Positions 1 to 64,000 of a stretch of 64,000 nucleotides of DNA are shown here, piece by piece. The position numbers and the translations under genes are program-made. Positions within the stretch are counted from its first letter, which is position 1; each line of letters starts with the position of its first letter. The notes below the pieces were generated by a model. It did no database searches. It was given only the letters and a program-made list of their open reading frames with translations, and was not told where the DNA came from. Source of the stretch: Thermoanaerobacterium sp. RBIITD (GTDB lineage Bacteria > Bacillota > Thermoanaerobacteria > Thermoanaerobacterales > Thermoanaerobacteraceae); NCBI RefSeq assembly GCF_900205865.1, contig NZ_LT906662.1, positions 2,617,411-2,681,410 on the forward strand. Direction: 5' to 3'.

Positions 1-531
1 AAGTGTTTCACCGAATCTCTGGAAGTGTACGACTTCCCTTTCTCTTAGAAATCTCAATGTATCTTTTACACATGGGTCATCTGTGAGATTAATGAGGTGT
101 TCATATGTTGCTCTTGCCTTTTCTTCGGCTGCCATATCTTCATGAAGGTCTGCAACAACATCGCCCTTTACCTGGATATATGCTGCAGTCCAAATCATTC
201 CTGTTGTATCAGTATAGAATAATGCTCTATCATGTTCTGTATAATGCTCACCAAGACCTTCTTTTCTAAGTTCCTCAACCGGCACACCTTTCAATAATTT
301 AAATACCATAGTGGCAATTATTTCTAGGTGAGCGAATTCTTCAGTGCCAATGTCTGTTAATGTACCCTTTGCTTGACCTGTTGGCATTGTATATCTCTGT
401 GTCTGATAGCGTAGTGCTGCAGCAAGCTCACCGTCAGGTCCACCATATTGTGCTATTAAAAACTTAGCCATTTTTATATCTGGTTTACATACATTTACTG
501 GATATTCTAATTTTTTCTCATAAATCCACAT
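1..531 (-). CDS. cotJC: CotJC-type spore coat protein (manganese catalase family), 3' end outside window
   Basis: Read on the minus strand from ATG at 531; the frame is open to base 1, so only the first 177 residues are here. The protein starts MWIYEKKLEYPV and contains GGPDGELAAALRYQTQRYTM, then GTEEFAHLEI, matching the di-manganese catalase fold (Glu and His metal ligands on helices) used by CotJC of the inner spore coat. It is the last gene of a cotJA-cotJB-cotJC operon, 12 bp after cotJB. Known for the family: forespore-mother-cell coat layer, possible peroxide protection. Inferred: mother-cell (sigma-E type) control. The family is very secure; catalase activity is not shown by sequence alone. 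Confidence 0.93.
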   Translation of the reverse strand, partial: MWIYEKKLEYPVNVCKPDIKMAKFLIAQYGGPDGELAAALRYQTQRYTMPTGQAKGTLTDIGTEEFAHLEIIATMVFKLLKGVPVEELRKEGLGEHYTEHDRALFYTDTTGMIWTAAYIQVKGDVVADLHEDMAAEEKARATYEHLINLTDDPCVKDTLRFLREREVVHFQRFGETL

Positions 532-543
532 AATATCACTCCC

Positions 544-810
544 CTAATACTGAATTTCCCAAGGCCATGGTTCATCTACCCATCTCCACCTGTTGCATTG
601 ATCTGGTGTATTTCCGAAGGACATAAATGGACCATAAAGCTGTTCATATTGTACTTTTAATGTCCTCAATTGTTCACTGTAATAGTTATAATCTCTTAAA
701 GCTTTTTGATCCTCAGGATGCGTATCAAGATAAAGATTCAAATCTATACATGTAAAATCGATCTCCATGATTTTCTTTAACAATGCTACTTGATTACCAT
801 CCATAATCAA
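544..810 (-). CDS. cotJB: CotJB spore coat protein
   Basis: An 88-residue protein with an N-terminal helix (LLKKIMEIDFTCIDLNLYLDTHP) and a Tyr/Trp-rich C-terminus ending EPWPWEIQY, the hallmark of CotJB. It overlaps cotJA by 4 bp and precedes cotJC by 12 bp, so the three are co-translated. CotJB is a structural partner of CotJC in the spore coat. Length is normal for the family. The start at 810 has a usable upstream purine stretch inside the cotJA end. Confidence 0.92.
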   Translation of the reverse strand: MIMDGNQVALLKKIMEIDFTCIDLNLYLDTHPEDQKALRDYNYYSEQLRTLKVQYEQLYGPFMSFGNTPDQCNRWRWVDEPWPWEIQY

Positions 811-989
811 TACCTCCTCATTTTCTCTTCTACATATGGTTTATCAAGCTCTGGGAAAATAGTGCCTCTCATTAGCCCTTGCTCTGGAGGGTATGCAGAT
901 ACATATTTTTGTATTGGTATATATGCTTCAGCTAAACCTTTCTGGCTCATATCATATGATTCTATATACGGATTATTATACTCATACAT
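807..989 (-). CDS. cotJA: CotJA-type spore coat peptide
   Basis: A roughly 60-residue protein starting MYEYNNPYIESYDMSQKGL and rich in Pro and Tyr (AYIPIQKYVSAYPPEQGL), as CotJA proteins are. An upstream in-frame ATG exists at 1019, but a GGAGGT ribosome site lies 8 nt before the ATG at 989, so I chose the shorter form. First gene of the cotJ operon; its promoter should lie in the AT-rich stretch 1000-1075 on the minus strand. The assignment rests on operon position as much as on sequence, because the family is short and variable. Confidence 0.85.
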   Translation of the reverse strand: MYEYNNPYIESYDMSQKGLAEAYIPIQKYVSAYPPEQGLMRGTIFPELDKPYVEEKMRRY

Positions 990-1076
990 ATACAAAACCT
1001 CCATAATTAAATATTTCATTATATAATATTCAAATAATATATAAAAGTGATAATAGAATGTGATGCTAATGCCATT

Positions 1077-1106
1077 TTGACGTTTTTGATAAAAATGATA
1101 TATAAT
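1077..1106 (+). promoter_or_regulatory. Sigma-A-type promoter of the RNA methyltransferase gene
   Basis: TTGACG (1077-1082) and TATAAT (1101-1106) are separated by 18 bp, 35 nt upstream of the ATG at 1141. A ribosome site AAGGAGA at 1124-1130 follows. It is divergent from the cotJ operon. Confidence 0.75.
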
Positions 1107-1140
1107 AATATATAATTGAAACTAAGGAGATTGAAGCATT

Positions 1141-2502
1141 ATGAAGAAAAACGATGAAATAATTACAACTATACAGGATATGGATTTTGATGGATACGGA
1201 TTATCATATGTTGATAATAAAATGATAAAAGTTAAAGGCGTGGTGGCAGGACAAAAAGCCAAAGTAAAAATAAAGCGGATAAAAAATGATATAGCCGAGG
1301 CTAATTTAATTGATATTATAGAAAAATCACCTTTAGAACATGATGATGTCTGCCAACATTTTGGTGAATGTGGTGGCTGTACATATTTAAATGTGAATTA
1401 TAATGTTCAACTAAAAATAAAAGAAGGTATTGTAAAAAAACTCCTAGATGAAGCAGGCATTGATGGTTATGAATTTCTTGGTGTAGAAGGAAGTCCAAAT
1501 GTATTTGCATACAGAAATAAGATGGAGTATACATTTGGAAAAGATAATAATGGTAATTTAAAATTGGGGTTACACAAAAAAGGCAGATTTTATGATATAG
1601 TAACGACAAAGGACTGCAGAATAGTCGACAATGATTTTGCAAAATGCATCGATTTAGTGCTCAACTATGCGGAAAAGTATAATCTTCCAGTCTACAATGG
1701 TAAAACACATGAAGGCTATCTAAGACACATGGTTGTCAGAAAAGCTGCTAAGTCAGGCGAGCTTTTAGTGAACATTGTTACAACATCTCAAATTTACCAT
1801 GACTTTTTAGAATTAGTAGAGATACTTAAAAGGGCCGATTTTGAAGGCAAACTTGTCGGTATATTACATACTATAAATGACAGTTTGTCTGATGCTGTAA
1901 TATGTGAGAAACTTATAGTATTATATGGAAGAGACTATTTTATAGAAGAGATACTTGGATTAAAATTTAAGATAAGCGCCTTCTCATTTTTTCAGACAAA
2001 TTCCAAAGGTGCCGAAAAACTATATAGCATAGCAAGAGAATTTGCCGGTGACCTATCACAAAAAGTTGTATTTGACCTCTACTGTGGAACAGGTACTATT
2101 GGGATCGTCATGGCACCACTTGCCAAAAAAGTAATAGGCATAGAACTCATAAAAGAAGCAGTAGATGCCGCAAGAGAAAATGCCAATCTGAATAGAATTA
2201 ATAATTGTGTATTCATACCTGGCGATGTAGCACAAAAATTAAAGGAAATTAGCGAGAGCCCTGATGTCGTAATATTAGATCCACCAAGACCTGGTGTAAA
2301 TCCAAAGGCTATTATGGATGTCGTAAATTTTGATCCAGAGACAATCGTGTATGTCTCATGTAACCCTGTATCACTTGTAAGAGATTTAAAAATGCTAACA
2401 CAGAGGCAGTACAAAGTAGAAAAGGTCAAGTGCATGGACATGTTTCCCCATACTTATCACGTTGAGTGCGTGGTATTGATGACAAATGTAAAAAACGGAT
2501 GA
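1141..2502 (+). CDS. rlmD: 23S rRNA (uracil-C5)-methyltransferase, RlmD/TrmA (RumA) family
   Basis: A 453-residue class I methyltransferase. An N-terminal TRAM-like domain (residues about 1-60) is followed by the [4Fe-4S] Cys set C71-X5-C77-X2-C80 with a fourth Cys near 160 (TTKDC). The SAM-binding motif is FDLYCGTGTIGI, and the catalytic VSCNP motif lies near the C-terminus. It places a methyl group on a uridine C5 of 23S rRNA (U1939 or U747 type; Firmicute paralogues vary) in the cytoplasm. Length and motif order are those of the family. Single gene with its own promoter; exact target nucleotide not predictable. It is the last AT-rich core gene before the GC-richer island. Confidence 0.92.
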   Translation: MKKNDEIITTIQDMDFDGYGLSYVDNKMIKVKGVVAGQKAKVKIKRIKNDIAEANLIDIIEKSPLEHDDVCQHFGECGGCTYLNVNYNVQLKIKEGIVKKLLDEAGIDGYEFLGVEGSPNVFAYRNKMEYTFGKDNNGNLKLGLHKKGRFYDIVTTKDCRIVDNDFAKCIDLVLNYAEKYNLPVYNGKTHEGYLRHMVVRKAAKSGELLVNIVTTSQIYHDFLELVEILKRADFEGKLVGILHTINDSLSDAVICEKLIVLYGRDYFIEEILGLKFKISAFSFFQTNSKGAEKLYSIAREFAGDLSQKVVFDLYCGTGTIGIVMAPLAKKVIGIELIKEAVDAARENANLNRINNCVFIPGDVAQKLKEISESPDVVILDPPRPGVNPKAIMDVVNFDPETIVYVSCNPVSLVRDLKMLTQRQYKVEKVKCMDMFPHTYHVECVVLMTNVKNG

Positions 2503-2520
2503 GAGACTGAAAAACGGCTT

Positions 2521-2600
2521 AAATACAGGGTTTTCTGGTGTTTTGCCATCTGCCGAAAATGTGTTTTTTGGTGGTAGAGATACTGGAAAGCCCTGTATTT
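2521..2600. repeat. Long imperfect hairpin at the left edge of the foreign island
   Basis: Left arm 2521-2539 (AAATACAGGGTTTTCTGGT) and right arm 2582-2600 (ACTGGAAAGCCCTGTATTT) are complementary over 19 nt with few mismatches, around a 42-nt loop. The stretch 2503-2771 holds no credible gene and base composition becomes GC-richer here. It could be a decayed element end or a structured RNA; I do not recognise it. Confidence 0.5.
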
Positions 2601-2771
2601 TTGTTTGTTCGACTGTATGAGGAAACACATCCACAGACTTTCGGTGCGGCTTTTGGCGGGCGGGGTTGTGTTGACGGAAAAGACGGAGTTTGAAATGGTT
2701 TGATGTGTTCGTGGGAACATGTCTATGGGAACTTGCATAATTTTAGTTCCACTTTATATTAAAGCCAACGT

Positions 2772-3107
2772 TCAATTTTGGCTTTTTACAATTTTCTGAT
2801 ACTCTACTCCCCATGTTTCCATTGCTTTGATAATTGGACGCATGCTTTCGCCCAATTCACTTAAGGCGTATTCTACATGGGGCGGCACTTCCGGGTACAC
2901 AGTGCGAATAATAATTCCATCTGCTTCCATAGACCTCAAGCTATCCGTTAGTACCTTTTGACTGATACCAGGAATGGTTTTTCGCAGTTCGTTAAAGCGC
3001 CAAGGGCGCTGAAGCAAATTTCGCAAGATCAGCAGTTTCCACTTACTGCCTATCAACTGAACCGTGGTCGATACAGGACATTCAGGCAATTCTTCTTTTG
3101 TCAGCAT
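2772..3107 (-). CDS. HxlR-family winged-helix transcriptional regulator
   Basis: 111 residues. The N-terminal Cys (ECPVSTTVQLIGSKWKLLIL) and the wHTH segment RPWRFNELRKTIPGISQKVL are diagnostic of HxlR/MarR-like regulators (COG1733), ending with the usual ALSELGESMRPII dimer helix. Cys9-type residues in this family often sense thiol-reactive or redox signals. The gene has an AGGAGA ribosome site and is transcribed away from the precursor-peptide gene. A perfect palindrome lies directly downstream of its own -10 box, so autoregulation is likely and control of the divergent peptide operon is plausible. Confidence 0.93.
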   Translation of the reverse strand: MLTKEELPECPVSTTVQLIGSKWKLLILRNLLQRPWRFNELRKTIPGISQKVLTDSLRSMEADGIIIRTVYPEVPPHVEYALSELGESMRPIIKAMETWGVEYQKIVKSQN

Positions 3108-3132
3108 CGTATCATCTCCTTTATAAGTCCAG

Positions 3133-3153
3133 ATTTGAATGTTACATTCAAAT
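3133..3153. promoter_or_regulatory. Perfect 21-bp palindrome, probable HxlR operator
   Basis: ATTTGAATGT (3133-3142), one base, then ACATTCAAAT (3144-3153): 10-bp perfect arms. It overlaps the end of the -10 box and the transcription start of the hxlR promoter, as expected for an autorepressor site, and sits 25 bp from the hxlR start codon. Confidence 0.8.
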
Positions 3154-3180
3154 TATAATATAAGATAACGATTAAGACAA
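3152..3180 (-). promoter_or_regulatory. Promoter of the HxlR regulator gene
   Basis: On the minus strand TTGTCT (3180-3175), a 17-bp spacer, and TATAAT (3157-3152). Near-consensus sigma-A spacing. The operator palindrome begins within the -10 hexamer. Confidence 0.75.
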
Positions 3181-3228
3181 GTGGGTTATAAAAAGGTGAC
3201 TAAGTAACAGATTTGTGCGTACTTTTTT

Positions 3229-3256
3229 TTAGACAAAGCAGAAGTTAAAATATAAT
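3229..3256 (+). promoter_or_regulatory. Promoter of the ACGX-peptide operon
   Basis: TTAGAC (3229-3234), 16-bp spacer, TATAAT (3251-3256). Upstream, 3195-3209 (GGTGACTAAGTAACA) is a weak dyad that might be a second regulator contact. The leader is about 40 nt and carries GGAGGT (3292-3297) 8 nt before the ATG. Confidence 0.65.
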
Positions 3257-3305
3257 TGCGAACAAGTAAAGGGTTCGTAAAATCCAAAAATGGAGGTAAT
3301 ACACT

Positions 3306-3509
3306 ATGGCACTTTCTAATCTGTTTGGATGGAACAAAAAAGAGGCGGCTTCTACTTGTGGTTCTGCTTGCGGAGCATCCGATAAGCCTGCTGAAGCTCC
3401 CGCTGCTTGTGGTGCTACCGATGCTCCTGCTGCCTGCGGCGCTGCTGACAAGCCGGAAGAAAAACCTACCGCTTGCGGTTCTGCCTGCGGCGCTGGCGAC
3501 AACAAATAA
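3306..3509 (+). CDS. ACGX-repeat RiPP precursor peptide
   Basis: A 67-residue peptide with an N-terminal leader (MALSNLFGWNKKEAAS) and a low-complexity Ala/Gly/Pro core in which Cys occurs only in CG motifs (TCGS, ACGA, ACGA, ACGA, ACGS, ACGA). Cys residues are 18, 22, 35, 44, 57 and 61. This is the ACGX-repeat peptide family (the group called SelenoBiotic when Cys is replaced by selenocysteine), whose members sit beside a dedicated radical SAM maturase, as here. All six positions are TGT/TGC and there is no in-frame TGA, so this is the non-seleno form. Product structure and bioactivity are unknown. The strong GGAGGT site suits a highly translated precursor. Confidence 0.9.
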   Translation: MALSNLFGWNKKEAASTCGSACGASDKPAEAPAACGATDAPAACGAADKPEEKPTACGSACGAGDNK

Positions 3510-3530
3510 TCCAGCCACCACGCCAACACA

Positions 3531-3562
3531 TCCCCGGCATAACTGGTCTTGCCGGGGACTTT
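3531..3562 (+). terminator. Hairpin between precursor and maturase (partial terminator or processing site)
   Basis: TCCCCGGCA (3531-3539) pairs perfectly with TGCCGGGGA (3550-3558) around a 10-nt loop, followed by CTTTTAAAA. The U-tract is short, so read-through is expected. Such a hairpin lets the precursor be made in excess of the maturase encoded 50 nt later. Confidence 0.7.
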
Positions 3563-3610
3563 TAAAATCATTCTGGCAACTGCCAGTTTTCATATAAAGA
3601 GAGGTAATCA

Positions 3611-4648
3611 ATGATGAAACAATATTTTGCTTTTCAGTGGCACATCACTGACGAGTGCGATCAGCGGTGTAAACATTGTTATATCTTTTCGGAAGATCAT
3701 GGCAAACATCTGGACTCCATGAACTGGGAGCAGATGGTGGACGTAGTGGGCAACTGCTGTGATATGTGCGAAATGTACGATCGGCTTCCCTATTTCTATA
3801 TCACCGGCGGCGATCCAATCCTGCATCCTGATTTCTGGCGGCTGCTTGGCCTGCTGAAAAAAAGGCACATCCCTTTTACTATCCTCGGCAACCCGTTCCA
3901 TCTGAATGACGAGGTATGCAAAAGGTTGAAAGAATACGGATGTCAGAAATACCAGCTCTCCCTTGATGGGATGCGGGAAACCCATGACTGGTTCCGTAAG
4001 CCCGGCTCCTTTGATTGCACCCTTGAAAAAATCGACTGCATTAAAAAGGCTGGTATCCGCTCAGTCATCATGACTACGGTATCTGGAAAAAACATCAAGG
4101 AAATTCCGGATATTATTGACACCGTTATTGCGCATAAGGTGGATGTGTTCGCTTTTGCGCGGTACTGCCCGACCAGCGAGGAAAAGGACACCGGCATGGC
4201 CCCGCAGGAATACCGGGAATTGCTGGACACCTGCTATCAGAAATTCCAGAAATATGAAGCCGAAGGCTGCCAAACCTACTTTAATCGGAAAGACCACCTT
4301 TGGACGCTCTATGAATACGAAAAAGGCATTTTCAAAATCCCGGAGGATGCACAGGAGGGTATGATCTACGGCGGCTGCAACTGCGGCAACTGCCATTTGA
4401 CCATCCTGCCCACCGGCGATCTGTACGCCTGCCGTCGCTTTGAAAGCAAGGTAGGCAATGTGTTTGAAGATCGGATTGCCGATGTGTGGGTATGCGACCG
4501 CATGGAAGCCTACCGGGACTATACAAAATTCAAAAAATGTTCCAAATGCGAATTGCTGGCTTGGTGCCGGGGATGCCCCGCCGTTACTTACGGTACAACC
4601 GGAGATTTTTACGAGGCTGACCCGCAATGCTGGAAGGAGGTTAGATAA
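3611..4648 (+). CDS. Radical SAM/SPASM peptide maturase (ACGX/SelenoBiotic family)
   Basis: 345 residues. The radical SAM motif C16-X3-C20-X2-C23 (CDQRCKHCY) sits near the N-terminus. GGDP follows in the SAM fold. The C-terminal SPASM region (about 250-340) carries ten Cys including GGCNCGNC, CSKC and CRGC, enough for auxiliary Fe-S clusters. Family members install crosslinks or other radical modifications on Cys-bearing peptides; the substrate is almost certainly the peptide encoded 101 bp upstream. The chemistry (thioether versus other) cannot be read from sequence. RBS GAGAGGT; its stop overlaps the next ATG (TAATG). GC-rich codon use contrasts with flanking core genes. Confidence 0.92.
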   Translation: MMKQYFAFQWHITDECDQRCKHCYIFSEDHGKHLDSMNWEQMVDVVGNCCDMCEMYDRLPYFYITGGDPILHPDFWRLLGLLKKRHIPFTILGNPFHLNDEVCKRLKEYGCQKYQLSLDGMRETHDWFRKPGSFDCTLEKIDCIKKAGIRSVIMTTVSGKNIKEIPDIIDTVIAHKVDVFAFARYCPTSEEKDTGMAPQEYRELLDTCYQKFQKYEAEGCQTYFNRKDHLWTLYEYEKGIFKIPEDAQEGMIYGGCNCGNCHLTILPTGDLYACRRFESKVGNVFEDRIADVWVCDRMEAYRDYTKFKKCSKCELLAWCRGCPAVTYGTTGDFYEADPQCWKEVR

Positions 4649-5226
4649 TGGAATTGCTGGATTTAATTAAGAAAAGAAGGTCTATTCGTAAATATCAAGA
4701 TAGGCAGATACCGAAAGAGGACCTGGAAAAAATCATCGAAGCAGGTCTCTATGCACCGAATGCGGGTGGAGGGCAGCGAACCTTCATCTGCGGTGTTCAT
4801 AGCAAAGAGTTGACAGAAACTATCGGAAAGCTGAATATCGCCCATTTTGATAAGAGCAAGCTGGTCGGCTCCTATGTCTCTAAAGAGCAGCCGAGTATTA
4901 TTGATGACCCCACTATTAAAAATGGTTTTTATGGCGCGCCTACAGTCTGCGTGGTATTTGCCCAGAAAAACTTTTTATACAGCATCCCCGATGCGTTCTG
5001 CTGTGCAGAGAACATGGTATTAGAGGCTACTGAACTGGGGATTTCCTCCTGCATCATTGCAAGAGCCGAAGAAACCTTTGAAAATGAATTGGGAAAAAAG
5101 CTATTAAAGGATTGGCAAATTCCTGAAAACTACATTGCGAGATGCTTTGTCGTGCTCGGTTATTGCGACGGGGCATATCCCGCTGCCAAACCGAGAAAAG
5201 ACGGAAGAAGCCGAATCATTGAATAG
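4648..5226 (+). CDS. Nitroreductase-family flavoprotein 1
   Basis: 192 residues of the FMN-dependent nitroreductase fold: N-terminal IKKRRSIRKYQDRQIP (phosphate contact), APNAGGGQRTF, and GISSCIIARA near the C-terminus. Translationally coupled to the radical SAM gene through TAATG. Enzymes of this superfamily reduce quinones or nitro groups or, in peptide clusters, oxidise backbone units (as in azoline dehydrogenation). A tailoring or redox-recycling role for the peptide pathway is inferred from position only. Confidence 0.88.
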   Translation: MELLDLIKKRRSIRKYQDRQIPKEDLEKIIEAGLYAPNAGGGQRTFICGVHSKELTETIGKLNIAHFDKSKLVGSYVSKEQPSIIDDPTIKNGFYGAPTVCVVFAQKNFLYSIPDAFCCAENMVLEATELGISSCIIARAEETFENELGKKLLKDWQIPENYIARCFVVLGYCDGAYPAAKPRKDGRSRIIE

Positions 5227-5246
5227 AGAAAGGCTGGAGAACGGTA

Positions 5247-5861
5247 ATGGACTTTATGGATATATCCAAAATGCGGGTTACGGTGCGTAAGTTTGCACAG
5301 ATGCCTGTGGAGCAGGATAAAATTGAAAAGATATTGGAGGCCGGGCGGTGGGCTCCTACTGCGGTCAATTATCAGCCGCAGCGGATTTTGGTGCTGAATA
5401 CACCTGAAAATCTGGCAAAGGTCAAATCATTCTGTACCTTTGAGTATGATAAGAAATATGCAGACTTGGCAGAGGAATGTGATGATAAAGAACACGGCAA
5501 AAACGTGTATTATTATGGTGCTCCGCTGGTGCTGTTCGTTTGCTATGATAAGACTGCCTGTTGGCAACACCCGCAGAGCAGCAAGAGCAGCGGGGCAACC
5601 GATGCGACGATTGTCGCTACCCACATGATGCTGGAAGCCGCCAGCATTGGCCTTGGAACAGTTTGGATCAGCTACTTTGACGAGAACAAAGCCAAAGAAC
5701 TGCTTAATCTTCCTGAAAGCTGGCAGCCGGTATGTATGCTTTACGTCGGATACCCAGCGGAGGATTTCAAGCCCAATCCGAATATGTCTGGGAAACGGTT
5801 TCCGATTGAAAAGACCTGTTTCTATAATGATATAAATGACAGAAAACGCCATGAAGTGTGA
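5247..5861 (+). CDS. Nitroreductase-family flavoprotein 2
   Basis: 204 residues. MDISKMRVTVRKFAQMPV and RWAPTAVNYQPQ are the FMN-binding N-terminal motifs; EAASIGLGTVWISYF is the second conserved block. It lies 20 bp after the first nitroreductase, from which it is clearly diverged, so the two may form a heterodimer or act on different substrates. A rather Cys- and Asp-rich insert (AEECDDKEHGK) is notable. Part of the same operon; no promoter seen between. Confidence 0.88.
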   Translation: MDFMDISKMRVTVRKFAQMPVEQDKIEKILEAGRWAPTAVNYQPQRILVLNTPENLAKVKSFCTFEYDKKYADLAEECDDKEHGKNVYYYGAPLVLFVCYDKTACWQHPQSSKSSGATDATIVATHMMLEAASIGLGTVWISYFDENKAKELLNLPESWQPVCMLYVGYPAEDFKPNPNMSGKRFPIEKTCFYNDINDRKRHEV

Positions 5862-5876
5862 AAGGAGGCGCTAATC

Positions 5877-6389
5877 ATGGAGAATTATGAGGAACGGTTG
5901 ATTGCCGCAAAAAAAGCGATTGAAAATGCGGACTCTATTCTGATCGGTGCAGGGGCCGGGCTGTCCGCCGCGGCTGGGCTGACCTACTCAGGCAAACGGT
6001 TCACGGACAATTTTTCCGATTTCATTGAGAAATACGGTATCGAAGATATGTACTCGTCCACCTTTTACCCGTTTCAGACACAGGAGGAATTGTGGGCGCA
6101 TTGGGCAAGGCATATTGATGTGAACCGCTATTCCCAGACTGCTACAAAGCTTTACATGGATTTGCTCCGGCTGGTTCAGAAAAAGGAATATTTTGTCATT
6201 ACGACCAACGTGGAAAGCCAATTTGAGAAAGATGGTTTTCCAAAAGATAAAATCTTTGAGGTGCAGGGCAACTACGCCTATTTACAATGCGCCAAAGGCT
6301 GCCACAACAAGCTATATTACAATGAAGACTTAATAAAAGCAATGCTGGCACAAACAAAGGATTGTAAAATTCCGTCTTACCTTGTGTAA
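5877..6389 (+). pseudogene. Sirtuin-like NAD-dependent deacylase, truncated by IS21 insertion
   Basis: The reading frame gives 170 residues: NAD motif LIGAGAGLSAAAGLTYSG, then FVITTNVESQFEKDGF and the first half of the zinc site (QCAKGC). Host sequence ends at 6384 where the IS21 terminal repeat starts; the last codons and stop come from the IS. The second zinc Cys pair and the C-terminal NAD/substrate segment are missing and do not reappear after the element, so the protein should be inactive. The AGAGLSAAAGL loop, without the usual GIPDFR, resembles the macrodomain-linked or atypical sirtuins. Position, 15 bp after a nitroreductase, suggests it belonged to the RiPP operon. Confidence 0.88.
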
Positions 6390-6443
6390 AAGTCAATATA
6401 TCCTTGTACAAAAAGTGGAATATAATTTTGTACAAAAAATATA

Positions 6444-7208
6444 CTAAGATGCATTCGAAGAACTGATAAAATATTCAACTTTTGATTTTAATCTATATGA
6501 AGGTCCCTTTATTGATATAACATGCGAATGATGAAGTAATCTACCTAATATTGCATTGGCTAACGTTGCTGATCCAAATACTTCTGCCCAATTAGAAAAT
6601 GGCATATTTGTTGTAATAATTGTACTATGCTTTTCATACCTTTTAGATATTAGCTGGAAAAATATATTTGAAGCATCTGTGTCTATTGGTAAATACCCTA
6701 CTTCGTCTATTATTAACACCTTATATTTTGAAAAATGCTTTAATCGGATTTCTAAACGGTTTTCTGCTAAAGCCTTTTTTAATTGAGTCATCAATTCTTG
6801 AAAATGAACGAAATATGTAGAATATCTGTGTTTTGCACATTCTATCCCTATGGCGGTGGCAAGATGTGTCTTGCCTATTCCTGGGGTCCCTACAAACAAT
6901 ATATTTTCGTTATTTTCTACAAATCTTAAACTTTTTAAATCAAGAATTTCTTGTTTGTTTATGCTTGGTTGAAATTCAAAATCAAAATCATCAAGTTCTT
7001 TTAAAAAAGGGAAGTTTGCTACTTTGACACATGCAAGTATTGCTTTTTCTTGTTTTGATTTTATTTCTAAATTGCTTAGTTCATATAGAGCATCTATAAC
7101 ACTTTTTTCTCCTGATTTAATCATGTTTAAATATGTATCTATATTATTTTTTATGTTATTTAATCCAAGTTCTCCTAAATTGTTTAATAGCTTAGTATAG
7201 TTACTCAC
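6444..7208 (-). CDS. istB: IstB-like AAA+ ATPase of IS21
   Basis: 254 residues with Walker A GTPGIGKTHLATAIG and Walker B VLIIDEVGYLPI, the signature of IstB/DnaC-like transposition helper ATPases. IstB selects and delivers target DNA to IstA. Complete and of normal length; 8 bp after istA on the minus strand. Confidence 0.95.
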   Translation of the reverse strand: MSNYTKLLNNLGELGLNNIKNNIDTYLNMIKSGEKSVIDALYELSNLEIKSKQEKAILACVKVANFPFLKELDDFDFEFQPSINKQEILDLKSLRFVENNENILFVGTPGIGKTHLATAIGIECAKHRYSTYFVHFQELMTQLKKALAENRLEIRLKHFSKYKVLIIDEVGYLPIDTDASNIFFQLISKRYEKHSTIITTNMPFSNWAEVFGSATLANAILGRLLHHSHVISIKGPSYRLKSKVEYFISSSNAS

Positions 7209-7216
7209 ATTTTCAC

Positions 7217-8403
7217 CTACCTATGCAATAATTTATCCAATTCGTTAAGATTATTTGTGCATATTTGTTCAATGTCCTCTTTGTTTTTGATAAGATTTTC
7301 CATTAATTCTTTATAATGAGATTCGTGATAATTTATCTTTTTATCACTTAATATATGGACAGATATCAAGTCTGTGTTAAAATATACATGTAACTCATTT
7401 TCTACTGTTTTAAGAGTTACAGTTTTATTTATTGAGTATCTACTACCTTTGTAATATATCATAGAATCTTTATTGACAGTTGCTTTTTGTTCGAAGTTCA
7501 TATAACTTTCTATGATATCATTACTTGGCAGAGGAGATAGATACTCCTTTTCTTTTTGGAATAATATTATCGGTTGTATCCCTGTTGACTGATTTGTAGA
7601 TTGATTAACTTTTTTGTTTATTTCACCAATTATCTTTATTAAATCTTCTTCATTCTCAAATTCACCATTGTATGGCAGTAGCCAGTCAATAAATTTATTA
7701 GATGATTCCACCTTTCCTTTGGTATATGAGTGTCTTGGCTTACATAAGCGTATCTTAAAGTCAAAATCATTTGCAAATGCTTTTATTTTATTATTTATCT
7801 TCCTCCCCTCGTTTGTTATATCAACTATTGTTTTCATATTGTCAAAAAGTATTTCATCTGGAACGCCTCCTGTAGCTTTAAAAGCGTTTATCAAGCATTC
7901 AATTACATCTTGTTGTGTTTTTGCTTTCCTATATTCAAAATAGCAATATCTTGAATATCCAAGCTTATAGTTAAGAACATTAAAAATGAATTCTTCTCCA
8001 TATTTAGAAACTAATTTTATCTCTTCTTTCCAATCTACCTGTGCTTGCTTTCCCGCAGGAGTTTCAAATCGTGGATGACCACTTACTTTTTTAGCAGGTT
8101 TCAAGCCTTTTCGCTTTACATATTTGTTGAAATTAGAATATGTTCCAATATCATAATTTTTAGAAACAAAGTATTCGTATACTCCCTTTACCGTAACCCC
8201 CTTTATTTCAAGTTTTGCTTTTATTTCATCATAGTATTTGTCTAATTTGTTTGTTTGTTTCTTGTTTTTGGTTTGCCTTCATATCCTTCATAATACTTCT
8301 TAACAGTTCTTCTATCTATTCCATATTCTCTTGCTAGCTTTGAAAAATTAGGTTTTATCTCCATAGCCTTTAATATGCTAATTTGACCTAATAGATTTTT
8401 CAT
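7217..8403 (-). pseudogene. istA: IstA transposase of IS21, frameshifted at a CAAA repeat
   Basis: Starts at ATG 8403 behind AGGAGGG with an HTH (LAREYGIDRRTVKKYYEGYEG). The frame stops at TAG 8242-8244 just after a (CAAA)3 tract at about 8247-8259. The remainder continues in the -1 frame (KLDKYYDEIKAKLEIKGVTV), through the rve DDE core (QAQVDWKEEIKLV, LFDNMKT, KGKVESSNKFI), to 7217. Gaining one CAAA unit would restore one open frame of about 390 residues. Hence slippage mutation is the simplest reading; a programmed shift is less likely because IS21 transposases are normally read in one frame. Confidence 0.8.
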
Positions 8404-8597
8404 TGCTGGTATCCCTCCTACGAACAGAAGGATACCAAATTTATGTACAAATTTGTACATTTTTATTTTCCACTTTTCGTACATTCTTATTTTATCATTT
8501 TCAGCTGAGTAATAAACAAGGATTTCCTTGACTTTTTGTGCATTCAGAGTGATTGATGTACATGCAAGGACGAAAAACACAGAAAGGAGAGGTTCAG

Positions 8598-8795
8598 ATG
8601 GTGAATACAAACGAGAAAATTCAGAGGATAATAAAGGCAGCATACAAGTTTGAAAGCAGGGAATTGGCCTTCAGCTTTGCGAACAGATGTATTAAGTCAA
8701 TGGCGGTGATGCTAGGTGACGATGAAAATTTCTGGGTGGTGACGCTGGCCGATGCAGCGGTTTTAGAGAAGGCCGGTTACGAGTGGGTAAAATAA
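8598..8795 (+). CDS. Small prophage protein, unknown function
   Basis: 65 residues starting MVNTNEKIQRIIKAAYKF, with AAAGGAGAGG 7 nt upstream, which is why I place the start here rather than at an earlier in-frame ATG. No membrane segment or known motif; predicted mixed alpha/beta with ENFWVVTLADAAVLEKAGYEW at the end. Such short genes commonly precede terminase genes in clostridial prophages. The open frame is intact in a region where most genes are broken. Confidence 0.65.
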   Translation: MVNTNEKIQRIIKAAYKFESRELAFSFANRCIKSMAVMLGDDENFWVVTLADAAVLEKAGYEWVK

Positions 8796-8824
8796 CACGT
8801 AAATATTAAAGAGAAAAAAATCGA

Positions 8825-8853
8825 GGGAAGCCCAAGTAAAAGCTTCCTTTTTT
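8825..8853 (+). terminator. Intrinsic terminator before the terminase genes
   Basis: GGAAGC (8826-8831) pairs with GCTTCC (8842-8847), followed by TTTTTTC. Stops transcription of the 65-aa gene. Confidence 0.6.
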
Positions 8854-8887
8854 CATGTCGTTTTTATGAAGAGGGAGGTGAAAGACG

Positions 8888-9367
8888 ATGGCGACCAGAG
8901 GAAGAAAACCAAAGCCAACAGCCTTTAAGGTACTCGAGGGAAATCCAGGTAAGCGTTCACTTAACATGAATGAGCCAAAACCAGAGAAAAAGGCTCCGAA
9001 GTGCCCTTCCTGGCTTGAGCCGGAGGCAAAGAAGGAGTGGCGCAGAATGTCCAAGCAGCTTGAGAAACTGGGGGTGCTGACACAGGTGGATGCCGCAGCC
9101 TTTGCAGGCTATTGCCAGGCCTATGCACGCTGGAAGGAGGCGGAGGAATTTCTCTCCAAGCACGGTACCATTTTTAAGACACCGTCGGGATATATCCAGC
9201 AGGTGCCGCAGGTATCCATTGCCCAGACCTACCTTAAGATAATGAGGGATTTCTGTTCCGAATTTGGACTTACGCCTTCCAGCCGCTCCAGAATTGCTGT
9301 TGATAATGCCGTAAAAGACAGCGCCGACCCCATGGAAAAGCTGCTTATGAGGAGGCATAACGGGTAA
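8888..9367 (+). CDS. terS: Phage terminase small subunit, P27 family
   Basis: 159 residues starting MATRGRKPKPTAFKVLEGNPGK, the typical basic N-terminus of P27-type small terminases, then PSWLEPEAKKEWRRM and QTYLKIMRDFCSEFGLTPSSRSR. It recognises phage DNA for packaging. The gene appears intact; RBS GAGGGAGGTG. Its TAA overlaps the ATG of the large subunit (TAATG at 9365-9369). Confidence 0.93.
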   Translation: MATRGRKPKPTAFKVLEGNPGKRSLNMNEPKPEKKAPKCPSWLEPEAKKEWRRMSKQLEKLGVLTQVDAAAFAGYCQAYARWKEAEEFLSKHGTIFKTPSGYIQQVPQVSIAQTYLKIMRDFCSEFGLTPSSRSRIAVDNAVKDSADPMEKLLMRRHNG

Positions 9368-10900
9368 TGTATGACGATAGGAAAGCGCAGCACGCGGTGG
9401 ACTTTGAAGCACACCAAGGGTATCTGGTATGGGGTGCCCTTTGAACTCCTCCCCTGGCAGGACAAAATCATCCGGGATATTTTTGGAACGGTCAAGGAAA
9501 ACGGGTATAGGCAATATAACACCGCGTATGTGGAAATACCGAAAAAGTAAGGTAAAAGTGAGCTGGCTGCAGCGGTGGCTTTCTACCTCACCTGCGCTGA
9601 TGGTGAATGGGGTGCGGAAGTTTACGATTGTGCTTCTGACAGGGCAGCAGGCCTCCATTGTTTTTGATGTTGCGGTGGATATGGTGGAGCAGTGTCCGGC
9701 CCTGAAAAAGAGAATCAGATCGGTACTCTTTCAGAAACGGCTAGTATATACACCGCTCAACAGCTTTTATCAGGTACTCTCGGCTGAAGCCTATACCAAG
9801 CATGGACTGAATGTGCATGGTGTAGTGTTTGATGAACTGCATGCCCAGCCAACAAGGGAACTGTACGATGTTATGACAAAAGTTCCGGTGATGACCGGAT
9901 GCAGCCATTGTTTTTCCTCATAACGACTGCAGGGACTGACCGCAACAGCATCTGCTGGGAGATCCACCAAAAGGCGGATGATATTTTAAAGGGGCGGAAA
10001 ATCGACCCTACTTTTTATCCTGTCATCTACGGCATTGATGATAATGACGACTGGACAGATGAAAGAAACTGGTACAAAGCTAACCCATCCTTGGGTGTGA
10101 CGGTGGATATAGATAAGATGAGGGATGCCTTTAACAGCGCCAAAGATAATCCAGCGGATGAAAATCTGTTCCGGCAGCTTCGTTTGAACCAATGGGTGAA
10201 GCAGTCGGTCAGATGGATGCAGATGGACAAATGGGATGCTTGCACTTTTCCCGTTAATGCGGAGGAACTCCGAGGGCAAATTTGCTATGGGGGCTTAGAC
10301 TTATCCTCTACGACAGACATAACTGCCTTCGTGCTGGTATTTCCACCGGAGGCGGAGGAGGACAAGTATCAGGTGCTACCCTTTTTCTGGATTCCGGAGG
10401 AGAACCTTCAGATTCGGGTGCGGCGTGACTATGTGCCCTATGATGTGTGGGAAAGACAGGGATATCTTAAAACCACTGAGGGTAACGTAGTGCACTATGG
10501 CTTTATCGAAGCCTTTATTGAAGAACTGGGCACCAAATATAACATCAAAGAAATTGCCTTTGACCGCTGGGGGGCGGTCCAGATGGTGCAAAACCTTGAG
10601 GACATGGGCTTTACGGTAGTGCCCTTCGGGCAAGGGTATAAGGATATGTCACCGCCCACCAAGGAACTTATGAAGCTGGTATTGGAAGGAAAAATCGCTC
10701 ATGGCGGACACCCGGTGCTGCGCAGGATGATGGACAATGTCTATGTTAAAACCGACCCGGCAGGCAATATCAAGCCGGACAAAGAAAAAAGCACTGAGCG
10801 TGTTGACGGTGCTGTTGCGCTTATAATGGCTCTCGATAGAGCAGTTAGGCATCAGAAAAGAGGGTCTGTGTATGACAACAGAGGGATTCTTGTGCTATAG
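9367..10900 (+). pseudogene. terL: Phage terminase large subunit, broken
   Basis: The start MYDDRKAQHAVDF at 9367 shifts frame within about 40 nt into KHTKGIWYGVPFELLPWQD. A TAA at 9548-9550 then falls inside the Walker A motif (IPKK, stop, GKSELAA). An extra base near 9648 and another shift near 9885 follow. The C-terminal 333 residues (9899-10900) are open and hold the nuclease domain, with LITTAGTDRN and YGGLDLSSTTDITAF. At least four lesions make it a clear pseudogene of an HK97-type packaging motor. Confidence 0.93.
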
Positions 10901-10905
10901 AATTT

Positions 10906-11319
10906 TTATTTGTTAATTTCCTCTATTTTTCGAACAACCCTCATGGTAGCATTTCCAACATATTTGTAAACAGTGGCTGATGTTACAAATTCAGCAGAGC
11001 AGGATTTTGGCATGTCTTTTTGCGTATCGGGCTGATAGCCAAAAGGTTCTAAGATAGTTTTTACCATCCGTCCCAGTGCCTGTTTTGTGAAATTATCAGT
11101 TAAATCAAAAGTAGGTGATGGGAGATTTTTATAATAATTTTCTACTTCTTGAATGCAGGCAGATAAAGCTGGTTTGTCTGCTTCGGTTGCGTCTATCATT
11201 GCGATAATGTTATCGTCCTTTGACAGGATGTTTTCAAAAATATGGATTGCTTCCGGATTGCCGTCATATTTTTTACAGTTTGGGTTTTGGGCAATAAAAT
11301 CCCTAAATGATGCTTTCAT
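10906..11319 (-). CDS. Hypothetical protein, 137 aa, opposite to the prophage
   Basis: Starts MKASFRDFIAQNPNCKKYDG behind TAGGAGGG on the minus strand; soluble, without motifs I recognise. The middle has EVENYYKNLPSPTFDLTDNF, the end SATVYKYVGNATMRVVRKIEEIN. Intact reading frame and antisense orientation between terminase and a toxin-antitoxin pair make it a cargo (moron) gene candidate. Function unknown; the N-terminal FRDFIAQNPN is reminiscent of small prophage proteins but not diagnostic. Confidence 0.7.
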   Translation of the reverse strand: MKASFRDFIAQNPNCKKYDGNPEAIHIFENILSKDDNIIAMIDATEADKPALSACIQEVENYYKNLPSPTFDLTDNFTKQALGRMVKTILEPFGYQPDTQKDMPKSCSAEFVTSATVYKYVGNATMRVVRKIEEINK

Positions 11320-11460
11320 AGGTTATCCCTCCTAAAAAAGATTTTTACATATGTATTATGACATATGTAAAAATAAATGTCAACACTATAGAAAAACTTT
11401 AATTTATTTTTTATTGAAGATTTGAGGCTTCAGGTATAAATATTCTAAGTCCCTTCATCG

Positions 11461-11506
11461 TTGCTGTTGTATTTTACGAAGAATATTGCTATAATAATAA
11501 CAGCAA
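11461..11506 (+). promoter_or_regulatory. Toxin-antitoxin promoter flanked by an inverted repeat
   Basis: TTGTAT (11467-11472), 17-bp spacer, TATAAT (11490-11495). The promoter is bracketed by the 8-bp arms TTGCTGTT (11461-11468) and AACAGCAA (11499-11506), perfect complements. Such a layout fits autorepression by the antitoxin or TA complex. AAAGGGAG precedes the ATG at 11526. Confidence 0.65.
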
Positions 11507-11525
11507 AAGGAAAGGGAGATTTATT

Positions 11526-11780
11526 ATGCCTAACATTAAGCCGATTTCCGATTTAAGGAATTACAATGAAGTGTTGCGCAGCATAGAGGAGGGTTCACCG
11601 GTCTTTTTAACAAAAAATGGCCGTGGCCGCTATGTTGTTATGGATATGCAGGAATATGAAAAAATGCAGGCAAAATTAAAATTGCTTACTGAACTTGCTA
11701 AAGGTGAAAAGGCAGGGCAAGAAAATGGATGGCTAACCATTGATGAACTAGAAGCATCCCTGGGGGTAACGAATGGTTAA
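11526..11780 (+). CDS. Antitoxin, Phd/YefM family
   Basis: 84 residues: KPISDLRNYNEVLRSIEEGS is the Phd/YefM DNA-binding N-terminus, then PVFLTKNGRGRYVVMDMQEYEKMQ, the family's conserved beta strand and helix. The acidic C-terminus (WLTIDELEASLGV) would wrap the toxin. It overlaps the toxin gene by 8 bp. Intact, and preceded by a good promoter. Confidence 0.93.
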   Translation: MPNIKPISDLRNYNEVLRSIEEGSPVFLTKNGRGRYVVMDMQEYEKMQAKLKLLTELAKGEKAGQENGWLTIDELEASLGVTNG

Positions 11781-12105
11781 TCTTAAAATTTCGCCCAAAG
11801 CGCAAAAGGATATGCTGGAGATAAAAGAATATATTTCCGAGGAATTAGGTAATCCTACAGCAGCAACAAATGTGCTGGCCAAAATCACCAAACGATTCAG
11901 AGATCTTATAGAATTCCCGTTGATTGAAGCGCCCTTGTCCTCTGTTATTAAAATTGAAACAAGCTATCGTTACCTTGTATGTGGGCAATATACAGCTTTT
12001 TACCGTTATGAAAATGATACTGTATATGTGGACAGAGTGCTATATGGCAGACGAGATTTTATGCGAATCCTCTTTGGGGATGTTGCAGAGGAAGAAGACA
12101 ACTGA
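11773..12105 (+). CDS. Toxin, RelE/ParE family
   Basis: 110 residues: LKISPKAQKDMLEIKEYISEELGNP (ParE-type helical start), then IETSYRYLVCGQYTAFYRYENDTVYVDRVLYGRRDFMRIL, the conserved RelE/ParE C-terminal strand pair with Arg/Tyr. Either an mRNA interferase or a gyrase poison; the RRDFMRIL end and helical N-terminus favour ParE/RelE-like plasmid-stabilisation proteins. Intact within a dead prophage, so selection (addiction) likely kept the pair. Confidence 0.92.
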   Translation: MVNLKISPKAQKDMLEIKEYISEELGNPTAATNVLAKITKRFRDLIEFPLIEAPLSSVIKIETSYRYLVCGQYTAFYRYENDTVYVDRVLYGRRDFMRILFGDVAEEEDN

Positions 12106-12134
12106 TTATCAAATATAAAATTTTGATTGGTAAG

Positions 12135-12160
12135 AGCATCGCTTAGACGGTGCTTTTTTT
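12135..12160 (+). terminator. Terminator after the toxin-antitoxin operon
   Basis: AGCATCG (12135-12141) pairs with CGGTGCT (12148-12154), then TTTTTT. One G-U pair. Confidence 0.7.
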
Positions 12161-12186
12161 ATGCCTTTTTTTCAGGAGGAACGAGA

Positions 12187-13509
12187 ATGAAACTATCGAT
12201 ATTATCAAGATTTTTTCAACCAAGAGCAGGTCCTAACGACAGGCGGGACAGTCCCATAAGTAACAAGCTTAAGGCATTCCTTCTGGGAGAGGATATCGGT
12301 ACAGGTATGGTTTCTATTGCAGGTGTCAGGGTAAATGAGGAAACCGCAATGCGCGTAACTGGCGTTTATGCCTGTGTCCGAGTGATTGCCGAAACGGTGG
12401 CCAGCCTGCCCCTGCCCTTGTATAGAAGGCATGACCGGGGCAAGGAAAAGGTTACTACCCATCCTTTATATTCAATACTTCAAGATATGCCCAATCCGGA
12501 GATGACCAGCTTTACTTTCCGGGAGGTGCTAATGACCCAGCTTTTATTGTGGGGAAACGCTTATGCGCAGATAGAACGGGGTAAGGGCGGACAGGTGATG
12601 GAACTATGGCCGTTTTCGCCCGCAGGCATGGAGATCATCCGGGATGAGAAAACCAAGCAGCTGGTTTACAGGTATACAGAAGGTATGAAAACCACTGAGT
12701 ACAAGCCTGAACAAATATTCCATATTCCGGGTTTAGGCTTTGACGGGGTGAAAGGTTTATCTCCAATTGCCATGGCGAGAGAAGCCATCGGGCTTGCGCT
12801 GGCGACCGAAGAATTCGGCGCGAGGTTTTTCGGCAACAGGGCGCGCCCGGGAGGAATCCTTGAGCATCCAGGGGTGGTAAAGGACCCGGAGAAGCTGAGA
12901 AAATCTTGGGAGGAGGTATATAAAGGGCTTCAGAACTCCCACAAGATAGCAGTTCTTGAGGAGGGCATGAAATACCATGAAATCGGCATACTGCCGGAGG
13001 ATGCACAGTTTCTTGAAACCCGCAAATTCCAGCTTAACGAAATTTGCAGGCTTTTTAGGGTACCACCCCACCTTGTAGGAGACTTGGAGAGGGCCACCTT
13101 CTCAAATATCGAGCATCAGAGCATCGACTTTGTGGTGCATACCATCAGGCCATGGCTGGTGCGCTGGGAACAGGCTATTATAAAAAGCCTGCTGCTGCCC
13201 GAGGAAAGGAAGCTGTATTTTCCCAGATTCAACGTTGACGGACTTTTAAGAGGCGACTTCAAAACAAGGATGGAAGGCTATGCCATTGGCCGCCAGAACG
13301 GCTGGTAAAGCGCCAACGACATCCGCGAGTTGGAGGATATGAACCCTATACCTGAGGAAGCAGGCGGCGACCTTTACCTTGTGAACGGCAATATGCTGCC
13401 AGTCTCTCTGGTAGGTAGTAAAAAAGAGGGAGGTGAAAACTTAAATAGACAAACAGAAAAGCAAGCAGGCGCAAACCAGCGCAGCTGGAGAGAAGAACGG
13501 TATCCATGA
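12187..13509 (+). pseudogene. Phage portal protein (HK97 family) with an in-frame stop
   Basis: Start MKLSILSRFFQPR at 12187, placed by AGGAGGAACGAGA. Motifs include RVTGVYACVRVIAETVASLPLPLY and FRVPPHLVGDLERATFSN. TAA at 13306-13308 interrupts NGW/SANDIRELEDMNPIPEEAGG; the same frame then runs to TGA 13507-13509. The stop removes about the last 67 residues, which in portal proteins form the crown/C-terminal part. The product of the first 373 residues could still be made but is unlikely to build a working portal. Confidence 0.92.
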
Positions 13510-14090
13510 CGGAGCTCAGGGTACTTAGCGAGGGTGATGAAGAAGCGACAAAGCCCATCATTGAGGGCCATGCCGCTGCTTTCAACCAGTGGTAGGAGGA
13601 GCTTGGCGGCGTGTTTCCCTTCCGGGAAAAGGTAATGCCGGGTGCCTTCAAGGAGACCATTCAGGTGGATGACATCCGGGCGCTGTTTAATCATGATCCA
13701 AACTATGTGCTGGGCAGGAACCGTTCAGGCACCCTTGAACTCAAGGAAACGCAAAAGGGGCTGATGGTAAGGATAACACCTTCGGAAACGCAGCGGGCCC
13801 GAGACCTTTTAGTCAGCATAGACCGAGGAGACATTTCGCAAATGTCCTTCGGTTTTTTAGTTATTGAGGACCGTTGGGGCACCGAGGACGGCGGTGATAT
13901 CAGGGAGCTTCACAAGGTAAAGCTTTTTGACGTTTCTCCGGTAACCTTTCCTGTATACCCCCAGACCGATGTCGGCGTGAGAGGCGCCCTTTTAAGCTAT
14001 GAGAGGCATTTAAAGGAATTGTTCGAGGCAGCAGAGTCTCGCGCAAGGCAGCGGTTGGAACTGAGAAAACGGAAAATAGAATTACTTTGA
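13506..14090 (+). pseudogene. Prohead protease (HK97 family) with an in-frame stop
   Basis: ATG at 13506 overlaps the portal stop (ATGA). The frame MTELRVLSEGDEEATKPIIEG meets TAG at codon 30 (13593-13595), then continues EELGGVFPFREKVMPGAF, FNHDPNYVLGR (catalytic His) and DLLVSIDRGDISQMSFGF (catalytic Ser region). Re-initiation at an internal ATG could yield a shortened protein. In healthy phages it matures the capsid. Confidence 0.9.
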
Positions 14091-14107
14091 TAGGAGGTAT
14101 TCTAAAC

Positions 14108-15393
14108 ATGAACAAAATTAAAGAAATGGAAGCACGTAAAAAGGATGCAAGGCTTAAGGCCCTTGCCATCTTTGAAAAGGCTCAGGCTGAAGGTCGCTTT
14201 CTGACTGAGGAAGAGGAAAAGCAGGTAAGGCAGCTTGAGGAGGAAATGAAAAGGTGGGACGACACAATTGCGCACACCAGGGCGCTGATGGAGGAAGAGG
14301 AGCAGCCGGAGGAAAGGGACATGGAGCCTGCAAGGCCCAATCCCAAGGCGGCGGTAGCTTTAGGAGAGCATCGCTTTGCCAGCTTCGGCGAGCAGATGTT
14401 GGCTGCGTACAGGGCGGCAGCACCAGATGGTCGCATTGACCCAAGGCTTACCACAAGAGCCGCCAGCGGTCTTTCCGAGAGTGTGCCCTCTGACAACGGT
14501 TTTCTGGTGCAGCAAGACTTTGTCACTGAGCTTTTAAAGCGTACCTATGAGACGGGGGTTCTTGCTTCAAGAGTCAGCAAGATTCCGCTTTCCACCAATG
14601 CTAACGGGCTGAAAATCAATGGCGTAGACAAGACAAGCCGCGCCAACGGCGCACGCTGGGGCGGCATTCAGACCTACTGGGAGAATGAAGCCGACCAGCT
14701 TATCGTGTCAAAGCCAAAATTCAGAGTGATAGATTTGTTCCTGAAGAAATTGACCGGCCTTTGCTACGCAACCGACGAGCTCCTGCAGGATGCGGCAGCC
14801 TTGGAGAGTGTACTCCGTCAGGGCTTTGCCGAGGAATTCGGCTTTAAGATAGATGATGCCATCCTGACAGGTACCGGTACCGGGCAGCCCCTTGGCATTC
14901 TGAATAGCGATGTCTTGGTTGAAGGTACTGAAGGAAAGCGGGCAGACTGAGCTCTTAAAAGTAGAAAACCTATTCAATGTGGACAAGACTCTGGGGTAGA
15001 AGTAGGACAAATGCTGTGTGGTATATCAATCAGGAGATTGAGCCGCTCTTATTTACCATGAAAATCGGTAATGTGCCGGTATATATCCCGGCAGGTGGAC
15101 TTTCGGAAGCACCTTATGCGACACTTTTCGGAAGACCGGTAGTGCCTCTTGAACAGTGCTCGGCAGAAGGTGAGGTGGGAGACATCATCCTGGCGGAAAT
15201 GTCCCAGTACCTTTTAATCGACAAGGGCGGTATCAATGCGGCTTCCTCCATCCATGTAAGGTTCCTGTATGACAAGAACGTTTACAGGTTTATTTACAGG
15301 GTAGACGGGCAGTCCATCTGGAACAAGCCCTTGCAGCCATATAAGGACAGCGCGTCAGTATCGCCCTTTGTGGCGCTTGCCAGCAGAAAATAA
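14108..15393 (+). pseudogene. Major capsid protein (HK97 fold), frameshifted
   Basis: Starts MNKIKEMEARKKDARLKAL behind AGGAGG; residues 1-100 are the coiled-coil scaffold (delta) domain. The capsid domain begins near PDGRIDPRLTTRAASGLSES and includes VLASRVSKIPLSTNANGLKI. The frame is lost near 14940 (GTEGKRAD, stop), and after two shifts within about 40 nt the remainder continues to 15393 (SRTNAVWYINQEIEPLL ... FVALASRK). Two single-base lesions separate otherwise full-length halves. Confidence 0.92.
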
Positions 15394-15405
15394 TAGTAGT
15401 GAGTA

Positions 15406-15442
15406 GAGAAATCCGCTTGTCACATTGATAAGCGGATTTCTC
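15406..15442 (+). terminator. Strong hairpin after the capsid gene
   Basis: GAGAAATCCGCTT (15406-15418) pairs perfectly with AAGCGGATTTCTC (15430-15442), 11-nt loop. No U-tract follows, so it may protect the capsid mRNA 3' end rather than terminate. Confidence 0.6.
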
Positions 15443-15464
15443 ATAAGCAAAGGAGGAGATTTCA

Positions 15465-15926
15465 ATGTATAAACCATATCATGTAGTCAATGCACTGTCC
15501 CCTGCGGCAGATGCTTTTGCCGGTACGGTTTTTACCGACGTTATAAACCTCAGAAATTGGGAGTATGTCAGCTTTCTGATTCAGTGCGGCGCAGGCGTGG
15601 TTGGAACCTCTACCATTACTGTGGAGGCTTGTGACGATACACCCCCCACCAACACAGGAGCAATTCCCTTTACATATTAGGAATGTATTTTTGGAGATAC
15701 CTTCAGCGAAGTGAGACAGGCAGAAGCTTCTGGTTTTACAACTGCTGCAGCGGTTAATAAGGTATACAAAATCGAGGTGGATGCCCAGGCTCTTGCAAAA
15801 TCAGGTTACAGCTATGTGCGCCTGAAATCGGTGGAGGTTACCGATGATCCGGAAGTCGGTGGCGTTATTGCCCTTCTGACCGGAGAAAGGTATGTGCAGG
15901 AGGTCAGCGACTCGGTTTTAGTTTAA
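15465..15926 (+). pseudogene. Prophage head-associated protein with an in-frame TAG
   Basis: 153 codons beginning MYKPYHVVNALSPAADAFAG; TAG at 15678-15680 splits an otherwise continuous frame (GAIPFTY, stop, ECIFGDTFSEV). It resembles the small beta-rich decoration or stabilisation proteins that follow capsid genes (SFLIQCGAGVVGTSTITVEACDD ... YVRLKSVEV). RBS AGGAGGAG. No precise family name can be given. Confidence 0.75.
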
Positions 15927-15944
15927 TACAGGCGGTGAAGGCAA

Positions 15945-16521
15945 ATGAATTTAATATTGATAGAAGGGCCTGAGCTTGAGCCTGTATCCTTAGAGGAAGC
16001 TAAGTTGCACTTGAGGGTGGATGGGACAGAGGAGGATGCACTCATATCCGCCCTCATTTCCACCGCCCGGGAATTTTGTGAGAGCTTTACCGGCAGAAGC
16101 CTTGCACTGCAGACCTTTGAATATATTTCCGGGCCCTTTTTTCAAGCTTTGGCATCATCAAGCTGCCTATGCCGCCGCTTGTCGAATTGGTTTTCTTCAA
16201 GTACTTCAACACTTATGTGGAGGAGATAACGCTGACAGAGGACTTAAAAGCCTGGAGCCCGCTGTTTTATGCCCTATACCTGCCACAGGCTGGCCGCTGG
16301 ACTGTGCGCTACGGTCGGACGCAGTTAAAATACGATTTAAGGCGGGCTACAGCGAGGTGCCCAAAAGCATAAAACAGGCCATGCTGCTTTTAATCGGCCA
16401 TTTTTATGAGCACAGGGAAGCGGTCAACATAGGCGGTGGTACGGTCGGAGGCGGCGAAATAAAGGAGCTTCCGCTTGCGGTATCCTCACTGCTTCGACCC
16501 TTTTGGGTACCAAGGTGGTGA
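15945..16521 (+). pseudogene. Head-tail connector (gp6-like DNA packaging protein), frameshifted
   Basis: MNLILIEGPELEPVSLEEAKLHLRV and DEDALISALISTAREFCESFTGR-type sequence is typical of phage gp6-like connectors. The frame is lost near 16140, continues as MPPLVELVFFKYFNTYVEEITL in another frame, and shifts again near 16330 into RFKAGYSEVPKSIKQAMLLLIGHFYEHRE. At least two frameshifts. Confidence 0.88.
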
Positions 16522-16526
16522 TCTGG

Positions 16527-16844
16527 ATGAGGATTGGTGAATTACGGCACAGGATTACACTGCAAAAATTAAACCCTTCAAGGGACAGTTTTGGTGCGGA
16601 GGACCCGGAATGGGTGGATGTTGCCACTGTATGGGCAGCCATTTACCCTATCTCCGGCCGAGAATATTTTGCCGCACAATAGGTTAATGCAGAAATTTCG
16701 ATAAAAATCATCATACGTTATCGTACCGGAGTAGAATCGAAAATGCGAGTGACATATGGAGAACGTACCTTTGAAATTCTAGCGGTGATACACTTTCAGG
16801 AAAAGAAAAAGGAACTGCAGCTGATGTGTAGGGAGGTGGTGTGA
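16527..16844 (+). pseudogene. Phage head-tail adaptor with an in-frame TAG
   Basis: MRIGELRHRITLQKLNPSRDSFG is the classic start of head-closure/adaptor proteins. The frame reaches ISGREYFAAQ, TAG (16680-16682), then VNAEISIKIIIRYR and ends at TGA 16842-16844. About 105 codons, normal for the family. Its stop overlaps the next ATG. Confidence 0.9.
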
Positions 16845-17249
16845 TGGCGAGGGCCTATTCGGCAAAGGCAAAGAAAATACCGCCAGTTTTGAAGGTGCCG
16901 AGGAGGTTATACAGATGTTAAAGGACATGGGCAAGGCTGCGGAGGAAGTTCTAGAGCAGGCGGCGGATGCAGGCGGAAGGTTAGCCATTCTTGAAGCGAA
17001 AAGACGGTGCCCGGTTAGGACAGGCCGCCTTAAAGAGAGCCTGCACTTACAAAACGGGAAAAAGACTGAAATAAAAGCAGATGTAAAATACAGCCAGGGA
17101 AAAAGGAGTATTATGGAACCTTCGTGGAACTTGGAACTAAACGGATGCCTGCACGCCCTTTTATGCGCCCTGCTGTAGATGAGAACAAAGAGAGGATTTC
17201 TGAAGCGGTGATAAAGGAAGTATCCAGGGCATTAGGGAGGATTCAGTAA
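16844..17249 (+). pseudogene. HK97 gp10-like tail-joining protein, frameshifted
   Basis: ATG at 16844 shifts after a few codons into GLFGKGKENTASFEGAEEV, continues KDMGKAAEEVLEQAADAGG and CPVRTGRLKESL. A second shift near 17100 precedes YYGTFVELGTKRMPARPFM, ending at TAA 17247-17249. The PVRTGRL and VELGT motifs are those of gp10-type head-tail joining proteins. Two lesions. Confidence 0.88.
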
Positions 17250-17654
17250 ATGAAGCTTGAGGAAGGTTTGTATGTGCATCTAAAAAATTATCCTGATCTT
17301 AAAAACCTTGTCGAGGATAGGATATATCCCCTTGTTATGCGCCAGAATTGCAAACTTTCAGCAATCACTTACCAGAAAGTATCAGGCAGCCGGCAGCACT
17401 GCCTGCAGAGAGATACCGGCTTTACCACGCCTGTGTATCAGATTTCCTGCTGGGCGCAAAATTACGCCCAATTAAAGGCTGTGAGTGAGCAGGTACGGTT
17501 AGCCTTGCAAAATTTTTCTGGGCTTATGGGTGGTGACGGAGGTGTAGAGGTTAACGCAATGCTTCTCCAAGGCGAGATGGAAGGCTTTGACCCAGATACA
17601 AAAATATATTACGCGAATTTTGACTTCGAGTTCCAATATATTGAGCCGATTTAA
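17250..17654 (+). CDS. Tail completion protein (DUF3168/gp17-like)
   Basis: 134 residues, uninterrupted: MKLEEGLYVHLKNYPDLKNLVEDRIYP, then ITYQKVSGSRQHCL and PVYQISCWAQNYAQLKAVSEQVRLAL. This is the usual pattern of the family that terminates the tail tube. Directly abuts the gp10-like pseudogene. One of the few prophage structural genes without a lesion. Confidence 0.85.
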   Translation: MKLEEGLYVHLKNYPDLKNLVEDRIYPLVMRQNCKLSAITYQKVSGSRQHCLQRDTGFTTPVYQISCWAQNYAQLKAVSEQVRLALQNFSGLMGGDGGVEVNAMLLQGEMEGFDPDTKIYYANFDFEFQYIEPI

Positions 17655-17703
17655 TCCCCTCAAAATTGAGGAGATTAGGTTTTAAGAAGGGAGAGAAAAG
17701 ACA

Positions 17704-17783
17704 ATAGCCATATCAGGAAAGAGCGGGAAGTTTGTTATAGGGACAAATACAATGACGGAGATAAAGAACTGGTCTTTAGATCT
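17704..17783 (+). pseudogene. Phage tail tube protein, 5' fragment
   Basis: AGAAGGGAGAG precedes an ATA where ATG is expected, followed by AISGKSGKFVIGTNTMTEI and KNWSLDL: the N-terminus of a major tail protein. It is cut at 17783 by an orphan IS21 end. A hairpin at 17653-17679 (CCCCTC/GAGG) lies just upstream. Confidence 0.65.
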
Positions 17784-17838
17784 TGAAAATGATAAAATAA
17801 GAATTGCGAAAAGTGGAAAATAAAAATGTACAAATTTG
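17784..17838 (+). repeat. Orphan IS21 right end, 55 bp
   Basis: Reads TGAAAATGATAAAATAAGAA then TTGCGAAAAGTGGAAAATAA and ATGTACAAATTTG. It matches the inward-read right end of the intact IS21 (8503 down to 8448) with only a base or two changed. The rest of that IS copy is gone; the ISL3-type element starts on the next base. Confidence 0.85.
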
Positions 17839-19267
17839 GGTTCTTTCCAAAATTAGTTGAAATCTAATAAATACATGATATAATAGAATGGTAAGAAAAT
17901 TAGAAAAGAGGACTCTCAAATGGATGAATTTATTAAGATGCTGGATAAAAATTTAGAATATAAAAGCCATGAAATAATTGATGATACTATATATATCAAA
18001 GTGGAATCAAATAGAAAAGAATTAAAATGTCCTTTCTGTTGTCAAACATCTACAAAAGTTCATTCACATTATAAAAGAAGCTTTCAGGATCTTCCGATAC
18101 AAGGCAAGAAAGTTATAGTTATTCTTAATAATAGAAAAATGTTTTGTACCAATCCGGATTGTCCAGTATTGTAAAGACTATATTATGAAAACTTTAAATC
18201 AAAAAGTTTCCGTGCCTTTACCTTTTATTCCAATGAAAAATGCTGATAAAACAGATACAATGAAAAATTCTGCAATTATTAATAAAAAGCTTACCTTAAA
18301 AGAAAAATATGAAAGAATAAATCTTCTTCTAATAAAAGGTTATAAAAAATCATACATATGCAAAAAATTAAACTTAGATTCACGCACATTTGATAAGCTA
18401 ATAAATATGACAGATAAAGAAAGAGAAAAACTGTTTCAAACAAAAATGATGAAAAAGCACGAAGAAACTGTTGCAAGGAAACAAGAAAAAATTAACAAAG
18501 TACAAGAAATGTTCAAACATGGTTATTCAAAAGCAGCAATAGCAAGAGAAATAGGAATTGACAAACGTACAGTAAACAAATATCTTGATCCTAACTACTC
18601 TGCAGTGCATGCATCATACGGAGTCAAAAAACCAGGTAAATTAAGTCTATTTATAGATGAGATAAATTGTTATATTGAGCAAGGATATACATCAGCAAAT
18701 ATTGATGAGATAATTCGTAAAAAAAGGTTACAATGGTTCTATTTCCAGCATACGTCACTATATTAGCGAATGGAAACATCGTTACAAAAAGGAATATGAT
18801 AAAGATAAATCTAATGATAATGGAGACAAAATTAGCGAACAAATAGAGCGCAAAAATTTAATAAAGTTGCTGTACAAACCTATCGAGGAAGTAAAAATGA
18901 TTACTCAAGAGCAATTAGATAGAGTGTTTAATGAATATCCATTTTATACAAGTATATATCATCTTGTAAATGAATTTAGGGAAATACTATTAGAGAAAAA
19001 TATTAGTAAATTAGAAGAATGGATAGATAAAGCCGATTCGTTAAAAATTCACGAAATAGAAAGTTTTGTGAAAGGGCTGGTAAAAGATATAGATGCTGTT
19101 AGAAATGCAATAATATATGATTTTAATAATGGTCTTGCGGAAGGCAGTGTCAATAAGCTTAAAGTAATTAAAAGAATTATGTATAGAAGGTGTAGCTTTG
19201 ATACACTAAGAGCTAAAGTGCTTTGGTCTGAACATATGCACAAGATTAACTAATTTTGGAAAGAACC
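17839..19267 (+). mobile_element. ISL3-family element, degenerate
   Basis: Terminal inverted repeats GGTTCTTTCCAAAATTAG (17839-17856) and its exact complement at 19250-19267. It encloses a broken transposase with an ISL3-type zinc-finger start. No 8-bp target duplication is visible (left CAAATTTG, right ACTTTTAT), implying later rearrangement. Confidence 0.82.
17920..19253 (+). pseudogene. ISL3-family transposase, internally deleted and frameshifted
   Basis: The N-terminal piece (17920-18177) has CPFC...HYKRSFQDLPIQGKKV...CTNPDCP, the ISL3 zinc-ribbon. The frame then ends, and the next piece (18185-18766) has two HTH segments (EKYERINLLLIKGYKKSYICKK; GYSKAAIAREIGIDKRTVNKYL). After another shift near 18728 the end (to 19253) has the final DDE-type helices (FRLLLEKN-like, KVIKRIMYRRCSFDTLRAKVLW). 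The expected segment with the first DDE aspartates is missing. Inactive. Confidence 0.85.
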
Positions 19268-19878
19268 ACTTTTATTTTACCATTAACATGCCAAATGAAG
19301 TTATCTATGAAACAACTATGACTGCGATTGTGCTGCCTATCTTTTTTTGAACTCAGCTTTTTTCCCTTTTGAAAGCTTGCCAGGGTGATTGGCGGTAGCC
19401 GTGATGCTTAATCCATTTATACATGTTATTAACGCTCTGTGCAGCTTGATATTTGGAGCGACGATTTTGATTGGAGACATCCTGCCTGTTATTGTGCTAT
19501 TTACAGTGATGTGCTGTGGCAGCTTTGCGCTGGCAATGTGGAGACTCAAAAAGGAAACTGCCACTAATAGCAATCTACTATGACTTTAGTGTAGGCGGTA
19601 CTGATGTGGGCTAGGCTGAAATTCACCTTAAGGAATAATGCTATCATAATGTTTGCATTCATATACAAGATATTATTAATTTTAATTTAAAAAAAGACAA
19701 TGAAGAAAAAATGTTATATTCAGTAAAAAAAGATGTTTCCGTCAAAGCTGTGGGATAAGGTACTCTCAGAGGGAAAATATTATCCTGAACTTGTAGAACA
19801 GCATGAAGCCAAGGCTGGAGAATGGAATCAGAAATAAATTAAATTCAACATATTTGCTATTTATTTTGATAATATTTT
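19268..19878. other. Prophage gene scraps, no intact gene
   Basis: Three frames hold short recognisable coding debris: FTINMPNEVIYETTMTAIVLP just after the ISL3 end, YDFSVGGTDVG near 19585, and LSEGKYYPELVEQHEAKAGEW near 19760-19835. A hydrophobic frame (19410-19583) and its complement are open but neither has a ribosome site. Sequence becomes AT-rich core DNA from about 19840. Confidence 0.5.
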
Positions 19879-19908
19879 GTGATATAATTTATTTAAATTA
19901 AATGAATA

Positions 19909-19996
19909 ACGAGGCTGGGGTGCCGAAAGGCTGAGAAAGAGCCCATGCTCTTAACCCATTGAACCTGATATAGTTAGTACTATCGTAGGGAGCCTG
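19909..19996 (+). promoter_or_regulatory. TPP riboswitch (THI element)
   Basis: Contains GCTGGGGTGC, GGCTGAGAA, ACCCATTGAACCTGAT and TAGTTAGTACTATCGTAGGG, the conserved thiamine-pyrophosphate aptamer blocks in order. A -10-like TATAAT lies at 19883-19888. It precedes thiS and represses the operon when TPP is high. Confidence 0.96.
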
Positions 19997-20006
19997 AATT
20001 TTTTAT

Positions 20007-20038
20007 AAAAGGTTCACTTACGTGAACTTTTATTTTTT
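20007..20038 (+). terminator. Terminator of the TPP riboswitch
   Basis: GTTCAC (20012-20017) pairs with GTGAAC (20021-20026), extended by AAAA/TTTT and followed by TTTATTTTTT. This is the expression platform, suggesting transcription attenuation. Confidence 0.8.
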
Positions 20039-20051
20039 AAGGGGGAATTAT

Positions 20052-20252
20052 ATGGTTTTAAACCTAAATGGAGATAAAGTTGTACTAGACAGTAACATAA
20101 GTTTATTAGAATTATTACAGCAAAAGGGTATAAATCCTGAAACAGTGGTTGTTGAATATAATTACAATATAGTCAAAAGGGAAGAATGGCCCAAAATAAT
20201 ATTAAAAGAAAATGACAACCTTGAAGTTATAAGATTTGTAGGAGGTGGTTGA
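20052..20252 (+). CDS. thiS: ThiS sulfur-carrier protein
   Basis: 66 residues with ubiquitin-like sequence ([21 protein letters not shown]) ending in the required Gly-Gly (RFVGGG). The start at 20052 follows AAGGGGG; an earlier in-frame ATG lies within the terminator stem. ThiS, as thiocarboxylate, gives sulfur to ThiG for the thiazole ring. First gene of the riboswitch-controlled operon. No thiF adenylyltransferase follows within the window, so activation must come from elsewhere. Confidence 0.95.
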
Positions 20253-20253
20253 T

Positions 20254-21024
20254 ATGCCTGATAAATTAATAATTGGCGGCAAACAAATAACAAACAGATT
20301 GTTTATAGGGACAGGTAAATTTCCTGACGACAGGCTTATACCGGAGGTGATTAAAAGGTCAGGTGCACAAGTTGTTACAGTTGCTGTAAGAAGAGTAGAT
20401 TTTGGTAAGACACAGGAAGATATGATAAATTATATACCTGATGATTGTATTTTGATGCCTAATACATCTGGTGCTAGAAATGCGGAAGAAGCAGTAAGGA
20501 TTGCAAGGCTTGCAAGGGCTATAGGAGCAGGCAATTGGATTAAAATTGAGATTATTTCTGACAATAAATACCTGTTACCTGATAACATAGAAACTATTAA
20601 AGCTACAGAAGTCCTTGCAAATGAAGGGTTTACAGTATTGCCTTATGTAAGCCCTGACCTTATTGTTGCCAGAAAGTTAAAAAATGCAGGCGCTGCTGCA
20701 GTAATGCCGCTTGGTGCGCCGATCGGCACAAACAGGGGACTTAAAACAAAAGAACTTATCCAGATATTAATAGATGAAATAGACCTTCCGATTATTGTTG
20801 ATGCAGGAATAGGTAAGCCACATGAAGCATGTGAAGCAATGGAAATGGGAGCAGCTGCCGTTCTTGTAAATACAGCGATTGCGACAGCCGGCGACCCTGC
20901 ACTTATGGCTGAAGCTTTTAGCAATGCTGTAAAAGCGGGGAGAATGGCATTTGTTTCAGGTGCAGGTACTGTAAAGAAGTATGCTGAGGCATCATCGCCG
21001 CTTACAGGATTTTTAAATTTATAA
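20254..21024 (+). CDS. thiG: Thiazole synthase ThiG
   Basis: About 256 residues of (beta/alpha)8 fold. [21 protein letters not shown] is the ThiG start, with the Schiff-base Lys segment [17 protein letters not shown] and the phosphate loop [19 protein letters not shown]. ThiG condenses DXP, ThiS thiocarboxylate and dehydroglycine. I place the start at ATG 20254, 7 nt after GGAGGT, one base after the thiS stop; a GTG at 20245 is the alternative. Confidence 0.96.
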
Positions 21025-21039
21025 AAGAAGGTAATGTAT

Positions 21040-22152
21040 ATGAGCTTTTACAATGAATTTTTAAAATATAGAAACTTTGATTTTGAGGTTGTTTTAAATA
21101 GTGTTTCAGATTATGATGTAGAAAGAGTGTTATATAAAGATAAACTTGATATACAGGACTTTCTTACACTTTTATCACCAAATGCTGAAAAATATCTTGA
21201 GCCTATGGCACAAAAGGCTCATAGATTAACAGCACAAAATTTTGGTAAAGTAATTCTTCTTTATATTCCAATGTATCTTGCAAATTTCTGCGTCAATAGA
21301 TGTGCTTATTGTGGGTACAATGTAGACAACAGGATAAAAAGAAGCGTTATGCCTCTTGCTGATGTAAAGAGAGAAGCCGAATTAATAAGCAGTAAAGGTT
21401 TCAGACATATATTAATATTAACAGGCGAATCGAGGATAAAAAGCCCTGTATCATACATAAAGGATTGTACTAATATTCTGAAGGAATATTTTTCGTCCAT
21501 CTGTATAGAAATTTATCCTCTGGAAAGAGATGAATATAAAGAATTGATTTACGCAGGTGTTGATTCGCTTACAATATACCAGGAAACATATGACGAGAAA
21601 ATATATGATGATATTCATTTATCGGGTCCGAAGAAAAATTACAGGTACCGCCTTGAAGCACCAGACAGAGCATGTGATGCAGGAATGAGAAGTGTTAATA
21701 TTGGAGCACTTCTGGGCTTAAACGATTGGAGAAAAGATGCATTTTATACGGCACTACATGCAAAATATTTGCAAGATACCTATAATGATGTTGACGTAAG
21801 TGTATCTGTGCCGAGAATAAGGCCGCATGTAGGTGCATTTCAACCAAAGTCGGTTATATCGGATAAAAACCTTGTTCAAATTATCTTAGCATTGAGGCTT
21901 TTTATGCCAAGGGTTGGTATAACTTTATCTACACGAGAAAGTCCAAGTTTAAGAGATAATCTACTGCCACTTGGCATAACGAAATTTTCAGCGGAGTCAT
22001 CAACTAAAGTTGGTGGATATCTTGAGAATGAAGAATATAAAGATGCGGGTCAATTTGAGGTATCAGATAAAAGAAATTTAGAGGAAATAATTAAAGTAAT
22101 TCGCAGTAAAGGCTATCAACCAATTTTCAAAGATTGGGAAGGTGTTTTATAG
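21040..22152 (+). CDS. thiH: 2-iminoacetate synthase ThiH (radical SAM)
   Basis: About 370 residues. The radical SAM motif C-X3-C-X2-C appears as [19 protein letters not shown] and [18 protein letters not shown] are ThiH signatures. It cleaves tyrosine to dehydroglycine and p-cresol, the oxygen-sensitive anaerobe route, feeding ThiG. Start at 21040 because AAGAAGG lies 7-8 nt upstream; ATG 21034 is possible. Confidence 0.96.
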
Positions 22153-22167
22153 ATTTGGGGTGTAATT

Positions 22168-22803
22168 ATGAAGCAAAATATCCTTGATACAGATATTTAC
22201 TGCATAACTGCTGAAGAATATTCCAAGGGAAGAAGCAATATTCAAGTAGTCAAAGAAATGATAGATGCTGGTATCAAAATAATTCAATACAGAGAAAAAG
22301 AAAAGAAAAAGCTTTATAAGTATAATGAATGCGTAGAGCTTCGCAAAATGACTTTGGATGCAGGTGTAATTTTTATAATAGATGATGATGTAGACTTGGC
22401 ATTAGCTGTTAAGGCAGATGGTGTTCATATTGGACAGGAAGATATGCCTATCAGTAAAGTAAGGGAACTTGTTGGGAATGACATGATTATAGGGCTTTCA
22501 ACACATTCACCGGAACAGGCCGTAAGTGCAGTAAAAAATGGAGCTGATTACATAGGTGTTGGCCCTATATTTCCTACAAAGACTAAGAAAGATGTATGTA
22601 ATGCGGTTGGGCTTGAGTACCTTGATTTTGTTGTTAAAAATATTGATATACCATTTGTTGCAATAGGTGGAATAAAAGAACATAATATCTACGAAGTAAA
22701 AAAACACGGGGCAAAGTGTATAGCTTTAGTAACTGAAATAGTTGGTGCTGATGACATAAAGGGGAAAATTAATAATTTAAGAGCTATACTGGGTGGTGTT
22801 TAA
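22168..22803 (+). CDS. thiE: Thiamine-phosphate synthase ThiE
   Basis: 211 residues. YCITAEEYSKGRS, IIQYREKEKKK, ADGVHIGQEDMP, IGLSTHS and GADYIGVGPIFPTKTKKD are the ThiE pyrophosphate- and HMP-binding motifs. It joins the thiazole phosphate and HMP-PP to thiamine phosphate, completing the thiazole branch encoded upstream. The pyrimidine genes (thiC, thiD) are not in the window. Confidence 0.96.
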   Translation: MKQNILDTDIYCITAEEYSKGRSNIQVVKEMIDAGIKIIQYREKEKKKLYKYNECVELRKMTLDAGVIFIIDDDVDLALAVKADGVHIGQEDMPISKVRELVGNDMIIGLSTHSPEQAVSAVKNGADYIGVGPIFPTKTKKDVCNAVGLEYLDFVVKNIDIPFVAIGGIKEHNIYEVKKHGAKCIALVTEIVGADDIKGKINNLRAILGGV

Positions 22804-23008
22804 TATATTTAAATATTTAATAGCTTTTATTATTGTAGTAATTGTATATTTTATCGCTGACTTGCTATTTAGTTTAATTTTTCACGAGAAAATACAAGAA
22901 ATATACAGGAAAAGAGAACGGAAATACATATTTTATTATTTTTTAATTTTAGTTATTTCATTTTTTATAGCTTATGCAATATTTCCTAATATTTTTTCGA
23001 TGATTTAA
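22793..23008 (+). CDS. Small two-helix membrane protein, unknown
   Basis: 71 residues beginning at GTG 22793 (or GTG 22796), overlapping the thiE end by 11 bp. Two hydrophobic helices (YLIAFIIVVIVYFIADLLFSLIF and FYYFLILVISFFIAYAIF) flank a charged loop HEKIQEIYRKRERKY. Overlap implies coupling to thiE; whether it concerns thiamine is unknown. No family recognised. Confidence 0.6.
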   Translation: MVFNIFKYLIAFIIVVIVYFIADLLFSLIFHEKIQEIYRKRERKYIFYYFLILVISFFIAYAIFPNIFSMI

Positions 23009-23023
23009 TGATATAAAATGACC

Positions 23024-23053
23024 TTGACAAATATTTGTATAAAGCAGTATGAT
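23024..23053 (+). promoter_or_regulatory. Strong promoter with no intact gene, probable old tRNA promoter
   Basis: TTGACA (23024-23029), 18 bp, TATGAT (23048-23053). A terminator follows 30 nt later, then two damaged tRNA sequences. Confidence 0.65.
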
Positions 23054-23081
23054 ACAGGCCTGTTAAAAAATAGTACGTAAG

Positions 23082-23124
23082 AAAAAAAGCACTTCTGTAT
23101 ATAATTTAGGAAGTGCTTTTTTTT
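23082..23124 (+). terminator. Intrinsic terminator
   Basis: AAAGCACTTC (23086-23095) pairs with GAAGTGCTTT (23110-23119), followed by TTTTT. Together with the promoter at 23024 it would bound a roughly 60-nt transcript. Confidence 0.85.
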
Positions 23125-23197
23125 ATGAAAGAGGGTGTAGATGTATTCTGCTCTAAAACCTCAAAATATTTTTATTTAAGGCTTAACAGGAATTTTG

Positions 23198-23219
23198 TTT
23201 GCTAACATTTTGCTAACAT
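23198..23219. repeat. Tandem 11-bp repeat
   Basis: TTTGCTAACAT occurs twice back to back (23198-23208 and 23209-23219), 32 bp before the tRNA-Lys remnant. Repeats like this beside a tRNA 3' end can be recombinase arm sites; inference only. Confidence 0.7.
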
Positions 23220-23250
23220 AATAGATAAAAATGCTTAAAAAGTACTTCTG

Positions 23251-23299
23251 CCAACTCTTAATCAGCGGGTCATGGGTTCGAGTCCCTGATGGCGCACCA
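23251..23299 (+). pseudogene. tRNA-Lys(CTT) 3' half
   Basis: AACTCTTAATCAG gives the 3' side of the anticodon arm with anticodon CTT, then the T-arm GGGTTCGAGTCCC and the 3' acceptor strand TGGCGCACCA. The 5' acceptor strand, D-arm and 5' anticodon stem are absent. A 3'-half tRNA is what a tRNA-targeting integrase leaves at one attachment site. Confidence 0.85.
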
Positions 23300-23308
23300 T
23301 TTTAATAT

Positions 23309-23382
23309 GCGGATGTGGTGGAACTGGCAAACACGCTAGACTTAGGATCTAGTGGGGGGGTCAAATTCCTTCATCCGCACCA
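23309..23382 (+). pseudogene. tRNA-Leu(TAG) lacking the variable arm
   Basis: GCGGATG pairs with CATCCGC, the anticodon arm is CTAGA-CTTAGGA-TCTAG (anticodon TAG), and CCA is encoded. The total is 74 nt rather than about 86-89: the long class II variable arm is missing and the T-loop (TCAAATT) lacks the GTTCRA consensus. Leucyl-tRNA synthetase and TPsiC recognition should fail. Confidence 0.8.
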
Positions 23383-23507
23383 AAAAACAATGAATACATA
23401 TTCCAATATTTATATCCTTTAAAACAGGGTTACTGATCGAAATTTGAAGAAAGGAATATCAGTAAGATGAGAGAAAATTCAATAGAGTTTTTAGCTAATG
23501 TAAATGC

Positions 23508-23550
23508 AAAAAAGTACGTTTAAAACAAAACTTGTTAAATGTACTTTTTT
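23508..23550 (+). terminator. Terminator after the tRNA remnants
   Basis: AAAAAAGTAC (23508-23517) pairs with GTACTTTTTT (23541-23550), extended by TTTAA/TTAAA. The only open frame here, 18 codons from ATG 23467, has no support. Confidence 0.7.
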
Positions 23551-23698
23551 ATACTATATAAAATAAAAGATATATAAACTCTAGTGGAAATCAATATGTT
23601 GCATTATTTATGAAAATTTTTTCATCTATTGTTTTTTTTTAGTAAAACATCTATAATTAGAGTTGATATAATTTTTCAAATATAAGGGGGTTTTTATA

Positions 23699-25798
23699 AT
23701 GAATCTAATACTATTAGCTCCATTAGGTTCAATAATTGCACTATTGTATGCTGCTTACCTTGCTTATTCTGTTCTCAAAAGAGACGAAGGTACGGAACAA
23801 ATGAGAAAAGTTGCCGCGGCTATACGAGAAGGTGCTAATGCTTACCTAAAGAGGCAATATACGGGTGTCGCACTATTTTTTATTGTTATGTTTATAATTC
23901 TCTTAACACTTTCTTTCTTGAATTATTTAAATCCTTTCGTTCCATTTGCATTTTTAACTGGTGGTTTCTTCTCAGGTTTATCCGGATTTTTTGGAATGAA
24001 AATTGCTACATATGCTAATGCAAGAACTACAAATGCAGCAAAAAGCAGTTTGAACAGTGGCTTAAGGGTTGCGTTTTCTAGCGGTGCTGTAATGGGTTTC
24101 GTAGTAGTTGGTTTAGGACTTTTTGATTTAAGTGCATGGTTTTTTATTTTGAAATGGTTTTTTAGGAATTTAGACCAAGCTGCACAAATACAAAATATTA
24201 CAAGCTCAATGCTGACATTTGGAATGGGCGCAAGTTCTATGGCGCTATTTGCCCGTGTTGGTGGCGGAATTTACACAAAGGCTGCCGACGTAGGTGCAGA
24301 TTTAGTAGGTAAGGTTGAAGCAGGCATTCCTGAAGATGACCCGAGAAATCCTGCAGTTATAGCAGATAATGTCGGTGATAACGTTGGTGATGTTGCTGGA
24401 ATGGGTGCAGACTTATATGAATCATATGTAGGGTCAATAGTATCTACAAGTGCTTTGGCTGTTGCCGCGGGATTAGGCTTAAGTGGTGTTACTATACCAA
24501 TGACAATGGCGGCGGTAGGTATTTTATCTTCGATTATAGGTACCTTTTTTGTTCGCTCGGGTGAGAAAGTTGATCAAAAAGTTCTTCTTTCTGCATTGCG
24601 AAATGGAACGTATCTAAGTGCAATATTAATTGCAATTATCTCATATTTCTTGGTTGAGAACGTATTGGGAAGCAAACACATTGGAGTTTACTTTGCTATA
24701 TTAAGCGGACTGATAGCAGGTATATTAATAGGATTTTTTACAGAGTATTTTACATCAGATACATATAAACCGACAAAAGAACTATCTGAAACAGCTCTTA
24801 CTGGCCCTGCTACAGTTATAATAGGTGGTTTATCATTGGGAATGTTTTCGACAGTGGTTCCTGTTATAATAGTTGGAATAGCAATAGCTGCGAGTTATTA
24901 CCTTGCTGGTGGTGCATCAAGTTTTAATTTGGGTTTATACGGTGTTGGTATTTCTGCAGTTGGAATGCTTAGTACATTAGGAATCACGTTAGCTACTGAT
25001 GCATATGGCCCTGTCGCAGATAATGCTGGTGGTATTGCTGAAATGACTGAATTAGATCCAGAGGTAAGAAAGCGCACAGATGCACTTGATTCTCTCGGAA
25101 ATACCACAGCTGCAACAGGCAAGGGATTTGCAATCGGATCTGCTGCATTAACAGCACTTGCATTAATTGCTGCGTATAGAGATGAAGTTGAGCTGATTGC
25201 CAAAAAGGAAGGATTAAATTTCTCATTTAATCTAACATTAGTTAATCCACCAGTATTAATAGGCTTATTTATTGGAGGTATGCTTCCATTCCTCTTTTCT
25301 TCAATGACAATGAAGGCTGTTGGTAGAGCGGCACAGAAGATAGTTTTTGAAGTAAGAAGACAATTTAGAGAAATAAAAGGCCTCATGGAGGGTACCGCAA
25401 AACCAGATTATGCAGCATGTGTTGATATTTGCACGAGAGCAGCACAAAAGGAAATGGTAGCACCAGCTCTTATAGCTATAGTAGCTCCTATTTTGGTTGG
25501 TATATTTTTAGGAGTGAATGGTGTAGCTGGCATGCTTGCAGGTGCAACCGTAACAGGATTTACCCTTGCTGTAATGATGGCAAATTCAGGTGGCGCATGG
25601 GATAACGCCAAGAAATATATTGAAGCTGGTAATTACGGCGGTAAAGGCTCTGAAAGCCACAAAGCAGCGGTTGTCGGTGATACGGTTGGCGATCCATTTA
25701 AAGATACATCTGGCCCATCATTAAATATCCTTATTAAGCTTCTCTCTATGGTATCAATAGTATTTGCAACATTAATATTGCACATTTCTCTTATGTAA
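23699..25798 (+). CDS. hppA: Membrane-bound ion-pumping pyrophosphatase, K+-dependent type
   Basis: 699 residues with about 16 membrane helices. Catalytic motifs: DVGADLVGKVE (PPi/Mg site), DPRNPAVIADNVGDNVGD, and the C-terminal AVVGDTVGDPFKDTSGPS. LGNTTAATGKGFAIGSAAL has Ala rather than Lys at the K+ site, so K+-dependent activity is expected. It couples PPi hydrolysis to H+ or Na+ export; which ion is not decided by the motifs I can place with certainty. Monocistronic: RBS AAGGGGG and a terminator after it. Confidence 0.97.
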   Translation: MNLILLAPLGSIIALLYAAYLAYSVLKRDEGTEQMRKVAAAIREGANAYLKRQYTGVALFFIVMFIILLTLSFLNYLNPFVPFAFLTGGFFSGLSGFFGMKIATYANARTTNAAKSSLNSGLRVAFSSGAVMGFVVVGLGLFDLSAWFFILKWFFRNLDQAAQIQNITSSMLTFGMGASSMALFARVGGGIYTKAADVGADLVGKVEAGIPEDDPRNPAVIADNVGDNVGDVAGMGADLYESYVGSIVSTSALAVAAGLGLSGVTIPMTMAAVGILSSIIGTFFVRSGEKVDQKVLLSALRNGTYLSAILIAIISYFLVENVLGSKHIGVYFAILSGLIAGILIGFFTEYFTSDTYKPTKELSETALTGPATVIIGGLSLGMFSTVVPVIIVGIAIAASYYLAGGASSFNLGLYGVGISAVGMLSTLGITLATDAYGPVADNAGGIAEMTELDPEVRKRTDALDSLGNTTAATGKGFAIGSAALTALALIAAYRDEVELIAKKEGLNFSFNLTLVNPPVLIGLFIGGMLPFLFSSMTMKAVGRAAQKIVFEVRRQFREIKGLMEGTAKPDYAACVDICTRAAQKEMVAPALIAIVAPILVGIFLGVNGVAGMLAGATVTGFTLAVMMANSGGAWDNAKKYIEAGNYGGKGSESHKAAVVGDTVGDPFKDTSGPSLNILIKLLSMVSIVFATLILHISLM

Positions 25799-25813
25799 TT
25801 AACATAAATAATG

Positions 25814-25860
25814 GCCAGACTCTTTAGCTCAATATGCTAAAAGGTCTGGCATATTTATTT
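25814..25860 (+). terminator. Terminator of hppA
   Basis: GCCAGAC (25814-25820) pairs with GTCTGGC (25844-25850) with an inner CTTTTAGC-type stem, followed by ATATTTATTT. Confidence 0.8.
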
Positions 25861-25976
25861 CTAAATTTTTTGGTAGTCATATTTGGAATAATCAATATTT
25901 ACCATTAAATTTAAAAACATATAAAAAAAGTAGTATAATGGAATCAGATAATCATTCATTATGGAGGTCTTAGTCG

Positions 25977-26993
25977 ATGAATTGGAATGAGATAAGAGAA
26001 AAGGCAAGACAAAATATGAAAGGATACTGTAGAGCTTGTAAAAGATGCGATGGTATTGCATGTGCTGGTGAAGTTCCAGGAATGGGAGGTACCGGTACAG
26101 GAAATGGTTTTATTGCAAATATTGAAGCACTTGATAAATGGAAAGTAAAACTTAAGACTTTGCATGATGTTCTAAAACCTGATATAGATACAATATTTTT
26201 AGGTCACAAAGTAAATATGCCTATATTTGCTGCACCTATGACAGGTCTTAAAGGAAATGCAGGTGGTTATATTACGGAGAGAGAGTATGCGATGATGGCG
26301 GCAGAAGCCTGCAAAAGCGTAGGTACAATATATATGTCAGGTGATGCTAATGATCCTGATATGTATCCTGCAGGTATAGATGCTATAAAAAATACGAAAG
26401 TTTTTGGAATACCATTTAGCAAACCCAGGACTGTTGCTGAAATTATAGAAAAAGCGAGGATGGCAAAAGAATCCGGTGCTATAGCATTTGGTATTGATGT
26501 AGACGGTGCGGGTCTTATAATGATGATAAGAAGTGGACAATTTGTAGGTCCAAAATCTAAAAAGGAAATAAAAAAAATAGTTAATAATATTGAGTTACCA
26601 CTTATATTAAAAGGTATAATGACACCGGAAGAAGCGGAAATTGCGGCAGAAGCGGGTGCAAAGGCTATAGTGGTATCAAATCACGGTGGTCGTGTTTTAG
26701 ACTTTACAGATGGAACAGCAGATGTTCTCCCTGAAATAGTAAAAGCAGTAGGTGACAAAATAGAGGTATTAGTCGATGGTGGGATAAGATCAGGGATCGA
26801 TGTCTTAAAGATGATTTCCTTAGGTGCAAAAGCAGTATTGATTGGAAGACCCTTGTTGATTGCTGCGCACGGTGGTGGAAAAGAAGCAATAGAATTTTAC
26901 CTTAAAAAAGTTGCCGATGAATTATATCAAGCTATGATTTTAACGGGGTGCAAAAACTTAAAAAATACTCCTGAGGTTTATAGAGCCAGCTAA
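25977..26993 (+). CDS. FMN-dependent alpha-hydroxy-acid dehydrogenase family protein
   Basis: 338 residues of the FMN TIM-barrel family: IFAAPMTG, LILKGIMTPEEAEIAAEAGAK, the catalytic-His loop VVSNHGGRVLDFTDG, VDGGIRSGIDVLKMISLGA and VLIGRP. An unusual N-terminal CRACKRCDGIACAGEVPG Cys cluster is found in the anaerobic clostridial branch and could bind a metal or Fe-S cluster. Likely an L-lactate or other 2-hydroxyacid oxidoreductase working without oxygen; substrate uncertain. Single gene, RBS GGAGG, terminator downstream. Confidence 0.88.
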   Translation: MNWNEIREKARQNMKGYCRACKRCDGIACAGEVPGMGGTGTGNGFIANIEALDKWKVKLKTLHDVLKPDIDTIFLGHKVNMPIFAAPMTGLKGNAGGYITEREYAMMAAEACKSVGTIYMSGDANDPDMYPAGIDAIKNTKVFGIPFSKPRTVAEIIEKARMAKESGAIAFGIDVDGAGLIMMIRSGQFVGPKSKKEIKKIVNNIELPLILKGIMTPEEAEIAAEAGAKAIVVSNHGGRVLDFTDGTADVLPEIVKAVGDKIEVLVDGGIRSGIDVLKMISLGAKAVLIGRPLLIAAHGGGKEAIEFYLKKVADELYQAMILTGCKNLKNTPEVYRAS

Positions 26994-27017
26994 GTTTGAC
27001 AGAATTAATTTATAAAA

Positions 27018-27044
27018 AAATGGCACATGTAGTGCCATTTTTTT
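27018..27044 (+). terminator. Terminator of the hydroxy-acid dehydrogenase gene
   Basis: AAATGGCAC (27018-27026) pairs with GTGCCATTT (27032-27040) and a run of T follows. Confidence 0.9.
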
Positions 27045-27156
27045 ATAAATATGATGTAAATTTTCAAAAAAATATAAAATAATTATTCACTTTGCTGATT
27101 CAATTTGATAAAATATGTTTATATATAAATAAAAAAATGTTAAGGGGGACATTGTA

Positions 27157-28749
27157 GTGAAAAACATTGTTATCTATGATTCAACATTAAGAGATGGTGC
27201 GCAAGCACAAGGTATATCTTTTACGGTAGCAGATAAAATAAAAATAGTTGAGCTACTGGATGATTTCGGAATAAGCTATATTGAAGCAGGCAATCCTGGT
27301 TCAAATCCGAAAGATATGGAGTTTTTTGAATGCATTAAAAACAAAAAGTTAAAGAATGCTAAAGTTATAGCATTTGGAAGTACGAGAAGAGCAAATATTC
27401 CAGTAGAAAATGACATTAATGTAAATTCTTTGCTTTATGCAGGCACAGATGCCGTTGCTATTTTCGGTAAGTCTTGGGATTTTCACGTCAAAGAAATATT
27501 AAAGACCACCCTTGATGAAAATCTCAAAATGATTTATGAAACTATTAAATTCTTTAAAGAAAATGGAAAAGAAGTTGTATTTGATGCCGAGCATTTTTTT
27601 GATGGATACATGGAAAATCCTGATTATGCATTAAAGACCCTTGAAGCTGCATATGATGCAGGGGTTGATAGTATTTGCCTCTGTGATACTAAAGGTGGAA
27701 TGTTTCCATTTGATACCTTTAATATAACGAAAAAGGTTGTAGAAAAATTCAAATGCGATATTGGGATACACACACATAATGACAATGGTATGGCTGTTGC
27801 AAATGCTATAATAGCAGTAGAAGCTGGTGTAAAACAAATTCAAGGTACCATTAATGGATATGGTGAAAGGTGTGGCAATGCGAATTTATGCACAATAATA
27901 CCAAATCTGCAACTGAAAAAGGGGATTAGATGTATTCCAGATGAAAATATGAAAAATATAACAACACTCGCAAGGCATGTAAGTGAGATTGCCAATGCTG
28001 CACCGAATGAAAGGGCACCATATGTTGGTAGAAGTGCATTTGCACATAAAGCAGGTATGCACTCAGATGCGGTTTGTAAAAATACAAAATCTTATGAACT
28101 TGTTGATCCAGAGGTTGTGGGCAACGAACGATTGCTTCTACTTTCAGAAGTAGCTGGTAGAAGTGCTATAATAGGAATCATAAATGAAGTTGACCCTACT
28201 ATAAGTAGAGAATCTAAAGAAACCAAAATTATACTCGAAAAGTTAAAGGAAATGGAATTTAAAGGATATAAATATGAAGGTGCAGAAGGCTCATTAAAGC
28301 TCCTCATAAAAAAGGTTCTTGGCAAATATAAGCCATCATTTAAATTGATAGAGTTTAAAGTTATAGTCAATGAACCATCAATTGATGGCGTCAATTCTTC
28401 AGCACTTATAAAAGTAGAAGTTGATGGACAAGAGGAAATCACAGCATCTGAAGGCGATGGACCTGTTAATGCACTTGATAATGCTGTAAGAAAAGCCCTT
28501 GAAAGATTTTATCCCGAGATAAAAGAGATGAAACTAACCGATTATAAAGTAAGGGTATTAGATTCTGAATCTGCAACAGCCGCAAGAGTTAGAGTAATAA
28601 TTGAATCATCTGATGGAAATGAAGTATGGAGTACAATAGGTGTTTCAACAGATATTATCGATGCAAGTTGGATAGCACTTGTTGATTCAATAGAGTATAA
28701 ATTAAATAGATGTAATTGCATTCAAAGTAACGATGAAGTAAAATTATAA
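27157..28749 (+). CDS. cimA: (R)-citramalate synthase
   Basis: 530 residues starting at GTG behind AAGGGGG. The HMG-lyase-like barrel has DSTLRDGAQAQGISFT, DAEHFFDGY, GIHTHNDNGMAVAN (metal His pair) and INGYGERCGNANL. The C-terminal regulatory domain (about 390-520) resembles LeuA. Motifs and length are those of the CimA type that condenses acetyl-CoA with pyruvate, the threonine-independent route to 2-oxobutyrate and isoleucine. Feedback by isoleucine is expected. No T-box or other leader structure is seen upstream. Confidence 0.93.
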   Translation: MKNIVIYDSTLRDGAQAQGISFTVADKIKIVELLDDFGISYIEAGNPGSNPKDMEFFECIKNKKLKNAKVIAFGSTRRANIPVENDINVNSLLYAGTDAVAIFGKSWDFHVKEILKTTLDENLKMIYETIKFFKENGKEVVFDAEHFFDGYMENPDYALKTLEAAYDAGVDSICLCDTKGGMFPFDTFNITKKVVEKFKCDIGIHTHNDNGMAVANAIIAVEAGVKQIQGTINGYGERCGNANLCTIIPNLQLKKGIRCIPDENMKNITTLARHVSEIANAAPNERAPYVGRSAFAHKAGMHSDAVCKNTKSYELVDPEVVGNERLLLLSEVAGRSAIIGIINEVDPTISRESKETKIILEKLKEMEFKGYKYEGAEGSLKLLIKKVLGKYKPSFKLIEFKVIVNEPSIDGVNSSALIKVEVDGQEEITASEGDGPVNALDNAVRKALERFYPEIKEMKLTDYKVRVLDSESATAARVRVIIESSDGNEVWSTIGVSTDIIDASWIALVDSIEYKLNRCNCIQSNDEVKL

Positions 28750-28777
28750 ATATTTAGGTAGTTCTAGAGGTGATATC

Positions 28778-31700
28778 TTGAAAGAAATTTTTTACACACC
28801 ATTTTATAGTAGAAGTAGAGATATTCTTATTTTGAAATGCATTGATGCACTCAAAAACGGGAAAAAAGCAATATATTTGCTTCCTTCCCGTGAAGTTATG
28901 TTTGATGTAAGAGAAAAATTCATGTCATATAATGGAGGGATTTCCGATATAAATATTTTTGGCTTTGATGACCTAGAAAAAATCATATGCAGTGATTTGA
29001 TAAAGAAATTTACTATGATTAGTTTCGATGAAATAAATGAGATTTTAAAAAGCATAGTAAATAAAATATGTGATAAATCATACTATAACGATGTGAAAGA
29101 TAAAATAGGGTTTATAAAATCTGTAAATGGATTTATAAAGGTTTTAAAAAGACATTTAATATCACCAGAAGATATTAAAAATATGTTAAATTGTTTTGGA
29201 CCTATTCTGAAGAAAAAATGTAGTATTTTATCATCGATATACGAAGAATATGAAAATTATAAAAGCAAAAGAGAACTTATTGATATTGATGATATATCTA
29301 TAAAAGCTCAAGAATTAGTAAATAAAAACAATTATTTTGAAAATGTCGGGGTAATAGTTATTGATGGATTTATAAATATAGACACGGTTAATAAAAATCT
29401 CATTGAAAGTATAATAAAATCCTTTTGTGATATAGATATTTATGCAAATATTCCTTTTAAAAATACTTATAATGAAGATTTCATTAGAGACGAAATACTA
29501 AAAGATTTATTGGAATTGGGATTCAACATAAATGAAAGAGAGTTTTACATTGTTAATGCAAATAAAAATTTAAAGAATATTGCTACACATCTTTATTCTG
29601 GTGAAACAATTGTAAATGAATATACCGATTCAATAAAAATATTAAATAGTCCTTCCATTGAACACGAGGTTAGAGAAGCAGGGAGAATCATCAAGAAGGA
29701 GATAGTTTTTAATAAAATTGATCCTGACAAAATTGCGATATATGTAAAGAATATTGATGATTATAAAGAAAAATTTATAGATATTTTTGATGAAATGGGT
29801 ATACCGATAAAAATTAACCGTGGTATAAAACTTATTACAATGCCAATTGCAAATGATGTTTACAGTTTGCTTTCATATAAAATCAATAATGACCATGATA
29901 GTTTTATTAACATTATAGCGTCTAAATTTTTAGTACCATGTGTTATGCAAAAAGACACAAACTATAGCACGTGTGAAATTATCAAAGCTTGCGAAACAGC
30001 TATAAATATTGATGATAAAAATTATGAAGATAGTTTACTAAAGATTATAGAAAACAGTGAAAATTTAAATTTTGCTTATGATAATCTTAGAAAATATATA
30101 GATATTATTTATAATTTTAAAAATACGGATTATAACGATACAAAAGAATTAATGGAAGGGTTTTTGGATTTAATTGATAACTTAGACATTGCATCAAATA
30201 TAAAGGCATTATATGATAATGGTATACTTACAGGCGATAGTTTCATAAAAAATATAAAAGCTTTAGAGACGATAAAACAAACCTTAAATAAAGAATTGTA
30301 TATAAAAAAGGAATATGGGGATCCATCTAACGATAATATAAAAAGTCTACTAATTGATATTTTTAATTTGTTTTCAGATATAGAGATAAGCCAAAATATA
30401 GCGAACATCGATGGCGTAAGAATTTTAGATCCAGACCTTGCAAAAGGGCAATTTTATGATGTTGTATTTATCCTTGGCGTAAACGAAAGTATATTTCCTG
30501 TTGTAAAAGCTGCGAATCCTTTATTTGATATGGAGGATGAGGATAACCTTAAAAAACAAGGTATCAATATGTTTAGTCGTAGATGGGAGATGGAAAGAGA
30601 TAAAATACGTTTTAATATATGTATTGCATCTGCTACAAAAAAGTTGTATATCTCATACCGCACATGTGATGAAGATGGCAGTTATATGATAAAATCACCT
30701 TTTGTAGAAGATTTGGAAACATTGATCAACGAAACTAATAAAGGGAAAATTATTACACCTATGGTTTATATGAAAGATAGGTTCATTTTTAGTAATGATT
30801 CAGCTAGCATGAATGAAGTATTATCATATGCTTTGGATTCAATATGGAATAAAAGAATTTGCACACAAAATATTCTATACAGCGGTGAAATAGAAAAAGA
30901 TAATGATTTAAAAGAAATTTTATATTGTATTAATTATTCTGCAAATATTGAACATATGAGAAAAGAAAGTCAAAAATTAAATAATCACATGGGATTATTA
31001 TCAAAAGAAATATTATCACATGATGATGACATGTGTTTTAGTGCATCACACCTAAATACATATACATTATGCCCATTTAAATATTTCTTAGAGACAGCAT
31101 TGTGTATAGATATATATGATGAATCTTTAGTTGTCAAAAGAAATTTGGGGTCTTTTTGTCACAAAGCTCTAATGGAGTATTACAAGGATAACAGGGATTT
31201 ATATGACTTTAACGAAGAAAGATTAAGAGAAATAATTGATACTAAGGTTAATGAACTTAATGACGGTAGTATTCCTGAAATAATATTTCATATCATGAAA
31301 GAAGAATTGTTTGAAGATTTGTCAGGATTTATAATGGATGATATAAGCAATAGAGAATATTTTTATAAAAAAGAAGGTTTAGAACTTATTCCGGTGATTT
31401 TTGAAAAGCAGTTTAAAATGAATGATCATTATGGTGGAAATATGATATACGGTAAAATTGATAGAGTAGACCTTGAGTGTGATATTAATGGTGAGTATAC
31501 AGGAAGGTATGTTATTTATGATTATAAAACAAACGAAATAAAAGGTGTTAGAGATTGTGTGGAAGGAATGGACTTTCAATTGCCTACATACAAAATGGCT
31601 GTTGATGAGATTTTGAGTAATGAATATAATATAAAAAATCCAGAATGCATTGGACTTTTATATTACAGCATTAAAAAACTAAAAAGAAATGGTATAGTTA

Positions 31701-31957
31701 GATTCGATACAAAGAAAAAACTTTTTAAGGGGAATAGTGGCCCAAAAGACCTTGTTGCAAAAAACAATTTAGATATATTGATAAAATGGATAGAAAATAT
31801 AGGAATTAGAGATATTGGTAAAATAAGAAATGGCATCTTTTGTCTTCCATATAATTGCCCTTATGAAGATTCTCCTTATAATTGCATATTTAAATCTATT
31901 TGTAGATATGATAAATATAATTTTACAGCAATGAAAAGAAGTGATAATAGTGATTGA
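28778..31957 (+). CDS. addB: AddB-type helicase-nuclease subunit
   Basis: 1059 residues, TTG start behind AGAGGTGAT. The N-terminal part (KKAIYLLPSREVMFDVREKFM) aligns with AddB, but the usual P-loop G-x-x-G-x-G-K-S is replaced by PFYSRSRD, so ATP binding is probably lost. Middle: VRILDPDLAKGQFYDVVFILGVNESIFP. The C-terminal nuclease domain has CPFKYFLETALC, FGKIDRVDL-type GKIDRVD, YDYKTNEIKG and FQLPTYKMA, then Cys spaced C-x4-C-x8-C-x5-C, compatible with an Fe-S cluster but with wider spacing than usual. Works with AddA to resect double-strand breaks. Confidence 0.9.
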   Translation: MKEIFYTPFYSRSRDILILKCIDALKNGKKAIYLLPSREVMFDVREKFMSYNGGISDINIFGFDDLEKIICSDLIKKFTMISFDEINEILKSIVNKICDKSYYNDVKDKIGFIKSVNGFIKVLKRHLISPEDIKNMLNCFGPILKKKCSILSSIYEEYENYKSKRELIDIDDISIKAQELVNKNNYFENVGVIVIDGFINIDTVNKNLIESIIKSFCDIDIYANIPFKNTYNEDFIRDEILKDLLELGFNINEREFYIVNANKNLKNIATHLYSGETIVNEYTDSIKILNSPSIEHEVREAGRIIKKEIVFNKIDPDKIAIYVKNIDDYKEKFIDIFDEMGIPIKINRGIKLITMPIANDVYSLLSYKINNDHDSFINIIASKFLVPCVMQKDTNYSTCEIIKACETAINIDDKNYEDSLLKIIENSENLNFAYDNLRKYIDIIYNFKNTDYNDTKELMEGFLDLIDNLDIASNIKALYDNGILTGDSFIKNIKALETIKQTLNKELYIKKEYGDPSNDNIKSLLIDIFNLFSDIEISQNIANIDGVRILDPDLAKGQFYDVVFILGVNESIFPVVKAANPLFDMEDEDNLKKQGINMFSRRWEMERDKIRFNICIASATKKLYISYRTCDEDGSYMIKSPFVEDLETLINETNKGKIITPMVYMKDRFIFSNDSASMNEVLSYALDSIWNKRICTQNILYSGEIEKDNDLKEILYCINYSANIEHMRKESQKLNNHMGLLSKEILSHDDDMCFSASHLNTYTLCPFKYFLETALCIDIYDESLVVKRNLGSFCHKALMEYYKDNRDLYDFNEERLREIIDTKVNELNDGSIPEIIFHIMKEELFEDLSGFIMDDISNREYFYKKEGLELIPVIFEKQFKMNDHYGGNMIYGKIDRVDLECDINGEYTGRYVIYDYKTNEIKGVRDCVEGMDFQLPTYKMAVDEILSNEYNIKNPECIGLLYYSIKKLKRNGIVRFDTKKKLFKGNSGPKDLVAKNNLDILIKWIENIGIRDIGKIRNGIFCLPYNCPYEDSPYNCIFKSICRYDKYNFTAMKRSDNSD

Positions 31958-34900
31958 TAATATATGTCGAGAATATGATGTTAATACTGAACAGGCAGAA
32001 GCCCTTGATATACATAAAAATATAGCATTAAAAGCTGGTGCAGGCTCAGGGAAAACAAGGGTTTTAACTAAGAGGTATTTGAGACTTTTAAATGAAGTTT
32101 CCGATATAAAGATAGATAATATTGTTGCTATAACTTTTACGAAAAAAGCCGCATCGGAGATGAAAGAAAGAATAAGAAAAGAGATTTCTTTAAAAGCCAA
32201 AAATGCTGACAGCATTGAGAGAAAAAAATGGGTTGAATTTGAAAAAATGATATCATTAGCTAACATAGACACTATTCATGGGTTTTGTGAAAAAATGTTG
32301 AGAGATAATTTTGCAAAATCAGGTTTAGATCCTTTATTTACAATTATAGATGAATCTGAGTCTGAAACGGCGATATGCAAATATACAAAAATGGCAATAG
32401 AAGAATTAATTGATGATCCTAAATATAGCCAATTGCTAACACTCATAATGAGTAAATATTCATCTTCACTTATTAGAGATGGCATATTGGAAATGGGACT
32501 TATAAATTTACTAAAGCACGTAAAGGAAATTGGAATGGACTTAAATGATCTTAAATGTAATATTGATAATATAGATCACGATGCAACTAATGCCCTTGAG
32601 GCTATGGCATTAAAGCTGGTAAAGGTGATTGATAAAAAATATAGTATTTTTAAGCATGAGAGAAATTTGCTTGACTTTAATGACCTTGAAATATATACGG
32701 AGAAACTGCTTTCAGATGAAGATATTAGAGAATCCTATTTTAATAGGTACAAATATATACTTGTAGATGAATTTCAAGATATTAATCAAATACAAAAGCG
32801 TATACTATTAAGACTTACTTTAAAAAACGGTATAATTCCGCCGGGAAGACTTTTTATAGTTGGAGACCATAAGCAATCAATATATGGATTTAGAGGTACA
32901 GATTATAGGATATTAGAAGAATTTTGTGATATCATCAAGGAAAATGGGGAAATATTAAATCTATGTAACTGCTATAGAAGTACAAAAAACATAATCAACA
33001 CGGTAAATTCAGTATTTGAAAATTTATTAAAACCATATGAGGAACTTAAATACATTGATGATAATGATATTTCCCCAAAGGTTGAACTTATTACATTAAA
33101 AAAGGAAAATATAAAAGATAAAAGCAACGAACGATTTCTAAAAATTAAAAAGCTTTTGCCAGATGAAAGCAAAGATAAAGAGTTATATGATGCATTAATG
33201 CAAGATATCGAAAAGGGAATATTAAAAAAGGACTACCAAGGGGAAATTATTGCAGGAAGAATTTTAAATCTTATCAAAGAAGGATTTTCATATAAAGATA
33301 TAGCGATTCTCATAAGAAGCAGAAATGGTCTTGATACTATTGAGAATGCTCTATTGAAATATAAAATACCCTATTGCATAATTGGTGGAATAGGTTTTTG
33401 GGATAACCCTGAAATCATTGATATCATTTCACTATATAAACTTGTCTTTGATATATCTGATAAAATAGCTTTGTTAACTGTATTGAGGTCACCTATTTTT
33501 TGTTTTTCGGATGACAACATTTATAATCTAATGAGAATCTATAATAAAAATCAAAGAGATAATATATTAGATGCTATTAAAGAACTTATTGATGTTACCG
33601 AAAATGATAAAAGATGGATCATAAAAAGAGCTTATACTATATTTAAAGATATATCAAGACTCTATGGTGCTATTGGTGCATACGATATTTTTAAAGAAAT
33701 CATATCAATAACGAATTATAAAAATCTATTAATATCTTTACCAAATGGCTTTCAAAAATTGAGGAATATTGAGAAACTTGAGAAAATTATCAAAGATTAT
33801 ACTGAAAAAGATATTTTTAGTGCAAGAGATCTCATATCATATTTAGACTCACTTGAAGAGACTTCTAGTATGGATTCTGAAGCCTTTTTAGATACTGAAG
33901 AAAGTGATGCGGTAAAAATACTTACAATACACGCCTCAAAAGGTCTTGAATTTGAAGCTGTTATAATACCTGATATGGATAAATCCATAGATAGTATAAG
34001 TAAAAGACAAAAACCATTATTTTTATTAAGTGACGACGGATGCATAAATGCAATAGGCTTAAATGATAATGGTGAATTGGATAAAGACGTGAATCCACAG
34101 TACAAAGAAGCATATGAGAACTTATTAAATAAAGAAAATCAAGAAAGCAGAAGGATTTTTTACGTTGCTGCAACAAGGGCGAAAAGATTTCTCGCATTTG
34201 TTGGCGAATTAAAAGAGGAAAGAAAAAGGATTGATTTAGATAGGGAGCCTATTCTTAATTCATTTATGAAGCAACTATTTTTCGCTATGGAAAGAAACAA
34301 ATTGGATATAAATGTTATAGATGGTGATGGATTACTGCAAAGTATAAGTAGCGATGAAGGAATACAGAAAAAACTTAATGAAGATTTGCCATTATCCATT
34401 ATTGAGAGAATTGATAAAGCAGCAAAAAATGACCTAATCAGAAATATACCACTAGAACCCAAAGGAAACATTAGCATAACTACATATATGGATTTTTGCA
34501 AATGCCCTAAACTGTATTACTATAAATATATTGCTTCATTAAATGACGATTATAAGGGAAATAGCGATGATATGAAGGATATTGGCGAATTTGATAGTAT
34601 GTATATAAATGCCATTGATCGTGGCACGATTGTTCACAAAGTATTAGAGAATATTCGTGAAATAGATGAATTACAGAAAAGTAATTTAATTACTGACCAA
34701 TTGAATCGATTCGAAAATGAAAATAAACTAAAAGAAAGTATAAGAAAATATATAGACAATTATTTTAAAATAGAAAAAAATATGAAACTAAAAAGTCGTG
34801 GAAAATTATTAAAATGTTTAAGAGAGTATCATTTTAGGGTTCCAATTAATAAAAACCTTAATTTGAATGGTGTAATAGATAGAATTGATATATATGAAAA

Positions 34901-35252
34901 CAATGAAAACATTGAAGCGTATATTTATGATTATAAAACAAATAAAATAAACAATGATGAAGATATGAAAAAAGTAGTAGATTACTATAAAAAGCAGATT
35001 TGCGCATATTCTTATGCATTGAATAAATTAAATATAATTAACGGGTATAAACCGATATTAAAATGTGCCTATTTATACTTATTAGACTGTGCAAAATATG
35101 CAGAGGTAAATATTGATGATTCCTCAATATATGAAACATTAAGAGAAATAATAAAAGCATCACCATATTTATTAGGAATTAAAAAATTTGAAGACTATAA
35201 TTGCATTAAAAGTGATAATTGTATTTTATGCAATTTTAAAAGAATTTGCTAA
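31941..35252 (+). CDS. addA: AddA-type helicase-nuclease subunit
   Basis: 1103 residues overlapping addB by 17 bp; GTG at 31941 or 31950. UvrD-type helicase: Walker A AGAGSGKT (32-39), TFTKKAASEMKERI, YILVDEFQDINQIQ (Walker B), GDHKQSIYGFRGTD, LTIHASKGLEFEAVIIPD and FYVAATRAKR. Nuclease domain: GVIDRIDI and YIYDYKTNKIN. The C-terminus DNCILCNFKRIC (C-x2-C-x5-C) with an upstream FCKCP looks like a complete Fe-S nuclease Cys set, which AddA proteins usually lack. DNA-end processing for recombination. Confidence 0.94.
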   Translation: MIIVIDNICREYDVNTEQAEALDIHKNIALKAGAGSGKTRVLTKRYLRLLNEVSDIKIDNIVAITFTKKAASEMKERIRKEISLKAKNADSIERKKWVEFEKMISLANIDTIHGFCEKMLRDNFAKSGLDPLFTIIDESESETAICKYTKMAIEELIDDPKYSQLLTLIMSKYSSSLIRDGILEMGLINLLKHVKEIGMDLNDLKCNIDNIDHDATNALEAMALKLVKVIDKKYSIFKHERNLLDFNDLEIYTEKLLSDEDIRESYFNRYKYILVDEFQDINQIQKRILLRLTLKNGIIPPGRLFIVGDHKQSIYGFRGTDYRILEEFCDIIKENGEILNLCNCYRSTKNIINTVNSVFENLLKPYEELKYIDDNDISPKVELITLKKENIKDKSNERFLKIKKLLPDESKDKELYDALMQDIEKGILKKDYQGEIIAGRILNLIKEGFSYKDIAILIRSRNGLDTIENALLKYKIPYCIIGGIGFWDNPEIIDIISLYKLVFDISDKIALLTVLRSPIFCFSDDNIYNLMRIYNKNQRDNILDAIKELIDVTENDKRWIIKRAYTIFKDISRLYGAIGAYDIFKEIISITNYKNLLISLPNGFQKLRNIEKLEKIIKDYTEKDIFSARDLISYLDSLEETSSMDSEAFLDTEESDAVKILTIHASKGLEFEAVIIPDMDKSIDSISKRQKPLFLLSDDGCINAIGLNDNGELDKDVNPQYKEAYENLLNKENQESRRIFYVAATRAKRFLAFVGELKEERKRIDLDREPILNSFMKQLFFAMERNKLDINVIDGDGLLQSISSDEGIQKKLNEDLPLSIIERIDKAAKNDLIRNIPLEPKGNISITTYMDFCKCPKLYYYKYIASLNDDYKGNSDDMKDIGEFDSMYINAIDRGTIVHKVLENIREIDELQKSNLITDQLNRFENENKLKESIRKYIDNYFKIEKNMKLKSRGKLLKCLREYHFRVPINKNLNLNGVIDRIDIYENNENIEAYIYDYKTNKINNDEDMKKVVDYYKKQICAYSYALNKLNIINGYKPILKCAYLYLLDCAKYAEVNIDDSSIYETLREIIKASPYLLGIKKFEDYNCIKSDNCILCNFKRIC

Positions 35253-35318
35253 AAATAATTGCCTTTTTTGACCATATTATGGCATAATATAATTATATAA
35301 AAATTTGGGGGTGTAAAT

Positions 35319-36431
35319 ATGACAGACCCGAGATTAAAGAAGCTTGCAAATTTACTTGTACATTATTCAACAAGTGTAAAAAAAGATGATTTTGTCCTTG
35401 TGCAGGCAGGAGATATTGCAATACCATGGATCAATGAAGTTGTAAGAGAAGCTATTAAAACAGGAGCACATGTTGAGACATTAGTGGATATTCCAGACGT
35501 TTCAGAAATCATTTTAAAGAATTCAAGTGATGAACAACTAATTAAAGAGAGATATATACAGAAGATTGCATTAGAAAAAGCTGATGTCTGGCTTACAGCG
35601 TGGGCAAATAAAAATACAAAAGCGAATACAAATGTAGATCCTAAAAAACTGCAGCTTTCAGCAAAAGGTGCTACATCTTGGAGAAAGATTTACTCTGAAA
35701 GAATGGGAAATGGTACCTTAAGATGGTGCGGAACTCAGTATCCAACACAGGCAGATGCACAGGAAGCTGAAATGAGCTTAAGCGAATATGAGGATTTTGT
35801 GTACGGCGCAGGTTTCATGGATAGTGTAGACCCTATTGCACAATGGCAAAAAATCCATGATGAACAAGAAAATTGGGTAAATTATCTTAACAAAAAAAGT
35901 GAGATACGTATTTTATCAGAAGGTACGGATATAAAAGTCAATGTGGCGGGCAGAAAGTGGATTAATTGCTGTGGCAAAGAAAATTTTCCAGATGGTGAGG
36001 TGTTCACATCACCGGTAGAAAATAATATAAACGGACATATAACTTTTAGCTTTCCAGGTATCTACATGGGGAAAAGCATTGAAGGAATTTATCTTGAAGT
36101 TGAAAATGGCCTTGTTGTTAAAGCAACAGCTAAAAAAGGTGAAGATTTACTTCATGCGTTAATGAATACTGATAATGGCGCAAAATATTTCGGCGAAGTT
36201 GCAATTGGTACCAACTATGGAATACAGAAATTTACGAGAAATATGCTTTTTGATGAAAAGATAGGTGGTACAGTACATATGGCAGTAGGTGATTCAATGC
36301 CAGAAGCGGGCGGTAAAAATCGTTCTACTATTCATTGGGATATGCTTTGCGATATGAGACGTGGTGGAGAAATTTATGCCGACGGCGAGCTTTTTTACAA
36401 AGATGGCCATTTTATAAAGAGTGTATTATAA
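35319..36431 (+). CDS. M29-family metallo-aminopeptidase
   Basis: 370 residues. MTDPRLKKLANLLVHYSTSVKKDD is the typical M29 start; metal ligands lie in the C-terminal half (GEVAIGTNYGI, IGGTVHMAVGDSMPEAGG, STIHWDM). Relatives are thermophile aminopeptidases T/AmpS/PepS, dimeric dinuclear-metal enzymes that remove N-terminal residues from peptides in the cytosol. Own promoter region with RBS TTGGGGGTG and terminator downstream. Confidence 0.93.
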   Translation: MTDPRLKKLANLLVHYSTSVKKDDFVLVQAGDIAIPWINEVVREAIKTGAHVETLVDIPDVSEIILKNSSDEQLIKERYIQKIALEKADVWLTAWANKNTKANTNVDPKKLQLSAKGATSWRKIYSERMGNGTLRWCGTQYPTQADAQEAEMSLSEYEDFVYGAGFMDSVDPIAQWQKIHDEQENWVNYLNKKSEIRILSEGTDIKVNVAGRKWINCCGKENFPDGEVFTSPVENNINGHITFSFPGIYMGKSIEGIYLEVENGLVVKATAKKGEDLLHALMNTDNGAKYFGEVAIGTNYGIQKFTRNMLFDEKIGGTVHMAVGDSMPEAGGKNRSTIHWDMLCDMRRGGEIYADGELFYKDGHFIKSVL

Positions 36432-36492
36432 AAGGATTTATGAAATTTCTTTATTTAATAAATCGAGGGGTTCTATATATTCTAAGATGAAA

Positions 36493-36521
36493 AAAAGCAC
36501 CGGCATTATGCCGGCGCTTTT
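36493..36521. terminator. Terminator shared by convergent genes
   Basis: AAAAGCACCGGCA pairs with TGCCGGCGCTTTT around TTA, with one bulge or mismatch; usable from both sides (T runs on both strands). Confidence 0.85.
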
Positions 36522-36531
36522 AAAATTATTA

Positions 36532-36663
36532 CTATACGGTAGATTCTGGTTTGTCAACAATAAATATACCAGGTATAAAAATCAATATTATTATAATAAT
36601 TATTATGATCCATACCCAGTTGTTACAACCACATTTTGGTTTTTTGCAATCCATCCCTGACAT
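36532..36663 (-). CDS. Small Cys-rich single-pass membrane protein, 43 aa
   Basis: Read from ATG 36663 behind AAGGGGG (minus strand) to TAG 36532-36534. The sequence has a short N-terminus MSGMDCKKPKCGCNN, then WVWIIIIIIIILIFIPGIFI, a pure Ile membrane helix, and a DKPESTV tail. Three Cys in C-x4-C-x-C. It resembles in design the tiny YjcZ-like or coat-associated membrane proteins of sporeformers, without matching them. Convergent with the aminopeptidase gene and sharing its terminator. Confidence 0.65.
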   Translation of the reverse strand: MSGMDCKKPKCGCNNWVWIIIIIIIILIFIPGIFIVDKPESTV

Positions 36664-37148
36664 TATAAAACCCCCTTTTATATTGGGAATAGATACAGTA
36701 ATATAATATGATTGAAAGATTTTTTTGTTACTCTATTAACATTTTCTTTGCTGTATAGTAAAATAAAATTTAATGATGGATTTATGACTTTTATATAACT
36801 TGATGATTGTCCATCACCTACAAAGGGAAAAAAGGTAGAGCTAATGATAGCTTTATCGAAAACTGCAAGGAAAGTATTGGGAATCAAAAAAAGAAATTTT
36901 GGTATTAATATGAGATAATGATAAAGACTATAGGGAAAATGTTGGGAATGAGAATAGCATTGCAGAAAAGTAATAGAAAATCCATACTTATGTGGTGAAG
37001 GTTTTCTATATTTAAAACATAAAATATTTTATTTATATATATGAATAATGATATGATAAACGATGTCGTTGTATATTAATTTTTTTTGTCGAAGTTTCGA
37101 TATAAATAGTATATAAAAACTTTATTAACTGTACTAAGGAGGACGAAA
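36664..37148. other. 485-bp intergenic stretch, no convincing gene
   Basis: Very AT-rich. An open minus-strand frame (36678-36887, MIPNTFLAVFDKAIISSTFF) lacks a ribosome site and overlaps the small gene's own leader. A likely promoter for the next gene lies near 37085-37118 (TTGTCG 37086-37091 and TATATAAAA downstream). Confidence 0.4.
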
Positions 37149-37355
37149 ATGCTAAAAAAATGTTACTGCGGGGGAATTATAGAGATAAAGCCTACAGATT
37201 ACGAGTTAATAAAGGGGAAAAGGGTTAAAATATATAAAAATGTTCCAACATATGTATGCCAAAAATGTGGTGCAAAGTATTATGACACAGAAGTGCTTGA
37301 TAAATTATTAAAAGAAGATAATTGTATATCATATAGATTACATCAAACGTTTTAA
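37149..37355 (+). CDS. YgiT/MqsA-type zinc-finger protein
   Basis: 68 residues with C-x-C (KKCYCGG) and C-x2-C (YVCQKCGAKYYD) forming one zinc site, plus IEIKPTDYELIKGKRVKIYKNVPTYVC, the N-terminal module of MqsA-like antitoxins. The HTH half of MqsA is absent and no toxin gene neighbours it, so it is probably a stand-alone zinc-finger protein. RBS AGGAGG. Confidence 0.8.
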   Translation: MLKKCYCGGIIEIKPTDYELIKGKRVKIYKNVPTYVCQKCGAKYYDTEVLDKLLKEDNCISYRLHQTF

Positions 37356-37394
37356 TTGGACATTTTTAGTTTAATATTAATACGGTGTATAATA

Positions 37395-38255
37395 ATGGTT
37401 ATAATTGCGGAAGAAAAAGATGAAAATTTACCACTAAAGCAAGTTTTATTAAACAGGGATTTTTCTTCAACACTTATAAAAAATTATAAACATAATGGTA
37501 AAATCCTTGTAAATAATCAATTATCAATGATAAACAGGATAATCAAAAAAAATGACATAATAGAGTTAATTTTAAATGATGCTAATGAGTCAATAGAGCC
37601 ACAGAAGATGGAATTAAAAATATGCTATGAAGATGATGATATCTTGATAATTGATAAACCGGCGGGCGTGGTAGTACATCCTACAACAGGGTACCGTGAA
37701 AATACTTTAGCAAACGGAATTGCATGGTATTATGAAGATAAAAAAATAAAAAGCTCTATAAGACCTGTTAATAGGCTTGATAAAGATACATCAGGTTTAA
37801 TTGTTTTTGCTAAAAATCCATTTATGCAAAATTATTTGCAAAATGTATGTCCGATGAATAAATTATATCTTGCCATTATAGAGGGCAAACTAAAAGATAA
37901 AGGCACGATAGATCTACCTATAGGCAGAAAACCAGGAAGCATTGTAGAAAGAATGGTTAGGCAAGATGGTGAAAGAGCAATAACACATTATACTGTTTTA
38001 AAAAGCAGTGAAAATTTATCACTTCTTAGAGTAAAAATAGAAACTGGAAGAACGCATCAAATACGAGTACATTTAAGCCATATAGGACATCCTATAATCG
38101 GAGATACTCTGTATGGCTCAAATAAGCTTTTAATAAGAAGGCAAGCATTACACTCTTTTAGAATTTCGTTAAAACAACCCTTTTTAAATAAATATATATC
38201 TATATATACACAAGTACCTCAGGATATGAAAAATGTATTAATTAATTCCTTCTAA
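37395..38255 (+). CDS. RluA/RluD-family pseudouridine synthase
   Basis: 286 residues from ATG 37395; a TTG further upstream is possible but has no ribosome site. An N-terminal S4-like domain (LPLKQVLLNRDFSSTLIKNYKHNGKI) is followed by DDDILIIDKPAGVVVHPT, the catalytic-Asp motif RPVNRLDKDTSGL and ETGRTHQIRVHLSHIGHPI. It isomerises uridine in 23S rRNA or tRNA; the target is not predictable. Its last 18 bp overlap the convergent gene. Confidence 0.93.
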   Translation: MVIIAEEKDENLPLKQVLLNRDFSSTLIKNYKHNGKILVNNQLSMINRIIKKNDIIELILNDANESIEPQKMELKICYEDDDILIIDKPAGVVVHPTTGYRENTLANGIAWYYEDKKIKSSIRPVNRLDKDTSGLIVFAKNPFMQNYLQNVCPMNKLYLAIIEGKLKDKGTIDLPIGRKPGSIVERMVRQDGERAITHYTVLKSSENLSLLRVKIETGRTHQIRVHLSHIGHPIIGDTLYGSNKLLIRRQALHSFRISLKQPFLNKYISIYTQVPQDMKNVLINSF

Positions 38256-39131
38256 ATTAAAGTTGGGGATGTAGTTTTCAGATGCACTTTCGTCGTCTTG
38301 AACAAATCCATTTTCTAGCCCTATTTCAAAAAAATAATTTATTGCTTCTTCATAATCTCTATTATCTATTTTTTTATTTATTTCAGGATAATTTTTTGCT
38401 TTATAATATGGTATATATTGTCCCATAAGACTCACATATACTTCTTTTGGAAGGTTTTCTTTAATCCATTTAAGGATTTTTTTTGTTTCATGCAATTTCC
38501 CTGGCAATATGAGATGCCTTATTATCAAGCCTCTTTTCATTATTCCATTTTTATCAAAAATAGGAACTCCAACTTGTCTAAACATTTCTAATATGGCCTT
38601 TTTGGCATATTTAAAATATTCTGGTGCATATGAAAATTTTATAGCTGTTGTATCATCGTAATATTTTAGATCTGGTAGATAAATATCAATAAGACCATCT
38701 AAAATTCTTAATAATTCTACATTTTCATATGCGTTTGAATTATATACTATAGGTATACTTAGTCCCTTATCCTTTGCAATAAGTATTGATTCTTTTATCT
38801 TGGGGATATATATTGTAGGTGATACTAAATTAATATTATGTGCACCTAATTTTTCAAGATTTAAAAAGATATCTGCGAGCTTTTCGATAGATACAGTTAT
38901 GCCAAAATTTTCTTGGCTAATCTTATAATTTTGACAGAAGACACACTTTAAATTACACCCTGTAAAAAATACAGTTCCCGAACCTCTTTCACCGCTTATA
39001 CATGGTTCTTCCCATTTATGCAGATATGCCTTAGCAACTTTAATATTGTTAGACATACGGCAAAAGCCTCTTTTAATATTGCGATCGACATTGCAATTCC
39101 GAGGGCATATATTGCATTTTTGTAAATCCAT
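38238..39131 (-). CDS. PflA-like radical SAM protein
   Basis: 297 residues. The N-terminal Cys set CNICPRNCNVDRNIKRGFC precedes the radical SAM motif CNLKCVFCQN (C-x3-C-x2-C). NLVSPTIYIPKI, YLPDLKYYDDTTA and IRHLILPG are typical of the pyruvate-formate-lyase-activase-like COG1313 group found in anaerobes, often next to AmmeMemoRadiSam genes. No glycyl radical enzyme lies nearby, so the substrate is unknown. Divergent from a ferredoxin-like gene with a shared regulatory region. Confidence 0.9.
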   Translation of the reverse strand: MDLQKCNICPRNCNVDRNIKRGFCRMSNNIKVAKAYLHKWEEPCISGERGSGTVFFTGCNLKCVFCQNYKISQENFGITVSIEKLADIFLNLEKLGAHNINLVSPTIYIPKIKESILIAKDKGLSIPIVYNSNAYENVELLRILDGLIDIYLPDLKYYDDTTAIKFSYAPEYFKYAKKAILEMFRQVGVPIFDKNGIMKRGLIIRHLILPGKLHETKKILKWIKENLPKEVYVSLMGQYIPYYKAKNYPEINKKIDNRDYEEAINYFFEIGLENGFVQDDESASENYIPNFNLEGIN

Positions 39132-39182
39132 TTATAACACCTCATCAATTATTTTACTATAAAACTATAAATTATAAAATAA

Positions 39183-39196
39183 GTGATATACATCAC
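39183..39196. promoter_or_regulatory. CRP/FNR-type palindrome between divergent redox genes
   Basis: GTGATATACATCAC: arms GTGAT and ATCAC around four bases, followed by AAAT. It matches the GTGA-N6-TCAC site of CRP/FNR-superfamily regulators and lies 52 bp before the radical SAM start and 64 bp before the ferredoxin ATG. Confidence 0.6.
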
Positions 39197-39259
39197 AAAT
39201 TTGATAGCTTTTTTAATGTATAATATAAATTGATATCCTATTAAAATGGAGGTGACATA

Positions 39260-39625
39260 ATGGCTAAAAGGAAGATTATAAAAATAGATGAGGAAAAATG
39301 CAATGGATGTGGTCTATGTGTAACACCGTGTGTCGAAAGTGCCATAACTATAGAAAATGGTAAAGCAAAAGTAATAAGTGAAGAATTATGCGATGGTGCT
39401 GGTGTTTGCCTTAATGTATGCCCAACAAATGCTTTATCGATAGAAGAGAGAGAAGCGGTTCCTTTTAACGAAGAAGCTGCTATAAAACATAAAAATAATA
39501 TAAATAAGGATAGATGTTTATATTGTGGCAATACTGATGATGATGCACCTATAATAAGCTTTAAATACAAGGGTGAAATAAAACATGTTTGTGCGAAATG
39601 TCTACCGCAACTCATACATGGATAA
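39260..39625 (+). CDS. Dicluster ferredoxin-like protein with C-terminal zinc ribbon
   Basis: 121 residues. Two 4Fe-4S motifs: CNGCGLCVTPCVES and, widened, CDGAGVCLNVCPTNAL, where the second Cys of one set is replaced (CDGAGVC). A C-terminal part with CLYCGN and HVCAKCLP forms a likely zinc knuckle. Electron carrier of the type found beside hydroxylamine reductase or related genes in clostridia. RBS GGAGGTG. Confidence 0.88.
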   Translation: MAKRKIIKIDEEKCNGCGLCVTPCVESAITIENGKAKVISEELCDGAGVCLNVCPTNALSIEEREAVPFNEEAAIKHKNNINKDRCLYCGNTDDDAPIISFKYKGEIKHVCAKCLPQLIHG

Positions 39626-39925
39626 TTATTTCCTTTTAGGAATAACTGGAGGAGGAGACGGGGGTCCTGCTAATTCATGGCGTGGAGAGTGGACGATAGT
39701 TATACTGTTCATTATTATCTCTATCTCTTCTCCATTATCTTTTACCTTTTTTCTACATTCAACTCTTGGAATAACTACAGTAACCTCATGTGGTACTTCT
39801 ATATTTGTCCTTCTTTCGACTGTTATATTGAGGCCGTAAAGATTTAAGGTTATCTTATCATATCCTTTATTTTTATTTCCCCAAATACCTTTTATGGCAT
39901 TTGCTAATTTATCGAAACTGATCAT
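39626..39925 (-). CDS. Hypothetical protein, 99 aa
   Basis: Start at ATG 39925 behind GGAGGAGGA; an upstream ATG lies inside that site. Sequence: MISFDKLANAIKGIWGNKNKGYDKI, beta-rich middle (ITLNLYGLNITVERRTNIEV), then a proline tail (LAGPPSPPPVIPKRK). Its stop codon directly abuts the convergent ferredoxin stop. Function unknown; no signal peptide or membrane segment. Confidence 0.72.
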   Translation of the reverse strand: MISFDKLANAIKGIWGNKNKGYDKITLNLYGLNITVERRTNIEVPHEVTVVIPRVECRKKVKDNGEEIEIIMNSITIVHSPRHELAGPPSPPPVIPKRK

Positions 39926-40087
39926 AGCAATCCTCCTCCAATACATATTATGCAGAAAAATATATATAGTTCATATATGTAAATTTAAAATATCATAAGA
40001 CATATATTTGTAAAATCTAAATAAATTGAATAAAAACGATAATTTGATAAAAAATATAGACGAATTCTTTCAGAAAGGGTGTTTATA

Positions 40088-40636
40088 GTGAAAAACAATA
40101 TGACTGCAGCAAATTTACGTTCCGCATATGGCGGAGAAAGTATGGCATATCAAAGATATAAGGTATGGAGTAAAAAAGCAATGGATGAAGGCTTTAAAAA
40201 TGTTTATAGATTATTTAACGCCATTGCATATGCTGAGGAGGTACATGCTAGTAATCACTTTAAAGCACATAAAGACTTAGAAGGAGATTTTTTAGTTCCA
40301 TCTATGGCTGGATTCGGAATAGGTAATACTTCACTAAACCTTGATAAAGCCATAAGCGGTGAACTTTTTGAAGTCAATGAAATGTATGCTACGTACATAA
40401 AAGTTGCTGAATTTCAACAAGAGGAAGGTGCAAAAAAGACTTTTACATGGGCAAGAGAAGCAGAAAAAATTCATGCAGACCTATATAAAGAAGCAAAATT
40501 AGCAGTTGATTCAGGGAAGGATGTAAGCTTTAACGAAGTACATATATGTAGTGTATGTGGCTATACTACTGTAGGACCAATACCTGATAAATGCCCGGTT
40601 TGTGGCGCTGATACGACAAGATTTGTAACCTTTTAA
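40088..40636 (+). CDS. rbr: Rubrerythrin
   Basis: 182 residues from GTG 40088 (AAAGGG 9 nt upstream). The ferritin-like di-iron part (GGESMAYQRYKVW, AIAYAEEVHASNHF, EMYATYIKVAEFQQEEGA, EAEKIHADLY) is followed by a C-terminal rubredoxin-like FeS4 domain (CSVCGYTTVGPIPDKCPVCG). It reduces hydrogen peroxide in anaerobes with electrons from ferredoxin or rubredoxin. Often under PerR; perR is 11 kb away here. Confidence 0.96.
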   Translation: MKNNMTAANLRSAYGGESMAYQRYKVWSKKAMDEGFKNVYRLFNAIAYAEEVHASNHFKAHKDLEGDFLVPSMAGFGIGNTSLNLDKAISGELFEVNEMYATYIKVAEFQQEEGAKKTFTWAREAEKIHADLYKEAKLAVDSGKDVSFNEVHICSVCGYTTVGPIPDKCPVCGADTTRFVTF

Positions 40637-40889
40637 TTTCCAGATTTCTACTATTGCAATGAGTATTTTTAGGATGTATACTATAAATATCTTGAAGGTC
40701 CTGGGAAGTTTGTTTACGGTGATTTTGTTTTCAACCAACACAATGACATCGGGAATCCAAACTCAGTTACAGATGAAAAGCCTACATTGATAGGACTTCA
40801 GAAATAGCTGATAGGATACCCACCTGCGAGAGAGGGTTTGAAAACATAGCCGAACGGCTTCGCGGGATACAGGAAAAATAAAATAGAAG
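40637..40889 (+). other. Gene remnant after rubrerythrin
   Basis: Coding-like pieces in different frames: KYLEGPGKFVYGDFVFNQHN near 40683-40745, and IADRIPTCERGFENIAERL near 40806-40870 ending RGIQEK and a stop. Base composition is richer in GC than the surroundings. I cannot name the source gene. Confidence 0.5.
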
Positions 40890-40892
40890 AAA

Positions 40893-40920
40893 AAAAAACC
40901 GGCGCTAACCGGTTTTTTTT
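40893..40920 (+). terminator. Terminator after the remnant
   Basis: AAAAAACCGG pairs with CCGGTTTTTT around CGCTAA. Confidence 0.9.
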
Positions 40921-40981
40921 GTATTTAAAATAGATTTCTTAAAATTTTTTTGCTGTAATATAATTTAATAGAGGTGATTTT

Positions 40982-41933
40982 ATGATCATTAAAATAGACG
41001 GTATGTCATATGATTATCCGGATAGTACAACACTTGAAGAGATATCTTTAGATTTTAAAGACATGTATCCAGCGAAAATAGTTGCCGCAAAATTAGATAA
41101 TGAAATAGTGGAACTGACAACCAAAAAATGATAAAGATAGTTTTAATTGCAGGACCTTCTTCATCAGGAAAGACATCTTTTGTACATAGATTGAGCGTAC
41201 AATTGAGAGTCAATGGATTAAAACCATTTCCTATATCTCTTGATAACTATTTTTTACCAAGGGATAAAACACCGAAGGACGAATTCGGTAATTATGATTT
41301 TGAATCAATAGATGCTCTTGGCTTAAATTTATTTAATAATCAAATAATAAAGCTCATTCAAGGCGAAGAAGTAGAATTGCCTATTTTTAATTTTAAAAAA
41401 GGTGAAAGAGAAAAAAATGGCAAAATAGTAAGGCTAGAAGGAGACCAAATAATCTTAGTTGAAGGAATACATAGTTTAAATGACAGGCTTACGAAAGAGA
41501 TACCCAAGGATAATAAATATAAAATATATATAAGTGCTTTGACACAGTTAAATCTTGATGAACATAATAGAATATCGACTAAAACTAGACACTTTTAAGA
41601 AGGTTGGTTAGAGATAATCAATTTCGCTCAAGTGACGCATCAAGAACCATTTTAATGTGGCCTTCTGTGAGGCGTGGTGAAGAAAAATATATATTTCCAT
41701 ATCAAGAGGAAGCAGATATTATGTTTAATTCTTCACTGCCATATGAGTTGTCAGTTATTAAAAAGTATACCGAATCACTTTTAAAGGAAATCAAGAGAGA
41801 TAATGAAGCATATTCTGTAGCAAAGGAACTGCTTGAATTTCTTAGCTATTTTATATCTCTTGATGATGAATCAGCAATACCTCAAAATTCTTTAATCAAG
41901 GAATTTATAGGTGGCAGTTGTCTTGATATATAA
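40982..41933 (+). pseudogene. Uridine-kinase-type nucleoside kinase, internally deleted and frameshifted
   Basis: Starts MIIKIDGMSYDYPDSTTLEE, a TGS domain as in the long clostridial nucleoside kinases. After IVELTTKK the frame ends (TGA 41129-41131), and the kinase half starts at overlapping ATG 41128: GPSSSGKTSFVHRLSVQLR, DNYFLPRDKTPKDEFGNYDFES, EGIHSLNDRL. A shift near 41596 breaks TRHF/RRLVRDNQFR, and the rest (SVRRGEEKYIFPYQEEAD) runs to 41933. About 200 residues between TGS and P-loop, present in full-length relatives (about 550 aa), are missing. Confidence 0.82.
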
Positions 41934-42048
41934 AAAAATTCTAAATTTGATGTTGATTTAATATATAATAAGTGGTAATATTTTTTTGAGATGGGTTTTG
42001 GTTTTTTGGGTAATTTTAATATTTTGGGAATAAAGGAGGAAATATTTT

Positions 42049-43389
42049 ATGAATATTGTCGATCCGATTATTGGAGCAATTGTCGACTACATAGACAAGA
42101 ATCCAGAAAAGAATCTTTTAACCATAGCAAATCTTATGTCTAAGCTTACGGTGATGCCAGAACATAAAGAACAAATAGAAAGTGTAAAAAAATTTCTAAA
42201 TGATAAAGAAAGTAACTGGTACAAATTCACAATCAAAGGTTTAAAGAATGTAGATAAAAATATTTTAAAAAGACTTTTGCTTAATTTCTTTATTAATTGT
42301 AATTTTAAGGGCATACCAAAACAAAAAGAAATGTCACAAAAACTGGGGGTTTCCGTCCCATGGGCGATTTTAATTGATCCAACTGAAGCATGTAATTTAA
42401 GATGTACCGGTTGTTGGGCTGGTGATTATAAACCACACAGTCTTTCAAATGAAGTTCTTGATAGAGTATTTACAGAGGCTGAGAAGCTTGGCATTTACTT
42501 TATAGTCTTATCCGGTGGTGAGCCAACTGTTAGAAGGGATGATATAGTAAAACTTGCAGAAAAACACAGCAATCAAGTATTCCATTTATTTACAAATGGT
42601 ACGTTGATCGACGAAAAATTTGTAGAGGATGTAAAACGTGTTGGAAATATTACATTTGCTATAAGTATTGACGGCCTTAAGGAAAAGACTGATGCAAGAC
42701 GTGGGAAGGGAACATTTGACAAAGTTATGCATGCCATGGATCTATTAAGAGAGAATGGTGTACCATTTGGATTTTCAGCAACATATACAAAACAAAATAC
42801 AGAAGAAGTTGGCAGTGATGAGTTTATAGACATGCTCATTGATAAGGGATGCTATTTTGGATGGTATTTTACATACATTCCCGTTGGTAAAGATGTTGAC
42901 CTTGAATTAATGGCGACCCCTGAGCAAAGAAAATATATGTACGAAAGAGTAAATTATATTAGGGCAAATAAAGAGTTATTTGCAATAGATTTCTGGAATG
43001 ATGGAGAGTATAGTGGTGGATGCATAGCAGGTGGCAGAAGGTATTTGCATATAAATGCAGCTGGTGAAGTAGAACCATGTGCATTCATACATTACTCAAA
43101 TGTCAATATAAATGATGTTAGTTTGGAAGATGCTTTAAAGTCACCAATTATGAGGTCATACCAGAAAAGGCAGCCATTTAATACAGATATGTTAAGGCCA
43201 TGTCCTCTCATAGATAATCCCGAAAAGCTTCTCGAAATAGTAGAAGAGTCTGGGGCACATAATACACAGGCCCATGATGTATCAGATATACACAACATGG
43301 TAGATGAACTAAAGGCTGTTGCGGATAGATGGGGTAAAGTCGCTGATGATATTTGGAATAATAAGAATGTTTCCCAAAGGGAGGCTTGA
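42049..43389 (+). CDS. Radical SAM/SPASM-like protein
   Basis: 446 residues with an N-terminal helical part (1-110), then the motif CNLRCTGCWAGDYKPH, ILSGGEPTVRRDDI, HLFTNGTLID and SIDGLKEKTDARRGKGTFD. The C-terminal region holds GGCIAGGRRYLHINAAGEVEPC and RPCPLIDNP, few Cys but SPASM/Twitch-like. A common clostridial family of unknown substrate. RBS AAGGAGG; the next gene, a putative regulator, starts 54 bp later and is probably co-transcribed. Confidence 0.88.
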   Translation: MNIVDPIIGAIVDYIDKNPEKNLLTIANLMSKLTVMPEHKEQIESVKKFLNDKESNWYKFTIKGLKNVDKNILKRLLLNFFINCNFKGIPKQKEMSQKLGVSVPWAILIDPTEACNLRCTGCWAGDYKPHSLSNEVLDRVFTEAEKLGIYFIVLSGGEPTVRRDDIVKLAEKHSNQVFHLFTNGTLIDEKFVEDVKRVGNITFAISIDGLKEKTDARRGKGTFDKVMHAMDLLRENGVPFGFSATYTKQNTEEVGSDEFIDMLIDKGCYFGWYFTYIPVGKDVDLELMATPEQRKYMYERVNYIRANKELFAIDFWNDGEYSGGCIAGGRRYLHINAAGEVEPCAFIHYSNVNINDVSLEDALKSPIMRSYQKRQPFNTDMLRPCPLIDNPEKLLEIVEESGAHNTQAHDVSDIHNMVDELKAVADRWGKVADDIWNNKNVSQREA

Positions 43390-43443
43390 CTCATAATATA
43401 AAATGCCCTATTATGTATTTGGTGAAAGAAATGGGGTGTTTAT

Positions 43444-44103
43444 GTGCCTTTAACAAAAAGAAAGATAGACTTTATAAAAACATTGATAAATCTTTATGAG
43501 AGACATAAAAAGCCAGTTCATTATGTAGATGTTGCGAACACGATGGGCATTAGCAAGTGGACTGCATATGATGTTTTAAATGACCTTGAAAAATTAGGCT
43601 ATGTTAAAAGAGAATATTATATAAATGATGATAAGGTACTTGGCAGGTCAATTCTTGTGTATACACCAGATGATAGTGCATATGAACTTATAAATAAAAA
43701 TTGTACACAGGAATGGAATGCAATGAAAGAACTGCTGATTAACACTATTAAAAAAAATGATGAATCAAAGGTGATTGATAATTTTTTGAATGAAAATAAA
43801 GACGCTTTAAAACCACTAAAATTTTGTGCATATGTATTGACAACATTATTATTGAAGATTAAAACATTAGATGTAGCGACACTTGATAATGTAAAAAATT
43901 CAGTATTAATGATTGGATCGGAAACTTCAGTGATATTTTTTGTTGGAATTGTCATTGGTATACTAATTAATTATCATTTAAAAAATGAAAGCCAAAAAAT
44001 ATTAGACAAAATTAATGTTTTCCACCAATATGTGAAAGAATTAAGTAGTGGTGATAAAATTCTTTTAACTAATTTCCTAAAAGAATCACTGCTATACATT
44101 TAA
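43444..44103 (+). CDS. HTH protein with C-terminal membrane helix
   Basis: 219 residues from GTG 43444. The winged HTH (KPVHYVDVANTMGISKWTAYDVLNDLEKLGYVKREYY) fills the first 70 residues; a single hydrophobic helix SVIFFVGIVIGILINYHL lies at about 160-178, and the rest is helical. A DNA-binding domain plus one membrane segment suggests a membrane-linked regulator. Likely partner of the preceding radical SAM gene; family seen in thermoanaerobes but without known function. Confidence 0.8.
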   Translation: MPLTKRKIDFIKTLINLYERHKKPVHYVDVANTMGISKWTAYDVLNDLEKLGYVKREYYINDDKVLGRSILVYTPDDSAYELINKNCTQEWNAMKELLINTIKKNDESKVIDNFLNENKDALKPLKFCAYVLTTLLLKIKTLDVATLDNVKNSVLMIGSETSVIFFVGIVIGILINYHLKNESQKILDKINVFHQYVKELSSGDKILLTNFLKESLLYI

Positions 44104-44126
44104 CGGCCGAGAGGCCCTTTTTTTTG
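44104..44126 (+). terminator. Short GC hairpin terminator
   Basis: GGCC (44105-44108), GAGA loop, GGCC (44113-44116), then CTTTTTTTT. Confidence 0.65.
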
Positions 44127-44174
44127 TATAATTAGATTTATTTTAAAGAAAATAAATGACAGGAGGTGTTTTAT

Positions 44175-44375
44175 ATGGATAGAGATAAAGAAATAAGTGA
44201 GATAGTAGATTTTGTTGAAAGATACAAAGAATCAATGGCAAGTCAAATGGTTATGTCAAGAATCCTCGGTGATAAAAGTGCAAAAGTAGATAATGAAACA
44301 ATTGCTGAGCTAAAACACCACATAGAAAATGCTAATGATGATGAACTTGAAGCATGTTACTATATAATAAAATAA
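44175..44375 (+). CDS. Small acidic helical protein, unknown
   Basis: 66 residues behind AGGAGGTG: MDRDKEISEIVDFVERYKES, a helical hairpin-like middle, and a C-terminal NDDELEACYYIIK. Net acidic, no membrane segment, one Cys. Ribosome site and clean start/stop support it. No family recognised. Confidence 0.7.
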   Translation: MDRDKEISEIVDFVERYKESMASQMVMSRILGDKSAKVDNETIAELKHHIENANDDELEACYYIIK

Positions 44376-44437
44376 GTTTTTGTTTTTAAGAAAAATATGG
44401 TATATTATTTATATAAAAAGTTAGAGGAGGTAAAAAA

Positions 44438-44626
44438 ATGAAAGTTTATGTTGACCAAGATTTATGTATCGCATGCGGTCTTTGTATTGATACATGTCCT
44501 GCTGTCTTTGACTGGAATGAAGAGGGAAAATCTCATGCAATAGTTGATGAAGTTCCAGAAGGCGAAGAAGAGGCAAGCCGCGATTCAATAGAAGGTTGCC
44601 CGACGGAGGCAATTAAGGAAGTTTAG
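44438..44626 (+). CDS. [4Fe-4S] ferredoxin
   Basis: 62 residues. Cluster ligands CIACGLCIDTCP (C-x2-C-x2-C) and the distal Cys in GCPTEAI give a single 4Fe-4S cluster, as in Thermotoga/clostridial monocluster ferredoxins. The intervening segment is very acidic (PEGEEEASRDS), fit for docking partners. RBS AGAGGAGG. A low-potential electron donor, plausibly for the radical SAM enzymes. Confidence 0.94.
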   Translation: MKVYVDQDLCIACGLCIDTCPAVFDWNEEGKSHAIVDEVPEGEEEASRDSIEGCPTEAIKEV

Positions 44627-44704
44627 TTTTAAAGAAAATTTGGGTTATTTTGTCAAGATATATGCCTTTGCTATAGGTTAAAATAATAGCGGATATGCTT
44701 TTCT

Positions 44705-44921
44705 ATGTCGAAAAGGAGAAAGTTACATTCTAAATCAGAGGATGAGCTTGATTCATTAAAAGAAGTTTTAGAAGAACTACACCTTGATGGTAATATCGAA
44801 AAACGCGGTCTTTAGAATATGACGACAAGAGAAGTTGGCAAAACAGGTGGAAATATGATTAAAAAATGGTTAAGTATGTGACGAAAAAGACGGGAAAATA
44901 GATTTGAATGATAAAAGCTGA
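44705..44921 (+). pseudogene. Alpha/beta-type small acid-soluble spore protein (SASP), broken
   Basis: ATG 44705: MSKRRKLHSKSEDELDSLKE, HLDGNIEKRGL, then TAG (44813-44815), then NMTTREVGKTGGNMIKK, the SASP DNA-binding signature. A base missing in the A-run near 44866 shifts the end, whose proper frame reads MVKYVTKK and KIDLNDKS to TGA 44919-44921. Stop plus frameshift: no functional DNA-coating protein. Upstream AAAAGGAG is inside the gene and no clear RBS remains. Confidence 0.82.
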
Positions 44922-44958
44922 AGGATTTCCTTCAGCTACTTATTTATTATTTTTTTAT
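44916..44958 (+). terminator. Terminator of the SASP locus
   Basis: AGCTGAAGGA (44916-44925) pairs with TCCTTCAGCT (44928-44937), then an AT-rich T-run. Confidence 0.75.
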
Positions 44959-45146
44959 TTTGCTAGATTTGGTTTTTGTAAATAAGAAATAAAAAATATA
45001 CTTCTGACTTTTATATATCAACTTTTTAATTAGTAAAGTTTTCTAATACATGAATAATTGACAAATATTGGCATATTGTTTTTTTATATATAAAAGAAGG
45101 AAAAATGATATTATTGGCGTAATATTATTAAAAAGGAGGACTTTAT

Positions 45147-47507
45147 ATGAAGGAATTATCTATAGATAAATTAAAAAAATATATAGATCCGAATTTGTTT
45201 AATTTTGTCACTACAGAAACGATAAAATCTCTTGACGGTCTTATAGGACAGGAAAGAGCTAAAGATTCGATGGAATTCGGCCTTAAAATTAAGCAAAAGG
45301 GATACAACATATTTATAACTGGACTTATAGGAACAGGTAAATCTAGTTATGCCACAAGCTCTATAAATAAAGTTGCATCAGAAGAAAAAGTACCTGATGA
45401 TTGGGTTTACGTTTTTAATTTTGATAAACCATCACAGCCAATTGCAATAAATTTAAAACCCGGTGTGGGAAGACAATTACAAAGGGATATGAAAGAATTT
45501 GTTGAGCAGCTTCAAAGGGAAGTGCCAAAGGCATTTAACACTAAATCATATGATTTGCAAAAAAGTGAAATCATAAAGAAATATCAGGATAAGAAAAATA
45601 ACTTAGTAGAAGAACTAAATACACTTGCAAAAAATTTTGGATTTGTCTTAAAGGAAACAAAAACCGGAATTGTAAGTATTCCAGTTATTGATGGTAAACA
45701 GGTAAATAATGAGGAGTATGAACAATTAGATGAGGAAAAGAAAAAGGAAATAGAATCAAAAGCGTCGGAATTTGAGGTTAAGGTACTTCAAATATGGAAA
45801 GATATACAGAATGTTGATAAAGAAGCCAGAGATGAAATACATGAACTTGACAACAATATAGGGTTATTTGCTGTTGGACATCTTATTGATGATTTAAGAA
45901 CAAAATACAGTGATTATAATAGTGTAATAAAATATCTAGACAGTATACAGAGGGATATATTAGAGAACCTTGATAACTTTAGAAATGAAGATGACGAGGA
46001 TAACCAGTTTCCATTTATATTAAAGAAGAATAGAAAAGCTTTTTTAAAAAAATACAGTGTAAATCTCTTTGTTGATAACAGTCGTATGAAGGGTGCACCT
46101 GTCATAGTTGAGTATAATCCTAACTATAATAATATACTTGGCAGCATAGAATATGAAAGTGATTTTGGTGTCGCAACAACAGACTTTACTAAGATAAAAG
46201 CTGGTGCACTACATAGAGCAAATGGCGGATATTTGATATTGCAAGCAAAGGATGTTCTTACATATCCATACGTTTGGGATGCATTAAAAAGAACTTTGAA
46301 GACAGACAAAATAACAATAGAAAATGTGACATCATCATATGGGTTATTATCGATATCATCGTTAAAGCCTGAGCCTATCGAGCTTAATGTGAAAGTCGTA
46401 TTGATAGGTACACCCTATTTATATCATCTTTTGTATAATTATGACGAAGACTTTAAAAAGCTTTTTAAAGTAAAAGTTGATTTTAATGATGTTATGGATC
46501 TTAATGATGATAATATTGCACAAATGGCGGCGTTTGTCAAAAAACACTGCGAGACGGATAACTTAAGACCGTTTCACAATACAGGCGTTGCAAAAATTAT
46601 AGAGTATTCAACAAGAATATCGGAGGACCAAAACAAACTTACAACACGGTTCAATGATATTGTCGAAATTCTATATGAATCAGACATCTGGGCTGAGATA
46701 GATAAAAGTCCAATAGTAAAGGGTGAACATGTAGAAAAGGCGATAAAAGAGAAAATAAAGCGTGTTAATATGATAGAAGAAAAATATATCGATTATTTTA
46801 AAGAAGGGCTATTTTTAATAGATGTAACAGGTGAAAAAGTAGGTATTGTAAATGGTCTTTCTGTTATTGACCTTGGTGATTATCAATTTGGAAAACCTTC
46901 TAGGATAACTGTTACAACATATCCTGGTGAAGAGGGTGTAGTAAATATTGAAAGAGAGACAAAGATGAGTGGTCACATACATGATAAAGGTGTTATGATC
47001 ATAACTGGCTATATAGGGAGTAAATATGCGGATGACTTCCCACTTACACTTTCTGCACGTATATGTTTTGAACAATTGTACGAAGGCGTAGAAGGTGATA
47101 GTGCATCAAGCACAGAGTTATATGGAATACTATCGAGCTTGTCAGGTGTACCAATTAAACAAGGTATAGCTGTTACTGGCTCTGTCAATCAATTTGGGAT
47201 AATTCAACCTGTTGGTGGTGTGACACATAAGATCGAAGGCTTTTATAAGCTCTGTAAGGTTAAAGGCTTAACTGGTGATCAAGGAGTAATTATACCGGAG
47301 CAAAATATAGAGAATCTTGTACTTGATGATGAAGTTATTAATGCATGTAAAGAGAAAAAATTTCACATCTATAGCATAAAAACTATTGATGAAGGAATGG
47401 AGATATTGACAGGCGTGGAAATGAGTGTTATAAACGAAAAGGTAAAAGCAAAGTTAAAATCATTTTATGAAATTATGACTAAAAATAAGCAAAACAAAAG
47501 CGAATAA
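45147..47507 (+). CDS. LonB-like ATP-dependent protease
   Basis: 786 residues. The AAA+ part has Walker A GLIGTGKS (59-66), a long coiled-coil insert (about 130-270), and the sensor region HRANGGYLILQAKDVL. The C-terminal Lon protease domain has EGDSASS with the nucleophile Ser and GGVTHKIEGF with the catalytic Lys. Soluble, with no membrane helices. This is the Lon-related AAA_32 type, distinct from classic Lon; it degrades damaged or regulatory proteins. RBS AAGGAGG. The 220-bp leader has no identifiable riboswitch. Confidence 0.93.
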   Translation: MKELSIDKLKKYIDPNLFNFVTTETIKSLDGLIGQERAKDSMEFGLKIKQKGYNIFITGLIGTGKSSYATSSINKVASEEKVPDDWVYVFNFDKPSQPIAINLKPGVGRQLQRDMKEFVEQLQREVPKAFNTKSYDLQKSEIIKKYQDKKNNLVEELNTLAKNFGFVLKETKTGIVSIPVIDGKQVNNEEYEQLDEEKKKEIESKASEFEVKVLQIWKDIQNVDKEARDEIHELDNNIGLFAVGHLIDDLRTKYSDYNSVIKYLDSIQRDILENLDNFRNEDDEDNQFPFILKKNRKAFLKKYSVNLFVDNSRMKGAPVIVEYNPNYNNILGSIEYESDFGVATTDFTKIKAGALHRANGGYLILQAKDVLTYPYVWDALKRTLKTDKITIENVTSSYGLLSISSLKPEPIELNVKVVLIGTPYLYHLLYNYDEDFKKLFKVKVDFNDVMDLNDDNIAQMAAFVKKHCETDNLRPFHNTGVAKIIEYSTRISEDQNKLTTRFNDIVEILYESDIWAEIDKSPIVKGEHVEKAIKEKIKRVNMIEEKYIDYFKEGLFLIDVTGEKVGIVNGLSVIDLGDYQFGKPSRITVTTYPGEEGVVNIERETKMSGHIHDKGVMIITGYIGSKYADDFPLTLSARICFEQLYEGVEGDSASSTELYGILSSLSGVPIKQGIAVTGSVNQFGIIQPVGGVTHKIEGFYKLCKVKGLTGDQGVIIPEQNIENLVLDDEVINACKEKKFHIYSIKTIDEGMEILTGVEMSVINEKVKAKLKSFYEIMTKNKQNKSE

Positions 47508-47519
47508 TGGAGGGAATGT

Positions 47520-48668
47520 ATGGATGTGACATGTGTCACAAAAAATGATATTAGAGAATTTGCATATAAATCGGGAATAGATGTATTAGGTTTTGCAAGT
47601 CCGGATTGCCTTTTTAAATATCGAGTTTTATTGAAAAATAGGTGTGAGCTTGGCTTAAGTTGTTCCATTGAAGAAAAAGATGTAGAAAAGAGAATAAATC
47701 CTGCTTTGCTATTAGAAGATGTTAAAAGCATTATTGCAATAGCTGTATCGTACAATATTGATTTCAAAAGAGATGACCTTAAATCAGGTTTTGGGATTGT
47801 ATCAAGAACATCTTGGGGTAAAGATTACCATATGGTTTTGAAAGAAAAACTCGATATGCTAAAAAGCTTTATATTATCAAAATGTAACAATGCAAAAATG
47901 GTATCACTTGTCGATAACAATCCACTCCTTGAAAGGGCTATAGCATATAGTGCTGGAATAGGCTTTTATGGGAAGAACAACATGATTATTAACGAAGAGT
48001 ATGGTTCGTACATATTTCTCGGAGAGTTATTGTTAAATGTATATTTTGAACCTGATACACCAATTGATTCAAAATGTGGTGATTGCAGCTTATGCTTAAA
48101 AGCATGTCCTGGGAAAGCATTTGTTAGCGACTATAATATAGATGCAAATAAATGTCTGTCATATGCAACAATTTATAAAGGGTATTTAAATGATGAAACA
48201 ATAAAAAAATTAGGCAAAAGGATCTACGGCTGTGATGTCTGCCAAGAAGTTTGTCCATTTAATAAAAGGGCGAAAAAGGTTATGAGAAATGAATTTATTC
48301 CGGGAAAACTTAAACCTCGGCATAATCTCACAGAGATTCTAGACCTTGACAATAAAAGATTTAAAGAGGTATTTGGGCCTACATCATCTTCTTGGAGAGG
48401 TAAAAATACAATAATAAGAAATGCAATAATTGCTTCAATAAATTCTAAAGACAAAGACAGTATTAAGTCATTAAAATCCTTATTAAAAGGAAATAGCGCT
48501 TATTTAAGAGGATATAGTGCATATGCTTTAAGCATTTTGGATGGTGAAAGGTCTATAAGTGGCATAGAAAATGCTTATTTAAAAGAAACTGATATAGAAA
48601 CAAAAGAATTTATGAAAAAGGCTTTGAAAAATATAAGAGGTGAGGTTTTTGAGGATAACAAAAGATAA
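47520..48668 (+). CDS. queG: Epoxyqueuosine reductase QueG
   Basis: 382 residues. SYNIDFKRDDL and SLVDNNPLLERAIAYSAGIGFYGKN hold the cobalamin-binding part and catalytic Asp. Two 4Fe-4S sites follow (CGDCSLCLKACPGKAF and CDVCQEVCPFN), then C-terminal HEAT-like repeats (LKGNSAYLRGYSAYALSIL). It performs the last step of queuosine synthesis in tRNA, reducing epoxyqueuosine. RBS GGAGGG. Overlaps nth by 20-29 bp, so translation is coupled. Confidence 0.95.
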   Translation: MDVTCVTKNDIREFAYKSGIDVLGFASPDCLFKYRVLLKNRCELGLSCSIEEKDVEKRINPALLLEDVKSIIAIAVSYNIDFKRDDLKSGFGIVSRTSWGKDYHMVLKEKLDMLKSFILSKCNNAKMVSLVDNNPLLERAIAYSAGIGFYGKNNMIINEEYGSYIFLGELLLNVYFEPDTPIDSKCGDCSLCLKACPGKAFVSDYNIDANKCLSYATIYKGYLNDETIKKLGKRIYGCDVCQEVCPFNKRAKKVMRNEFIPGKLKPRHNLTEILDLDNKRFKEVFGPTSSSWRGKNTIIRNAIIASINSKDKDSIKSLKSLLKGNSAYLRGYSAYALSILDGERSISGIENAYLKETDIETKEFMKKALKNIRGEVFEDNKR

Positions 48669-49296
48669 TGCATTAAGGGTTATAATTATTCTTGAGAAGA
48701 CATACCCAGATGCGAAACCAAGCCTTCATTTCAAAAATGCTTTTGAACTATTGATAGCAACAATTTTATCTGCACAGTGTACTGATAAAAGAGTAAATAT
48801 GGTGACAGAAAGATTGTTTAAAAAATATAATTCACCATATGATTTAGAAAATATTGTTCCATCTGAATTTGAAAAGGAAATAAAAGATTGCGGATTATAT
48901 AGAAATAAATCTAAAAATATTATAAAAACTTGTAAGATTCTATGTGAAAAATATGATGGCAATGTTCCTGATGAACTTGAAAAATTAATGGAATTGCCTG
49001 GGGTTGGAAGAAAAACTGCAAATGTTGTTATTAGCAATGCATTTAAAAAAGATGCAATAGCTATTGATACACATGTTTTCAGGGTTTCAAATAGAATAGG
49101 CCTTGCGGATAGTAAAGATGTTTTAAAAACCGAAGAACAATTGATGGAAATAATCCCTAAAAATTTGTGGTCAAAGTCACACCATCTTTTAATATATCAT
49201 GGTAGAAATATATGTATTGCAAGGAAGCCGAAATGCGACATTTGTCCTGTAAATCATTTATGTTTATTTAATAAAAAGTTAATGAAAAATTTATAA
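48649..49296 (+). CDS. nth: Endonuclease III
   Basis: About 215 residues. TILSAQCTDKRVN, the helix-hairpin-helix LPGVGRKTANVV with catalytic Lys, AIDTHVFRVSNRI with catalytic Asp, and the Fe-S loop C-x6-C-x2-C-x5-C (CIARKPKCDICPVNHLC). DNA glycosylase/AP lyase for oxidised pyrimidines. Start TTG 48649 fits GAGGTGAG 6 nt upstream; GTG 48640 is possible. Confidence 0.96.
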   Translation: MRITKDNALRVIIILEKTYPDAKPSLHFKNAFELLIATILSAQCTDKRVNMVTERLFKKYNSPYDLENIVPSEFEKEIKDCGLYRNKSKNIIKTCKILCEKYDGNVPDELEKLMELPGVGRKTANVVISNAFKKDAIAIDTHVFRVSNRIGLADSKDVLKTEEQLMEIIPKNLWSKSHHLLIYHGRNICIARKPKCDICPVNHLCLFNKKLMKNL

Positions 49297-49375
49297 GTAT
49301 GTAATTAATTTGCAAAATATGTGGTATATAATTTAAGTAAAAGTTTCAAAAATTATTATTAATGGGGAGATCAAT

Positions 49376-50866
49376 ATGGAGACAAAAGATACTAAGAGAA
49401 ATAGAAACAAAAATAGCTATTTTTATATTATTTTATTAGTGTTGGTTCTTGTGGTTTTCGCAGGTTCCATTGCGATGTTTTATACTATTTTGAATCAAAA
49501 TGTTATAACAAAAGGGGTATATGTAAATAACATAAATTTAAGTGGTTTAACAAAGGAAGAAGCATATTCAAAATTGCAGAACAGTCTAGAATCCTTCGAT
49601 AATTTTGAGGTAATATTGAAATATAATGATAAACAATATGCTTTGACAAATAAAGATATCAAAGTAAATTATGACTATAATAAAATGGTTGCTGATGCAT
49701 ATGCAATAGGTAAAAAAGGCAACCCATTAGATCGCTTAAAAATCATATATAATGTGAGAAAGCATGGTGAATATTTAAAATATAAGCCGAAAGCAAATTA
49801 CAATAACTTAAATTCATTTGTAACCAATATATCAAAAGACATTGATAAAAAACCTGTAGATGCAAAAATAAGTATTTCATATGGTAAAATAAATATAACA
49901 AATGATATACCTGGGCAGAAAGTTGATGTTGGGAAGACTGTCGATGATGTTAAAAATGCAATAAATAGTTTTATTAACAATGAAGGAAATAGCAAGATTG
50001 AAATTCCGATTACGGTAGTAAAAGTTGATGCAAATATAAAAGCATCAGAACTTAGTATGGTTAAAAACAAAATTGTGTCGTATTCTACTCAATTTAATAC
50101 ATCCGATGTTAACAGATCAGAAAACTTGGCTGTTGCAGCAAAAGCCCTTAATGGAAAACTTTTAATGCCTGGTGATGAATTCTCCTTGAATAAAGCATTA
50201 GGGCCAAGGATTATCCAGAATGGGTATAAAGAAGCACCTGTTATAGTTGGTAATAAGCTTGTACCAGATATAGGTGGCGGAGTATGCCAGGTTGCAACTA
50301 CACTGTATAATGCTGCATTAAGAGCTGATTTAAAAATAGATGAAAGATACCATCATACATTTCCGGTAGGATATGTATCACCAGGTCAGGATGCTACTAT
50401 ATCCGGTGATGTACTTGATTTAAAATTCAAGAATCCATCACAGTATCCTCTATATATTGAGTCGTACATCAATGGCAATAATTTTGTGGTTAATCTATAT
50501 GGATATACAAAGGATCCTTCAAAAAGAATAGATATATATTCAGAGATTGTTGACAAGTATGAACCAAAGGTAAATTACGTTAATGACCCTACTTTGCCAG
50601 AAGGTCAGGAAAAAGTCGAAGTAGAACAGCATACGGGGTACAAAGTTAATACCTATAGATTGATTTATCAAAATAACGTGCTTCAAAAGAAAGAATTTTT
50701 ATATACAGATATATATAAACCTGTTGATGGTGTTATAAAGCGTGGCACTAAGAAGGCAGACGGGACAAGTAATACAGTTAAAGAATCTAATCAAAATAAC
50801 AGTAAAGTAAATACTTCTACTGAGGATTTAAATGGTAAGCCTCAAAACATAAATCCTACAAATTAA
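49376..50866 (+). CDS. VanW-family cell-wall protein with N-terminal anchor
   Basis: 496 residues. N-terminal membrane anchor FYIILLVLVLVVFAGSIAMF (19-38), two peptidoglycan-binding-4-like repeats (GVYVNNINLSGLTKEEAYSKL), and the VanW domain (LMPGDEFSLNKALGPR, VPDIGGGVCQVATTLYNAALR). A G5-type strand region follows (EKVEVEQHTGYKVNTYRLIY), then a Ser/Asn-rich tail. Extracellular, probably bound to peptidoglycan; role unknown. RBS GGGGAG; bidirectional terminator behind it. Confidence 0.92.
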   Translation: METKDTKRNRNKNSYFYIILLVLVLVVFAGSIAMFYTILNQNVITKGVYVNNINLSGLTKEEAYSKLQNSLESFDNFEVILKYNDKQYALTNKDIKVNYDYNKMVADAYAIGKKGNPLDRLKIIYNVRKHGEYLKYKPKANYNNLNSFVTNISKDIDKKPVDAKISISYGKINITNDIPGQKVDVGKTVDDVKNAINSFINNEGNSKIEIPITVVKVDANIKASELSMVKNKIVSYSTQFNTSDVNRSENLAVAAKALNGKLLMPGDEFSLNKALGPRIIQNGYKEAPVIVGNKLVPDIGGGVCQVATTLYNAALRADLKIDERYHHTFPVGYVSPGQDATISGDVLDLKFKNPSQYPLYIESYINGNNFVVNLYGYTKDPSKRIDIYSEIVDKYEPKVNYVNDPTLPEGQEKVEVEQHTGYKVNTYRLIYQNNVLQKKEFLYTDIYKPVDGVIKRGTKKADGTSNTVKESNQNNSKVNTSTEDLNGKPQNINPTN

Positions 50867-50890
50867 AAAACGAGTGGAAACACTCGTTTT
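50867..50890. terminator. Bidirectional terminator between the VanW gene and perR
   Basis: AAAACGAGTG, GAAA loop, CACTCGTTTT; A/T runs on both sides serve both convergent genes. Confidence 0.9.
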
Positions 50891-50893
50891 AAT

Positions 50894-51310
50894 TTATTTT
50901 TTTTTCTTGCAATCTGGGCAATACCCGTAAAAATAAAGCTTCTGTTCTGTAAGAAGATAATCTGTATGCTTGCTTACTTCCTTTATAACATCCTTAAGCA
51001 CCGATTCATCAAGGTCATCTACCCTATTACAACCATAACAAATGAGATGTGGATGTGAGTCTGTGTTTGCATCATACCTAAAACTACCTTCACCTACATT
51101 AAGTTCTTGCACAAGGCCAATATTTTTAAGCATTTCAAGCGTTTTGTACACGGTTGCGAGACTCATTGTAGGGAAATCGGACGACAATTTTTTATATATT
51201 GTTTCAGCGCTCGGATGTTCTTTCGTATTTCTAAGCATATTTATTATTGCAAGTCTTTGTGGTGTAACCTTTAATCCCTTCTCTTTTAAGACTAATGAAA
51301 TATCGTCCAC
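50894..51310 (-). CDS. perR: PerR peroxide-sensing repressor (Fur family)
   Basis: 138 residues. Metal and zinc ligands occur at H32, D80, H86, H88, D99 and C91, C94, C131, C134, each exactly five positions before the Bacillus subtilis PerR set (H37, D85, H91, H93, D104; C96, C99, C136, C139). The Asp at 80 favours PerR over Fur. wHTH: VTPQRLAIINML and MSLATVYKTLEML. It would control peroxide defence such as rubrerythrin. A clear PerR box upstream is not visible. Confidence 0.92.
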   Translation of the reverse strand: MDDISLVLKEKGLKVTPQRLAIINMLRNTKEHPSAETIYKKLSSDFPTMSLATVYKTLEMLKNIGLVQELNVGEGSFRYDANTDSHPHLICYGCNRVDDLDESVLKDVIKEVSKHTDYLLTEQKLYFYGYCPDCKKKK

Positions 51311-51519
51311 TATATCCCTTCTTTCTGTATGGAATATTAATTAATAAAATTTATCACATAATATTCGTATTTAAATTATACTATTTTTATATTGTTCTGT
51401 CAAATATATTTTAATAAAATTGTTTAATTAAGTGGATTATTGTCAACTTGAAGTTAACAAATTGTAGTGATATAGTTATAATTGGGTTTATAATATATTG
51501 ATGGATGGAGGACATTAAA

Positions 51520-52344
51520 ATGTCATATAAATTAATTGCTATTGATATGGATGATACACTTCTCACACACGATAAAAAAATCTCCGAAGAAAATATCAAA
51601 ATTTTGAAGAAAGCCCATAATAATGGAATTTATATTGCTATTTCTACAGGAAGAATATACGCATCAGCATATGCATATTCAGAATTTCTTGGCTTTAAGC
51701 CATATATTATTGCAAGTAATGGTGCTATAATAAGAGATCCTAACAATAAAGAAATATATGAAAGTGTTCTTGATTTAGATGCTCTAAAGTATTTGATAGA
51801 ATTAGGGAATAAATATGATACATATTACCATTTTTATAGTGATAAAATAGTTTTTTCACCGGAAACTACAAACAAATATCAAAAATATGGTGAATGGAAT
51901 AGACTATATAATGAAACGCTAAAAGTCGAGATAAGAGAGATTCCTACGTCTGTAGATATTGTTGATAAACTTGAAGATAAAATTGTTAAGTTTGTTATAT
52001 TTGATGAAGATGCGGAAAAAATAAAAGAAGTTAGGAATATAATCGACAAAGATAAGAGCGATAGACTTGCAATAACGAGCTCTTATTACAATAATATTGA
52101 GATAATAAATAAGGACGTAAGCAAAGGTAGCGCTCTTAAAATACTTGGAGCATATCTTGATATAGAAAGGCATGAAATGATGGCAATAGGTGATAGTGAG
52201 AATGACCTTGAAATGGTACAGTATGCCGGACTTGGTGTAGCCGTAGAAAATGCAATTGATTTGTTAAAATCCAATGCAGACTACATAACAAAGACAAACA
52301 TGGATGATGGTGTGGCATATGCTATTAAGAAGTTTGTACTATAA
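51520..52344 (+). CDS. Cof-type HAD-IIB phosphatase
   Basis: 274 residues. Motif I IDMDDTLL, motif II ISTGR, motif III with a Lys (DKIVKFVIF and SKGSALK), motif IV GDSENDLEM. The C2B cap lies at about 80-190. Start at ATG 51520 behind GGAGGA. Dephosphorylates sugar phosphates or flavin/pyridoxal phosphates; substrate not predictable. Confidence 0.93.
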   Translation: MSYKLIAIDMDDTLLTHDKKISEENIKILKKAHNNGIYIAISTGRIYASAYAYSEFLGFKPYIIASNGAIIRDPNNKEIYESVLDLDALKYLIELGNKYDTYYHFYSDKIVFSPETTNKYQKYGEWNRLYNETLKVEIREIPTSVDIVDKLEDKIVKFVIFDEDAEKIKEVRNIIDKDKSDRLAITSSYYNNIEIINKDVSKGSALKILGAYLDIERHEMMAIGDSENDLEMVQYAGLGVAVENAIDLLKSNADYITKTNMDDGVAYAIKKFVL

Positions 52345-52357
52345 AAATTTATTAAAA

Positions 52358-52386
52358 TTGACGATATATTATTTGCATATTATAAT
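52358..52386 (+). promoter_or_regulatory. V-ATPase operon promoter
   Basis: TTGACG (52358-52363), 17 bp, TATAAT (52381-52386), 38 nt before the first start codon. Confidence 0.85.
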
Positions 52387-52423
52387 AATAAGCATTAGAA
52401 ATATTTTCATGGGTGGTGATATA

Positions 52424-52750
52424 TTGGCAAAAGAAATTATTGATAAAATTTTGGAATCGGAAGATAGATCAAATAAAATAATTGAGTATGCTAAAAAGGA
52501 AGCCCAATCAATTATTGATGATGCGAAGAGAAAAAGCGATGCAATAATAAAAGAATCATACGAATATGGAAAAAACGAGCAGAAAGAACTTTTAAATAAA
52601 GCTGATAGAGATGCAAATACTGCTATAGAAAAGAAAAGACAAGAAAAAGATGATATAATAGCTGGTTTAAATATTATAGTAGAAAAGAACATGAACGATG
52701 CTGTAAATCTCATCTATGAGAGGATAGTGGGTACATATGTCGGTAGCTAA
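52424..52750 (+). CDS. V-type ATPase peripheral-stalk subunit (H/G-like)
   Basis: About 108 residues starting at TTG 52424 (GGTGGTG upstream). Nearly all charged coiled coil: KIIEYAKKEAQSIIDDAKRK, AIEKKRQEKDD. It pairs with subunit E to form the outer stalk, in the place of ntpF in Enterococcus. Overlaps the I gene by 14 bp. Confidence 0.85.
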   Translation: MAKEIIDKILESEDRSNKIIEYAKKEAQSIIDDAKRKSDAIIKESYEYGKNEQKELLNKADRDANTAIEKKRQEKDDIIAGLNIIVEKNMNDAVNLIYERIVGTYVGS

Positions 52751-54644
52751 AATGAATAAAATGACCCTTGTTGGGTTTAAAAAGGATAAGAAAAGATTTT
52801 TAAAGCTGCTACAGGAGATGGGATTGGTAGAATTAGCAGAGATTGAAATAGAAAAACTTAAGAAGGAGTATGCAACAGACGAATTGTACGAAGTCGATAA
52901 TTTTTTATCCGACTGTAAATCAGCAATAGCTGTTATCGAAAAGTATATAAAAAGCCGTAAATCCGGCTTTGAAAAACCCAAAATGAGTACAGAAGAGATA
53001 TCAAAAATACTTGAAAATAAGCAAATCTTAAGAGAACATATGAAAAAAGTTGTAGCATTAGAAGATGAAATCAATCAAATTAAAAATGATAGAGGAAGGC
53101 TTATATCGACTATAGATATTTTAAAGCCATGGATTAATCTTGATACACCTATCGGTGAATTAAAATCTATAAAAGACATAAATTTTAATCTTGGAGTAAT
53201 TTCCAAAAGAGTTTATGAAAAATTTGAAAATGAAATTAATTTAAAAATAAAGGAACATTATATTGAATTATTAAATGAAACAAAACCAGATGTATATTTG
53301 CTTTTGATTTATCACAAATCTTTTGCCAACGAAATAGAAGATGTAATAAGAAAGTATGGCTTTGTAAAATATGAACTGCCAATTAATGATACGCCAAAAG
53401 TTGCAATAGACAATTTTGAAAGAGATATATCCAATATGGAAGTTGAAATATTAAACACAAAGAATGAAATATTAGAAAATGGAAAATATTTAGATTCATT
53501 TAAAGCTTTGTGTGATTATTATACAACCAAAAGAGATAGGATTGTTGCAGGTGACAAAATACTCAATTCTAAAAAAACTTTCTATCTAGAAGGATGGTTA
53601 CCAGAAAAAGCGGTTGATAATGTTAACAAAGCCTTAAAAAAATTAAATACTACATATTATATTGATTTTAGAAAACCAGAGGATGGCGAGGAGTTCCCGA
53701 TAATACTGGAGAACAATAAATTTGTAAGGCCATTTGAAGCCGTTACAGAATTCTATAGTCTTCCAAAGTCAAATGAAATTGATCCTGATTTTGTCATGGC
53801 GCCATTTTTCTTTGTGTTTTATGGTATGATGATTGGTGATGCAGGTTATGGAATTGTTCTCGCTTTACTCACATTCTTGGCACTTAAATTTATACCATTT
53901 GAAGGCATGGCAAAAAAGCTTATTCAGCTTTTAATGTTAGGTGGTATATCAACATTAATATGGGGTGCAATGTTTGGCAGCTGGTTTGGAAATCTCATAA
54001 AATTGAAGCCATTGTGGTTTGACCCTTTAAAAGATCCAATGAAACTATTGATTTTTTCATTTATTCTAGGTGTAATACAAGTTTATGTTGCGATGGCTAT
54101 GAAGGCATATATTAATATAAAAGAAGGTAAGATACTTGATGCTATTTTTGATCAAGGCTTTTGGTATATATTTTTAACAGGACTTATGATGTTTTTGATT
54201 CCTCAATTGTCTTCTATAGCTAAATATGTAGCACTAACAGGTGCAATTTTGTTAATACTCACACAAGGAAGGGCCAAAAAGAACATTATTATGAAATTTC
54301 TTTCAGGATTAATTAGCTTATATAGTGTTACAAGCTTTCTCGGTGATGTTCTTTCGTATTCAAGAATACTTGCACTTGGGCTTGCGACAACAGTTGTTGC
54401 AACTGTAATGAATACAATTGCACTACTTTTTAAAGGAAATATTTTTCTATATATAATTTTCGCGCCTATTGTATTGATTATAGGACATTCATTTAATATT
54501 GCAATCAATGCACTGGGAGCATTTGTACATTCCAGCAGATTGCAATACATCGAATTTTTTGGAAAGTTCTACGAAGGTGGAGGTAAGGCATTCACACCTT
54601 TTAGAATAAAAACAAAATACTTTAAATTTGTTAAGGAGGAATAA
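52737..54644 (+). CDS. atpI: V-type ATPase subunit I (membrane a-type)
   Basis: 635 residues. The cytoplasmic half (1-340) is coiled coil and alpha/beta; the C-terminal half has about 7-8 helices (FFFVFYGMMIGDAGYGIVLAL, LGDVLSYSRILALGLATTVVA). The essential Arg lies in YSRILALGLA. It provides the ion half-channels beside the K ring. Confidence 0.96.
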   Translation: MSVAKMNKMTLVGFKKDKKRFLKLLQEMGLVELAEIEIEKLKKEYATDELYEVDNFLSDCKSAIAVIEKYIKSRKSGFEKPKMSTEEISKILENKQILREHMKKVVALEDEINQIKNDRGRLISTIDILKPWINLDTPIGELKSIKDINFNLGVISKRVYEKFENEINLKIKEHYIELLNETKPDVYLLLIYHKSFANEIEDVIRKYGFVKYELPINDTPKVAIDNFERDISNMEVEILNTKNEILENGKYLDSFKALCDYYTTKRDRIVAGDKILNSKKTFYLEGWLPEKAVDNVNKALKKLNTTYYIDFRKPEDGEEFPIILENNKFVRPFEAVTEFYSLPKSNEIDPDFVMAPFFFVFYGMMIGDAGYGIVLALLTFLALKFIPFEGMAKKLIQLLMLGGISTLIWGAMFGSWFGNLIKLKPLWFDPLKDPMKLLIFSFILGVIQVYVAMAMKAYINIKEGKILDAIFDQGFWYIFLTGLMMFLIPQLSSIAKYVALTGAILLILTQGRAKKNIIMKFLSGLISLYSVTSFLGDVLSYSRILALGLATTVVATVMNTIALLFKGNIFLYIIFAPIVLIIGHSFNIAINALGAFVHSSRLQYIEFFGKFYEGGGKAFTPFRIKTKYFKFVKEE

Positions 54645-54646
54645 AT

Positions 54647-55126
54647 ATGAGTTTACAAATTGGACAAATATTTGCATTAGTTGGTGCAGCATTGGCAGTT
54701 ATATTACCTGGAATTGGATCTGCAAAAGGGGTCGGTCTTGTGGGTGAAAGTGCTTCTGGTGTTATAACAGAAGATCCAAGCAAATTTGGGCAGATACTTA
54801 TTTTGCAAGCTATACCAGGTACACAAGGAATATATGGATTTTTGACAGGATTCATAATTATATCCAAGTTGGGTGTTCTAAGTGGGAATATAGCGCAACT
54901 TACACTTGGACAAGGGTTATTGATATTTGCTGCATCACTGCCTATTATGATTGTAGGATTAGTCTCTGCTATATATCAGGGTAGAGTTGCAGCTGCAGGT
55001 GTAAGTATAGTTGCTAAGAAGCCTGAAGAGGTTGCAAAGGCCATTACATTTGCCGCAATGGTAGAAACATATGCCGTTTTGTCTTTATTGATTTCTGTTT
55101 TAACAATCACGTTTATAAAAATATGA
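54647..55126 (+). CDS. atpK: V-type ATPase subunit K (rotor ring)
   Basis: 159 residues with four helices, a fused double hairpin. The Na+ ligands of Enterococcus NtpK are present: T59-Q60 (PGTQG), Q111 (IYQGR), E140 (MVETYAV), so Na+ translocation is predicted. Two nt after atpI; RBS AGGAGG inside its end. Confidence 0.96.
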   Translation: MSLQIGQIFALVGAALAVILPGIGSAKGVGLVGESASGVITEDPSKFGQILILQAIPGTQGIYGFLTGFIIISKLGVLSGNIAQLTLGQGLLIFAASLPIMIVGLVSAIYQGRVAAAGVSIVAKKPEEVAKAITFAAMVETYAVLSLLISVLTITFIKI

Positions 55127-55136
55127 GGTGGTCATA

Positions 55137-55739
55137 ATGTCGGGAATAGAAAGCATTCTAAGCCACATCATAAATGACGCCGAGGAAGAAAAACAAAAAA
55201 TTTTAGCTGAAGCGAAAAATAAAGCAAAGGAAATTATTGATGCAGCAAATCGAAAAGCCGATGAAATAAAAAAAGACTTACATGAAAGGGCATATGAAAA
55301 AGCCGAAGATTACAAGAGAAGAAAAATAAGCATGGCAGAGTTGGATTTCAAAAAGGAAATACTTACCGCGAAGCAGAAATTTATAAATGATGCTTTTGAT
55401 AATGCCCTTTTATTTTTAAAAAATATGGATAGAGTTAAATACATCCAGTATTTGAGAAATTCAATCATTGAAGCGGTTGATAAAGGCGATGAACAAATAA
55501 TTGTAAACAGCAATGATAAAAATATAATATCACCAGAATTTCTAAAGGACATAAATGTCTTTTTAAATTCAAGGGGTATAAATGCAAATGTAACATTGTC
55601 TAATGAAACTGCCGATATAAGTGGCGGATTTATCATAAAATCCGATGATGTAGAAATAGATAATTCATTTGATACACTAATTCAGAATTTAAGGGAAGAT
55701 TTGGAGATACAAGTAGCCCAAATATTATTCAAAAGCTGA
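55137..55739 (+). CDS. atpE: V-type ATPase subunit E
   Basis: About 200 residues: an N-terminal coiled coil (EEEKQKILAEAKNKAKEII) and a C-terminal globular part (ISGGFIIKSDDVEIDNSFDTLI). Start at ATG 55137, because GAGGTGG is spaced properly from it rather than from GTG 55128. Outer-stalk subunit. Confidence 0.95.
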   Translation: MSGIESILSHIINDAEEEKQKILAEAKNKAKEIIDAANRKADEIKKDLHERAYEKAEDYKRRKISMAELDFKKEILTAKQKFINDAFDNALLFLKNMDRVKYIQYLRNSIIEAVDKGDEQIIVNSNDKNIISPEFLKDINVFLNSRGINANVTLSNETADISGGFIIKSDDVEIDNSFDTLIQNLREDLEIQVAQILFKS

Positions 55740-55751
55740 GGGGGCTATTTT

Positions 55752-56750
55752 ATGAATGATGCTAAATATATCTATGCAAATTCCAGAATAAAAGTGCTTG
55801 AAACACGCCTTTTAAATAGTGTAATTATCGAAAGACTGTTGAATGCAGATAGACTCGAAGAGGTTATTAAAATATTGAATGATACAGAATACAAAAATTA
55901 TTTTACTACAGTTGAGGATATTTTTAATTTTGAAGAGAATTTAGGGAGATTTTTAAAAGATAAGTTTAAGATTATTGAAGAATCAACGAAGACCAAAATT
56001 TTTGAGGAGTTTTTTACAATAATGTACGATTACCAAAATACAAAAGCATTGCTTAAAGCAAAATACCTGAATAATATAGATCTAAAAAGTATTTTAAGTT
56101 ATTCTGGAAATATCGATGTAAATCAATTGAAAAAAGCTATAGATAAAAGAGAATATAGTAATTTAACGACGTATTTAATTAATGGACTTGATGCAGCAGA
56201 GGCAAATTTTAATTTAACAAGGGATCCACAGCAAATTGATATTATTCTTGATAAAGCTTATTTTAAACAAAAATATGATATTTCATTAGATTTAGGCTAT
56301 GATTTTATAATAGATATGGTTAAGACAGAAATTGATTTAAACAATATTAGAACATACATAAGGTCATATAAACTCGGACTCACTGAAGGGGATTTTTCAA
56401 AAAATCTTCTTGATGACGGATATATAGATGCAAATACTTTTATCGAATGGTACAGGGATTCCATTGACATCCTTGAAAAGATTGAATTTACAAAATACAG
56501 CTCATTTAAAGATGCTGTGCAAAATTGGCTAAATACAAATTCACCGTCATATTTCGAAAAAAAGTTTGATAATTATATGCTAGATTTTGTCAAAAGTGGC
56601 AAGATGACTAACTTTGGCATAATGCCAATTATAGGGTATCTGTATTCTCTAATTAATGAAACAAAAAATTTAAGAATAATTTTCGTAGGAAAATTGAACG
56701 AAGTACCTAAAGAGCTAATTGAAGAAAGGTTACGTGATATGTATGTATAA
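55752..56750 (+). CDS. atpC: V-type ATPase subunit C (d)
   Basis: 332 residues, all-helical: YIYANSRIKVLETRLLN, FIIDMVKTEIDLNNIRTYIR, FGIMPIIGYLYSLINETKNLRIIF. The rotor cap linking the D-F shaft to the K ring. Overlaps atpF by 8 bp. Confidence 0.95.
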   Translation: MNDAKYIYANSRIKVLETRLLNSVIIERLLNADRLEEVIKILNDTEYKNYFTTVEDIFNFEENLGRFLKDKFKIIEESTKTKIFEEFFTIMYDYQNTKALLKAKYLNNIDLKSILSYSGNIDVNQLKKAIDKREYSNLTTYLINGLDAAEANFNLTRDPQQIDIILDKAYFKQKYDISLDLGYDFIIDMVKTEIDLNNIRTYIRSYKLGLTEGDFSKNLLDDGYIDANTFIEWYRDSIDILEKIEFTKYSSFKDAVQNWLNTNSPSYFEKKFDNYMLDFVKSGKMTNFGIMPIIGYLYSLINETKNLRIIFVGKLNEVPKELIEERLRDMYV

Positions 56751-57084
56751 GATGGGTGTAATAGGTGATAGAGATACCGCCATAGCATTTAAAGCACTTG
56801 GCATAAATACTTTTCCAGTCAATAGCGAATTAGATGCTGAAAACACAATAAAAAAATTAGCAAAAGATAATTATGCGGTAATTTTTATAACAGAGCAGCT
56901 TGCCAAGAATATTATGGGAACAATTGAAGAATATAATAGTAACCTTTTACCGTCAATTATTTTAATACCGGGAAACAAAGGTACCCTCGGAATAGCGATA
57001 AAAAATTTAGAGAAGTCCGTCGAAAAAGCGATCGGTGTAGATATTTTGTTTGAAAGCGAGGGAGATAGTATTGAAAGAGGGTAA
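56743..57084 (+). CDS. atpF: V-type ATPase subunit F
   Basis: 113 residues: [40 protein letters not shown]. Rossmann-like regulatory rotor subunit. Start at ATG 56743; ATG 56752 is an alternative. Overlaps the A gene start by 14 bp. Confidence 0.94.
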
Positions 57085-58840
57085 AGTAATAAAGGTATCT
57101 GGACCTCTTGTCATAGCAGAGGGACTTGATGATGCAAAGATGTTCGATGTTGTCAGAGTCAGTGATAAAGGATTAATCGGCGAGATTATTGAAATGAGGG
57201 GCAGCAGGGCATCTATTCAGGTTTATGAAGAGACATCTGGTTTGGGCCCAGGCGACCCTGTCTATTCAACAGGTGTTCCTCTTAGTGTTGAACTTGGACC
57301 GGGGTTAATTGGCTCCATTTTTGATGGTATTCAAAGGCCGCTAGATGCCATACAAGAAATGGTTGGTGCAACAATTAAAAGAGGTGTACATGTTAATCCT
57401 ATCGATCATGAAAAAAAATGGAAATTTGAACCGATAGTAAAAGTTGGTGACAAAGTAGTTTCTGGTGATATAATCGGGAAAGTAAAAGAGACAACGGTTG
57501 TTGAGCATAGAATAATGGTTCCATGTGGCATTGAAGGCGAAATAGTAGAAATACAAAATGGCGAATATACAGTTGAAGATGTTGTCGCAAAGGTTAAAAC
57601 AGCGAAAGGGATTGTAGATTTATGTATGCTTCAAAAATGGCCTGTTAGAAAAATAAGGCCATATAAAGAAAAATTATCACCTGAAGAGCCAATGATAACA
57701 GGACAAAGGGTAATAGATACATTTTTTCCTGTAACAAAAGGCGGTACAGCATGTATACCAGGTCCATTTGGAAGCGGTAAGACTGTCGTACAACATCAAT
57801 TAGCTAAATGGGCTGATGCCGAAATTGTAGTCTATATAGGTTGTGGTGAAAGAGGAAATGAGATGACAGATGTATTGATGGAATTTCCTGAGTTAAAAGA
57901 TCCAAAAACAGGTGAACCTTTAATGAAGAGGACGGTTCTTATTGCAAATACATCAAATATGCCTGTTGCGGCACGTGAAGCATCTATATATACAGGTATT
58001 ACTATAGCTGAATATTTTAGGGATATGGGATATAGTGTGGCATTAATGGCTGATTCTACTTCTAGATGGGCGGAAGCTTTAAGGGAAATGTCAGGAAGAT
58101 TGGAAGAAATGCCAGGTGAAGAAGGTTATCCTGCATACCTTGCATCACGCCTTGCAGAATTCTATGAAAGAGCTGGTTATGTAAGATGCTTAGGAAGTCA
58201 GGAAAGAGAAGGGGCTGTCACGGCAGTTGGTGCAGTTTCACCACCTGGTGGAGACCTTTCAGAACCAGTTACACAGGCTACATTAAGAGTTGTTAAAGTT
58301 TTCTGGGCACTTGATGCGACATTAGCATTTGCAAGGCATTTTCCAGCTATAAATTGGCTTACAAGTTATTCACTTTATCTTGATAAAACAAATGAATGGG
58401 CAAATGAGCATATAGCATCAGATTGGAGAGACCTTAGGAGTACTGCTATAAGACTTTTGCAGGATGAAGCGAACCTTGAGGAAATCGTAAGATTGGTAGG
58501 TATTGATGCACTTTCAGTGTATGATAGATTAACTCTTGAGATAACAAAGTCTATTAGAGAGGATTTTCTTCATCAAAACGCATTTGATGAAATTGATACA
58601 TATACATCTATAAAAAAGCAGTATCGAATGCTTAGAGCAATTATTTTATTATATGAGGAAGCCAAAAAAGCTATAGACAGTGGTGCATCATTTAGATCAG
58701 TTACAGAAGTAAAAGTTAGAGAAAAGATTTCAAGAATGAAGTATATAAGTGAAAATAACCTTAGTGAATTTGATAATATTGAAAATGAGATAAAAGAGCA
58801 GATGGCCTCTTTGATAAAGGAGGAAAACGTCAATGCTTAA
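57071..58840 (+). CDS. atpA: V-type ATPase catalytic subunit A
   Basis: 589 residues from TTG 57071 (GAGGGAGA upstream). Walker [14 protein letters not shown], Walker [23 protein letters not shown], and the non-homologous insert [16 protein letters not shown] typical of A-type subunits. Hydrolyses or makes ATP. Confidence 0.97.
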
Positions 58841-60230
58841 AGAATATAGAACAATAAGAGAAGTCGCAGGTCCTCTAATGCTAGTTGATAATGTATCAGG
58901 TGTCAAATATAATGAACTTGTAGAAATAGAGTTAAAAAATGGAGAGATAAGGCGTGGACAAGTACTTGAAGTAAATGAAGATAAGGCACTAGTACAGCTT
59001 TTTGAAGGTTCAACAGGGATTAACATCAATGAAGGAAAAGTAAGATTTTTAGGAAGAAGTATTGAGCTAGGCGTCTCAATAGATATGCTTGGAAGAATAT
59101 TTGATGGATTTGGTAGGCCAAAAGACAATGGACCACGTATTATTCCTGAAAAAAAACTTGACATAAATGGAGAACCTTTAAACCCTGTTGCAAGAGATTA
59201 CCCATCGGAATTTATACAGACAGGTATATCTGCAATAGATGGCTTAAATACACTTGTAAGAGGACAAAAGCTTCCTATATTTTCTGCATCTGGTTTACCC
59301 CATAACGAACTTGCAGCACAGATTGCAAGGCAATCAAAAGTTCTTGGTGCGGAGAGCAAATTTGCAGTTGTTTTTGGTGCAATGGGAATAACATTTGAAG
59401 AAGCGAATTTCTTTATCAATGATTTTAGGAGAACGGGGGCCATTGATAGGTCTGTATTGTTTATAAATCTTGCCAATGACCCAGCGATTGAACGTATAGC
59501 AACACCTCGTATGGCTCTTACAGCTGCAGAATATCTTGCATTTGAAAAAGATATGCATGTCCTTGTAATATTAACAGATATGACCAATTATTGCGAGGCA
59601 TTAAGGGAGATATCAGCAGCCAGGAGGGAAGTGCCTGGTAGAAGAGGATACCCTGGATACATGTATACGGACCTTTCTACAATATATGAAAGAGCGGGTA
59701 GAGTAAAGGACAAGAATGGTTCAATAACCCAGATACCTATTCTTACTATGCCGGAAGATGATAAAACACATCCTATTCCAGACTTAACAGGGTATATTAC
59801 AGAAGGTCAAATTATCTTAAATAGAGAGATCATGAGACGTGGAATAAATCCACCTATTGATGTATTACAATCACTATCGAGGTTAAAGGATAAAGGTATA
59901 GGAAAGGGCAAGACAAGAGAAGACCATGCAGATACAATGAATCAACTTTTTGCAGCATATGCTCATGGCAAAGAATCAAAGGAATTAGCAGTTGTATTGG
60001 GTGAAGCTGCTTTAAGTGATACAGACAAGCTCTATGCATCCTTTTCAGATGAATTTGAAAAAAGATATATAAAACAAGGGTCAGATGAAAATAGGACAAT
60101 TGAAGAAACACTAAATCTTGGATGGCAGCTTTTGACGCTTTTGCCAAAGAGCGAATTAAAAAGGGTTAGAGATGAGTATATAGAAAAGTACTTACCTAAG
60201 AAAAATGAAACTGCTAAGGGGGATAAATAG
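58833..60230 (+). CDS. atpB: V-type ATPase subunit B
   Basis: 465 residues, overlapping A by 8 bp. [23 protein letters not shown] lacks the P-loop GKT, as expected for [19 protein letters not shown] and [20 protein letters not shown] are conserved. Non-catalytic nucleotide-binding subunit. Confidence 0.97.
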
Positions 60231-60232
60231 CC

Positions 60233-60871
60233 ATGAGACTGGCAGTTAATCCTAATCGTATGGAACTTACAAAGCTAAGAAGACGGCTAAACGTTGCTGA
60301 AAGAGGTCATAAACTTTTAAAAGATAAGCAAGATGGCCTTATTCAAAAATATGTTGACCTTGTAAAGCAGAACAAAAAGATGAGAGAGGATATTGAAAAA
60401 GACCTTGTGTATGCTCTAAAAAATTTCCTTATGGCAAGAGCGGTTATGTCTTCTGAGGCTTTAGAAGAAAGTATTATGTTTCCTAAGATGGAAGTAGATA
60501 TAGATATAAAGTATAAAAGCATCATGAGTGTTGTTATTCCTAAGATAGAGATATCAAAGCAAAAAGTCTCAGAAGGTGGTGAAATACCATACAGTTTTAT
60601 TTCAACATCAGCGGAGCTTGATAGTGCAATATCTATTTTAAATAACCTTCTTCCAAGACTTTTGGAATTAGCAGAAGTTGAAAAGACCGTGAAACTTCTA
60701 TCAATTGAGATAGAAAAGACAAGACGACGTGTTAATGCACTTGAATATATTATGATACCACAGCTTGAGGAAACAATAAAATTTATAAGCATGAAACTTG
60801 ACGAAAATGAAAGAGGAAATATAACGAGACTTATGAAAGTAAAAGAGATGGCAAATCAGAATACAATATGA
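60233..60871 (+). CDS. atpD: V-type ATPase subunit D
   Basis: 212 residues: PNRMELTKLRRRLNVAERGHKLLKDKQDGL is the family start; two long helices (ARAVMSSEALEES and RRRVNALEYIMIPQLEETIKFI) form the central shaft. Two nt after atpB; the last gene of the operon. Confidence 0.96.
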   Translation: MRLAVNPNRMELTKLRRRLNVAERGHKLLKDKQDGLIQKYVDLVKQNKKMREDIEKDLVYALKNFLMARAVMSSEALEESIMFPKMEVDIDIKYKSIMSVVIPKIEISKQKVSEGGEIPYSFISTSAELDSAISILNNLLPRLLELAEVEKTVKLLSIEIEKTRRRVNALEYIMIPQLEETIKFISMKLDENERGNITRLMKVKEMANQNTI

Positions 60872-60954
60872 TGTGTGTATTGGCCATAATAAATATCAAT
60901 GGAATAGTGAAAATAGAAAAGAAAATGTGTATTAGGAAGGGATGTATACCAACA

Positions 60955-61227
60955 ATGAAGAAGATGGTCCATCTTAAATTAACAGGTTATGTACAAGGAG
61001 TAGGTTTAAGATACTCTGTCTATCGAATGGCATGTAATCTTAATATAACAGGTTATGCAAAAAATTTATATGACGGCAGTGTTGAGATAGTTGCCGAAGG
61101 CGATGAAGAAAACATAAAGGAATTGATATATTACATAAAAAATGGTTTGAGATGGGCTCAAGTCGATAATGTAGAAGAAAAATGGGAAGACTATAAAGGC
61201 GAATATAGTAATTTTGATATAAGGTAA
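60955..61227 (+). CDS. acyP: Acylphosphatase
   Basis: About 90 residues. VHLKLTGYVQGVGLRYSVYR holds the phosphate loop and catalytic Arg (VQGVGLR; Leu in place of the usual Phe), and GYAKNLYDGSVEIVAEGD holds the catalytic Asn. Start at ATG 60955 or 60964; a longer frame upstream is unlikely. Hydrolyses acyl phosphates. Confidence 0.93.
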   Translation: MKKMVHLKLTGYVQGVGLRYSVYRMACNLNITGYAKNLYDGSVEIVAEGDEENIKELIYYIKNGLRWAQVDNVEEKWEDYKGEYSNFDIR

Positions 61228-61279
61228 AAAATAATAATTTCACATTTTTACGTATATTTAATATCCCCTTAATTATTTA

Positions 61280-61308
61280 TTAACAATTTGATGATATATT
61301 ATTGTTAA
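61280..61308. promoter_or_regulatory. Inverted repeat overlapping the promoter region of the PHP gene
   Basis: TTAACAAT (61280-61287) and ATTGTTAA (61301-61308), perfect complements 13 bp apart, with TTTGATG and TATATT between. Possible operator. Confidence 0.45.
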
Positions 61309-61333
61309 CAAAAAGAAAGGGGATTATTTTATA

Positions 61334-62710
61334 TTGAAACAAAAAGAAACGTTTAATGACGAATTGAACCCACGTGTATATAGATTCGAAGGAATTTTAA
61401 CATCTACAGATAGAAAAAAATATTACGAATATTCTTTTGAAGTATATGAGGATGTTAACAGAATAACAATTGAATTAAGATATAATGAAGAAACTGGAAA
61501 TATTATAACGACAACAGTATTTGACCCATGTGGCTTTAGGGGGAGGGGTGCAAAAAGATCGAAGAGAAATGCTATTCTTATGGATATATCAAATAATCCA
61601 ACGCCAGGAGTTGTTCCTGGGGCAATAGTACCTGGTAAATGGATTCTTGAGGTCGAACCTGCTGATATATATGGTTTCTGCCTTTATGAGATAGTGATAA
61701 AGCTATTTAGAGGCAGTGGTGAAGAAATTTATACAAAAATTAAAAGTAGAGAAACTATAATAAATCCTAATGCAGGCTGGTATAAAGGTGAACTTCATTT
61801 ACATTCAATTGAAAGTGATGGAATTGAATCTGTTTCTTCATTGATAAGTATGGCTGAAGAAGAAAAGCTTGATTATATAGCTATTACAGACCACAATACA
61901 GTAAGTCAGTGGAGCAAATTTGTAACGTCCGATACACTTGCTATTTTAAAAGGAATTGAATTATCAACATATAACGGTCATGCTAATGTATATGGCGTAA
62001 AGAATTGGATAGACTGGAGAGTTGGATATAATGGCCTTAATGTAGATACAATTATTGATTTGGTACACCAAGATGGTGGAATTATTTCTATAAATCATCC
62101 GTGTGCACCTAGCTTAGATGGACATTTATGTTGGAGCCACGATACAGATTACAGCAAAGTTGATGCGATAGAAATATGGAATGCACCATGGCTTTCTTTA
62201 AATGGTGACGGTAACAAAAAGGCAAGAAAACTATGGGATAAATTATTAAATAAAGGTTATAAAATTGCCGGTATTGGTGGAAGTGACCTCCATCAAATTG
62301 ATGGCATATTGAAAAAGCTTGGAAAAATGTTGACATATATATATTGCGATAACCTATCAAATAAATCTATTATAGATGGTATAAAAAAATGCAAAGCTTT
62401 TGTGACGATGGGCCCATATATTGATTTTACAATCGAAAATGAAACTGAAAAAGTATCTATTGGCGATTCTATCGGAAGTGGTATCGTGAAATTAAACATT
62501 GTTGCAAGAGATATTGTAAAGGGAAATGACATTGTTATTGTAAAAGATGGCGAGATTGAGAAGAAAATAAAAGCTGATAAAGGCTCAGTGACATATGAAT
62601 ATACTGGAAATTTACAGCAAGGTTCATGGTACCGAATTGAGATATATGATAATAACAGGAATGAAAATGACGAGCTTGTTGCAATTACAAATCCAATATG
62701 GGGAAGATAA
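61334..62710 (+). CDS. PHP-domain metallohydrolase (CehA/McbA-like)
   Basis: 458 residues, TTG start behind AAAGGGG. An N-terminal beta domain (1-150, YEYSFEVYEDVNRITIELRY) precedes the PHP core GELHLHSIESDG, YIAITDHNTVSQW, INHPCAPS and IGGSDLH, giving the metal His/Asp set. A C-terminal Ig-like segment follows. Predicted phosphoesterase; no signal peptide. Substrate unknown. Confidence 0.88.
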   Translation: MKQKETFNDELNPRVYRFEGILTSTDRKKYYEYSFEVYEDVNRITIELRYNEETGNIITTTVFDPCGFRGRGAKRSKRNAILMDISNNPTPGVVPGAIVPGKWILEVEPADIYGFCLYEIVIKLFRGSGEEIYTKIKSRETIINPNAGWYKGELHLHSIESDGIESVSSLISMAEEEKLDYIAITDHNTVSQWSKFVTSDTLAILKGIELSTYNGHANVYGVKNWIDWRVGYNGLNVDTIIDLVHQDGGIISINHPCAPSLDGHLCWSHDTDYSKVDAIEIWNAPWLSLNGDGNKKARKLWDKLLNKGYKIAGIGGSDLHQIDGILKKLGKMLTYIYCDNLSNKSIIDGIKKCKAFVTMGPYIDFTIENETEKVSIGDSIGSGIVKLNIVARDIVKGNDIVIVKDGEIEKKIKADKGSVTYEYTGNLQQGSWYRIEIYDNNRNENDELVAITNPIWGR

Positions 62711-62807
62711 CTGCCTTGCCGGCATATTTTTTTGGCATATTTTCAAACGGTTACATATATGATATAATGTATATAGAAAATATTAAAAATATGCGAAGGT
62801 GTAAAAT

Positions 62808-64000
62808 ATGAAGGCAGATTTAGGACTTAATTTGAAACAAGTACAGAAATTAATAATGACACCGGAATTAAAGCAGGCTATCGAAATTCTTCAATTAAAC
62901 TCATATGAGTTAAATGACCTTATTACTACAGAAACAGAAAATAATCCTTTGCTTGAAATAGTTGAAAATGATAAAGACAATATGTTTGAAACATATATGG
63001 ATATATATAAATATAATACTTTAGAGAGTTCTGATTACAGCGGTGAAGATGAAGAAAAAGATGAAATAGGCTTTGACAATATTATAAGTGATAGAACGTC
63101 ATTGATGGACCATTTGATGTTTCAATTGCATATAACACCAGTGCCAAAGAAAATAAGAGAAATATGCAAAACAATAATATATTATCTTGATAGTAATGGT
63201 TATCTTAATGAAAATTTGAAAAATATAAAGGAAACTTATAAGTATAATGATAGAGATATTCAAGAAGCCTTGTCAATAGTACAAACATTTGATCCGCCGG
63301 GTATTGCAGCAAGGAATTTAAATGAATGTCTTAAGCTTCAGCTTATATCGAAGAATTTATATAATGGAATATTAAAAGAAATTGTAGATAATTATCTAAG
63401 TGAGGTAGGCGATAACAGGTTAAGCTATGTTGCTAAAAAGCTTAATACTGATATTAGAGAAATACAAAAGGCTGTTGATGAAATAAAAAAATTAAATCCA
63501 AAACCTGGTGCAAATTTTTCCTCATATAATGATGTCAGATATGTATTACCTGATGCTTATATAAAGAAAATTAATGATGAATATATTGTTTTAATTAATG
63601 ATTCATTATATCCTGGACTTAAAATAAATAAGACATATGAAAATATACTAAGACAAACTGATGATGATAATATCAAAAAATATCTAAGCTCAAAAATGCA
63701 ATCAGCATTATGGCTCATAAAAAGCATTGAAAGTAGGCGTGATACCCTATACAAAGTATTAAAGGCAATAGTGAATGAACAAAGAGAGTTTTTTGAAAGA
63801 GGACAAAAATATATTAAGCCTATGAATTTGAAGCAGATTGCGGACATTGTGGGTGTTCATGAGTCTACTGTTAGCAGAGCAATAAACGGAAAATTTGTTG
63901 ATACACCACTTGGAGTTTATGAAATTAAACATTTTTTCCAGAATGGAATAAAAAATAATGAAGGCGAAAAATATTCAGCCGAAATGTTAAAAGAATTAAT
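62808..64000 (+). CDS. rpoN: RNA polymerase sigma-54 factor, 3' end outside window
   Basis: 397 codons, open to the window edge. Region I MKADLGLNLKQVQKLIMTPELKQAI (activator-contact, Gln-rich helix), an acidic region II (EDEEKDEIGFD), the core-binding domain (SIVQTFDPPGIAARNLNECLKLQL), and the HTH IADIVGVHESTVSRAINGKFV. The RpoN box lies beyond the window. AGGTG precedes the ATG. Needs an enhancer-binding activator to open promoters. Confidence 0.96.
   Translation, partial: MKADLGLNLKQVQKLIMTPELKQAIEILQLNSYELNDLITTETENNPLLEIVENDKDNMFETYMDIYKYNTLESSDYSGEDEEKDEIGFDNIISDRTSLMDHLMFQLHITPVPKKIREICKTIIYYLDSNGYLNENLKNIKETYKYNDRDIQEALSIVQTFDPPGIAARNLNECLKLQLISKNLYNGILKEIVDNYLSEVGDNRLSYVAKKLNTDIREIQKAVDEIKKLNPKPGANFSSYNDVRYVLPDAYIKKINDEYIVLINDSLYPGLKINKTYENILRQTDDDNIKKYLSSKMQSALWLIKSIESRRDTLYKVLKAIVNEQREFFERGQKYIKPMNLKQIADIVGVHESTVSRAINGKFVDTPLGVYEIKHFFQNGIKNNEGEKYSAEMLKEL

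Follow-up and report, generated by a model that had tools for sequence, protein, structure and literature searches.

The cassette at 2772–6389 of the 64,000-nucleotide stretch of Thermoanaerobacterium sp. RBIITD analysed here (the window) appears, with a confidence a little above even, to be a mobile, HxlR-controlled stress operon directed against thiol-reactive compounds and built on a Cys-Gly peptide. This reading draws on features observed directly, namely the gene content of the cassette and its recurrence in relatives, a conserved cysteine in the HxlR regulator, a promoter-side motif, the class M type of the sirtuin and the disruption of the sirtuin gene by an IS21 element. The stressors would be quinones, nitro compounds and further electrophiles, or disulfide stress.

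Gene content, setting and mobility of the cassette

The six open reading frames that an earlier note had described are all present in the place and order given: a divergent HxlR regulator, precursor, maturase, two nitroreductases and a sirtuin. They follow the 23S rRNA uracil methyltransferase gene rlmD (1141–2502, plus strand; TIGR00479, 327.9 bits, cut-off 183.55), at whose 3′ end homology with the related cassette of L059, a genome of another family, starts. The HxlR/DUF24 regulator lies on the minus strand (2772–3107; PF01638, 112.9 bits), divergent from the operon. On the plus strand are an ACGX-repeat precursor of 67 residues with six Cys-Gly motifs (3306–3509), a radical SAM/SPASM maturase of the acgM type (3611–4648), two nitroreductase-family flavoenzymes, the first a recurrent partner (4648–5226; PF00881, 83.7 bits) and the second a rare one (5247–5861; PF00881, 112.8 bits), and a Sir2-family ORF (5877–6389; tblastn with the intact L059 SirTM), which is the 5′ part of a gene for a class M sirtuin (SirTM). 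Of the six, all but the sirtuin are intact ORFs in this strain.

By score, precursor and maturase are members of the ACGX system, as the note had proposed: the maturase reaches 627 bits with TIGR04340 (acgM; cut-off 400) and the precursor, 101 nt upstream, 83.7 bits with TIGR04341 (acgA; cut-off 28). The SelenoBiotic label attached to them at the same time is rejected because the maturase scores 185.5 bits with the SbtM model TIGR04082, its next-best model, below the cut-off of 350. In a set of 81 precursors that contains the window's own, CG motifs account for 94% of all cysteines, and the repeats run to as many as 15 CG units with the unit almost fixed. The CX3CX2C motif and the C-terminal cysteines are kept in an alignment of 11 maturases, the first cysteine in 10 of them. 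A Methanosphaera ORF between HxlR and maturase was considered as an ACGX peptide and rejected, there being no NCBIfam match. We found no paper on ACGX peptides in the open-licence literature.

The tight coupling claimed for these genes stands from the maturase onwards, with a TAATG overlap at 4646–4650 and downstream gaps of 20 and 15 nt, but not for precursor and maturase, which are loosely joined across 101 nt holding a strong hairpin (3531–3558, plus strand; folding z −2.57) that perhaps sets their expression ratio. The cassette is indeed GC-rich (0.46, against 0.342 for rlmD and 0.317 for the window beyond 18.1 kb), but the contrast is not specific to it: the stretch from 8.5 to 18.1 kb, which carries decayed phage genes, is just as GC-rich (0.464), with the insertion element between the two at 0.289. 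The transfer argued from composition is supported by 92.9% DNA identity to L059 across 3.9 kb and by plasmid-borne copies, including a Roseburia sp. 831b plasmid record that has the same order and names the genes acgA and acgM. The window from 2484 onward matches L059 from 8337 onward, and window positions 2458–2693 also match L059 6698–6933 at 81%. Carriage by phages or other viruses was considered and rejected: a search of 50,697 phage records found no ACGX maturase at E 1e-20, and in IMG/VR only three contigs have a cassette match, two of them partial. No clean empty site was found in the genus, where flanks after rlmD vary between genomes. In one genome (G229) the sequence after rlmD looks similar by eye.

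The window's HxlR carries the PF01638 domain and the N-terminal cysteine of HxlR/DUF24 redox regulators, with YybR (4a5m), HxlR (7bze) and YodB (5hs7) as its PDB relatives. Cys10, the sole conserved cysteine, is invariant in 75 of 75 cassette HxlRs, in favour of the stress-operon reading. HxlR-family regulators with an N-terminal cysteine are described as sensing HOCl, quinones and diamide, with targets that include HypO and the nitroreductase YodC (PMC6943732). The HypR-HypO and YodB-YodC/AzoR1 systems of Bacillus subtilis likewise place a DUF24/HxlR redox-cysteine regulator over a nitroreductase or flavin reductase; unlike the ACGX cassette, they come with neither a RiPP nor a sirtuin named in that article's account of them (PMC6943732). 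Counting against the reading, other functions are also described under HxlR regulators, HxlR itself serving aldehyde detoxification.

At the hxlR promoter lies a perfect palindrome, ATTTGAATGT-T-ACATTCAAAT (3133–3153), a possible operator, and a promoter-like minus-strand site (3180–3152) is a consensus match only. The conserved element GTGCGTACTT (3215–3224) stands directly upstream of a sigma-70-like operon promoter, TTTAGA-17-TATAAT (3228–3256, plus strand), itself a consensus match only, at 10 of 12 bases, in a region where a promoter scan found 8 sites against 6.3 expected. The 8-mer TGCGTACT occurs in 54 of 59 hxlR–precursor intergenic regions, and the 10-mer AGTGCGTACT, of which the window has a version with T for the first A, is found in 39 of 83 upstream regions; the 1.36 Mb of locus sequence outside them contains it four times. 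The matches listed by a literature text search for this element were all unrelated.

A class M sirtuin cut by an IS21 element

The sirtuin had been put forward as a tailoring partner; it is not intact here, and its reading as an ordinary tailoring deacylase is not supported. The window ORF has 170 residues, the first ∼56% of a protein of ∼300, and corresponds to about residues 5–174 of the 301 in the intact copy; the SirTM of the same cassette in L059 is intact at 301 residues, and in tblastn it aligns to the window over residues 2–174 of 301 at 92.5%, the homology ending at 6385/6386. The second zinc cysteine pair and the ELGVG..NTP stretch are thereby missing. An IS21-family element (6385–8542, minus strand; NF038214, NF033546) starts where the homology ends, its right end being approximate because the ends were placed by eye from a gapped match. 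It carries istB (6444–7208) and istA in two frames; the genome gives four further istB match rows, two of them adjacent, and an ungapped search for terminal repeats found none that paired convincingly at the element ends.

By its sequence, the cassette sirtuin is of class M and not of the deacetylase type. The best PDB match of the intact L059 protein is 5a3a (E 1.1e-55), followed by 8rsn (3e-31), with other sirtuins at 3e-4 or weaker. The catalytic HG is changed to QG, His being replaced by Gln, in every one of the 42 cassette SirTMs that are 250 residues or longer, and the window fragment reads EVQGN. In relatives the sirtuin often has a zinc macrodomain beside it, the known partner hydrolase of SirTM; that of L059 has 8rsi as its best match (E 1.6e-76), and the zinc-site residues C116/H121/C123 are present in 34 of 34 macrodomains of relatives. 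A tblastn search of the 64-kb window for a SirTM C-terminus or macrodomain remnant past the insertion gave weak matches only (E 0.16 or worse), and the sole macrodomain gene found in the genome is without the zinc loop. With its SirTM truncated and no zinc macrodomain, Thermoanaerobacterium sp. RBIITD very probably has no working ADP-ribosylation arm.

Recurrence among relatives

The named loci represent the best 80 of 555 relatives, so the counts hold for close relatives. Before counting we dropped three loci that lack a full maturase (L060, L144, L145), one that shares its contig with L056 (L128) and two that fall below the TIGR04340 cut-off and have none of the partner genes (L061, L062), and kept 91 loci, the window's own included with its truncated SirTM scored as present. 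Loci with less than 1.3 kb upstream or 4.6 kb downstream were left out of the respective counts (83 and 69 remain).

In the neighbourhood search with the maturase that the earlier note had proposed as a check, HxlR, a reductase and a sirtuin recur beside it in many Clostridia, far above the outer flanks, a pattern that supports a single pathway. HxlR is found in 69/83 loci and the precursor in 75/83. The slot after the maturase holds a nitroreductase in 45/69 and a quinone-oxidoreductase-like MDR protein in 19/69, one or the other in 63/69, which speaks for a stress operon. For two MDR examples the best model is PIG3 quinone oxidoreductase, at 156 and 180 bits, both below its cut-off of 296.8. 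The two nitroreductases that had been put forward as a feature of the cassette occur together in just 4/69. SirTM is present in 35/69 loci, and a macrodomain in 27/69, beside SirTM in 26 of the 35. Near and far from the maturase, the 40 loci with full flanks give 34 and 2 occurrences for HxlR, 28 and 0 for the first nitroreductase, 1 and 0 for the second, 9 and 0 for MDR, 22 and 1 for a PNPOx-ferredoxin protein, 19 and 0 for SirTM and 15 and 0 for the macrodomain. To the peptide and maturase, which the two NCBIfam models of the ACGX system span, the present analysis adds the HxlR, reductase, PNPOx-ferredoxin, SirTM and zinc-macrodomain partners. Exporter, peptidase and immunity genes have no fixed, recurring position in neighbour clusters of at least three loci, again in favour of the stress-operon reading; to be set against it, a few loci have nearby transporter genes (ABC ATPase type in 7 and MATE type in 6, by look, on mixed strands and at mixed places).

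Also counting against the reading, no SirTM lies downstream in 34/69 loci, and across the maturase tree its presence changes state 18 times (8 forced), a figure as low as that in 8 of 500 shuffles; the sirtuin is therefore not essential to the system. Fonticella tunisiensis, the nearest relative after L059, has an MDR gene and no SirTM. On the supporting side, the cassette holds more than one SirTM lineage, those of the window and L059 falling with two non-cassette SirTMs in a clade apart from the main cassette clade. In a phylum sample, SirTM occurs in 7 of 9 genomes with an over-cut-off ACGX maturase but in only 19 of all 398 genomes (p 6e-9, taking no account of relatedness), the two genes being side by side in five genomes. 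The 19 remain from 24 matching genomes after five with the classical HG motif were left out, and include one fragment at a contig edge (G315) counted without the QG check.

Proposed mechanism and alternatives

In the stress operon that we favour, the HxlR cysteine would sense the stress and then derepress or activate the operon. The radical SAM enzyme would modify the Cys-Gly peptide, whose thiols may let it work as a carrier or sink within the cell, and the nitroreductase or quinone-oxidoreductase-like enzyme would reduce the toxic compound or recycle the peptide. At about half of the loci, a SirTM/zinc-macrodomain pair would add ADP-ribose to a system component and remove it again. SirTM/Zn-Macro systems have been linked with oxidative stress and oxidoreductases (PMC4518038, PMC11490716).

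Which component that is can be approached from the extended SirTM/Zn-Macro operon of Staphylococcus and Streptococcus, made up of GcvH-L, LplA2, SirTM, macrodomain, OYE and LLM. In ACGX relatives too, SirTM and zinc macrodomain adjoin flavin/NAD(P)H oxidoreductases, and both systems encode a candidate carrier, small and sulfur-bearing, together with an enzyme for its modification. They differ in that a Cys-Gly peptide and radical SAM maturase replace GcvH-L and LplA2 (absence was searched for GcvH only), and in the HxlR control; in the window, moreover, SirTM is broken and the macrodomain absent. A phmmer search of 15,152 ORFs from 124 cassette and SirTM loci gave no GcvH match, the positive control having worked, and in 26 genomes PF01597 matched elsewhere, none close to SirTM. 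The bold idea is that the ACGX peptide is the SirTM substrate, making the cassette a further kind of SirTM system in which a RiPP is controlled through reversible ADP-ribosylation of the mature peptide, which we regard as unlikely. The peptide would then stand for lipoylated GcvH-L, the maturase for LplA2 and the nitroreductase or quinone oxidoreductase for OYE/LLM; the maturase would put a sulfur-based group on the Cys-Gly repeats, SirTM would ADP-ribosylate the mature peptide only and so keep it off, and electrophiles tripping HxlR would lead the zinc macrodomain to free it. We found no paper linking ACGX and SirTM in the open-licence literature.

One alternative, which we place somewhat short of even, is that the SirTM/zinc-macrodomain pair is merely co-regulated, HxlR-type stress regulons tending to collect it, with the peptide and ADP-ribosylation systems as neighbours that have no biochemical contact and the target being another protein, whether a reductase, the PNPOx/ferredoxin protein or one encoded on the chromosome. 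It competes with the peptide as SirTM target, not with the stress operon. SirTM genes without ACGX do occur with PNPOx-ferredoxin (L183, L185), with a macrodomain alone, or with HxlR genes (L177, L185, and L178 at 3.4 kb), and SirTM is patchy on the maturase tree. An Asp three residues past CG follows 97 of 187 motifs in loci without SirTM and 103 of 209 in loci with it; as it is equally common in both sets, we rejected it as a SirTM-specific ADP-ribose acceptor. Mere co-regulation fits less well with the co-occurrence of maturase and SirTM in the phylum sample, with the several SirTM lineages inside the cassette, and with the extended operon that has been studied, whose target is a carrier protein of its own operon (PMC4518038).

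The remaining alternatives bear on the stress operon itself. RiPP clusters usually pair a precursor with a radical SAM/SPASM maturase, and some RiPPs are tailored by flavoenzymes, a layout that the cassette matches; its product could be a secreted antimicrobial or signal, with nitroreductases and sirtuin as tailoring enzymes and HxlR as the production switch. We think this improbable, given the lack of a recurrent exporter, protease or immunity gene at a fixed place, a reductase slot that takes nitroreductase or MDR interchangeably, and repeats of up to 15 near-fixed CG units, more in keeping with a peptide that binds in bulk than with a ligand of defined shape. Slightly less probable still is a metal-buffering peptide like metallothionein or the bufferins, which chelate excess metal ions in copper stress (PMC12452194), the redox genes being side partners: the Cys-Gly units are repeated and their number is tunable, but an HxlR-type regulator does not count among the usual sensors of metals, and the recurrent neighbours showed no metal transporter. 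Several defence systems use Sir2 proteins as NADase effectors, yet an anti-phage role is highly improbable despite the mobile setting and the prophage next to the cassette, as PADLOC has no match for six of seven proteins (including SirTM, macrodomain, HxlR and nitroreductases) and only weak viperin matches for the maturase (best 54.2 bits), the class M motifs and paired hydrolase indicate reversible signalling, and the maturase has no match in the phage records at E 1e-20.

The nature of the target of SirTM/Zn-Macro pairs outside the GcvH-L operon has been called elusive (PMC11490716). One cassette here joins two orphan systems, the ACGX peptides and these pairs, and narrows the candidates to a small set: peptide, maturase, reductase and PNPOx-ferredoxin protein. 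It suggests that anaerobes, many of them from the guts of animals, may use a ribosomal thiol peptide, chromosomal or plasmid-borne, against stress. If ADP-ribosylation of the peptide proved true, the missing SirTM target of many gut Clostridia would be identified.

Composition and recurrence of the ACGX cassette

The six open reading frames described in the earlier note lie at the positions and in the order it gave, and family models place the HxlR frame in PF01638, both nitroreductases (NTR1 and NTR2) in PF00881 and the last frame in the Sir2 family. Precursor and maturase were rightly assigned to the ACGX group, scoring 83.7 bits against TIGR04341 (ACGX-repeat peptide, NCBIfam cut-off 28) and 627 bits against TIGR04340 (ACGX radical SAM/SPASM, cut-off 400), whereas the SelenoBiotic membership also claimed for the maturase fails at 185.5 bits against a cut-off of 350. 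Five further matches to the maturase in the host genome (3.40 Mb, one contig) reach just 24–34% identity, so this is the genome's sole ACGX maturase. From maturase to sirtuin the proposed coupling of the genes is borne out (TAATG, gaps of 20 and 15 nt). The precursor, by contrast, is separated from the maturase by 101 nt that include a strong hairpin.

Maturases scoring above the cut-off were found in 9/398 genomes of a phylum sample and 3/61 closer relatives, own genome counted in each. The locus set comprised the best 80 of at least 555 relatives from a survey that took a single genome for each species, 13 regions, 3 viral contigs and the window, with neighbour genes identified by phmmer and HMMs built from the matches. 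In these loci, drawn mainly from the best 80 of at least 555 relatives and counted after some had been set aside, the precursor is present in 75/83 and a divergent HxlR gene in 69/83 within 3 kb (61/83 within 1.3 kb). In the 69 loci whose downstream sequence is long enough, we find a nitroreductase in 45/69, a quinone-oxidoreductase-like enzyme (MDR) in 19/69, either of the two in 63/69, a PNPOx-ferredoxin in 36/69, a class M sirtuin (SirTM) in 35/69 and a macrodomain in 27/69. The recurrence that the note set as a test thus holds for HxlR, a reductase and the sirtuin, but not for the nitroreductase pair, found in 4/69 loci, the window among them. Taking outer flanks as the control, near and far counts in 40 full loci were 34 and 2 for HxlR, 28 and 0 for NTR1, 1 and 0 for NTR2, 9 and 0 for MDR, 22 and 1 for PNPOx-ferredoxin, 19 and 0 for SirTM, and 15 and 0 for the macrodomain.

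A complete annotated cassette is carried by a plasmid of Roseburia sp. 831b: HxlR gene (PF01638), acgA, acgM, nitroreductase, 4Fe-4S protein with PNPOx domain, protein-ADP-ribose hydrolase, Sir2 and DUF1848. Plasmid pNP174 of the methanogenic archaeon Methanosphaera (L222) has an HxlR gene and a zinc dehydrogenase but no SirTM; its ACGX-type maturase, at 63% identity, is annotated as two pieces, the precursor's place is taken by an 85-residue frame that matches no NCBIfam model, and BREX genes are found a few kb off. Elsewhere, a genome with an intact ACGX maturase was seen to carry another that is degenerate, with TGA codons in frame (L060, G415:C18:3758-4464).

The nearest relative of the window cassette, L059 from another family of the same order, has 92.9% DNA identity over window positions 2484 to 6385, a block that starts at the 3' end of rlmD (1141..2502, plus strand). 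Only three further loci of the 91 have an rlmD-like gene upstream of the cassette: L059 at 4.1 kb, L063 at 8.6 kb and L053, where the contig ends within the gene, at 1.6 kb. The rlmD-linked block and the plasmid copies support horizontal movement of the cassette, for which the note had argued. L059 carries two copies of the 3' rlmD segment: the 3' end and next 190 bases (window 2458-2693) recur at L059 6698-6933 and from 8337 onward. A similar-looking stretch follows rlmD in genome G229 (L215), and the 3' end of the gene may be an integration site for several elements. A rubrerythrin-like gene (window 40083-40467, L059 4304-4687; 73% DNA identity) lies ~34 kb from the cassette in the window and 4 kb from it in L059, which may be chance.

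The sirtuin arm and its probable loss

Against the intact L059 sirtuin (301 residues, with a DUF5131 gene and then a macrodomain gene downstream), the SirTM structure 5A3A gives E 1e-55 and 8RSN, a macrodomain-bearing chain, 3e-31; no other sirtuin does better than 3e-4. Among cassette sirtuins 250 or more residues long, 42/42 have Gln in place of the catalytic His. The L059 macrodomain matches the known zinc macrodomain (Zn-Macro) 8RSI at 1.6e-76, and the zinc-loop residues C116, H121 and C123 are kept in 34/34 cassette macrodomains. Passages of PMC4518038 and PMC11490716 describe SirTMs as ADP-ribosyltransferases without appreciable deacylation, their mark being undone by the zinc macrodomain partner.

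The sirtuin noted in the window is indeed a Sir2-family frame, but its gene is cut at 6385, where homology with L059 ends and an IS21 element (6385 to about 8542) begins. The portion beyond the cut includes the second zinc Cys pair and the ELGVG..NTP stretch, which relatives keep without or almost without exception. Neither a remnant of it nor one of the macrodomain was found in the rest of the window, and the sole macrodomain match in the host genome is without the zinc loop; on these grounds the RBIITD strain has very probably lost the ADP-ribosylation arm. The IS21 copy has its istA divided over two frames (7217-8542, minus strand), and the remaining istB matches in the genome are partial. 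Immediately after it lies a decayed GC-rich prophage (8888-15393; terminases, portal, prohead protease, capsid) with broken-looking frames of large terminase and capsid.

Matches to SirTM at 1e-20 occur in 24/398 genomes, of which 5 are classical (HG), leaving 19. Seven of the nine ACGX genomes have a SirTM (p 6e-9, hypergeometric test, relatedness ignored), adjoining the cassette in five (G000, G067, G220, G315, G337) and on other contigs in G232 and G326. Non-cassette SirTMs lie beside a macrodomain alone, or beside PNPOx-ferredoxin or HxlR genes. In the PNPOx-ferredoxin of the 36 cassette loci (L083:7508-8125), a PNPOx-like domain is joined to a ferredoxin carrying two 4Fe-4S motifs; this protein also adjoins SirTM pairs without ACGX in L183 and L185.

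The SirTM tree requires 5 changes of cassette label (3 forced), with the window and L059 copies grouping with non-cassette L176 and L177 in a starred clade apart from the other cassette SirTMs, a placement on which bootstrap is not settled. Read most simply, the tree means that SirTM entered the cassette more than once, which argues for a working link; a single gain followed by escapes from the cassette might also have produced this tree. On the maturase tree SirTM changes state 18 times (8 forced; 8/500 shuffles as low), and it is thus an optional member of the cassette.

DUF5131 (L059:12537-13172, L083, L089, L095, L104), DUF1848 (L064, L123, L221:10007-10948) and PF04055 (L176:9324-10151) proteins also occur within the cassette or close to SirTM/macrodomain genes, the first two kinds with radical-SAM-like Cys motifs by look. 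Such neighbours are a possible second link of radical SAM chemistry to SirTM.

Peptide, maturase and control region

The 81 precursors have MALSNLFGW-like starts in common and contain 2 to 15 CG motifs, the lowest counts coming from cut- or frame-shifted-looking frames. Of all precursor Cys 94% lie within CG, and Ala precedes 485/513 CG motifs; variable copy number of one nearly fixed unit makes the peptide look like a binding or buffering type. The maturase has no PqqD-type leader-binding domain (Pfam, E 1e-3), and its nearest solved chains are SkfB (6efn, 5e-14), 5v1q (3.6e-12) and 5wgg (1.5e-11), the last two of which we take to be SuiB and CteB. The L011/L053 maturase has Arg at the first Cys of CX3CX2C (ITDERDQRC), and may be inactive or mis-sequenced.

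Cys10 is the one and only conserved Cys of the cassette HxlR proteins (75/75), and an N-terminal Cys in HypR, CatR and YodB senses HOCl, quinones and diamide, according to passages of PMC6943732. At the hxlR promoter lies a perfect palindrome (3133-3153). The element TGCGTACT occurs in 54/59 intergenic regions of cassette loci, and the longer 10-mer AGTGCGTACT in 39/83 upstream regions, compared with 4 occurrences in 1.36 Mb of other sequence. The 10-mer lies a median of 91 nt ahead of where the precursor begins (37 cases measured); the window has TGTGCGTACT at 3214-3223, one base off the 10-mer. HxlR may bind the palindrome or the conserved element.

A putative role in thiol stress

In the open-licence literature we found no paper joining ACGX to radical SAM or under ACGX model names, and none joining SirTM to radical SAM; ACGX, acgM and selenobiotic as words had, by title, other meanings only among the matches listed, where further term combinations likewise gave nothing relevant. 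The main text of PMC4518038 and PMC11490716 mentions neither radical SAM nor nitroreductase, and HxlR was absent from PMC11490716 in a passage search and from PMC4518038 by occurrence count.

The GcvH-L operon resembles the cassette in having a sulfur-bearing carrier, an enzyme modifying that carrier, an oxidoreductase, SirTM and Zn-Macro. GcvH matches in 26 genomes were never close to SirTM, and GcvH was not found in 15,152 frames of 124 loci, where the positive control worked. An action of SirTM on the ACGX peptide is hypothetical; a comparison of Asp near CG between precursors from loci that have SirTM and from loci that lack it did not support one.

A thiol-type regulator recurs in the cassette together with a thiol peptide, the maturase of that peptide and an NAD(P)H/flavin reductase; the ADP-ribosylation pair, an optional addition, is a familiar member of oxidative-stress operons in passages of PMC4518038 and PMC11490716. 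Taken together, the simplest joint reading of these parts is that the cassette would serve in defence against electrophiles or disulfide stress.
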